DNA of 35,856 nucleotides, taken from positions 1 through 35,856 of the forward strand of contig JAJQCB010000085.1 in assembly GCA_021203005.1 (NCBI GenBank), read 5' to 3'. The DNA comes from Clostridiales bacterium. Its GTDB lineage: Bacteria > Bacillota > Clostridia > Lachnospirales > Lachnospiraceae. This document shows positions 1-35,856 of the stretch, piece after piece. The notes beneath the pieces are model-generated. The model did not search any database, was not told where the DNA came from, and saw only the letters and a program-made list of their open reading frames with translations. The position numbers and the translations under genes were made by a program. Positions within the stretch are counted from its first letter, which is position 1, and every line of letters starts with the position of its first letter.

Positions 1-59
1 TCAAGGTTTTTATAGGTTTTAGACACTAAAAACAGGGTAGTTTTTGACACTACCATGAT

Positions 60-527
60 TCTGAAAGGGGAATGAAATATGGGATACAGAAAATATATCA
101 GGCTTTCCATAAGAAACCGGATGTGTAATGCACAAGGAAATGGATGTCTGTTTTCAGGAAATGCAGATTTGCAGAAGAGGAGGGAATACCATGAAGAAGG
201 GGTTATTTGAAAGTCGGGAAAGTTATGAAAGACGACTGGAAAAAGAAGAAATTGAGGCTATGACTGGTGTCAGACAAGGAATGTGGGAAAGCTTCGATAA
301 AAAGAAAGAGCGAAACAGCAGTATATTTATGACCAGGGTAAGCAAGCATTTATAACATGCTGATAAACAAAAGCTAAAACTTCCGTTGGAACCGGATATC
401 ATCCCCGATCTCATGGGATATATGGATCAGATCCTGGCTGATAATGCATCTTTCCGAACAGGCGAGAAGTTTGGTATGCCGATAAAAATCTACGAAATGG
501 GTACGGCTGTGTTTCTATGTGACTAGG
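60..527 (+). pseudogene. Gene debris: short truncated reading frames, including a partial copy of the 5' end of the bPH-domain gene at 21.7 kb
   Basis: tctgaaaggggaatg and tacagaaaatatat shared with 21676-21716; ORFs 128-355 and ~360-527 are short and look like fragments. Confidence 0.4.
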
Positions 528-532
528 GAGGT

Positions 533-1060
533 TTGGCAGTGGAATTAGTAGAAGGAATTTTGAACAGAAGAAGTATTCGTAAATTTGCGGACAGGCATAT
601 AACAGATGAGGAACTACACACGATACTTCGTGCAGCGATGGCGGGACCTACATGTGCGAATAAGCGGGACTGGAGCTTTCTTATCGTTCGTGACAAAGCA
701 ATGCTGGACAAAATGGCGGATGCTAATGGCAGACCGGCGGAGCCTCTCCGCCACTGTGATATTGGGATTCTTATCCTTGGTGATTTGGATCGTGCGTTTC
801 CGCCCGCGAAAGATTACTGGGTGATTGATGGGGCAATTGCCGGACAGAATATGATACTTGCAGCTGAGGGGCTCGGTATTGGCTCTGTATGGCTCGGAAC
901 CTGGCCGCAGATGGATCGAGTAGAGAATCAGAAAGTGCTTTTTTCATTGCCTGATTCGGTTATCCCGCATTCTGTCATTGCGCTCGGATATCCCGCAGAA
1001 GATAAGAATGATGAGCACCCGGATTATGAAGAAAGCCAGGTGCATTTTGAAAAATGGTGA
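533..1060 (+). CDS. Nitroreductase family protein (start may be GTG at 539)
   Basis: N-term RRSIRKFADRHITDEELHTILRAAMAGPTCANKRDWSFLIV and G(L)GIGSVWLGTWP, typical FMN nitroreductase motifs; RBS agggaggt. Confidence 0.9.
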   Translation: MAVELVEGILNRRSIRKFADRHITDEELHTILRAAMAGPTCANKRDWSFLIVRDKAMLDKMADANGRPAEPLRHCDIGILILGDLDRAFPPAKDYWVIDGAIAGQNMILAAEGLGIGSVWLGTWPQMDRVENQKVLFSLPDSVIPHSVIALGYPAEDKNDEHPDYEESQVHFEKW

Positions 1061-1186
1061 TTCATTAAATTGTAGAAAGCATATCTCGACTTTTTTGAAA
1101 CTCAGATTGATAATCCTAACAGTTTATGCTATTCTTTTAGCAACACAGAAATAGTGCGACCAGTTCCTGAGTGAGGTGATTGATGT

Positions 1187-1528
1187 ATGTGTACACGGAA
1201 TGAACTAAATACTATATTGAATGAACTGGTAAGATCCTATCGCGCCGTGTATGGGGATAATTTATATAAAATCATCCTTTACGGTTCATATGCGAGGGGC
1301 GATTACCACGATGATTCAGATATTGACGTAGCTGCGCTTGTAAAAGGTTCCCGCCAGGAGTTACAGGACGATTTGAAGACTGTCTGGGAACGTGCAAATG
1401 ATCTGGAGCTTGAATACGAAATACTGGTATCACCTACCGTTATCCCAGTGGATGAGTTCGAGCGTTATAAGAGTGATCTTCCATACTACAAAAATATTGA
1501 TAATGAAGGGGTTTTGATTGATGGATGA
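1187..1528 (+). CDS. MNT-type minimal nucleotidyltransferase (probable antitoxin)
   Basis: IILYGSYARGDYHDDSDIDVAALV: GSxARG...DxD nucleotidyltransferase motif; overlaps a downstream HEPN gene. Confidence 0.88.
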   Translation: MCTRNELNTILNELVRSYRAVYGDNLYKIILYGSYARGDYHDDSDIDVAALVKGSRQELQDDLKTVWERANDLELEYEILVSPTVIPVDEFERYKSDLPYYKNIDNEGVLIDG

Positions 1529-1925
1529 TGAAATCAAAAGGGAGATGTCAGACTACCGTATGAATGCGGCAATTGAACATCTGAACGCTTCACTTTATTT
1601 GCTGGAGGGCAGGTTTATAAAGGATTCCATTGGCCGATCCTATTATGCTATGTTTTCGGCAGCAAGAGCGTTGTTGGCGCTGGATGGCGTGGATTTTTCC
1701 AAGCACGCCGGGGTAATTTCGTATTTTCAAAAGGAATATATCAAGACAGGTAAGCTTGAAGTCAAATTTTCAAAGTATTTGTCTGAAGCATTCCGGATCA
1801 GAAATCATTCTGACTATGCTGACTTTTATATTGCTTCCAAACAGGACGCTGACGAGCAATACCAAAGGGCGAGGGAGTTTTGCGAAGCAATCAAATTGTA
1901 TATTGAATCGCAAGCAACCGAATAA
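1518..1925 (+). CDS. HEPN domain protein (probable toxin partner of the MNT)
   Basis: SIGRSYYAMFSAARALLALDGVDFSKHAGVISYFQKEYIKTGKL...FRIRNHSDYADF; PF05168-like HEPN pattern; 11-bp overlap with the MNT gene. Confidence 0.85.
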   Translation: MMDDEIKREMSDYRMNAAIEHLNASLYLLEGRFIKDSIGRSYYAMFSAARALLALDGVDFSKHAGVISYFQKEYIKTGKLEVKFSKYLSEAFRIRNHSDYADFYIASKQDADEQYQRAREFCEAIKLYIESQATE

Positions 1926-1997
1926 TCTTTTGAAACGACTTAGGTAAGGACGAGCTGCTTGATGAATATGCCCTGCCTGTGGAAGAAGGAGATCATT

Positions 1998-2225
1998 ATG
2001 AACAAGATAGGCCTGGCTTTAGGCGATAATACTGATGCTCTTAGCATAGTGTGCGGAATGAAAAAAGTTTTGAAAAATAAATATGAAATTGTCTTTTTTA
2101 AACCTGACAGTTTGTACCTTTCATACGATGATGAAGATGTTGACTCCGACAGTATTGATATGATGAGTGAATTAGAACAGCGTGGATTAAGAGAGTATAA
2201 ATTAAAATTGAGAAAGTATGAGTAA
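1998..2225 (+). CDS. Small hypothetical protein
   Basis: Open frame MNKIGLALGDNTDALSIVCGMKKVLKNKYEIVFFK...; no recognised family. Confidence 0.3.
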   Translation: MNKIGLALGDNTDALSIVCGMKKVLKNKYEIVFFKPDSLYLSYDDEDVDSDSIDMMSELEQRGLREYKLKLRKYE

Positions 2226-2323
2226 TGTAGGTATACGGTTGAAGATGTTGAGGATGAGGAATAAGCACAAAGATCCCGAGCAGCAAGCTGATATTGTTAT
2301 CAGAACCAATTATCACAATATTC

Positions 2324-2677
2324 ATGGCGAAAAGACCGGTTTTTATGGCAAATGAAATGGCACCGTTTTATCAGACAGTAGATGTGGAGTTCGTTTGGAA
2401 CCGTGGATTAGCGAAGTCGCAGAAGCAGAAAAATGTCAAAGCAATCCACGAAGAGTTCCTCAAACAACAGAGGGGAAAAAGAGTGCTGGAGATAGGTAAT
2501 GTAAATTACAGCAATAGCGGAATTGTACCGACAGGACAGTTCCGCTATTGCTTTATTATTGATTCCGGTAGATGTGGGATGCCGACAGATAAAAGATTGA
2601 AAACGCACTGGATATGCGAATCGTATTTGGGAAAATATAAAAACAGTAAACAGCTGGACAAATTTTGTTTTATCTGA
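2324..2677 (+). pseudogene. DUF6977-like protein fragment; C-terminus probably not native
   Basis: MAKRPVFMANEMAPFYQTVDVEFVWNRGLAKSQKQKNVKAIHEEFLKQ resembles the N-terminus of DUF6977-type proteins; the rest of the ORF runs through a 17-bp hairpin. Confidence 0.45.
2510..2552 (+). terminator. Long-stem hairpin, possible intrinsic terminator
   Basis: agcaatagcggaattgt / acagttccgctattgct arms (17 bp, one G-U), 9-nt loop, followed by ttattatt. Confidence 0.55.
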
Positions 2678-2680
2678 CAT

Positions 2681-2698
2681 ACTGAATATATATTCAGT
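2681..2698. promoter_or_regulatory. 18-bp perfect palindrome upstream of the DUF488 gene, possible operator
   Basis: ACTGAATATATATTCAGT is its own reverse complement; overlaps a possible TGGACA-17-CATACT promoter. Confidence 0.4.
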
Positions 2699-2736
2699 GA
2701 AAAGATTTTCAGTAAGTGAGGTTTGAGGAGGCGAAA

Positions 2737-3183
2737 ATGATTTACATAAAATCTTACGGGGATGTGAACGCTGGGGATTATGATGAGGTCTGGATGATTG
2801 TGCGGTCCTGGAAAGAGCCGGATCCCTGTATGCGTCATGTGCCGGAGTTGTCTCCATCCACAGACCTGTTGCATAAGTTTGTTGAATTACGGGATAACGG
2901 CGAATGGGATTATACTAAATTCATCACGGAGTATGTCCCGCGTTTCCTCAGCGAGTTCAGGGAAAAAGCGTTAGTGGTGCAGCCGTTGCTGGACGAATTG
3001 TGTAAAAAGGACAGGGAAGGGAAAAGCATCTGCCTGGCGTGTTTCTGTGAAGATGAAACGATATGCCACAGGAGTATTGTCGCGGGTTTTTTGCAGGACA
3101 GGGGAATTTCTGTCCGGACAGAAAGCGGGAGAGATTACAGAAATCTTATTCATATCGGTGAACTTTTTTGCAACAGGCAATAA
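2737..3183 (+). CDS. DUF488 family protein
   Basis: MIYIKSYGDVNAGDYDEVWMIVRSW ... LACFCEDETICHRSIVAGFL: CxCxxxxxCHR motif of DUF488. Confidence 0.85.
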   Translation: MIYIKSYGDVNAGDYDEVWMIVRSWKEPDPCMRHVPELSPSTDLLHKFVELRDNGEWDYTKFITEYVPRFLSEFREKALVVQPLLDELCKKDREGKSICLACFCEDETICHRSIVAGFLQDRGISVRTESGRDYRNLIHIGELFCNRQ

Positions 3184-3227
3184 CCAGATAAATGTTTTTT
3201 ATCTTTCGAAATTCAGAGTAACGAGGT

Positions 3228-3256
3228 TTGGGAAATTTGTCCCGGAAGGTTAAAAT
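3228..3256 (+). promoter_or_regulatory. Candidate sigma70-type promoter for the type III operon
   Basis: TTGGGA (3228-3233), 17-bp spacer, TAAAAT (3251-3256), just upstream of the cas10 RBS gcaggagg. Confidence 0.4.
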
Positions 3257-3274
3257 ACAAGCAGGAGGCGCGTT

Positions 3275-4874
3275 ATGGAGCTGACAAAGGTAATGGTAAT
3301 GTATGACGTGCGGGGAATACAGAAATATATTTTTCGAACCGCAAAGATCAAAGATGCCATAGGTGCATCTGCGATCGTAGAGAATATCATTGAGGAGGCA
3401 TTATCCTATGCGGTAAAGAAGCTGAATCTGCAGGAACGCGCAGACCTGGAATGGTATACGGGGGATGGCGTATTGGAGTATCATGATGCAGATCTTGCGG
3501 TGCAGGTTCTGTATATTGGCGGCGGTAATGCTTATGTTATCTGTGAGTCGCGCGGGCTGTGTCTGGAGATCAACCGGATTATGGCCGGATATATTATTGA
3601 AAACACATATTCTCTCCAACTGGCAACGGCGATGGTTGCGGTGACCGGGAATTACGAGCAGGATTATGCGGAGCTGATGAATGAGATGAGCCGCGTGAAA
3701 GCGGAGATGACTTTATCAAAACCTCTGGGTGCGCTGCCGGTTATGGCTGTGGAAGTCAAAACCGGATATCCTGTCTCGGCTTCTCCGGAAACCGGGGGAT
3801 CAAAAGGCAGAACAGGAGATGTGAGTACGGAGTCCCTTTTGAAGCTGAAGAAGGAAAAGAATGTACGGAGAAATATTGACGGACAGATCAAGATACTGGA
3901 CAATTATACGACCCGGAAAGGAGTGGACAGCACGCTGGCTGTAGTACATATTGATGGAAACAATATGGGCCTGCGTATCAGAGACCTGATTTCCAAAAAA
4001 GAAACCTATGAGGAAGCGGTAAATGAGATGCGCCGTATTTCTTTTCATATAAATTTCTCATATAAAACCGTTTTCGAAAATATGTGTGCCCTTTTTTCAT
4101 GAAAAGGCAGGCACGAGAAAAGAATATCAGAACAAGAAAACAGATGGTTTTGTTCTGAAAATTCTGGTGGCCGGCGACGACATTACCTATGTATGCAATG
4201 GGAAGATTGCGCTGGCGACGGTGGAATACTATTGCAGCGAGATCGCAAAGTATACAATGACCGGAGATACAGATGAAGAAAGTGTCCGGGATTACGGCTT
4301 CAGTGTATGCGCCGGGGTCGCTTACATCGGAAGCCATTTTCCGTTCCACGTGGGCTATGATGTGGCGGAAGCCTGCTGTGAAAATGCAAAGGAGAGCGCA
4401 AAGCTGCCGGAAAATAAGAGTGGGGAGCGGATTGGAAACTGGGTAGATTTCCAGATCTGTAAAAATATTCAGGCGAGAAATCTGGAAACCATGCGGGAGA
4501 GGGAGTATCTGACAGACCATGGGGAACAGCTCCTTGCCAGGCCGTATTTTGTCCGCGTCGATTCCGATGAAAACTGGCCGGTAAAAAGGACAGATTTCCG
4601 GGCTTTTGATATCCTGAAACGCAATATTAGATATTTTCAGAATGCGAAAAATATCCCCCGTTCTTTTGCCAAAAATTTAAGGAACGTATATCCGCAGGGA
4701 AAGGATAAGGCAGATATGTTTATGGCTTTCCTGGAATCCAGAAATTGGGAAATGCCGGATAAAACGGATGAACTGTTTTTGCCGGGGAATGAAGCTGTAA
4801 TAGCAAAATATTATGATGCATTAGAGCTTCTGGATTATTATATTGATCTTGACGAGATCAGAGGAGGAGAATGA
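3275..4874 (+). CDS. cas10: Cas10 of type III-D-like system, HD domain absent; split into two frames at ~4088-4100
   Basis: N-term VMYDVRGIQKYIFRTAKIKDAIGASAIVENII and LYIGGGNAYV in ORF 3275-4102; KILVAGDDITYVCNGKIALATVEYY (GGDD-like, AGDD) in ORF 4086-4874. The halves join if one T is removed from the T6 tract at ~4091-4096. Confidence 0.88.
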
Positions 4875-7033
4875 TGGGCAGATATCAGCTAAGAATAGAA
4901 TTGCTCAGTGATATGTGTGTTTCGGATGGGGGTGTGTATAACAGCTCTCTGGATACCGACATCTGTTATGACCGTTATGGGTTTCCGTTTATTCCGGCTC
5001 GCAGGATCAAAGGATGCCTGCGGGAGTGCGGGCAGGAGCTTTGTGACTGGGGGATGAAAATCCCGGTGAAGGATTTGTTTGGAGATAAGGGGGCGGATAC
5101 CAACCGGGCGAAAGTACGGATTGGGAACGCTTATCCGGAGCATTATAATGAGATGGTCCGGCAGGCGAAAGAATATGCAGGGAACCTGATTTTTCATCCG
5201 CAGAATGTGCTCGATCACTTTTCTTATATCCGCACGCAGACCGCAGTAGATTACGACACCGGGGTGGCGGATCCGACTTCACTTCGCACAATTCGTGTCG
5301 CGAATAAGGGGCTGATATTTCTGGCGGATGTGGATTTTGAAGACAGATACTTTGAGAGTATGAGCGCCTGCTGCGATACCTTTACCAATATCGGGATTGC
5401 GAGAACCAGAGGACTGGGCGAGATCCGGGCGACATTGACGGAAAATATCATGGAGGAAAAGGGAGGCAGTGATATAAACAGGCATGCAGCCTATGTGCCG
5501 GGAGCTGTGCGCCTGGATTATGAGTTGTTTCTGGAGGAACCGGTAATCTGTAAAAGTACCAATGGCGGAGAAGCGCGCAGCCTTGACTATATTGACGGCA
5601 GCAAGATTCTCGGATTGATTGCGCAGGAAATCAGGCGTCAGGGAGGAGATTTCCCTGCGTTTATGAGAAAAGGCGAGCTTTTCTGCTCAAACGCTTATCC
5701 GGCGGTTGACGGTGAGCGTTGCCTGGAAGTGCCGGCAAATTATTATTCTATCAAGAATGATCATCAGCGCTATGTAGAAAAAAACAGCCAGGAATCTCTG
5801 CCGGAAGAAGTAGGGAAGCTTCAGCTGAATATGATGAAGCATTGTTATGTCAGAGTAGATTCTGCGGGGAAATTGCTCCGGGAAACGGTGGCAATGGAGG
5901 AAAGATATCACCATCGCAGACCGGAGGACAAGTCGATCGGAAGGGCTGCGGAGGAGGCGTCCGGCGGCAGCAGGTTCTACCAGATGTCCAGTATCGAGGC
6001 CGGACAGAGACTGGCGGGATATGTGACAGGAACAGCGGAGCAGATACAGACCATTTACCGCAGCTTCAGCGGTTTACAGGAAATATGCCTGGGGTACTCA
6101 CATTCCTCTGAATATGGGAAAACGCAGATCAGAGTAACCGGACTGCAAACGGAAACTCCGATAAAAACGGTGGAACTGAAAGATTTTATGGTAAAGCTCG
6201 AGTCCCCGGCAATCCTTTACAATGATCGGGCGTTCTATTCTACGGATATTGCTGATCTGGACGCCGAGATTCAGGCGGTGCTGGGGGTGGCTGATACTCC
6301 GGCGAGAGTGAAACGTATGGATCGTTATGTAAACTATACAACTGTGGGCGGATATAATGTGACGTGGAACATGAGAAAGCCAACCATGGAGGCGTTTGAT
6401 AAGGGAACGGTTCTGCTTTATCATCTGGATGAGCCGGTTCCCGTGACCCTGCCGGGGCAGATTCTGATCGGTGAGCGGGTATCTGAGGGATTTGGCGAGG
6501 TGTCTGTGCGGGAACTGGAGATGGGTGAAGAAGGACGGATTGGTTTGTTTGGAAAGAAGGTCAATGCGGCGCAGGCCAAACAGGTACAGGTATATCCCGG
6601 TTCTCTGTCGGAAGCTTTGTGCAGGGATATGTTTCATTATTATGTGAAGACGAGAGCTGTGTCTGATGTAAAAAAACTGTCCGGCAAGGATGCGGGACTG
6701 AAAACAGAGCAGGCGAGACCTACAGTGAGCAACATGCTTTTGATGTGCAGGGAGAACACTTCCATGGACCGGATTGCCGATTCCGTGGAAAAACGATATG
6801 GGAAAAGGTCGGAGCAAAAAGGAGAAAAGCTGAAAATGGCCGGAAGAATTCTGGATCTTGCGGAAAAAGGAAGTGAGCCGCTTGCAGCTCTGTTTTGCGA
6901 AAAATATTGTGTGGCTGATTTTGGTTACAGCCGTGAAGCTGCGGAGTATCTGTATCTGGAGGCGCTTTTGCAGCAGTTGAAATATAGTATCCGAAAACGG
7001 GAGGAAAAAGGGAAGCGGAAGGAGGAGACGTAA
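4871..7033 (+). CDS. csx10: Csx10-like RAMP protein (type III-D)
   Basis: LLSDMCVSDGGVYNSSLDTDICYDRYGFPFIPARRIKGCLRECGQELC, the Csx10 N-terminal signature; glycine-rich RAMP loops (GIARTRGLGEIRA). Confidence 0.82.
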   Translation: MMGRYQLRIELLSDMCVSDGGVYNSSLDTDICYDRYGFPFIPARRIKGCLRECGQELCDWGMKIPVKDLFGDKGADTNRAKVRIGNAYPEHYNEMVRQAKEYAGNLIFHPQNVLDHFSYIRTQTAVDYDTGVADPTSLRTIRVANKGLIFLADVDFEDRYFESMSACCDTFTNIGIARTRGLGEIRATLTENIMEEKGGSDINRHAAYVPGAVRLDYELFLEEPVICKSTNGGEARSLDYIDGSKILGLIAQEIRRQGGDFPAFMRKGELFCSNAYPAVDGERCLEVPANYYSIKNDHQRYVEKNSQESLPEEVGKLQLNMMKHCYVRVDSAGKLLRETVAMEERYHHRRPEDKSIGRAAEEASGGSRFYQMSSIEAGQRLAGYVTGTAEQIQTIYRSFSGLQEICLGYSHSSEYGKTQIRVTGLQTETPIKTVELKDFMVKLESPAILYNDRAFYSTDIADLDAEIQAVLGVADTPARVKRMDRYVNYTTVGGYNVTWNMRKPTMEAFDKGTVLLYHLDEPVPVTLPGQILIGERVSEGFGEVSVRELEMGEEGRIGLFGKKVNAAQAKQVQVYPGSLSEALCRDMFHYYVKTRAVSDVKKLSGKDAGLKTEQARPTVSNMLLMCRENTSMDRIADSVEKRYGKRSEQKGEKLKMAGRILDLAEKGSEPLAALFCEKYCVADFGYSREAAEYLYLEALLQQLKYSIRKREEKGKRKEET

Positions 7034-8368
7034 ATGGGCAATCGATCCATTAAAAAAAGAAAATATATTGCGGTAAAAGTCAGATTGGCGTCACCCCTTA
7101 GCATATCCGGCGGGACAGATGAGATGACGGATGCAGATGTGCTGGTCAACGGAAGCGGCGAGGTTTTTATTCCGGGGACATCGCTGGCCGGGGCAATACG
7201 GAATTATCTCGAATTACAGAAGGATGAGAGGGGAATGATGGGATACTCCAGGGGGAAGGAAGGGCGAATGAGCGCCCTGTATCTTTCTGATCTGTATTTT
7301 GAGAACGAGGAGGAAAGATCGCAGTCATCTGCAGGACCGACAGTCTCCGTGCGGGACGGCGTAAAACTTACCCGGGAAAAGACGGTAGAAAATAAGTTTG
7401 ATATGCAGGTGATTGAAACCGGCGCTGTCGGCATGATGTATCTGAACTATGTAATCCGTGAAAATGATGAGGAGGAAATCTGGGACAGGGATATTCATGA
7501 TGTCCTTTGTGCCATTCAGAATGGGAGTATCCGGGTCGGGGCGAATAAAAACAGGGGCTTTGGCAGGCTTTCGATTGCAAAGATATGGCAGAAGACATTT
7601 GCGTATGGAGAGGATTCTTTTGACATCTCCATGTGGCTGGGCTTTAAAAAGAACGCAAAGGATATAAACTTATATTCGGAAGGAAAGACCTTTGAAGAGT
7701 GGAACGGAGGCCAGCCGGCGTCCGTTATGAAGAAATATGTCAAACTTACGGTGCCGCTGAAGCTGACCGGAGGAATCAGCATCCGGAAATATTCCACGCA
7801 GCCCGGGAAAGCAGATTATGAACATCTTACCTGTGACGGGAAGCCGGTCATCCCGGGGAGCAGTTGGAACGGTGCAATCCGGGCGGACATCCGGGATATT
7901 CTTACATCTCTCGGGATGACACAGGCACGGGTGGAAGAATGGATGGATTTGTGGTTTGGCAAGGTTTCTGTAAATGATAAAACTGCGTGGCAGTCCAGAG
8001 TCGTGGTTGGTGAAAGTGTGATTGAAGGAGCCACAGCTCTGCCGATCACCAGAAATAAGATCAATCGGTTTGATGCGTCTACGATTGACGGTGCGCTGTA
8101 TTCAGAAATTGCATATTTTGGCGGCCGGACAAAGCTGGAAATTATGGTTCGCAAAGATACAGATGAGAGCGAAAACAATTATGCTTTTCATGCACTTCTG
8201 GCGGTTTTGGAGATGGTAGTAAAAGATATTCAGGAGGGTTATGTACCTGTTGGCGGGCTTACTGCCGTGGGCAGGGGGATTTTTGAAAAAGATGAAGAAC
8301 ATGACGTTGTCTTCAGTGAGGAGATATCTATGGATAACTGCAGGGCAGAATTGTATTCGCTGTTATAG
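7034..8368 (+). CDS. Double Csm3-like (Cas7) RAMP protein, two fused Cas7 units
   Basis: Two RAMP units: KVRLASPLSISGGTDE...VFIPGTSLAGAIRNYL...GANKNRGFGRL and KLTVPLKLTGGISIR...PVIPGSSWNGAIRADI...GGLTAVGRG. Confidence 0.85.
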   Translation: MGNRSIKKRKYIAVKVRLASPLSISGGTDEMTDADVLVNGSGEVFIPGTSLAGAIRNYLELQKDERGMMGYSRGKEGRMSALYLSDLYFENEEERSQSSAGPTVSVRDGVKLTREKTVENKFDMQVIETGAVGMMYLNYVIRENDEEEIWDRDIHDVLCAIQNGSIRVGANKNRGFGRLSIAKIWQKTFAYGEDSFDISMWLGFKKNAKDINLYSEGKTFEEWNGGQPASVMKKYVKLTVPLKLTGGISIRKYSTQPGKADYEHLTCDGKPVIPGSSWNGAIRADIRDILTSLGMTQARVEEWMDLWFGKVSVNDKTAWQSRVVVGESVIEGATALPITRNKINRFDASTIDGALYSEIAYFGGRTKLEIMVRKDTDESENNYAFHALLAVLEMVVKDIQEGYVPVGGLTAVGRGIFEKDEEHDVVFSEEISMDNCRAELYSLL

Positions 8369-8384
8369 GGTGAGGAGGTAAGCG

Positions 8385-8774
8385 ATGTATTGGAATGAGT
8401 TAAATGTGGAAAATGCGCCCGAAAGAGGCCAGATGCTTCTCTATACCCGCAGGTCAGTGCTGTTTCAGGAATACGCAGATAAGGCTGAGATTGGAAAGAA
8501 TCTGGCGGATCAGGAGTTATTGGAAGTTCATTTGTTTGACCGGGAGAAGGAATACCGCGCGATTGCGACGAGAAGCCCGCGTTTCCCGGGTGGCATCATA
8601 GAGACCGTCGCGGATTTTCCTGAAAATGAGGAAGATGCCATTTACAGAGAGTCGGTGCTGTTGGAGAAAGGAGAAGGCGTGATCACGGTGCTGAACCACA
8701 TCGTGTATGATAAAAAAGGTATGGCGTCTATGGATAATTACCGGATGAAAATGGGAGGGAGCTGCGATGAGTAG
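8385..8774 (+). CDS. Csx19-like (TIGR03984-like) small protein of a type III-D operon
   Basis: 129 aa; position between the Csm3-like and TIGR03986-like genes, as in III-D loci; assignment mainly positional. Confidence 0.55.
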   Translation: MYWNELNVENAPERGQMLLYTRRSVLFQEYADKAEIGKNLADQELLEVHLFDREKEYRAIATRSPRFPGGIIETVADFPENEEDAIYRESVLLEKGEGVITVLNHIVYDKKGMASMDNYRMKMGGSCDE

Positions 8775-11007
8775 ATATCAGTTTATAAATCCGTATAATT
8801 TTATCCCGCTCTCTTCCGGGTGTGCTGCTGCGCCTGCGGAGGAAAAAGGATATACGGGAGTCATCCGTTATTCTGTGTTGACTAAAACGCCCCTATTTAT
8901 CCCTAATACGAGCAATTCAGATGCGTTTGGAATGCAACAGAAGACAGCGGATCATAAGTCCTATGACTTTTTTACCTATACTGACTTGTCGGGCCAGACA
9001 GGTCCGGCGCGGGATGCTCTGCCGGTCATTCCCGGCAGTGAGATGCGCGGGATGATCCGGAGCAATTTTGAGATACTGACTAATTCCTGCATGTCTGCTG
9101 TAGACGATGAGGTGACGCTGAGCAAGCGGACATATGAGAGGTTTCAGGCCGGACTGATCCGAAATAATACAGATGGAACATTTGATCTGTATGAGGCGGA
9201 AGACTGTCTGATGCGAACCAGGGGAAAAGACAGCCTGGAGGATGACTGGGCAGACGATTCCCGTCATTATACCAGGAAATGCTATGTCCAGAATGACGTC
9301 CGGGAAGGAAGCCATGTTTATTTCGAGATGGAGAGGCGCGGATATAAAGTCAAATCTCTTGCAAAAAATGTTTCGTTGACAAGACGGCCGGGGTTGAGAG
9401 CGGAGGGCTATATTATAAAAGGTGAGGATGGCCCGGATATGGGAGGGCGCAAGCAGCAGAAGCATTGCTGCCATGTGTTTGCGTGCAGGCAAAACAGCCG
9501 TCCTTACCGGGAAAACATATCTCTGGAAACCTTAGAAAAAGTCCTGAGGGAATATAAAAACAACAAGGTGCATCCCTATGAGGAATACTGCAGCTGTTTT
9601 GACGCATTTCAGAAAGGACAGGGGGAAGAATATTTTCCGGTATACTACAGTCATATCAGCAAAAACGGGATGGATAGCCTGATGCTGTCACCCGCCTGCA
9701 TCACGAGGGAAATCTACAGCACGAAGATAAAAGATATGATCGGAGACCATCGCCCGTGCAGCGATAAGAATAACCTCTGCCCGGCATGCGCCCTGTTTGG
9801 AACCGTGAAGACCAGAGGGAAAGGAGATGCATTTTCTGTGACATCCAGAATCCGTTTTTCGGATCTTGTCTGCAGGGAAAAATCGGCAGAATTGTGCTAT
9901 GACAGAAAAGTGACACTGCCGCCGCTGTCATCCCCGAAACTGAATAATATGGAATTTTATCTCCAGCGGCCCGCGGAGGACGCCGTGTTCTGGACTTACG
10001 ATTATTATATCAACGCAAAAGGGGAGATTTTCCCCAACCGGAGCGGCATTAACGGAAGAAAATTTTTCTGGCATAATCCTGATTATAAATTAGAACAGTA
10101 TAAGCCGGGCAACCAGAATATGACTATCCGGCCGGTGAAAGCGGGCATCGTGTTTACGGGAAAATTATATTTTCAGAATCTGACAAAGACAGAACTTGAC
10201 CAGCTGATTTTTGTCCTGAATGCCGGCGATGAGGCGCAGCTGCATGATAAGAGTCATGGATACAAGCTTGGCGGGGCGAAGCCCCTTGGCCTTGGGAGCA
10301 TTGCGCTTTCTGTGGACGAAGTGATGCTCCGGAAGATTGTGAAAAATACGGAGACCAGAAGTGTGGAACGGCAGGAAATCGCTTATCAGGGGTATGCGGC
10401 GCCTGAATTTGATGCGGTTATTCTGGAAAATTTCCTCAAAATGGCCGATTTTTATGCTGTCGTTGATAAGAAAGTGTGTTATCCGTTTACAGATAAGAGA
10501 GATGACGAAGGGCACAGGGTGATTTTTGACTGGTTTGTGCAGAACCATGTGAGAAAAGAAAAAAATGGTTCTTATACAAACAAGATGCCGAAGTCCCGTA
10601 TGCAGATGGCTTATGCGGAGTATTTAGAAGCGATGGAGCCGGAGACGAAACCTACCGGAAAGCAGGGCAGCAGAGCGGAAAGCGGAACATCCGCCGGTGG
10701 AAAACAAAGTTATCGGACGAAACGCACGGTGCCTGCAGAGGAAAAGCGGCAGGAAAGCGGAAACGCCGGGAAAGAACCGTTTGTGAGAGGAAAGAACTAC
10801 CAGGCTGAGATAACAGGGTGCAACAGGAAAAATATCTTTCTCACTGTGGAAGGACAAAAAGGACAGATTTATTACAAGTCGATTCGCGAGGCTGATGAGG
10901 GACAACTGGATCAGCTCTTTTACAGAGGACAGAAGATAACCGTGAGATATGACAGGTCATCGGAGTATCAGGGGAGAACCAGCTACAGTTTTCGGTGGGT
11001 GAAGTAA
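8767..11007 (+). CDS. TIGR03986-like CRISPR RAMP protein with an appended C-terminal OB/S1-like domain
   Basis: N-term FINPYNFIPLSS; GVIRYSVLTKTPLFIPN...PVIPGSEMRGMIRSNFE...CPACALFGTVKTRGKGDAFSVTSRIRFSD; C-term FVRGKNYQAEITGCNRKNIFLTVEGQKGQIYY. Confidence 0.85.
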   Translation: MSRYQFINPYNFIPLSSGCAAAPAEEKGYTGVIRYSVLTKTPLFIPNTSNSDAFGMQQKTADHKSYDFFTYTDLSGQTGPARDALPVIPGSEMRGMIRSNFEILTNSCMSAVDDEVTLSKRTYERFQAGLIRNNTDGTFDLYEAEDCLMRTRGKDSLEDDWADDSRHYTRKCYVQNDVREGSHVYFEMERRGYKVKSLAKNVSLTRRPGLRAEGYIIKGEDGPDMGGRKQQKHCCHVFACRQNSRPYRENISLETLEKVLREYKNNKVHPYEEYCSCFDAFQKGQGEEYFPVYYSHISKNGMDSLMLSPACITREIYSTKIKDMIGDHRPCSDKNNLCPACALFGTVKTRGKGDAFSVTSRIRFSDLVCREKSAELCYDRKVTLPPLSSPKLNNMEFYLQRPAEDAVFWTYDYYINAKGEIFPNRSGINGRKFFWHNPDYKLEQYKPGNQNMTIRPVKAGIVFTGKLYFQNLTKTELDQLIFVLNAGDEAQLHDKSHGYKLGGAKPLGLGSIALSVDEVMLRKIVKNTETRSVERQEIAYQGYAAPEFDAVILENFLKMADFYAVVDKKVCYPFTDKRDDEGHRVIFDWFVQNHVRKEKNGSYTNKMPKSRMQMAYAEYLEAMEPETKPTGKQGSRAESGTSAGGKQSYRTKRTVPAEEKRQESGNAGKEPFVRGKNYQAEITGCNRKNIFLTVEGQKGQIYYKSIREADEGQLDQLFYRGQKITVRYDRSSEYQGRTSYSFRWVK

Positions 11008-11101
11008 CGATAACCGAAAATCTGTGAAGATATCTATGATTCCGGTGATGATTGGTTCCGGGATAGTATGCTGCCAATCAGGTGACAGAATGGAGATTAG
11101 C

Positions 11102-12040
11102 ATGATATTGAGCCAGCTGTTGGAAATACCTTATGTAAAACTGCAGTTTCAGTTGGAAATACTGGAAGACGCCGTATTGCCGCAGACAAAGACCTCCGCT
11201 CTGCGGGGCGGTATGGGAGAAATGCTGCTGCGGCAGAATTGTGTCAGGGACAGGAAGTGCGGTCAGTGTCCGTTCCGGAAGAGTTGTATTGTCTGGGACA
11301 CGTTTTATTCCAGGATGGAGCAGAAACCGGGGTATGTTACCGGAAAAGAGAGCGTGGGGTATCTGATTGAATGCCGGGACTATTCCACATTTTTTACGGC
11401 CGGCAGCCGCCTGGATTTTTATCTGACCCTGTTTGGAGACAGTATTGTGTTTTTTCAGGTCTATCTGCAGGCTTTCACTTACCTGGGAATGGCGGGGGTC
11501 GGAAAGAATCATGCCCGGTTCCGGATTGCGGAGGTGAAAAACATGGAGGGACGCCGTCTGGTGCATGATAATGTCGTCGATATGGAATGCTATCAGATCT
11601 GTTCGCTTCGTGAGCATGCGGAGAAGAGAAAAGAATATCTGCGGCAGAGACAGGGGGAATATACCATGTTGTTTCTGTCTCCTCTCAGCATGAAGTTCCG
11701 GGGGGAATATCTGAACCGATTTTCGGGGGAGGCAGTCGTAAAAGGCGCAATGCGCAGGGTGGAGATGTTGAACTATTATATCGGAAATGAAATAAAACTG
11801 GCGGAATGCCCGGAATTCCCTGAGATTGCGAAACAGAAAGTGCGGCGGGAGGAAGTACAGCGGTATTCCGGCACACAGGATGCGCGGATACGTCTCCCGG
11901 GGATAAAAGGGAAAATATTGTTCAAATCCATGCCGGAGGAGTGCCTTGAGTATCTTCTGGCCGGGGAACTTACGCATATCGGCAAGAATACCAGCTTTGG
12001 GTTCGGACAGTATATTGTGAAAAAGGAGATGGCTGAATGA
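11102..12040 (+). CDS. cas6: Cas6 crRNA-processing endoribonuclease
   Basis: ALRGGMGEMLLRQNC...CGQCPFRKSCIVWDTFY and C-terminal G-rich motif ELTHIGKNTSFGFGQYIV; RBS ggag before ATG 11102 (alternative ATG 11090). Confidence 0.88.
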   Translation: MILSQLLEIPYVKLQFQLEILEDAVLPQTKTSALRGGMGEMLLRQNCVRDRKCGQCPFRKSCIVWDTFYSRMEQKPGYVTGKESVGYLIECRDYSTFFTAGSRLDFYLTLFGDSIVFFQVYLQAFTYLGMAGVGKNHARFRIAEVKNMEGRRLVHDNVVDMECYQICSLREHAEKRKEYLRQRQGEYTMLFLSPLSMKFRGEYLNRFSGEAVVKGAMRRVEMLNYYIGNEIKLAECPEFPEIAKQKVRREEVQRYSGTQDARIRLPGIKGKILFKSMPEECLEYLLAGELTHIGKNTSFGFGQYIVKKEMAE

Positions 12041-12170
12041 GAGTTGACCGGGCATAAAAATCTCTTTCCTTTCCGGGTAAATGGAGATATAATAATAGAC
12101 GGGCGGGAGACAAAGACATGCAAAAATGAGACCGTCAGCCCCTGGTTTCTGCGGGTTACCAGAGTGTACT

Positions 12171-12539
12171 TTAGAAATGAGATAAGCCAGTTGAGGGCAT
12201 TGACACTTTCAAAACCCCTTAATATTTTATTCAGTAGAAATGAGAGAAGCCCGTTCAGGGCATTGACACCAACCAAATTCGCCAATATGATACCGAGCTC
12301 CTTTTTTGTAGAAATGAGAGAAGCCCGTTGAGGGCATTGACACCTCTTTGTGTCATATATTTCCTCCTGTTTACTAAGGTAGAAATGAGAGAAACCCGCT
12401 GAGGGCATTGACACCTCAAGGAAATTACTTCCTTGGTTACTGTTGTTTATCGTAGAAATGAGAGAAGCCCGTTCAGGGCATTGACACAACACAGATGCCT
12501 ATGATCACAACAATAACAATTGCGTAGAAATGAGAGAAG
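12171..12539 (+). CRISPR. Short CRISPR array: five 36-bp repeats plus one truncated 16-bp repeat, five spacers
   Basis: Consensus GTAGAAATGAGAGAAGCCCGTTGAGGGCATTGACAC at 12171-12206 (degenerate), 12234-12269, 12308-12343, 12379-12414, 12452-12487 and truncated 12524-12539; spacers 27, 38, 35, 37, 36 nt; 3' end ATTGACAC resembles a type III 8-nt handle. Confidence 0.97.
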
Positions 12540-12545
12540 AATCTT

Positions 12546-13340
12546 ATGAAAATTTTAAAATTAATCGTGCATGGCGGTGAATTTCACGCAGACGATGTCA
12601 TGTGTGCGGCCATTGCAAGAGTAGTAAATCCGGACGTTCAGATAGAGCGTGTATTTCAGGCGCCGGTATGCTGTGAGGAGGGAACTGTTGTTGCAGACAT
12701 AGGCGGCGGCAGATATGACCATCATCAGCAGGACGCAGAAAAAAGAGAAAACGGAGACAAGTACGCCGCCTGCGGTTTGCTGTTGCGGGACTTCTGGCAG
12801 CAGATTTTTCCGGATGAAGCATCCTATCGCAGGTTTGATGATGAGGTGATCCGACCCATTGAGCTGGCGGATAACGGGGTGGTTCTCAATCCGTTTTCCT
12901 TAGCCGTGTCTTCCTTTGTCCCGAACTGGGACTCGGAGGAAACGATGGATCAGGGGTTTGAAAAGGCGGTTGTGTTTGTGACGGAATTTCTTGAGCGCCA
13001 GATTGAAATCGCGAAATCCGAGCTTCGCGCGCGATGTCTGGTGGAAAAAGCTCTGGCACAGAGCGACGGTAATATCGTGATCCTTCCGCAATTTTGCCCA
13101 TGGCAGAATACGCTTGTCCCGTCATCCGCACGTTTTGTTATCTATCCGTCGAATCGCGGCGGATACAATCTGCAGACAGTCCCGGAAAAAGTCAACGGTT
13201 TTATACCAAAAGAGAGTCTTCCGGAAGAATGGCTGACAGAGCTGCCGGAGGGGTGTACTTTTGTACACCAGGCGCGGTTTCTGGCAGCTTTTGATACCGG
13301 GGAACATGCGGTTTTCGCTGCGCGAAGCATCATGGGGTAA
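12546..13340 (+). CDS. MYG1/UPF0160-family DHH-type metal-dependent phosphoesterase/exonuclease
   Basis: VHGGEFHADDVMCAAIARV...VVADIGGGRYDHHQQD...CGLLLRDFW...DNGV: MYG1 signature including DHH motif. Confidence 0.85.
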   Translation: MKILKLIVHGGEFHADDVMCAAIARVVNPDVQIERVFQAPVCCEEGTVVADIGGGRYDHHQQDAEKRENGDKYAACGLLLRDFWQQIFPDEASYRRFDDEVIRPIELADNGVVLNPFSLAVSSFVPNWDSEETMDQGFEKAVVFVTEFLERQIEIAKSELRARCLVEKALAQSDGNIVILPQFCPWQNTLVPSSARFVIYPSNRGGYNLQTVPEKVNGFIPKESLPEEWLTELPEGCTFVHQARFLAAFDTGEHAVFAARSIMG

Positions 13341-13367
13341 ATGTCGAAAGAACGGAGAGGGACGGCG

Positions 13368-15335
13368 ATGAAACGGAGTATAGTGATCGCACAGGTTGGC
13401 AAATTAAATTACAGGGAAGCCCATTATAAAAGCAGCGGCACAGACATCATATATGATGCAAAGTATTCCTGCGCAGCAGTCATGAGAGAGGTTTTACGTA
13501 AAACAAAGACGGATGATATGCAGCTTATACTGGTAGGAACAGAAGATTCTGTCCTCGGTAATGTTTACCTGGATTTTTCAGAGGAAATTTCTGATCCGTT
13601 AATTGAAGATAAATTGTATGGAGAAAAGAATCCCTATACCGGAAAAATCGAAATGCATATGATACAAAACATTGCAGACCTGGATGTTTTGTGCGCTTTT
13701 GAGGCTGTAATGTCAAAAAAGTTCGCTGCTCAGTTTGCGTATGCAAATATGCATGTGAAACTGGCTATCATAGAATACGGGAAAACGCAGGAAGAGCTTC
13801 AGGAAAATTTTTCCATCATCAGAAAAACAGTAGAGGAAGCAATTTATTCCGGCCGGGAGAGGAGCGGCACGGATTTCGATATACAAAAAGAGGAAATTGA
13901 CGTTTATTTTGACATATCAAACGGGTTTCGTTCTTTCCCGATTTATATTTATACACTGATCAATTATCTTTCCCAGATCCGGGATTTTAATGTCCGTTTC
14001 CATATGTATTACGGAATGTTTGAGGCAAAACAGACAGACATGGGACCGAATGGAGAGATGGTTGAAGTTACGCCGCTGGTAGACCTCTGGATCATTGACG
14101 ACATGATGAACCTGATTCGCGGCATCAGTGAATTTCGAAGCTGCGGCAGTGTCGTGCAGATCCGGGAGCTGCTGAAACAGAATCCTGAATGGGATGTAAA
14201 GATTGGAGATAACACAGAGGAAACGTTGTCATACGCGTTTAACCTGTTTGACTACGGGACGAATGCGAATAATCTTGCCGCAATTAAGCATGCCATTGAC
14301 CTTTTGATCGGAATGGAGGAACAGCTGAAAGGAAAAGAGCCTGTCAATGTTGCGGAATACCTGTTGCTGGAAGATATTTCCGGAGATTTCAGGGATCGGT
14401 TTGATACTGCTCAGAGTAACTATCCGTATGGGCTCCTGATGATCCGCCTGGCGGAATGGTATCACATGCAGGGCCGGGAGGGAAATGCTGCAATCGCCGC
14501 GCAGGAAGCGATCATTACCTATATGTTGGAGCGGTACCCCGACACAGTAAATGCGTATTTGAAAATGAATCCGCCTAAAGACTTTCCGAAAGAGGGGATT
14601 GTGGATTTTACCAAAGCTGAAAATTTATTTCATTATAATTATCGGAACCCGGTTAAGAGCTTTCTGGATAATCTAAACCGGGATGCTGGCCAAAATGGTC
14701 AGGATGAAAAAATGAATGAGTTTCTGAGAGCCTATTCTTCCGTGAAAAATGATATTCGGAATGTCATGGCGCATATCCTTTTATCCGACCAGAATGGAGA
14801 AGACGGGAATTTCAACGTCAACGGGTACAGGGAAAGTATTGAGAAATTGATTTGTTTCGTAAGAACCGAAATTGAGAGCCGTTCGGAGGAAGAGCGGATA
14901 TTTGGTGAAAAGCTGAACACCTATATGAGCGGAAAGGTGTGCAGACAGAGGGAAAATGCGGAAAAAGAGCAGCTGCTTAGTTGTATGCTGGATAACCTGT
15001 CCGAGGGAAAAGAATACCATATTCCATCAGGCAATACCGTTGTTCCGGAGGAATTTATACGTGCTTTGGAAATGCTGGCGAAACAGCTGAATAGTATGAA
15101 GAATGCACAGGATTTCGATGGTTTCTATGAGCGGCGGAAGAGAGATCTCAGATTATTGTTTTGTATTCTGGACGAATGGATTTGCCGTAGGCATAATAAG
15201 CCCTCCGAGAATTTATACAAAGAATGTTTTAAAACGAAAAATCATAAATCGGGTTATATTCGTCTGGTTAATTTTATGAAGAGCAATAAGAAAGCAGTCC
15301 TGGACATTTTGGAATATTCGCAGACTGTGCTGTAA
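13368..15335 (+). CDS. csx1: CARF-HEPN protein, Csx1-like (TIGR02221/Csx2-type) ribonuclease
   Basis: VYFDISNGFRSFPIYIYTLINYLSQIRDFNVRFHMYYGMFEAK (CARF D-x-[ST]-[HN]-GFRS-P and YYG motifs); C-terminal SVKNDIRNVMAHIL contains RxxxxH (HEPN). Confidence 0.85.
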   Translation: MKRSIVIAQVGKLNYREAHYKSSGTDIIYDAKYSCAAVMREVLRKTKTDDMQLILVGTEDSVLGNVYLDFSEEISDPLIEDKLYGEKNPYTGKIEMHMIQNIADLDVLCAFEAVMSKKFAAQFAYANMHVKLAIIEYGKTQEELQENFSIIRKTVEEAIYSGRERSGTDFDIQKEEIDVYFDISNGFRSFPIYIYTLINYLSQIRDFNVRFHMYYGMFEAKQTDMGPNGEMVEVTPLVDLWIIDDMMNLIRGISEFRSCGSVVQIRELLKQNPEWDVKIGDNTEETLSYAFNLFDYGTNANNLAAIKHAIDLLIGMEEQLKGKEPVNVAEYLLLEDISGDFRDRFDTAQSNYPYGLLMIRLAEWYHMQGREGNAAIAAQEAIITYMLERYPDTVNAYLKMNPPKDFPKEGIVDFTKAENLFHYNYRNPVKSFLDNLNRDAGQNGQDEKMNEFLRAYSSVKNDIRNVMAHILLSDQNGEDGNFNVNGYRESIEKLICFVRTEIESRSEEERIFGEKLNTYMSGKVCRQRENAEKEQLLSCMLDNLSEGKEYHIPSGNTVVPEEFIRALEMLAKQLNSMKNAQDFDGFYERRKRDLRLLFCILDEWICRRHNKPSENLYKECFKTKNHKSGYIRLVNFMKSNKKAVLDILEYSQTVL

Positions 15336-15385
15336 GTATAATCAGTAATTTGAGATGGGATGGTGTTGCCGGGAGGGCAGGCAGG

Positions 15386-18174
15386 ATGAGCAATATAAGA
15401 TTTGAAATCGGAGAACTGACAGAGATCGAAGAGATAAAAGAGTTTCATACTGAAGCGGGCGCATCCATGCGTTACCGATTGACAATAAAACTTCTGACAG
15501 TTTCTCCGGAATCCGACTTTAGCGTTGAGGATATTTGCGATTTCAGGCGGAAAGTATATCTTTATGCGCCTTTTTTTGATGCATGCGGGCTTCCGTATAT
15601 TGCAGACGAAGCGGAAGCGGTAGTAAAACCTGATCTTCCGTTGTACGATACAGAGGAAAGATGGGTAGAGTTGAAAGTACGGTCTGTCATACGGGGAAGA
15701 ATTCTGTCAGAAACAGATATAGAAAATGTAAAAGATGAAAAACTATATATCGGAAATGTGAGTTTTGATTACTGGAAGAATTTAAAGAGCGATGTAGAGG
15801 TAATAGCGAAATGGAACAGATCTATGCCGAAATCCTGTTATTCTGACCTAGATCGGTGCGTTCAATGTGCGCTTGCCACAGGCAATCATCTTGCATTTGC
15901 AAAATATTTTACGGAAAAGGCAAAGCCGAGAAAAGAAATTGCCGCTGTTGTCTTAGAAAAATATCTTGATAGATATAACAAAAAAGATGAATGGAACCAG
16001 TGGAAAATTCTTCCGACCGCTATTTGGCGGAGTTTAGATTTCGAATATACGGAAAATAATCTGAAATGGAATGCCTACGATTATGCTCAAATGAGTACGT
16101 GGATTAAGAGGGTCGGTTCGGTTCCTGACAAGGATATCCTGGTTCAGCTGGCGCTCAGTATGGGGCTGGATGGGGACGAGACAGATATGCTTCTTATGGC
16201 ATCTGGGTATGATCGACTCTATCTGCTGGATGCGGCGGATCTGTTTGCGAAAATCGCGCTTGATAAATACGGGAATGATACGGTTACATCTGATTATGAC
16301 AAAAGAAAAGAGGTCTTCGAACAGCAGAAAAAGTTCATGGCTTCACAGACAGATTTGGAGTTAAAATACATTTTAAATGAATTAGAACCGGAACAGCGGT
16401 CGGATTTTGAAAACTGCTTTTTATCTGCCTTAGAAGAAAAGGAATGTGCCGGTGAGTTTAAAGCGGAAAGAGATATCATTATAGAAATTTTAAATGATTT
16501 AAAAGATATGCGGAAAACAGGTAATTTGGACGCCGGGAAATGGTACGTTACGGAAAAGAAAGATAAAAAAGGCCATATAAAATATATTGACATAACGGAA
16601 GTTAAAAAGGATGATACGCATAGGTATTGGGGGATACAAAAACAATCAGACAGTTCTGAAATAATTGTATGGAGATATGAGTACGTACCAATAGCAGGAA
16701 ATAAACAGGAGTCTTCACAGACAGATTCGGATTTATCCGAATCATCGTGTTTGAATTTTATCCGGGATTATGGCGACAGAAAAATCAAATACATTTTAAA
16801 TGAATTAGAACCGGAACAGCGGTCGGATTTTGAAAACTGCTTTTTATCTGCCTTAGAAGAAAAGGAATGTGCCGGTGAGTTTAGGATGAAAAAAACGCCG
16901 TTAAAGAAATTTTAATAGATATGAAAAAGGACGTTGATAAATGGGATATTACGGAAAATAAAAAGGATGGCAATGTAAAATATATTAACATGAACGAAAA
17001 GAATACGCATACGTATTGGAGGATACAAAAGCAATCAGACAGTTCTGAAATAGTTGTATGGAGATATGAGGACGTACCAATAGCGAGATATAAAACGAAG
17101 CTAAGCCGGAATATAGAAGGTGATATACAGAAGTTTATAAATGAGTTTGAAAAATCTTACGGAAAAAAGAATATCCAGGAGACAGAATATCTTACAAATC
17201 TGATGGGCAAGTTGTACAGGGATAAAGGAGTTACGGTAACAGATAATGGCAGTATATCCATATCGCTTCCGGGTGAAAGCCATGTAGAACCGAAAAAATT
17301 AATTGAGCAGAGGCGTTATGGCTACTTAAAAAAGATGGATAATTTCCTGAAAGACCGGGAGGCATATGAAAAATATTTACCGGATGACCCGAACTCCTGT
17401 GAATGGAAGTGGGAGTGGTCAGGCAACGTGAGCGATTTGGTATCGCATATTGATAATTGCGGCCGCTTGCTGAGTAAGGATGGAAGAAAATCGGGATACA
17501 GAACGGGGAATGGACTGAATCAGGCTACCATAATCTGGAACAGGAGGAGCAAACTATTTGACCCCTATGATTTGCCAAATGCCAGTGCGCGAAGAAGCAC
17601 ATTGAGAAATATGCTGTTTGGCAGGGGAGGTAAGAATAAGTTTGATGTGATAACCCAGATAGATAAGGCGGATTTTTTTAAGTTTCTCGTGATCACGGGG
17701 CATGAGGATGACATCGGAATTTATATGAAAAAACTTGGTTTTTGGAAGGAAGACTTGTATTCCTTGTATTCGCCAAATTTTGAGTTACACATTGATCCGG
17801 AAGATTTTCAAATAGATCCGGAAGGTCTTAAAATGGAATCCTGCGATTATATTTGTGACAGGAAAGATTTGCTGTTGCTGTATGCCCTGGTATACAGGGA
17901 TGAACTGCTTGATTCTTACTTTTTTTCCGGCAAAACCCGTGAGGAAAGAAATAAATTAAAGCAAAAGTTTCCGTTCCTTGAAGTCGTAATGGAGATTTCA
18001 AATACGATAGTGCGCAGTTATTACCTGCAGCGAAAAAATCCGGCTGCTTCATTCCATGGACCATGGATCCTTCGCGGGGCAGGTATTGACGGCATCGTTT
18101 ATTCAGACGACGTCATGTTTTTTGAAGAAAAAGGGCGGAGAGTCAGGAGTGCTGAAAATGAGCGGGAACGATAG
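15386..18174 (+). CDS. Large uncharacterised protein with internal tandem duplication, interrupted by a frameshift near 16884-16900
   Basis: ORFs 15350-16915 and 16921-18174: the C-terminal ORF continues repeat copy 2 in another frame. Pieces resemble a regulatory/HTH-like pattern (SMGLDGDETDMLLMASGYDRLYLLDAADLF). Confidence 0.6.
16364..16883 (+). repeat. Direct repeat inside coding sequence: 97-bp identical copies at 16364-16460 and 16787-16883 (423-bp offset), followed by diverged homologous segments
   Basis: aaatacattttaaatgaattagaaccggaacagcggtcggattttgaaaactgctttttatctgccttagaagaaaaggaatgtgccggtgagttta occurs twice, identical. Confidence 0.95.
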
Positions 18175-20297
18175 AATGGGCAGGAATCTGATCGCGGAAA
18201 CCGGGAATGCGGTAATATACAGCAATGGTGAAGATGGCGATACTATTTTTGCAATCAAAAAATATAAAGATGCCGGTCGCGCCATGCAGTTTATGGAGCA
18301 TGAAAAGAAAATCTCCCATGAAATATATGCCAGGACGCAAAAAAGAGAGGCGGTCATTCCGATTCTTGACATCACAGAGGACGGATGCGGGCGCATGATG
18401 TTGAAGAAACACGGACATTTTTTAAATGACCTGATCCCCGAACTGGAAGACAGATATGATAGCAGCAGCACCAGAGGACTTTTGATCCGGCTGAATATCA
18501 TAAAGGAGATACTGACATCTCTGGATACGATCCATTTTTGCGGAATGGATGAGGGAAGCGGTTATGTGCATCTCGATATTCACCCCGGGAATATATTTTT
18601 TGAAAACACGGATATAGAGCATGGACGGATCGGGACAGCGAAATTCCTTGATTTTCTGAGTGCCAGGCCGGTGAGCGGCAACCGTGTGCTGCAGGATGGT
18701 GCGGAATTGATTATTGCAACGCCCGTATATGCGGCGCAGGAATATCTTGAGGGGACTATGGATGCTGTGTGCAGGGCGGCGGACCTGTATTCTGTTGGGA
18801 AAATTTTTTGCAGAATGCTTTTTCGCGGCCCGGTGTCATCGTGGGAAGAGGATCGCCTGAAGTATTCAAAGGCTGCGATTGAGAAAGCGCTGGGAAGCAG
18901 CCTGAGCGCGGACATCATCGCTCCTTTTATCCGGTGTGCCCTGGACAGTAATCCGAGGTACCGCTATCAGACAGCCGGTGAGATGAGACAGGCAGTGGAA
19001 GACATGAGTGCTGTCCTGCGTGACTGTGAGAAGAGAAAGTTTGACAGCGTATTTTCCTATCTGTTCGATCATGGATTCGTATGGAAAGAATCCTGGCTGG
19101 AGGAGTTGGAATGCGGGGAGGGGAAACTCCTGGAATCAGCAAACCGTCTGAAAGAAGCGTTGCTGAGAGACCATATAAGCAGCTCCAAATGTTACTATAT
19201 CTACAGAGGCCTCCGCGGGTTATTAGAGAAAAACAAAAAATGAAATAAGAGAATACGGGAAGATAAAAAATCTGCTGCTGGTATCAGGAGTATCCTGCTG
19301 CAATTATACAGGGCGCAGCAGCGAAGCCATAGAATTGTATGAAGAACTCCGGGCAGATGAAGTGGATATGGAGTTGCAGGATTATCTGGTGCTGCTCAAC
19401 CGGACAGCGGTATCCTATGCAGATTCCCTGGATTATGAGGGAGCCTGCCGTCTGATTGAAAAAAGTATTTCTTCGCTGGAAGCCATAAAAAAGATCAATG
19501 CTGAGATCGCGGGAAATCTTAATTTAAAAGCATCTGCAACCTTTGTGAAAGATCTGGCCCGGGCCTATTCGGCGAAAGGCTGTTACATGACACTCTGCGG
19601 TCGGAATGAGGATGACAGTAAAACGCCGCTATATTACTTTGGCAAAGCACTGGAGGAATTTGGGGAAGATCGCGGGAACCGGAGGATTACGGCATCGCAT
19701 ATCCTGCAGTATGCGATTGAGAAAAAAGACAGAGCTATCTTTGAAAAATATGCTTTGGAAGAGAATTACTTTGGCCTGGAGGATAGCCGGGGAGCAGACA
19801 GATCCCCTGCCCATATTCTGGAAAATCTTCTGTTGCAGGGAGATCCTTACGTGCTCCATGTATTTCTTAAGGGAATTTACAGTTTTTACCTGAATAAGGC
19901 TGATGAGTCTTTTTCAGATATCCTGAAATCCGCTTTGTACCATGAGTTTTTGTGCTTTGAAAAAAATGACCCGATGGAGCTGGTGTTCCGCTGGGCGGGA
20001 ATGATTTTATATGAGAAGAATGGACATAAGGCGGATGCTGATGTGCTTCGCGCGTACAATCTTGCGATGTCATATGTCCCGGAGGCGGAGATCCATCCGG
20101 AGCAGCCAATCAATATTCTGACTCTGGCCACATATCAGTCCAGATACCAGTACAATGAGATAGCTGGTGGGGATAATGAAAAGCTGTATGGGGAGTTTGT
20201 GGAGCATTGCCATCGCTTCGGGGATGAAAGAATTGCAGAGATATACAAAGGAGGACCGGAAAGATTAAATGAAGTCCTGACTTTTGAATATGTATGA
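18158..20297 (+). CDS. Ser/Thr protein kinase with C-terminal TPR-like region, apparently frameshifted at ~19235-19240
   Basis: FAIKKYKDAG...YVHLDIHPGNIFF...KFLDFLSARP (kinase motifs) ends at 19243; a second frame without a good start reads EIREYGKIKNLLLVSGVSCCNYTGRSSEAIELYEEL... to 20297. Removing one A from A6 joins them. Confidence 0.75.
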
Positions 20298-20417
20298 TAC
20301 CAGGGTCAAAAGGTCATGAATGGAGCGCTTGCGGTCCAATTCATGGGTATCATCATATGCATCAGATATATGGATGCCGATTGATATTGTCTGAATAAAG
20401 TGGAGGGAAAATCAGAG

Positions 20418-21545
20418 ATGGAAGAGTATGAGGAGTATTGGGATTTTGAAGCAGGTGAAACAGAGAACTGTCTAGACGATCGATCGCAGATAGAAGAAGT
20501 TGGAGATTTCCGGATTGCTGACCAGCATACCCTTGTGGGAGTAGGCGGTTATATCCGAAAGACAGAGACATATGTCGGGATTCCCGATCACATCAGACGG
20601 ATTGGGGAAAAAGCATTTGCAGGATGCGAGAATCTCATGGCAGTGAATATTCCGGATTCTGTGACAGAGATTGATGCAGGGGCATTTTCCTGCTGTGAAT
20701 CACTGAAGATAATCAAAATTCCGGCTTCGGTAAAAATAATCAGACCGGAAACGTTTGCACATTGCATCCGCCTGAAAAAAGTGATCCTGCCCGATTCGCT
20801 GGAAGCCATACAGGAACATGCGTTTTATCGCTGCAGATCTTTGGATGATATTTGTGTCGCGTCAGATGTCAGGATAGACGAAACAGCGTTTGAGCTTTGT
20901 TCACCGAAATCCCGGACGATCGCATTGTTTTATCCGGGAGATATCGATGACGAGATAATTTCCGGAACAGAGGAGAGGCTGAAAAAGGCAATGCAATCTG
21001 AATATGACTATACATTTTGTCCGGAATACAGGAGTATGGCAGATGCTTATTATAAATCTGATATTCAGATCCTTGTGATAGACGCAAATTTACTTTTTGA
21101 GGAAAATGAAGACTATGAAGGGATTTATCGTGCTCAGATCCGGGAGATGTTTGAAACTTTTGCTTCCCCGGCATTTATGATGGTCAACTATGAAAAATAT
21201 TATTACAACGAAAGGGAAGAAAGCGGTGGGAATGATCTATGGTGCGGTGAAAGCTATCTGAACTCTTTTGTCGCTAATGCCGCTGTTGACGCCGGCTTTG
21301 GTGGAAAAATAACTGACGAAATGTATCATGTTGTTTTCTTTTCCCTTGAAACAGGTGCATTTTATACATTGCGGAAGAGTATGTTTACTGAGGAAGGAGA
21401 TCTGGCGGAGTTTTTGAAAAATTTCGGACGTGGGCTTGACGTAGAGAGATATGGTAAATTGCTGACATTGGATCCGGCGAGCACTCCAATCGAATATTTG
21501 GAATTTTTTCACTGGGATGAAGACGATGAGGAGGATGATGAGTGA
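20418..21545 (+). CDS. BspA-type leucine-rich repeat (LRR_5) protein with acidic C-terminal domain
   Basis: IPDHIRRIGEKAFAGCENLMAVNIPDSVTEIDAGAFSCCESLKIIKIPASVKIIRPETFAHCIRLKKVILPDSL. Confidence 0.88.
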   Translation: MEEYEEYWDFEAGETENCLDDRSQIEEVGDFRIADQHTLVGVGGYIRKTETYVGIPDHIRRIGEKAFAGCENLMAVNIPDSVTEIDAGAFSCCESLKIIKIPASVKIIRPETFAHCIRLKKVILPDSLEAIQEHAFYRCRSLDDICVASDVRIDETAFELCSPKSRTIALFYPGDIDDEIISGTEERLKKAMQSEYDYTFCPEYRSMADAYYKSDIQILVIDANLLFEENEDYEGIYRAQIREMFETFASPAFMMVNYEKYYYNEREESGGNDLWCGESYLNSFVANAAVDAGFGGKITDEMYHVVFFSLETGAFYTLRKSMFTEEGDLAEFLKNFGRGLDVERYGKLLTLDPASTPIEYLEFFHWDEDDEEDDE

Positions 21546-21571
21546 TTAATATATAGGAATCGATTACATGG

Positions 21572-21600
21572 AGCAGTGTTTTTTAACACTGCTTTTTTTT
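21572..21600 (+). terminator. Rho-independent terminator ending the CRISPR-associated operon
   Basis: agcagtgtt-tttt-aacactgct followed by a T tract. Confidence 0.92.
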
Positions 21601-21610
21601 GTGTCCTTTT

Positions 21611-21640
21611 TTCAGGCATCCCTCTGTATTAAAGTATAAT
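21611..21640 (+). promoter_or_regulatory. Candidate promoter for the second operon
   Basis: TATAAT at 21635-21640 with weak -35 TTCAGG at 21611-21616, downstream of the terminator. Confidence 0.35.
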
Positions 21641-21687
21641 CAGAAGCTATGAAAAAGCGGAACTGCTGTCACAGCTCTGAAAGGGGA

Positions 21688-22398
21688 ATGGATATGAAGT
21701 ACAGAAAATATATAGGTTACATAATACCCGGGTTTACGACATATGAGGTGAAGACGGATTATTTCATTATAGAGTCCGGCATTTTAAATAAGAAGTACTC
21801 CTATGTCCCGATACACCAGTTGGCGGATCAGGTTGAACTGAAGCAGACTTTCCTCGGGCGATGGATGGGTGATTTCGGCAGCATTCACTTTACAACTCAT
21901 AATGGAGAAGAGGTGACTTTTTCCCAGATCAAAAAAGCCGGGTATCTGATGCAGGTTCTCCCCGGATTGATCAAAAGTGAAAACATGAGATACGTGGATG
22001 CACTGAACAAGGCCCGCTATGATATGTACAAGGGAAAACCGGCCAGAAAAAATAAACGATATGCAAAATGTTTTGCAGAAAAAAACCGGTTTTATTTTCC
22101 GGGGTTTGAGTCCTACTTTCTGGATCAGGATCAGCTGATCGTCCGGCAGGGGATTTTAAGGAAACAGGAAATGAATATTTACCTGGAAAATTTTGACAGC
22201 ATGTTTCACACAGAACGCTCTTTCGCAGAGCGGGTTCTGGGGTTCGGAACGATATCTTTGAAATGCGGCTCGGAGAAAGTAATCCTGCGTCATATTTCAT
22301 CCGCAGAAGCCATTGCCTGGATTTTAACAAAAACCATACCTCAGGCCAAAATCATTTATTACGCCTATCAGGCTTTTCAGAAGAAAGCAGGGGTGTAG
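21688..22398 (+). CDS. Protein with two bacterial PH-like (bPH_2/DUF304) domains
   Basis: YFIIESGILNKKYSYVPIHQLADQVELKQTFLGRWMGDFGSIHFTT and QLIVRQGILRKQEMNIYLENFDSMFHTERSFAERVLGFGTISLKC. Confidence 0.7.
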   Translation: MDMKYRKYIGYIIPGFTTYEVKTDYFIIESGILNKKYSYVPIHQLADQVELKQTFLGRWMGDFGSIHFTTHNGEEVTFSQIKKAGYLMQVLPGLIKSENMRYVDALNKARYDMYKGKPARKNKRYAKCFAEKNRFYFPGFESYFLDQDQLIVRQGILRKQEMNIYLENFDSMFHTERSFAERVLGFGTISLKCGSEKVILRHISSAEAIAWILTKTIPQAKIIYYAYQAFQKKAGV

Positions 22399-22444
22399 AG
22401 ATATGGAGAGTCATGTTTTTTAAGCCGAAAGGAGATGCAGAAAG

Positions 22445-23062
22445 ATGAATGTACAGGTAAAAAGCAGCAATGGGATCACTTTGGTTCCGGTGGAGACGCG
22501 CCTGATGGCAGAACGCAATATTTTTATTGAGGGCGAGATCAATTCGGAAAGCGCCTGTGAGTTCGTAAAAAAGGTTATGTACTTAAACAGCGAGGATGCG
22601 GAAGAACCGATTCATGTCCTGATCAATTCAAACGGCGGCGAGATCAATGCCGGGATGCTGATGTACGATGTGATCCAGGCCAGTAAAGCGCCGATCCGGA
22701 TGTATTGTATTGGGCACGCCTACAGCATGGCGGCAGTGCTCTTTGCCAGCGGCAATTACGGGCGCTACATGCTGCCGCACGGAGAGCTGATGCTCCATGA
22801 GCCGCTGCTCGGAAACCGGGTGGGAGGGAACTCTTCCTCCATCAAATCGATTTCCGACAGCTTGCAGGAGTCAAAGCGGGTCATGAACCGGATCCTGGCA
22901 AAGCACACGGGGAAAACAGAAAAAGCGGTGGAAAAGGCGACAAATTATGACCATTACTTCAGCCCGGAGGAAAGTATCGCGTTCGGGCTGTGTGATGAGA
23001 TTGTAGGGTTTGACAGAATGATGGAGGATGAAAACGGTTATGGACAAAATGATACTTGGTGA
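22445..23062 (+). CDS. ClpP-like serine protease
   Basis: PIHVLINSNGGEINAGMLMYDVIQASKAPIRMYCIGHAYSMAAVLFASG...PHGELMLHEPL...YDHYFSPEESIAFGLCDEIVG; Ser-His-Asp triad positions retained. Confidence 0.93.
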   Translation: MNVQVKSSNGITLVPVETRLMAERNIFIEGEINSESACEFVKKVMYLNSEDAEEPIHVLINSNGGEINAGMLMYDVIQASKAPIRMYCIGHAYSMAAVLFASGNYGRYMLPHGELMLHEPLLGNRVGGNSSSIKSISDSLQESKRVMNRILAKHTGKTEKAVEKATNYDHYFSPEESIAFGLCDEIVGFDRMMEDENGYGQNDTW

Positions 23063-24299
23063 GAAAGCAGCTTTTAGTACGGATTGTAATGAAACGGGAT
23101 TGAATAATAATGTTTTTGTATGCGGGGGAAGCGGATGCGGGAAGACGTTGTCAATTACCGAACCCCGTCTTCTGGAGACAAAACAGTCCAGCCTGATCGT
23201 GACTGTGACGAAGAGAAGGATCGTACATAAGTATAAGCCGGTGTTTGAGCAGCGGGGTTATAAAGTGGAGGATCTGAATTATGTCAATCCCCTGGAGAGC
23301 AGCGTCGCCTACGACCCGCTGCAATATGTGGCAAGCTATTCCGATATCCGGTTCCTGAGTGAATCTATTGTTATGGCGAACCCGCGCAAGGAGAAGTCCA
23401 CGGGAGCGGATCCCTATTGGGACGAGGCGGCCATTTCACTCTGTTGTGCGGAAATTGCCTACGTTCTCATGACGGATGAAAACGCTACGCTTGCTGATGT
23501 CCTTGCGTTTCATGACAGGATTTCTTTCTGGGACGAGAACGGGCAGATCGCCACTTCTGTTGACAAAAAATTTGATCGTCTGGAGGACAGGGATCCGACC
23601 TGCTATGCGGTATCCTGCTGGAAGTCTTTCCACCAGCTCCCGATCAGGACCGCCGGCTGCGTATTTGGGGCCTTAAATACGACGATCGATACCATCTTCA
23701 GCCCGGAACTGCGCGAAATGATAGCCACGAAGAGACAAGTGGATTTTGAAAAGTTAGCCACGGAAAAAACCGTCCTGTTTGTATCAACGTCTGCTGTGAA
23801 TCCGGCACTCAACTGTTTCATCAATATGTTCTATGCGCAGGCGTTCAAAAGCCTGTTTGAATACGCGGAAAGCCGGCCGGCCGGCTGGCTGCCGATCCCG
23901 GTACATGTGCTTTGCGACGATTTTGCTACAGGCAGCAGGATACTGAATTTCCCGGAATACATCTCTATTTTCCGCGAAAAGCGGATTTCGGTCACGCTGC
24001 TTGTCCAGTCTGAGTCCCAGCTGGAATCGATGTACGGGCCGAACGATGCGACGACGATCATAAACAACTGTGACACCTACCTCTATATGGGCGGGATGGA
24101 TTTAAAGACCGGGAAGTCGATCAGTGAAAGGCTGAACGTGCCTCTGGATGAGGTCCTTTACATGCCGATCGGCCGGGAATACATATTCCGCAGAGGGCAG
24201 AAGCCGGTTGCTACCAGGCGCTATGATATTATGCGGAATGAACTTTATCTGAAAATCACGGAAGAATACGAGAGTAAGATCCGCAAATCGGAACGGTAA
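23040..24299 (+). CDS. VirD4/TraG-like P-loop ATPase (coupling-protein-like), orphan
   Basis: NVFVCGGSGCGKTLSITEPRL (Walker A), VHVLCDDFATGSRI (Walker B), SVTLLVQSESQLESMYGPNDATTIINNCDTYLYMGG typical of VirD4/TraG; start overlaps clpP. Confidence 0.85.
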   Translation: MDKMILGEKAAFSTDCNETGLNNNVFVCGGSGCGKTLSITEPRLLETKQSSLIVTVTKRRIVHKYKPVFEQRGYKVEDLNYVNPLESSVAYDPLQYVASYSDIRFLSESIVMANPRKEKSTGADPYWDEAAISLCCAEIAYVLMTDENATLADVLAFHDRISFWDENGQIATSVDKKFDRLEDRDPTCYAVSCWKSFHQLPIRTAGCVFGALNTTIDTIFSPELREMIATKRQVDFEKLATEKTVLFVSTSAVNPALNCFINMFYAQAFKSLFEYAESRPAGWLPIPVHVLCDDFATGSRILNFPEYISIFREKRISVTLLVQSESQLESMYGPNDATTIINNCDTYLYMGGMDLKTGKSISERLNVPLDEVLYMPIGREYIFRRGQKPVATRRYDIMRNELYLKITEEYESKIRKSER

Positions 24300-24352
24300 A
24301 AAATATTTTTTGTGTCATCGCAGATCTTATCGAAATATGCCATCCTATATGC

Positions 24353-24538
24353 ATGAAGGGAAAGAAGGTCATGAATGAGAAAAGTATGGATGCTTTGAAT
24401 GATTGTTTCCGTAACAAACGTGCCGGTGAATCTGAGGTAATTGCGAAAGCATGCCAAAGAGCAGCGCGTATGAGGGAATGGAAAGAAAAGGAATCCAAAC
24501 AGGAATGCCGGATATATATTCCGGGAAAGGAAGGATGA
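24353..24538 (+). CDS. Small uncharacterised protein, ATGA-coupled to the downstream LRR gene
   Basis: MKGKKVMNEKSMDALNDCFRNKRAGESEVIAKACQRAARMREWKEK...; stop overlaps ATG 24535. Confidence 0.45.
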   Translation: MKGKKVMNEKSMDALNDCFRNKRAGESEVIAKACQRAARMREWKEKESKQECRIYIPGKEG

Positions 24539-25608
24539 AGAAAATGCTGAAATGGAAAGGGAAATACCTGGAAGGAAGATGCGGGGAGGATGCAGCTTAT
24601 AGATTTAATCTGGGTGTGCTTACGATCTCCGGCAGGGGACGGCTGTATGACTATGAATCGAATTACGTCGATGCCGACAGGAAGTTTGATGTATATGAGA
24701 TCATTGCAGATGCCCAGGAAGAGGTGAACGCCAGACAACGGCGGGATCAATGCCGGGATGCTGATGGATGTGATCCGGGCCAGAAAAGCGCCGATCCGGA
24801 TGTTTTGCATCACGGCGCAGTCCCCTGGGCTGATTACAGAAACGATATCCGGCGGGTCTTGATCGAAAAAGGGATAACCAGCATCGGGAACAACATGTTT
24901 GCAGATTGCGTCAACCTTGAATCCGTGGCAATCCCGGAGGGCGTCACGGTGATCGGATACAATGCTTTCCGAAACTGCCGGAACCTGGTAAGAGTATCGT
25001 TTCCGGGCAGCCTTTTCCGTATCCGGTTTCAGGCATTTGAGGGATGCCATAGCCTGACCCGGGCGCTTATTTTCCCAAAGGTTGGGCTGGGCGAAGATGT
25101 TTTTAAAGACTGCCCCAATCTGAAGTTGTATGTCCGGGAGGGCTCTCCTGCCATGAAATATGCTGTCAGGAACAACATAAATTATGTAAATATGGGTATC
25201 GGCACCAGGCAGGGGAAATCCTCAGCCGGCTGTGATGCGGCGAAACAGAGGAAATGCTCAGCTGACAGCGGTGCGGTCTCAGATCAGGGATTCGAGGAAG
25301 AGTTTTTAAAAGTAGTGAAACAGTATCAGCAGGAGTTGTCTGACGCCAGGCAGTTTGTCGGGATTCTGAAAGACTGTTTCCCGGAGGCGGAAAACCAGAA
25401 GCACGTATTTTTGATGGGGGAATTGTCCCGGCTCGGAATCGTGCAGGCAATCCGTGATGCAGAGGAACTTAATGCCATGCTGCTGCAGCGGTATACGAAA
25501 CGCCTCGTTTCTGATTTTGCTGCAGACGAAAGCTGGGCTGCATGGGCGGTATCGCTCTGGTGTAAATCCTACGGGGTAAATGTTTTGGATAAGCCCTGTT
25601 CGATATAA
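24535..25608 (+). CDS. BspA-type LRR_5 protein with a clpP-derived out-of-frame insertion
   Basis: FNLGVLTISGRGRLYDYE...VPWADYRNDIRRVLIEKGITSIGNNMFADCVNLESVAIPEGVTVIGYNAFRNCRNLVRVSFPGSL. Confidence 0.85.
   Translation: MKKMLKWKGKYLEGRCGEDAAYRFNLGVLTISGRGRLYDYESNYVDADRKFDVYEIIADAQEEVNARQRRDQCRDADGCDPGQKSADPDVLHHGAVPWADYRNDIRRVLIEKGITSIGNNMFADCVNLESVAIPEGVTVIGYNAFRNCRNLVRVSFPGSLFRIRFQAFEGCHSLTRALIFPKVGLGEDVFKDCPNLKLYVREGSPAMKYAVRNNINYVNMGIGTRQGKSSAGCDAAKQRKCSADSGAVSDQGFEEEFLKVVKQYQQELSDARQFVGILKDCFPEAENQKHVFLMGELSRLGIVQAIRDAEELNAMLLQRYTKRLVSDFAADESWAAWAVSLWCKSYGVNVLDKPCSI
24737..24808 (+). repeat. clpP-like fossil segment inside the LRR gene, read in a different frame
   Basis: aacggcgggatcaatgccgggatgctgatggatgtgatccgggccagaaaagcgccgatccggatgttttgc closely matches clpP 22631-22708 with two 3-nt gaps. 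Confidence 0.9.
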
Positions 25609-25618
25609 GGTGTTGATT

Positions 25619-26986
25619 ATGAGTAAAAAATGTAAGCTGAAACTTACAGAATGGGAGGACAAACAGATGGAAGGTTCATTGTTGAAGACAGGGACAACGG
25701 TTGTTGCGGAGAATGGTGCCCGTTACACAGTCCGCAGGTTCCTTGGTTCAGGCGGCCAGGGAGAGGTTTACGATGTGGAAAACGGCAGCGGGCAGCCGTT
25801 TGCCCTGAAGTACTATTTTAAACATTCCGCAACAGACACACAAAAGAGTATTCTGAAAAACCTGATCGCGAAGGGGAGCCCGGATCCCTCTTTCCTCTGG
25901 CCGCTGACTCTGGTATGTTCAGGCCGGGAAAATGACGGCGGATTCGGGTACATCATGGCGCTGCGTCCCAAACAGTACAAGAGCATCGCGGATTTAATGA
26001 AGCGCAGGGTGGACCCGGGCTTTTATGCCATCTGCCGTGCCGCGTTCAATCTCACAAAAGGCTACAGGAAACTCCATGAAAGCGGATACTCATACCGGGA
26101 TATCTCCTGGGGGAACGTTTTTTTCACAACGGAGGGGGACATCCTGATCTGTGACAATGACAATATTTCGGTGGATGGAAAGGATGACAGCGGAGTGCTC
26201 GGGACTCCGGGGTTCATGGCGCCGGAACTGGTGGTGGGGAAGGCGAAACCCACCCCCTCCCGGAACACTGATCTGCATTCGCTTGCCGTATTGCTCTTCT
26301 GCATTTTTTTTATCAGCCATCCATTAAACGGCCAGTTGGAGGCGGAGATCAAATGCATGGACATTTATGCCATGGAGCGTCTCTACGGCGCAGATCCGGT
26401 GTTCATATTTGACCCGGAGGATAAGCGGAACCGGCCGGTGAAAGGCGTGCATGATAATGCGCTGATCTACTGGCAGATATATCCGCAGGAGCTGAAAGAT
26501 CTGTTTACACAGGCCTTTACAGTGGGATTGAAGTCGCCAAACAGGCGCGTCACGGAAAAGCAATGGCTGGACGCGATCGCGAACCTGATGAGCGGGATTA
26601 TGATGTGCCCGAAATGTGGCGCCGAGGTTTTTTACGACAGGCAAAAAGAGCTACATGGAGAAGCGCATTCCTGCTGGAACTGTTCGAATACGCTGGCTGT
26701 CCCTCATAAGCTTGTGGCGGGGAAACATAAAGTATTGCTGACTGCTGAAACCAAACTGAAATCACATTCCATTCATGGCGATTTTGATATGGATAAAACA
26801 GTGGCTGCCGTAGTCAGAAATCCGAAAAACCCTCTGTTGTGGGGCATCCGGAATGGTGAGAACGGTGTAAACTGGACATATGTAAAGAAAGATGGGAGCC
26901 AGATCCCTGTCCCGACAGGCCGCGCTGCCGGCATTGTACCCGGCGTGAAGATAAATTTTGGGGACTGTATTGGTGAAATTATCTGA
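25619..26986 (+). CDS. TerY-P triad Ser/Thr kinase with Zn-ribbon and C-terminal FHA-like region
   Basis: FLGSGGQGEVYDV...FALKYY...YSYRDISWGNVFF...ILICDNDNIS...GTPGFMAPELV; CPKCG...CWNC zinc ribbon. Confidence 0.9.
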   Translation: MSKKCKLKLTEWEDKQMEGSLLKTGTTVVAENGARYTVRRFLGSGGQGEVYDVENGSGQPFALKYYFKHSATDTQKSILKNLIAKGSPDPSFLWPLTLVCSGRENDGGFGYIMALRPKQYKSIADLMKRRVDPGFYAICRAAFNLTKGYRKLHESGYSYRDISWGNVFFTTEGDILICDNDNISVDGKDDSGVLGTPGFMAPELVVGKAKPTPSRNTDLHSLAVLLFCIFFISHPLNGQLEAEIKCMDIYAMERLYGADPVFIFDPEDKRNRPVKGVHDNALIYWQIYPQELKDLFTQAFTVGLKSPNRRVTEKQWLDAIANLMSGIMMCPKCGAEVFYDRQKELHGEAHSCWNCSNTLAVPHKLVAGKHKVLLTAETKLKSHSIHGDFDMDKTVAAVVRNPKNPLLWGIRNGENGVNWTYVKKDGSQIPVPTGRAAGIVPGVKINFGDCIGEII

Positions 26987-27037
26987 AACAGAAGAATTAT
27001 GACAAGTAAATTATAAACCTGAAAATCAAAGGAGGAA

Positions 27038-27781
27038 ATGATTATGGCACTGAAATTGAAACGACCCGGCGGAGAATTAGCGACGAGACCACTCCATTTC
27101 TTTTGGATTGTAGACTGTTCCGGCAGTATGTTCGGCGAGAAAATAGGCGCGGTAAACCATGCGATCCAATCCGTGATTCCGGATATGCGGGAGGCAGCGG
27201 AGAGCAACCCCAATGCGCAGCTTTTGGTCCGCACCCTGAGATTTGCGACCGGTGCCTCCTGGATTACGCCCGAACCCGTCCCGATCGAAGATTTTGCCTG
27301 GGACGACCTTGACGCGTCAGGACGGCAGCTGACCAATATGGGCCAGGCCATTGAGATGGTGGCTTCTCAATTAAGAATCCCACCGATGCCTGAGAGGGCG
27401 CTCCCGCCCGTATTGGTCTTGCTCTCGGACGGTCAGCCTACGGATATGGATAATTACAAAAAGAGCCTCAACGATCTGCTTCACCTTCCCTGGGGGAAGA
27501 AGGCTGTCAAAATAGCCATATCCATCGGCAGGGACGCCGACGATACTGTTTTGCAAGATTTTACCGGGAATCCGGAGCTGGTACTGGAAGCTAATAATGC
27601 GTCCATGCTCACCGAAGCCATAAGGTGGGCGTCAACGGCTGTTTCCGCTGTACCCGCTCCTCCATCCAGCATACTGTCTGAGGAGGATAGCAATGGCTCA
27701 CACAGCCCGGCCATGCGGGTACTCAATATCAACAACATTCCGACACCCGACGACGTTATTGATCAGGAGGATGTCTGGTGA
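27038..27781 (+). CDS. terY: vWA (TerY-like) protein
   Basis: HFFWIVDCSGSMFGEKIGAVNHAIQSVIPDMREAAESNPNAQLLVRTLRFATGASW; MIDAS DxSGS; LSDGQPTD. Confidence 0.92.
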   Translation: MIMALKLKRPGGELATRPLHFFWIVDCSGSMFGEKIGAVNHAIQSVIPDMREAAESNPNAQLLVRTLRFATGASWITPEPVPIEDFAWDDLDASGRQLTNMGQAIEMVASQLRIPPMPERALPPVLVLLSDGQPTDMDNYKKSLNDLLHLPWGKKAVKIAISIGRDADDTVLQDFTGNPELVLEANNASMLTEAIRWASTAVSAVPAPPSSILSEEDSNGSHSPAMRVLNINNIPTPDDVIDQEDVW

Positions 27782-27799
27782 AAGTGAGGTGGATGGTAA

Positions 27800-28693
27800 A
27801 TGATGTCACGGATGATTTATGGCGAAAGCGTGAGGGGAGCCTCACATATCAGATCTGGTAAACCCTGTGAAGACTCTTTCAAATTCATGGAGATTTCGGG
27901 TCAAGTTTCTCTGCTCGCAGTGGCTGACGGGCATGGCAGCGATGCCTGCCCGTACAGCCGAGACGGGGCGGAAATAGCTGTTGAAGCGTTCTGTTCTGTC
28001 ATGGAACGTCTCGTTGAAAAAAATTTTACGGAAAACTCGGATAAGAATTTCTTCCTGTCTTATCTGAACCGGGATGGGAGTCTGGGTGTGGCCCGCCTTG
28101 TGGAACAGGAATGGAAACAGCGTGTCTGGGAAAGTTACCTTACTAATCATGGTGGGCAGGGGGAATCGGACACCACGGACAGGAACTCTGTTTACCGCTT
28201 ATATGGTTCCACCCTGCTCGGACTTTTGCTTATGGAGGACTATCTCTTCGCATTCCAGATCGGCGACGGTGACATTCTGCCTGTCGATGCGGACCGGGTG
28301 CAGCCGCTGACAGAGGCTGACAAGATCCTTGGTACGGAGACGCACTCGATTTCCTCTGAAAATGCCTGGAAGAACGCGGTCACATCGGTACGCCGTCAGG
28401 AGGACCATCCCCGGCTTTACCTGCTTTCAACGGACGGTTTTTGCAACAGCTACCCCACAACAGAGAGTTTTAAGGAAACCTGCCGGGATTATTATAACGT
28501 CTTACGGGAGTACGGTTTCCAGGCAGTAACAGATAATCTGAAAGACTGGTTGACGGAGACGAGCGATCTCGGATCCGGGGATGATATTACTCTGCTGCTG
28601 GCATATACAGGTGACGAAGAATGCGCAGAAACTGCCGACAGCAGGGCAGAAGAGAGAAGAGATGATATATCCGATGGAGGAGAGCAGGAATGA
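27800..28693 (+). CDS. PP2C-type serine/threonine phosphatase
   Basis: GASHIRSGKPCEDSF...LLAVADGHGSDACPYSRDGAEIAVEAF...LLSTDGFCNS...GSGDDITLLLAY. Confidence 0.92.
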   Translation: MMSRMIYGESVRGASHIRSGKPCEDSFKFMEISGQVSLLAVADGHGSDACPYSRDGAEIAVEAFCSVMERLVEKNFTENSDKNFFLSYLNRDGSLGVARLVEQEWKQRVWESYLTNHGGQGESDTTDRNSVYRLYGSTLLGLLLMEDYLFAFQIGDGDILPVDADRVQPLTEADKILGTETHSISSENAWKNAVTSVRRQEDHPRLYLLSTDGFCNSYPTTESFKETCRDYYNVLREYGFQAVTDNLKDWLTETSDLGSGDDITLLLAYTGDEECAETADSRAEERRDDISDGGEQE

Positions 28694-29703
28694 TCACGGA
28701 CAGGTATTATTACAGCCGGCTTTCACGGCAGGAGAGACAAATCTATAAAGCCCTGTACCAGGGTGTGGTAAATTCAGATGCCGGTATTCCGCTGTATAAA
28801 ACAACTTCGGAGACAATCCCGGATCCGGAGGTGATCCGGAGGGTGTTCCGGGCTGTGGCAAGAGATAATCCGCATTTGTTTTATGTCAACCAGACACTGC
28901 TGGAAACCAGGCAGATCGGGAATAAAATGACGTTGGTCCCGCAGTATTTTTACTCGAAAGATGAGATTGCAGCCTGCAATGCCAAAATAGAAGCGGAAGT
29001 CAATCGGATGATAACGGATCTCGGACTGAACCGTCTGCCGCAGCCGGAGGCCGTACATAAAGTCCATGATTATTTTTGCCGGAACATCGCTTATGACACA
29101 GAAGCGGCGGAGAAAGGGATTACCCCCGGCACCATCCATGCATACGCCGCTCCCGGCGTGTTTTTAGAAAAGCGGGCAGTCTGCGAAGGCATTTCCAAAG
29201 CCCTGAAGCTTCTCCTGAATGCGGCGGACATAAAATGCATCCTGGTGGAAGGGAACAGCCTGCCCGACAATGCCCCGCATGCATGGAACATCATCAAAGT
29301 AAATAATGTTCCCTGCCATATGGACCTGACCTGGGATATGACAGGAGGTATGGAGGGGATCACCAGTTATGATTACTACTGCCTGTCGGAAGCGGATATA
29401 TCCAGAGACCACACGGATTTTTCCGGGGTTCCCGTATGCAATTCCGATAGTGAAAACTATTTTCTGAAAAGAGGGCTGGAATTTTATACGCCGGACCAGT
29501 TGAGAACGTATATCAGGCACGGTCTGAAAAAGAAACAAACAGACTTTTATTTCCGATACAGGGGAACGGGGGGAATTGCGCCGGTTATGCAGGAAGAGAT
29601 CGAATTCCTGCAGTGGCAGTTCCCCATGCATGGGATGGAGGGCAGGATCGTCAGCACCATGAGGGAGACGCAGGGTACGGGGCGGATCGTACTTCTTTCC
29701 TGA
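28690..29703 (+). CDS. Transglutaminase-like (papain-fold) protein
   Basis: VHDYFCRNIAYDTEAA...EKRAVCEGISKALKLLLNAADIKCILVEG...HAWNIIKVNNVPCHMDLTWD: Cys-His-Asp arrangement. Confidence 0.87.
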   Translation: MITDRYYYSRLSRQERQIYKALYQGVVNSDAGIPLYKTTSETIPDPEVIRRVFRAVARDNPHLFYVNQTLLETRQIGNKMTLVPQYFYSKDEIAACNAKIEAEVNRMITDLGLNRLPQPEAVHKVHDYFCRNIAYDTEAAEKGITPGTIHAYAAPGVFLEKRAVCEGISKALKLLLNAADIKCILVEGNSLPDNAPHAWNIIKVNNVPCHMDLTWDMTGGMEGITSYDYYCLSEADISRDHTDFSGVPVCNSDSENYFLKRGLEFYTPDQLRTYIRHGLKKKQTDFYFRYRGTGGIAPVMQEEIEFLQWQFPMHGMEGRIVSTMRETQGTGRIVLLS

Positions 29704-29893
29704 TTTTTCCGCTCCCGTGCAGAAAATGATAAGAACGAACCGGAACGTATTATTTTTTGTGTACCTTATTTCAGAAATACATTATGGTACACTCTTTTAA
29801 AACAAGGAAACAAAGAGAAAGACAGGAGGAGTATGCCTCAGCCGGTGTTTCCACTGTCATGCTAATTCCAAATGGAGAAATGGAGGGCGAAGT

Positions 29894-31039
29894 ATGCAGA
29901 AAGCTAAGATAAAACGAAATATATGGATCATCTTCATCATTTTTTTATGCATACTGGGGATCATCGTTGCAATTTGCGGATCCCATTATTTTCCTCAAAA
30001 ACAATATGAGAAACAGGTTGCGGCAGTTATGGATTTGAGTACCGATGGTGCATATTTATCCGGAAGCGCTGCTGATTCCACCCACTTATATAAAGATATT
30101 TATTCTGTCCTGTTGAAAATGGATGGGGACAATGACTGCAGTGCTTACGTGTCCTTTTCGGATGGGACAACGGTAGATGATGCTTCCGTATCCTGGTTTT
30201 CTGAAGATTCAGTGAAGCTTACCTGGACTGTGCAGGATGAGGATGGGGTATCCTCAACAGAGTCAGTTTCCTTTTCTTTCTGTAATGCTTATCCCAATGG
30301 CTTTTATATCATTTCCGGGTCGGAGCAGGAGATCTATGACTATACGGCTGTACTCGATCGAAGCGGGGCGTATGTTTTTGATTCTGATGATATCACAGAT
30401 GCAGGCGTGTCTTTGAACTATGAAGATATAGATGACTTTTACAAAACAGGAGGCTGTCCGGAAGAGGTCGCAGCACTGCTGTCCGACATGGAAGAAGAGA
30501 GTGAAATGTTTTCCTCCGCAGTTTCCTCAGGCGTCGGATCCGGACAGGATATTTCCTGTGCATACTGTTACGCAAACGGCACTGCATTTGTGACGGCCCG
30601 TTATGAAGAGGAATATTATTATTTCCGCTATCTCTCCGGTCATTGGGAAGCGGCGAAATGCGAAGATGACGAGCCGGTGTTCGCCCTGTATTCTTCCCTG
30701 TTTCTTCTTACATCAACAGATGCCGGGTATCTGGTTGCGTGGCAGCGAAGTTATCAGGGAGATCCTTCTCCTGCCATATATGTGTCGGACGATTATGGAG
30801 AATCTTTTGTAAAGCTGGTGTTTGATATAGAGGTGTCTGCAGCAGAGCTCCTTGATATTCCTTACTATGCTGATATCTCGATTTCAGACACGGGAACAAT
30901 GCAGATTACTCTTGAAGCACACCGTTTCGGGCAGAGTGCAATGGTTATTGAAATCCCTGATTTTGACAGTGTTATGGATGGGGATGGGACGGAAGCATCG
31001 TTTTCTGTGGAAGATATCATTGCTATGCCGGCAAATTAG
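29894..31039 (+). CDS. Membrane-anchored extracellular protein of unknown function
   Basis: Single N-terminal hydrophobic segment IWIIFIIFLCILGIIVAICG followed by an acidic, Ser/Tyr-rich ectodomain. Confidence 0.65.
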   Translation: MQKAKIKRNIWIIFIIFLCILGIIVAICGSHYFPQKQYEKQVAAVMDLSTDGAYLSGSAADSTHLYKDIYSVLLKMDGDNDCSAYVSFSDGTTVDDASVSWFSEDSVKLTWTVQDEDGVSSTESVSFSFCNAYPNGFYIISGSEQEIYDYTAVLDRSGAYVFDSDDITDAGVSLNYEDIDDFYKTGGCPEEVAALLSDMEEESEMFSSAVSSGVGSGQDISCAYCYANGTAFVTARYEEEYYYFRYLSGHWEAAKCEDDEPVFALYSSLFLLTSTDAGYLVAWQRSYQGDPSPAIYVSDDYGESFVKLVFDIEVSAAELLDIPYYADISISDTGTMQITLEAHRFGQSAMVIEIPDFDSVMDGDGTEASFSVEDIIAMPAN

Positions 31040-31117
31040 GAGGGGCGTTATGATAGAAAAACAACTTTTGGTGAACCCATGATTATTTGCAAAGGCGTTT
31101 GATACTTCACAGATTTT

Positions 31118-31372
31118 TCAAATCTGTATGCGCAAAACCCGCAGCGTATCCGCAAAATTCCCGCAAATCTGCCTCTGCTCCTGGTGTCCGGAGCCTGTGA
31201 CCCGGTGGGAGAAAACGGTAAAGGTGTGAAACAGGCGTACCAGAGTTACAGGAATGCCGGAATTCAGGATATTCATCTGAAACTCTATGAGAATGATCGG
31301 CATGAAATTCTAAACGAAACGGATCGTGACATCGTCTATTCGGATATTCTGGAGTGGCTTGACGCGCGGTGA
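31118..31372 (+). pseudogene. C-terminal remnant of an alpha/beta hydrolase (lysophospholipase-like)
   Basis: NPQRIRKIPANLPLLLVSGACDPVGENGKGVKQAYQSYRNAGIQDIHLKLYENDRHEILNETDRDIVYSDILEWLDAR: Asp and His regions present, nucleophile half missing. Confidence 0.75.
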
Positions 31373-31396
31373 ACATAGTAAAATAAGGGAAGGAGA

Positions 31397-34300
31397 CTAT
31401 TCCGTCCGCAGCGCCTCCACGGGGTTGCTTTTGGCCGCTTTCCTTGACGGAAGCATCCCGGCAAGCAGTGTCAGCGCGATGCTGAGGAGAATCAGCAGGA
31501 CCGCGTACCGCAGCGGCAGATGCACAGACAGTTCCTCGATGCCGGAGTAGCTGTGTATCAGCCTGTTGACCGGTTGGATCAGAATCACGGTCAGGGCGAT
31601 ACCTAACAATCCCGCAGCAAGCCCGATGATCCCGGTTTCCGCATTAAATACCTCAGATATATTGTGGCGGGATGCGCCGATGGCGCGCAATATCCCGATT
31701 TCCTGTTTCCGCTCCAGTACACTGATGTAGGTGATTACTCCGATCATGATGGAGGATACCACAAGGGAGATCGCCACGAAAGCGATCAGTACATAGCTTA
31801 GGATGTTTACAATTTCTGTGACCATGGACATCAGGCTGCCCACGGAATCCGAGAAGGTAACGACTTTGTCCTCCTCGCCCGCGGCGCTCATCCGGTCATT
31901 ATAGTCGTTCAGTATGTCAATCACAGCATCCTTACATTCAAAGTCCTTCGGGTAGATGCTGATGCTGTCCGGGGAGGAAAAATCCGTATAACCCAGGGAT
32001 TCCAGATTGTCCTCGTAAGTCGTCGTGCCGGAGGACAAAAGGGAAGTCAGGATGTCGGATAAGTCAGAGATATCCATGTCAATGGTAAAGGCGTTTACCA
32101 GCGACTCTGTGTCGATACTGATTGCCTCCGCCAGCACAGTTTCCATCTGACTCATATCTGCAGAAAGCTGTTTTTGTATCTCCGCACTGATCTGCGCAGA
32201 AATCTGTTCTGCGGTCTGGGAAATCTGCGATTCCAGCTGCTCGGAAAGGCTCTCTGCCATTGACGCAGCCGCCTCATTCATATAGGTTTGGAGAGCGGCA
32301 GCTATCTGGCTTTCCAGGCTTTCCGTATCGATCATTTGTTCCAACCCCTCTGTCAGAATCTGTTGCGCCTCGTCTGTCCCCAGATATTCCACAAAGGAAT
32401 CACTGATCTGGTCAGGATCCGGTGCGGAACTGTCCGATGCCGCATAGGTCTGGTAACCGCTTACAAGGTCCGATGTCAGGCTGCCAAGCTGTTCCTGTGA
32501 AATCGTCATATCGGACAGGTCGAATTGCAGGTTCGACGCGGCCCAGATATTTAGGATCTCCCGGGCGCGGGTTGTTTCGAGATACTCGTTCAGATATACG
32601 TCCATCTGTGAGATGTCCGTGTAGCCCTGTTCCGCGGCGTATGACTGGAAGTCAGTCAGCACGTCCGTGACCAGTGTCTGAAGCTGGTCGGTAGAAATCT
32701 GCAACCCTCCATTGCTTTCTATAATCTCCAGCAGATGTTCCATCAGGATGTCCTGTGCGGCATCGGTCTGGAGGTAAGCCAGGAACGCGTCGCCCAGCTG
32801 TGTCACATCCGCCTGGCTGTTCCCGGATACATAGGACTGGTAACTGCTTAAGAGGTCAGACGCGATCTGGCTGAGATCCTCACCGGAAGCCGTGATCTCA
32901 AGACCGCTGAGCAATTCCGACAGGCTGATGTCATCCGTATCCGGAAGTTCCAGTTCAATGGAGCTTAAGTCCACCATATCTGACAGGTCGATGGATGATC
33001 CGCTGCCGGATCCCAGGGAACCAGAGAGGTCGGAGGAAAGCGAGCCGAACAGATCCTCCAGCGCACTTTCATCCACCGTAATCACGTCCCGGAAAAGCTC
33101 TTCATCCACTTCAAACAGGGAATTCAGGTCAAAGCTGCCGTCGGTCTCTTCCTCGCCAAATGGTTCATTGGTAAAAACATTGATGTCAGGATTTGCCAGC
33201 TGCTGTTTCACAATCTCACTTTCCGCTGCTTCCTTTGCCAGATGTTCGATCAGGGACGGCAGATAGTTGATGCCGTGGCTTAAGATCTCGCTGCCCGCAT
33301 TTTCGTTTACGGTTACAACGCCGACAACGGTCAGTGTTTCCCCGTTGTTTACCAGTTCCTGGACATAAGATTCATCCTCTGACTTATCGGCCCAGATCTG
33401 ATACTGGCTGTCATATGCATAGAAATCCGTGCTGTTGACGACCTTAAATGTCACGCCAAGAAAATCATCGTAAGAATAGGTACCTGTAATCTCCGGCTGA
33501 TCAACGATGTCACCATCGATAAACTGAGAAATCATGTCTTCCAGGCCGGCAATGTCCTCAAAACCCATGACATACAATGCGAGATCCGTGGTTCCGCCCT
33601 CAGAATCCATCACCATGACACACTCATTCCAGCTCTCCGGCCACCGCCCGGCCAGGACAGTATAGCTGTCTTTATATAAATCATCAGAATCCGGCAGCTG
33701 GGAAAAAACGTCCGTATCCACAATAGACGACATGATGGAGTTTGTGCTGGTGGTAGAGCCAAAGCCCAGCGCGTCAAAGAAGTGATCCGGGTGTACCTGT
33801 ACGACATCCTCCGTATTGTCCTGGTAGATCTGCGGTGTGACGCCGAAATCGTACTCAATATCCGTCACCAGATCTTCTATACCGCTGCCGCCACTTTCAA
33901 GGTACTCTTTTAAGGAGGCCAGGTCATTCGATGCTTGGCCGGAGAAAATATTGTAGATCAGCGCTGTGATATCGACGGTGTCGGAAGCGGAAAACCCGTT
34001 TATCGAACTGCTTTCTTCAGAATCTGAACCCGTGCCGAGAAGCGAAGATGTGCCGCCTCTGGCGGAGACATAGGCAGTGATATCGTAGTATGCCTGCTCG
34101 ATCTCCAGGGGATATTCCGTTGCCATCTGAGCTTCCAGTATCTGTACGTAGTCATTTACCCCGGACGAGATTGCCAGGATCAAGGCGATGCCGATGATGC
34201 CGATGGATCCCGCAAAAGCGGTCAGCAGTGTCCGGGCTTTTTTTGTCCGCAAGTTGTTAAAACTCAGGGTAATCGCTGTCCATGGGGACATGGCGGAACG

Positions 34301-35026
34301 TCCCATATTGGCATGAATGGCCGGCTGCTCTGTTTTTCCTGTCTCCGGTACATACGGGTTGGAATCTGCGCAGATCCTGCCGTCCTTTAGGCGGACGATC
34401 CGGGTGGCGTAAGTCTCCGCCAGTTCCGGGTTGTGCGTCACCATCACGACCAGGCGGCTCTTTGCCACCTCTTTTAACAGATCCATGACCTGGAGGCTGG
34501 TATCGCTGTCGAGGGCTCCGGTCGGTTCATCCGCCAGCAGGATGTCCGGGCTGTTGACCAGAGCCCGGGCGATCGCCACACGCTGCATCTGGCCTCCGGA
34601 AAGCTGTGCCGGCCGTTTTCCTGCCTGATCTGCCAGGCCTACCTGCGCAAGCGCGTCCATCGCGCGCTGCCTGCGCTGTCTCCGACTGATGCCGGAGATT
34701 GTGAGAGCCAGCTCCACATTTGACAGGATCGTCTGGTGCGGAATCAGGTTGTAGCTCTGGAAGACAAAACCGATGGTGTGATTCCGGTAGGAATCCCAGT
34801 CCCGATCCTGATATTCCTCCGTGGAAACGCCGTTGATGATCAGATCGCCGCTGTCATAGTGGTCCAGACCGCCGATAACATTCAGCAGGGTGGTTTTGCC
34901 GGATCCGCTGGGGCCTAAGATGGCCACAAATTCACTGTCCCGGAAATTCAGGGTTACATCGTCCAGTGCTTTCTGGACCAGTTTCCCGGTCTGATATCTC
35001 TTACATACATTGCGGATCTGCAGCAT
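31397..35026 (-). CDS. MacB-type ABC transporter: ATPase fused to FtsX-like permease with a very large extracellular domain
   Basis: [51 protein letters not shown]- and C-terminal TM segments; C-term [21 protein letters not shown]...[20 protein letters not shown]. Confidence 0.95.
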
Positions 35027-35047
35027 GATATCCCTTCTCTCTGTCTG

Positions 35048-35650
35048 TTATCTTTCCACTGCTGCCCGGGCACCGATTGCGTTTGTTACAAATGTATTGA
35101 TCTGTTCTGCCATTTCGTACTTTGTAAGCTGCTCTTTGTGGTTCAGCCACCAGTCTATACTTTGAAATATTGCACCCGTCAGAAACTGGCAGGCAAGTTC
35201 CAGGCTGGTATCCGAAACGGTGTCAGGCAGTTCATGTTTGTGCAGATATTCAATAATATCCTCTGTAATACTGTCGATCAGGGTTTCCCTGACAAAAGCA
35301 GAAGAGCAGCTGTCTTTCAGTGCACCAAACAGCACGTCATTTTCTTCTACATATTCGAAAAGATAGAGGATACTATAGTAAAATTCCCGGCCTTCCTCAT
35401 CAGAAGAGAGCTGTTTTTCATGTGCTTTCCGTCCGGTATCTTCCAGAATCCCTGTTATGGCAAATACGAGCAGTTCATATTTATCGCTGAAATGCTTATA
35501 GAAAGTGGGCCGGCGGACCATGGCCCGCTCACAGATCTCATTTACGGTGATCTCATTCAGAGACTTTCTGGTCAGCAGATATTTTAATGATTCTGTCAGG
35601 GCCCGATTCGTTTTTACAATTCTCAAATCCATTTTCTCTTCCATTTTCAC
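35048..35650 (-). CDS. TetR/AcrR family transcriptional regulator
   Basis: LTRKSLNEITVNEICERAMVRRPTFYKHFSDKYELLVFAI, TetR HTH; adjacent to the ABC exporter. Confidence 0.93.
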   Translation of the reverse strand: MKMEEKMDLRIVKTNRALTESLKYLLTRKSLNEITVNEICERAMVRRPTFYKHFSDKYELLVFAITGILEDTGRKAHEKQLSSDEEGREFYYSILYLFEYVEENDVLFGALKDSCSSAFVRETLIDSITEDIIEYLHKHELPDTVSDTSLELACQFLTGAIFQSIDWWLNHKEQLTKYEMAEQINTFVTNAIGARAAVER

Positions 35651-35753
35651 ACTTTTTTACACGGATACATTTTTAAAAATCTGTTATTTATCTGACAATG
35701 CGGAAATTCTGTATTATTGCAGAATCTTATAGTATTGATTATAATGGACGAAA

Positions 35754-35783
35754 TGACATATGTCAAATAAATTACACATGTGT
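35754..35783. promoter_or_regulatory. Two palindromes in the divergent intergenic region, candidate TetR operators
   Basis: TGACATATGTCA (35754-35765) and ACACATGTGT (35774-35783), upstream of the TetR gene. Confidence 0.4.
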
Positions 35784-35856
35784 TAATAAAATTAAATGAG
35801 GTCGCGCCTGTTTTCTGAAACAGGTAGTTGGTGTTTAAGAAAGAAGGCGGAGTAAT

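Follow-up and report, generated by a model that had tools for sequence, protein, structure and literature searches.

Recurrent recruitment of the MYG1 nuclease family beside type III CRISPR operons suggests a new off-switch or RNA-trimming component

The locus lies in a window of 35,856 nucleotides, the whole stretch of DNA analysed, from a gut-type Clostridiales bacterium and, judging from its genes and their arrangement, is a CRISPR-Cas type III-D system with the III-Dv gene order. The complete operon (3275-12040) comprises cas10, csx10, a double-RAMP csx7, csx19, a TIGR03986 RAMP gene and cas6, whose profile matches support the III-D-like operon proposed in the preliminary description. The first gene, cas10 (3275..4874), is of the III-D type with no HD domain seen, and matches adjoining halves of the PADLOC Cas10d profile (E 6.8e-60 and 2.4e-51). 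It consists of two overlapping ORFs (3275-4102 and 4086-4874), the second carrying the AGDD palm motif, which is also present in several related Cas10s. Because the frame is split at a T6 run (4092-4097), it is uncertain whether cas10 is intact in the cell; in relatives such as the Blautia locus L186 it is a single, unsplit ORF. It is followed by a probable csx10 (4871..7033; RAMPs E 9.7e-10, TIGR02674 E 5.4e-11), a Cas5-type RAMP fusion in the position of cas7-5-11 in III-Dv, with a TIGR02674 score of 42 bits that is under the curated cut-off of 177 bits and a RAMP match and position that agree with csx10. The next three genes, in the III-Dv order, are csx7 (7034..8368; RAMPs E 7.3e-28), with two RAMP stretches in the cas7-2x position, csx19 (8385..8774; PADLOC Csx19 E 4e-21), and the TIGR03986 RAMP gene (8767..11007; E 4e-85, above the cut-off) in the cas7-insertion position, and the operon ends with cas6 (11024..12040; PADLOC Cas6 E 1.1e-63; PF10040).

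A short CRISPR array follows cas6 (12172..12540, plus strand), placed mid-locus as previously described, with five repeats (GTAGAAATGAGAGAAGCCCGTTGAGGGCATTGACAC) and a sixth that is cut after ~16 nt. This truncated repeat stops 6 nt before the start codon of the next gene, MYG1, and seems to provide the ribosome-binding site for it. MYG1 (12546..13340; PF03690, E 6e-34) encodes a predicted DHH-type phosphoesterase, in which the profile match spans residues 6-259 (118 bits versus a cut-off of 22). An alignment of 46 homologues revealed the invariant residues H9, H14, D16, D51, D58-H59-H60 and D109, and the metal-binding motifs HxDD, D, DHH and D are all intact. The structure model (pLDDT 96.7) has the DHH enzymes NrnA/Pde2, RecJ and NrN as top fold matches, with weak TM-scores, and the chains of solved MYG1 exonucleases match the MYG1 profile at E 9e-42. 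The MYG1 stop codon abuts (gap 0) the start codon of a CARF-HEPN RNase gene of the Csx1/Csm6 group (13341..15335; PADLOC CARF2 CARF_HEPN E 3e-42), with the HEPN motif (R-x4-H) present as RNVMAH at residue 473. Both proteins had been recognised in the preliminary description, and the profiles bear this out.

We place the genes starting at 15.35 kb outside the CRISPR system. The G+C content drops at this point, from 0.48 in the cas genes to 0.40 in two related ORFs (15350-16915 and 16921-18174), which have no family match of note and had been taken for a single protein, but are in fact two ORFs with a duplicated segment in common; AlphaFold2 without an alignment gave a pLDDT of 36 for the first, too low for use. 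Next come a Ser/Thr kinase ORF and a TPR-like ORF (18164..20297; Pkinase E 4.3e-12). The kinase assignment of the earlier kinase-TPR protein thus stands, but an A6 run (19235-19240) divides kinase and TPR between separate ORFs, which are perhaps one gene; the TPR label comes from the preliminary description, and the profile search gave no TPR family match. The last gene of this group encodes, as reported before, a BspA-type LRR protein (20400..21545; LRR_5 E 7.7e-29), and LRR_5 was found in 19 of 19 type III genomes searched, with 1-83 matches each.

The ORF list places every gene between 3275 and 21545 on the plus strand, with intergenic gaps of -17 to +102 nt except for the 505-nt array interval, which confirms the co-directional, tight packing noted earlier from cas10 to the LRR gene. 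However, the plus-strand run does not end there, but continues beyond 21.6 kb through bPH, ClpP, TraG, LRR2, a second kinase, VWA, PP2C and transglutaminase genes to ~31 kb, so that direction and packing cannot delimit the CRISPR operon. A terminator-like hairpin is indeed present (21570-21595, plus strand; stem of 11 bp), but that it is the only strong one is a judgement by stem length. The whole stretch holds 34 terminator-like matches versus 17 in the shuffled expectation (~2x).

MYG1 was found in or directly against a type III operon at eight loci. Seven are III-D, namely the window, one locus each in genomes G007 (L093) and G368 (L090), three in Ruminococcus (L149, L195, L198) and one in Blautia (L186); the eighth is a complete III-A operon (L105, genome G185), in which MYG1 lies between cas1/cas2 and cas6. 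The gene abuts or overlaps that of the CARF-HEPN protein in the window, L149 and L195, and adjoins cas6 in five of the eight loci (L093 and, with abutting or overlapping frames, L090, L105, L195 and L198), whereas in the window the array alone separates the two. Of the 37 non-window MYG1 loci in the family sample, 3 adjoin a type III operon, against a random expectation of ~0.03, a figure kept low by an incomplete count of type III loci. On the MYG1 tree the label 'type III-linked' requires seven changes, at least four of them on well supported branches, so that several independent recruitments beside type III CRISPR genes are needed. Within the family the gene is sporadic (~1 genome in 10), most copies lie far from CRISPR and many stand alone; it is present in 3 of the family's 18 III-D loci, the window counted, and in none of the further III-D loci of the class sample. 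The 67 plasmid records with MYG1 matches are all below 60% identity, and none of 33 viral-contig MYG1 loci has CARF-HEPN, Csx20 or window-like cas genes nearby. Genome contigs gave MYG1 matches in an alignment-based scan, and none in a single-sequence scan. Among the genes downstream of the array, MYG1 and CARF-HEPN accompany Cas10, Csx10 and TIGR03986 in other genera and families, so the accessory module exceeds the known set, but the two related ORFs, the kinase, TPR and LRR genes do not recur. A literature search, thin on subscription journals and preprints, found no paper tying MYG1 to type III CRISPR, and recent effector and ring nuclease surveys do not mention it in their main text (PMC11229360, PMC12409355, PMC12669027).

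Judging from the known behaviour of these families, crRNA-guided recognition of foreign RNA would activate Cas10, which would then make a nucleotide messenger, most likely cyclic oligoadenylate, and its binding to the CARF domain would turn on the HEPN RNase. From gene context and fold, we tentatively favour a role in which MYG1 hydrolyses either the messenger made by Cas10 or the linear products derived from it, so limiting the CARF-HEPN RNase and the response. There are DHH precedents for such an activity, as MAD degrades cA4 (PMC7854544), and NrN is a type III phosphodiesterase that degrades SAM-AMP (PMC10600005). It is conceivable, with somewhat less assurance, that MYG1 represents a novel class of type III off-switch, outside the CARF proteins, and that bacteria took it up on several occasions instead of a ring nuclease. 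The support counted for an off-switch comprises the eight type III neighbourhoods and their excess over random expectation, the abutting or overlapping frames with CARF-HEPN or cas6, the repeated recruitment, the intact motifs, the DHH fold matches and precedents, and the absence of Csx20 in cis. Csx20, the ring nuclease searched for, is found in cis in none of the eight MYG1 loci versus 9 of 31 others (Fisher p 0.095), a statistically weak exclusion. Sister pairs differ in having MYG1 or Csx20, with four independent pairs being too few to reach significance, and seven of the eight genomes with MYG1 at type III loci lack any Csx20. The window's genome carries Csx20 on another contig, beside cas1-cas2-RT and an array of near-identical repeat, in an assembly that is 6.4% contaminated. 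A strict rule of exclusion between MYG1 and Csx20 was therefore rejected, given the p value, the number of pairs and this Csx20 elsewhere in the genome. The weak exclusion and the second-contig Csx20 also count against an off-switch, as do the lack of MYG1 in most III-D loci, the position of most MYG1 genes far from CRISPR, and the description of eukaryotic MYG1 as an RNA exonuclease (PMC10089162). In addition, the effectors of L105 and L186 are of the Csm6 type (CARF1), a type that often degrades the very messenger it responds to (PMC12409355), so that these two loci should need no extra ring nuclease.

A possible, though rather doubtful, role of MYG1 is that of a 3'-5' exonuclease dedicated to trimming the crRNA intermediates left by Cas6. 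It would fit L105, L186 and L198, whose effectors either can do without a ring nuclease or are of a kind other than CARF-HEPN. The proximity to cas6, the 3'-5' RNA exonuclease activity of human and yeast MYG1, and the use of host PNPase and RNase R for such trimming by the III-A system of S. epidermidis (PMC9762709) also speak for it. However, in two sister loci (L039 and L049) the same place beside cas6 is held by Csx20, a ring nuclease, so that cas6 adjacency does not single out crRNA work, and most III-D systems manage without MYG1. We regard as unlikely that MYG1 is itself an effector, degrading viral or host RNA fragments such as those left by the HEPN RNase. Yeast MYG1 does restrict the L-A RNA virus, in parallel to NUC1 and SKI, and can be replaced by human MYG1 (PMC10089162), and the gene abuts CARF-HEPN in three loci, but many MYG1 genes stand alone, and with neither a CARF nor another sensor domain in MYG1 nothing would couple such an activity to the alarm. 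That MYG1 is a chance neighbour carried in with mobile DNA, with no part in type III immunity, would fit its sporadic distribution and the location of most copies away from CRISPR, but is very improbable in view of the separate recruitments (at least four), the co-directional, abutting or overlapping frames within two subtypes, and the excess of type III neighbours over random expectation.

As to the genes from 15.35 kb on, homologues of the two related ORFs and of the kinase, TPR and LRR genes were absent beside ~80 further stretches with type III or RAMP genes; a search of 200-299 family genomes gave no near homologue of those ORFs, the kinase or the TPR ORF, and no kinase match lies near a III-D locus in the other type III genomes searched. 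Viral contigs gave no homologue of the one related ORF used as query or of the kinase, and plasmids none of that ORF or the TPR ORF. The same genome holds, on another contig without CRISPR, a paralogous LRR-kinase-VWA-PP2C-transglutaminase cassette, and this, together with the lack of recurrence at type III loci, led us to reject the kinase, TPR and LRR proteins as CRISPR effectors; they look like unrelated neighbours. The first interpretation, by which everything up to 21.5 kb forms a single functional unit coupling cyclic-oligoadenylate signalling to phosphorylation, has the co-directional genes, small gaps and lack of a strong terminator before 21570 in its favour, but deserves hardly any credence given that, among the loci searched, these genes were found next to cas10 in this strain alone, an outcome that the preliminary description had itself named as refuting, and given the paralogous cassette, the fall in G+C at 15.35 kb and the plus-strand run past the terminator. 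The real ancillary module is very probably the MYG1 and CARF-HEPN pair, with the genes from 15.35 kb on as passengers.

Type III systems are well catalogued, and yet MYG1, a nuclease family whose conservation reaches from bacteria to humans, has repeatedly been built into their operons, a pattern that points to a new off-switch or RNA-trimming part of type III CRISPR. Either role would fill a known gap, that of shutdown in III-D loci without known ring nucleases or that of a crRNA-maturing enzyme, and could help to explain the antiviral action of MYG1 in yeast. If the off-switch class is real, it would link CRISPR messenger turnover to this same antiviral nuclease family.

Among characterised systems, the III-Dv locus of Synechocystis PCC 6803 (PMC11026444) shares the order cas10, csx10-type fusion, double cas7, csx19, insertion cas7 and cas6, and likewise has accessory CARF proteins nearby, whereas the locus described here lacks cas1 and cas2, has a short array and includes MYG1 in its operon. 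The NrN of CorA-linked type III-B systems (PMC10600005) is likewise a DHH-fold phosphoesterase encoded beside a type III effector gene, and the MYG1 model has NrN structures among its best fold matches, but NrN acts on SAM-AMP with CorA, while the window's MYG1 has CARF-HEPN as partner, with no CorA, and belongs to a different DHH family (PF03690). MAD of Sulfolobus islandicus (PMC7854544), a DHH-DHHA1 nuclease, is likewise a DHH enzyme and removes cyclic oligoadenylate, but is archaeal, membrane-associated and from a DHH family other than PF03690. Csx20 (PMC12409355) is also encoded by a small gene, which lies next to cas6 or CARF-HEPN in the sister III-D loci L039, L042 and L049, but has a CARF-like Rossmann fold, is active in EDTA and is unrelated to MYG1. 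The MYG1/UPF0160 exonucleases of eukaryotes and bacteria belong to the same PF03690 family and have the same conserved motifs, the window's MYG1 differing from them in being encoded inside a CRISPR operon.

MYG1 (PF03690), the DHH-type phosphoesterase gene that follows the CRISPR array in the window (12546-13340, + strand), is also found next to type III loci of other genomes. In a family sample of 397 genomes, 44 had PF03690 matches (above the cut-off in 40), and the neighbourhoods of the 18 genomes with a TIGR03986 match above the cut-off were fetched; a class sample of a further 390 genomes added more type III loci. Not counting the window, a type III operon adjoins 3 of the 37 fetched MYG1 loci, namely those of G007 and G368, where MYG1 precedes cas6 of a III-D system, and that of G185, a III-A locus with the order cas2-cas1, MYG1, cas6, csm genes, and Csm6. 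Chance alone would be expected to place about 0.03 such neighbours among the 37 loci, a value that counts only type III loci detectable by TIGR03986 and is somewhat too low, but not by a hundredfold.

When 85,462 species genomes were scanned with a MYG1 alignment, 503 relatives emerged, the nearest 80 of which include four additional III-D loci with MYG1, three from Ruminococcus (CARF-HEPN, MYG1, and array in L149; CARF-HEPN, MYG1, and cas6 in L195; TIGR03986, MYG1, and cas6 in L198) and one from Blautia (L186, with array, MYG1, Csm6-type CARF-HEPN, and cas10). Two short contigs, with a HEPN-bearing fragment followed by MYG1 (L185), and with a primase-polymerase-like ORF, MYG1, and an array (L194), are suggestive of further associations. 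A quickly built tree of 107 MYG1 proteins requires seven changes in the type III label, at least four of them on well-supported branches, and a smaller, careful tree requires three changes for three type III copies. The pattern looks like the outcome of MYG1 being recruited to type III loci repeatedly.

The short array 3' of cas6 comprises five repeats and a sixth that stops after 16 nt, and this truncated terminal repeat ends 6 bases 5' of the MYG1 start codon (region 12524-12551). Its purine run GAGAGAAG, at ribosome-binding distance, looks like the MYG1 ribosome-binding site, a spacing that may mean that MYG1 is transcribed together with the array. The MYG1 stop codon directly abuts the start codon of the CARF-HEPN gene (13341-15335, + strand), whose HEPN motif is RNVMAH. 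A single repeat of the same type, behind a leader-like sequence resembling that preceding the window array, is present on another contig of the genome (C233; L323 ~1501-1537).

The preliminary description had joined MYG1 and CARF-HEPN in one accessory module with the genes that follow, which are two ORFs of unknown function, separate ORFs for a kinase and a TPR-like protein, and a BspA-type LRR gene with a hairpin terminator 3' of it (21570-21595). Only MYG1 and CARF-HEPN recur beside cas10 in other genomes, whereas the other genes are missing from the surroundings of about 80 other type III or RAMP matches (some of the weaker RAMP matches may not represent a complete type III locus). The kinase family was not found near a III-D locus in any other type III genome searched, and LRR_5 proteins, among the matches listed, are common throughout these genomes. 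The proposal is thus not upheld for the unknown ORFs and the kinase, TPR, and LRR genes, which among the loci searched lie beside cas10 in this strain only, an outcome that the preliminary description had itself named as refuting. The two unknown ORFs (15350-18174) have a G+C content of 0.40, versus 0.48 in the cas genes, and share a tandemly duplicated segment, features that suggest a recent insertion.

Past the terminator the + strand run continues with bPH, ClpP, and TraG, identified by profile, and with another LRR gene, another kinase gene, and genes for VWA, PP2C, and transglutaminase proteins, assigned from their sequences and LRR/kinase matches. The cassette formed by the last five (24451-29703) has a paralogue elsewhere in this genome, on contig C110 (L317, 4686-10839), where its last four proteins are 50-72% identical to those of the window and no CRISPR array was found nearby. 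A ClpP-TraG pair is located near three III-D loci (window, 22445-24299; L042 of G194, 17354-19224; L051 of G118, 16190-18066), which suggests that a conjugative-type element carries the III-D system.

Some other genes were observed near these loci. A nucleotidyltransferase-HEPN pair (MNT-HEPN type) lies upstream of the operon (1187-1925), and a homologous pair is just upstream of MYG1 in G129 (L120, 11133-11859). Both the G007 and the G368 III-D operon are accompanied by a CARF-only gene next to one for a 430-aa protein without family assignment (L038, 624-1931; L090, 13444-14727), a possible new effector; the two 430-aa proteins are 25% identical and had no PADLOC match. A TIR-domain protein is encoded immediately 3' of the Blautia III-D operon (L186, 11352-11897).

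The MYG1 protein of the window retains all invariant motif residues, and its confidently predicted model (pLDDT 96.7) gave weak TM-scores, the top eight fold matches all being DHH enzymes (NrnA/Pde2, RecJ, NrN). Two DHH enzymes are known to remove type III messengers, the SAM-AMP phosphodiesterase NrN (PMC10600005) and MAD (PMC7854544), and MYG1 would likewise be an off-switch removing the messenger. This is the best single mechanism, held tentatively and at slightly below an even chance. In sister III-D loci without MYG1, the ring nuclease Csx20 occupies comparable places, beside cas6 (L039, L049) or CARF-HEPN (L042); it is encoded in cis at none of the eight MYG1-bearing type III loci versus 9 of 31 others (p 0.095, with too few independent pairs), and is wholly absent from seven of the eight genomes. 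The remaining genome is that of the window, where contig C9 (L318) carries Csx20 together with cas1, cas2, a further CARF-HEPN gene, an RT/primase-polymerase, and an array built on a near-identical repeat. This set may be either another type III locus or an adaptation module that works in trans. The effectors of L105 (G185) and L186 are of the Csm6 type, which commonly destroy their own activator (PMC12409355). The p value, the few pairs, the Csx20 on C9, and these effectors keep our confidence in the off-switch at that level. Trimming of crRNA by MYG1 beside Cas6, a task of host exonucleases in S. epidermidis (PMC9762709), is rather unlikely. Direct RNA degradation, for which the antiviral activity of MYG1 in yeast (PMC10089162) speaks, is improbable.

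MYG1 homologues are also encoded by 33 IMG/VR contigs (L283-L315), several of them longer than 200 kb. Should MYG1 prove to break down CRISPR messengers, such copies could serve in counter-defence. We found no mention of MYG1 with type III CRISPR in the literature covered (supplements, preprints, and subscription journals were outside the search), nor in the main text of three recent type III surveys (PMC11229360, PMC12409355, PMC12669027), so we call the link 'not found', short of 'never reported'.

Frame changes in homopolymer runs interrupt both cas10 (T6, 4092-4097) and the kinase/TPR pair (A6, 19235-19240). Such runs are frequent sites of assembly or sequencing errors, and the splits may reflect either such error or real decay; we therefore do not infer that the system is dead, although it may be.

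The window is the entire contig C80 of an assembly of 312 contigs (3.83 Mb, 95% complete, 6.4% contaminated), and carries a type III system with an apparently undescribed ancillary gene. Profile searches bear out the proposed type III-D operon (3275-12040, + strand), with matches for cas10 (split into two ORFs), csx10 (its TIGR02674 match is below the cut-off, but a RAMP match and the gene's position agree), a double-RAMP csx7, csx19, a TIGR03986 RAMP, and cas6, a gene order identical to that of the Synechocystis III-Dv complex, whose structure has been solved (PMC11026444).

Follow-up and report, generated by a model that had tools for sequence, protein, structure and literature searches.

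ClpP is gated and normally requires a protein-threading partner, and clpX is often found adjacent to clpP. To our knowledge, every ATP-dependent chambered protease described so far uses an AAA+ unfoldase. Relatives of VirD4 and HerA are best known as DNA pumps; coupling proteins are motors, some of which handle protein cargo. In CalpL and comparable immune proteases, proteolysis is the effector of immune signalling, which is a likeness to the machine proposed below. In DUF4297-HerA, an enzyme ring is stacked on a HerA-type hexamer, and assembly can switch both on (PMC11291478). The TerY-P triad consists of a kinase with a zinc ribbon, a vWA protein and a PP2C phosphatase (PMC11090510, PMC7699616), and similar gene sets have been described (PMC7159879).

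We analysed a stretch of 35,856 nucleotides from a member of the Lachnospiraceae (the window), which is an entire contig of a 312-contig, 3.83-Mb genome. It contains a run of eight genes in which a ClpP and a VirD4-type ATPase precede a TerY-P triad. The conserved unit here is the two-gene module clpP-virD4, and not the whole eight-gene cluster.

Organization of the gene run

Eight co-directional open reading frames span positions 21688-29703 of the plus strand in the ORF listing of the window. The junctions are short or overlapping, as the earlier note had described, and all eight frames and their named domains were recovered with Pfam (bPH_2 in two copies, CLP_protease, T4SS-DNA_transf/TraG-D_C, LRR_5, Pkinase, VWA, PP2C_2 and Transglut_core). 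The run begins with a PH-domain protein containing both bPH_2 copies (21688..22398; 5.5e-17), followed at +46 by a ClpP serine protease subunit (22445..23062; CLP_protease, 3.7e-48). The ATG of virD4 at 23040 falls inside clpP, so that the gene for the soluble VirD4/TraG-like ATPase of the HerA/FtsK superfamily (23040..24299; T4SS-DNA_transf, 8.5e-30) overlaps its neighbour. The next gap is +244 or +151, depending on the choice of start for the LRR_5 (BspA-type) protein (24544..25608; LRR_5, 5.8e-19), which is uncertain (24451, 24535 or 24544), and a sequence scan detected neither a promoter nor a terminator in this gap. The remaining genes encode a Ser/Thr kinase with a C-terminal zinc ribbon (25667..26986; junction about +58; Pkinase, 8.8e-17; CPKC...CWNC in the translation), a TerY-like vWA protein (27038..27781; +51; VWA, 3.3e-7), a PP2C phosphatase (27800..28693; +18; PP2C_2, 1.5e-36) and a transglutaminase-like cysteine enzyme (28690..29703; -4; Transglut_core, 1.3e-6), all on the plus strand. 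Catalytic residues are intact in ClpP (S94, H118, D169), VirD4 (Walker A K35, Walker B D293-D294) and the transglutaminase (C165, H197, D212), as are the MIDAS motif of the vWA protein (DCSGS) and the ADGHGS and GDD motifs of the phosphatase. Within the LRR gene lies an out-of-frame clpP fragment (24738..24806, plus strand; blastn E 2e-22, also found by six-frame search): 72 bases of clpP reappear there, 90% identical with a 3-bp gap, in a different frame.

Upstream of the run, the terminator noted previously is real; it is the intrinsic terminator of the upstream gene, with an 11-pair stem and a T-tail (21570..21595, plus strand). The TATAAT box proposed to follow it stands as a hexamer (21635-21640) and falls short as a promoter: an adequate -35 element is absent, the promoter scan does not report the site, and the region holds 13 promoter-like sites against 10.7 expected by chance in shuffles, which is no excess.

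PADLOC gave no match for the PH, ClpP, VirD4, LRR, vWA, PP2C or transglutaminase proteins of the window, and the kinase matches solely kinase models of other systems. The scanned window genes include no T4SS genes (VirB4, VirB6, relaxase), and the earlier claim that conjugation genes are lacking near the VirD4-like ATPase thus holds within the window. A CD1115-type locus (L198) does show neighbouring T4SS genes.

ClpP accompanies anchor-less VirD4

A ClpP beside a VirD4 ATPase with no conjugation genes had rightly been seen as odd, and we find that the pair recurs as a unit. The VirD4-like protein was used as a query against 145 related genomes. Short homologues (about 415-450 residues, with matches spanning nearly the entire protein) were retrieved at 13 places, and ClpP was nearby in 13/13, on the same strand and within 400 bp in 12 and at 542 bp in the thirteenth. 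The surroundings of these 13 places are otherwise unrelated, with triad, PH and transglutaminase genes in none of them.

The GTDB scan yielded 80 loci, the best 80 of 171 matches and thus a sample that leans to closer kin, from Lachnospiraceae, Oscillospiraceae and other Clostridia; named genomes among them are Butyrivibrio sp. XPD2006 (L046) and CB08, and Lachnospiraceae bacterium P6A3 and AB2028. ClpP neighbourhood was scored by a uniform tblastn count, with a locus taken as assessable where the contig does not end within range. Among these best 80 of 171 matches, the short VirD4 has a same-strand ClpP no further than 400 bp away in 65/80 loci, and no further than 1.7 kb away in 71/76 assessable ones; the five with no nearby ClpP are L070, L073, L075, L082 and L098. 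ClpP also adjoins 4/4 short VirD4 genes that come from other parts of the phylum, and one viral contig (L044) carries the two together. ClpP is found beside none of 44 long, membrane-anchored conjugative VirD4 genes; in these counts the pairing is exclusive to the anchor-less form of VirD4. Conjugative-type homologues were among the matches listed for the plasmid and phage collections. ClpP is upstream in 65 of the 72 usable pairs, and in many the genes overlap. One pair (L057) carries the label Muribaculum and sits inside a Lachnospiraceae-type branch, for which reason this locus is likely mis-binned.

The two proteins also share their history. A single branch (SH-aLRT 100) separates the 72 pair ClpP from 12 housekeeping ClpP, and one branch (SH-aLRT 100) likewise separates the 87 soluble from the 20 conjugative VirD4. 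In a mirror-tree comparison of patristic distances, ClpP and VirD4 correlate with r 0.82 over 72 pairs, a value reached in 0/2000 permutations, which rises to 0.90 once five long branches are dropped; the correlation against housekeeping ClpP is just 0.44 (11 genomes). The trees thus show ClpP and VirD4 of the pair to co-evolve, as judged from their sequences. A ClpP beyond the pair copy is present in 12/12 genomes tested, about 33-38% identical to the ClpP of the window. At L033 both copies occur on one contig, and the second is followed by a 441-residue gene related to AAA ATPases, which we take to be ClpX.

Diagnostic features of the two proteins

Soluble and conjugative VirD4 differ in several features. 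A 19-residue hydrophobic peak above 1.6, taken as the mark of a membrane anchor, occurs in 1/87 soluble and 19/20 conjugative proteins, and Walker A lies mostly near residue 30-60 in the former and near 145 in the latter. Walker B reads DD in 100% of soluble VirD4 and DE in 100% of conjugative VirD4 (DDFA in the window, in place of DEFA), an exchange that could slow hydrolysis. An AF2 model of the window VirD4 (pLDDT 88.6) has Cagbeta and TrwB as its top folds, followed by DUF4297-HerA (8zir), and TdpAB is also among the HerA-type defence ATPases that it matches. The NCBIfam model for CD1115-type VirD4 scores the protein at 249.3 bits, with a cut-off of 250.

The pair ClpP retains a complete Ser-His-Asp triad in 67/72 cases (incomplete in 5/72). 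Position F82 (E. coli numbering), which we take to be a position of the ClpX-docking pocket, is G, S or A in 55/72 pair ClpP and Y or F in 12/12 housekeeping ClpP, and I28 is mostly replaced by K, R or N. These changes would fit a docking partner other than ClpX. The conserved alignment columns of VirD4 contain no IGF-type ClpP-docking tripeptide. The AF2 model of the window ClpP (pLDDT 86) matches ClpP structures with TM 0.88-0.94. We rejected assignment to the phage head-maturation ClpP proteins, given that folds match true ClpP and that Clp_rel_HeadMat scores 82.9 bits against 160 bits for the Clp protease model.

Variable neighbours of the pair

The genes around the pair vary. A Macro-HTH family protein is encoded directly upstream in 14 loci, mostly in Oscillospiraceae; TIR proteins adjoin the pair at L031, L056 and L057, with a homologue at L054; and a CARF-PDDEXK nuclease gene lies 8 bp downstream at L059, with a relative at L037. 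A Ser/Thr kinase, different from that of the triad, and an FHA protein adjoin the pair at three distant loci (L055, L060, L105), which gives some independent support to phospho-control of the pair. Type III CRISPR genes occur within the fetched stretch at L074, L075, L077 and L092. None of these kinds of gene was found in 0.4 Mb of control regions, compared with 1.44 Mb of pair loci. When neighbour proteins were compared with length-matched random genes, the ratios were 8:0 for Macro, 4:0 for TIR and about 3:0 for CARF families; the overall PADLOC hit rate of pair neighbours was not clearly different from that of random genes. The association with type III cas genes (near 4/91 pair loci, and 0/20 control regions) is suggestive only. 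These varying partners suggest that the pair is an effector-like core with exchangeable inputs.

A separate TerY-P module

The identification of the kinase, vWA and PP2C genes as a TerY-P-type triad is borne out: the window's second module has the published composition in one run, with the zinc ribbon on the kinase and the MIDAS motif in the vWA protein. For comparison we used 12 other loci carrying the vWA family of the window. LRR_5 and transglutaminase genes recur across them, and both had been correctly proposed as triad neighbours (LRR at L125, L126 and L134; transglutaminase at L125, L134, L135 and L136). The proposal that ClpP and VirD4 are conserved neighbours of the triad failed, as the pair occurs in 0/12 of these loci. 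A VirD4 of the conjugative kind lies about 3 kb from the triad at one of them (L137). The same genome holds a second triad copy (C110, L125) with LRR and transglutaminase genes and without the pair. Triad relatives at L127-L129 have further operon genes. Neither Ter genes nor restriction systems were seen beside the triad in the window. The reverse count agrees: a vWA, PP2C, PH or transglutaminase gene is present in 0/91 pair loci. The PH gene has no homologue in any of these 91 loci and is a conserved partner of neither module.

The LRR, kinase/vWA/PP2C and transglutaminase genes are thus a module independent of ClpP-VirD4, which the pair in the window merely adjoins. The described triad and this module share their three core components; the latter adds the LRR and transglutaminase genes, and its link to ClpP-VirD4 is not seen elsewhere.

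Proposed mechanism and alternatives

We propose that a VirD4-type hexamer is a dedicated motor for ClpP, controlled by interchangeable signalling modules and perhaps used in stress or anti-phage responses, a reading in which our confidence is about evenly balanced. The dedicated ClpP paralogue would form the usual proteolytic chamber, and the anchor-less VirD4-type hexamer would replace ClpX or ClpC as the ATP-driven motor, docking on the chamber and feeding substrate proteins into it. An adjoining signalling gene (Macro-HTH, TIR, kinase/FHA or CARF nuclease) would set the substrates and the timing; in the window this part may fall to the PH protein or to the TerY-P triad. The use would most likely be conditional, with proteolysis forming part of a response to stress or to phage. 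ClpP and VirD4 each belong to known families; from their association we infer the joint machine, that is, a physical complex, translocation of protein and not DNA, unfolding, and an immune role. Several observations speak against it: no IGF-like tripeptide stands out among the conserved columns of VirD4, VirD4/HerA relatives are best known for pumping DNA, the DD form of Walker B might slow hydrolysis, 5/76 short VirD4 have no ClpP nearby, 5/72 ClpP have an incomplete triad, and PADLOC hits among the neighbours are not clearly enriched. More tentatively, and somewhat short of even confidence, we suggest a new class of ATP-dependent chambered protease: in place of an AAA+ unfoldase, a motor of the HerA/FtsK superfamily (VirD4-type) would thread proteins into ClpP, and many bacterial signalling and immune modules (Macro, TIR, kinase-FHA, CARF, TerY-P) would use it as a plug-in effector.

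The main rival keeps the complex and makes DNA the trigger: the VirD4 hexamer would load on foreign DNA in the manner of HerA in DUF4297-HerA or Sir2-HerA, and its assembly would turn on a toxic ClpP with no unfolding of protein. We consider this unlikely, as the pair has no nuclease or DNA-processing gene as a conserved companion and a gated ClpP would still call for a threading partner, even though it would account for the HerA-type defence ATPases among the structural matches of VirD4 (8zir, TdpAB), for the TIR, CARF and type III CRISPR genes near some pairs, and for the resemblance to DUF4297-HerA, where assembly activates the effector ring that is stacked on the hexamer (PMC11291478). The two genes might instead be co-transcribed and share nothing beyond regulation, with ClpP working with the cellular ClpX or ClpC and VirD4 being an orphan translocase. 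The presence of further ClpP copies in the same genomes would suit such an arrangement; the strong co-evolution of the two proteins and the loss of the conserved aromatic residue of the ClpX-docking pocket in the pair ClpP make it improbable.

The larger phospho-regulated machine of the earlier note, in which all eight genes act together and either ClpP or the transglutaminase may be the executor, draws on the single co-directional run with its short gaps, on the failure to find an internal terminator between virD4 and the LRR gene, and on the kinase and FHA genes that adjoin three other pairs. It is not conserved as such because the pair is absent from the triad loci and the triad from the pair loci, and the second triad copy of the same genome does without the pair; we regard it as very improbable, and the neighbourhood counts in both directions led us to discard the eight genes as one system. 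A decayed conjugation remnant, with VirD4 left behind by an integrative element and beside ClpP by chance, is the least credible reading. The near-threshold CD1115-type score and the viral contig copy (L044), which lies near genes resembling mobile-element genes, point towards it; it is contradicted by a pair whose members have persisted and co-evolved throughout a deep tree, carry diagnostic motifs and keep their active sites intact. A conjugation element was rejected on the absence of T4SS genes and of a transmembrane segment and on the separate lineage of this VirD4.

The pairing seems new: we found no earlier description in the open-access literature searched. The clpP-virD4 module is common among Clostridia of the gut and rumen, and it has apparently not been annotated as one unit. 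If our proposal of a VirD4-type motor for ClpP is correct, a second motor lineage has been recruited for protein degradation, and whether VirD4-type motors pull proteins becomes a simple test-tube question.

Comparison with known systems

Like ClpXP, ClpCP and ClpAP, the pair combines a protein of true ClpP fold, with its Ser-His-Asp triad, and an adjacent ATPase gene. In contrast to these systems, the ATPase belongs to the VirD4/HerA-FtsK superfamily and not to AAA+ Clp/Hsp100 and shows no conserved IGF-type tripeptide, the ClpX-docking pocket of ClpP is altered, and a separate housekeeping ClpP is present in the genomes. With the type IV coupling proteins (VirD4, TrwB, Cagbeta, CD1115 family) the window VirD4 shares the RecA-like core, Walker A and B and the fold, Cagbeta and TrwB being the nearest solved folds to its predicted model. 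It differs from them in having DDFA for DEFA and a ClpP partner, and in lacking a membrane anchor and T4SS genes. Unlike CalpL and other signal-activated immune proteases, the pair involves neither Lon nor SAVED and has an ATP motor encoded alongside, its immune role being putative. The HerA-effector complexes (DUF4297-HerA, Sir2-HerA/Nezha) are likewise encoded by two genes, for a HerA/FtsK-type motor and a presumably ring-forming enzyme. In the pair, the effector would be a chambered protease and not a nuclease or NADase, and proteolysis would then join the outputs of HerA-like defence complexes.

Organization of the window

The segment just upstream of the eight-gene cluster (21688-29703), at 3275-20297, contains type III CRISPR-like genes (a Cas10-like gene, several RAMP-like genes and a Cas6-like gene) together with genes of the MYG1-like and CARF-HEPN types, after which comes a gene for a PD-T4-6-like kinase. 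The Cas10-like gene is present as two overlapping open reading frames in different frames (3275-4874), a split caused either by a frameshift or by an assembly error. Two adjacent genes at 15350-18174 carry near-identical repeat segments (LKYILNELEPEQRSDFENCFLSALEEKECAGEF; QKQSDSSEI), which represent a recent partial duplication.

The LRR gene (24544-25608, + strand) contains, out of frame, a fragment derived from 72 bp of clpP (24738-24806). The fragment matches the local clpP at 90% identity and other clpP genes at no more than about 82%; therefore, a partial copy of clpP was apparently inserted there. The source genome carries a second TerY-P/LRR/transglutaminase cluster on another contig (L125, G000:C110, 6683-12900), the vWA of which shows 74% identity.

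Neighbours of the ClpP-VirD4 pair in other loci

In locus L092, the ClpP-VirD4 pair is adjoined by homologues of MYG1 and cas10. In each of L035, L036, L049, L170 and L171, the pair has a small metallophosphoesterase-like gene with a DxHxGH motif in its vicinity. A triplet of a Macro-HTH family protein, ClpP and VirD4 recurs in 14 loci, mostly from Oscillospiraceae (L081, L086, L088-L091, L095-L097, L099-L102 and L104). In a related branch (L051, L053, L054 and L057), parts of the ClpP catalytic triad have apparently been lost; a TIR-RHS-PDZ protein of 1207 amino acids is encoded upstream in L057, with a homologue present in L054. ADP-ribose chemistry is a common thread of the Macro and TIR neighbours and of one KptA-like neighbour.
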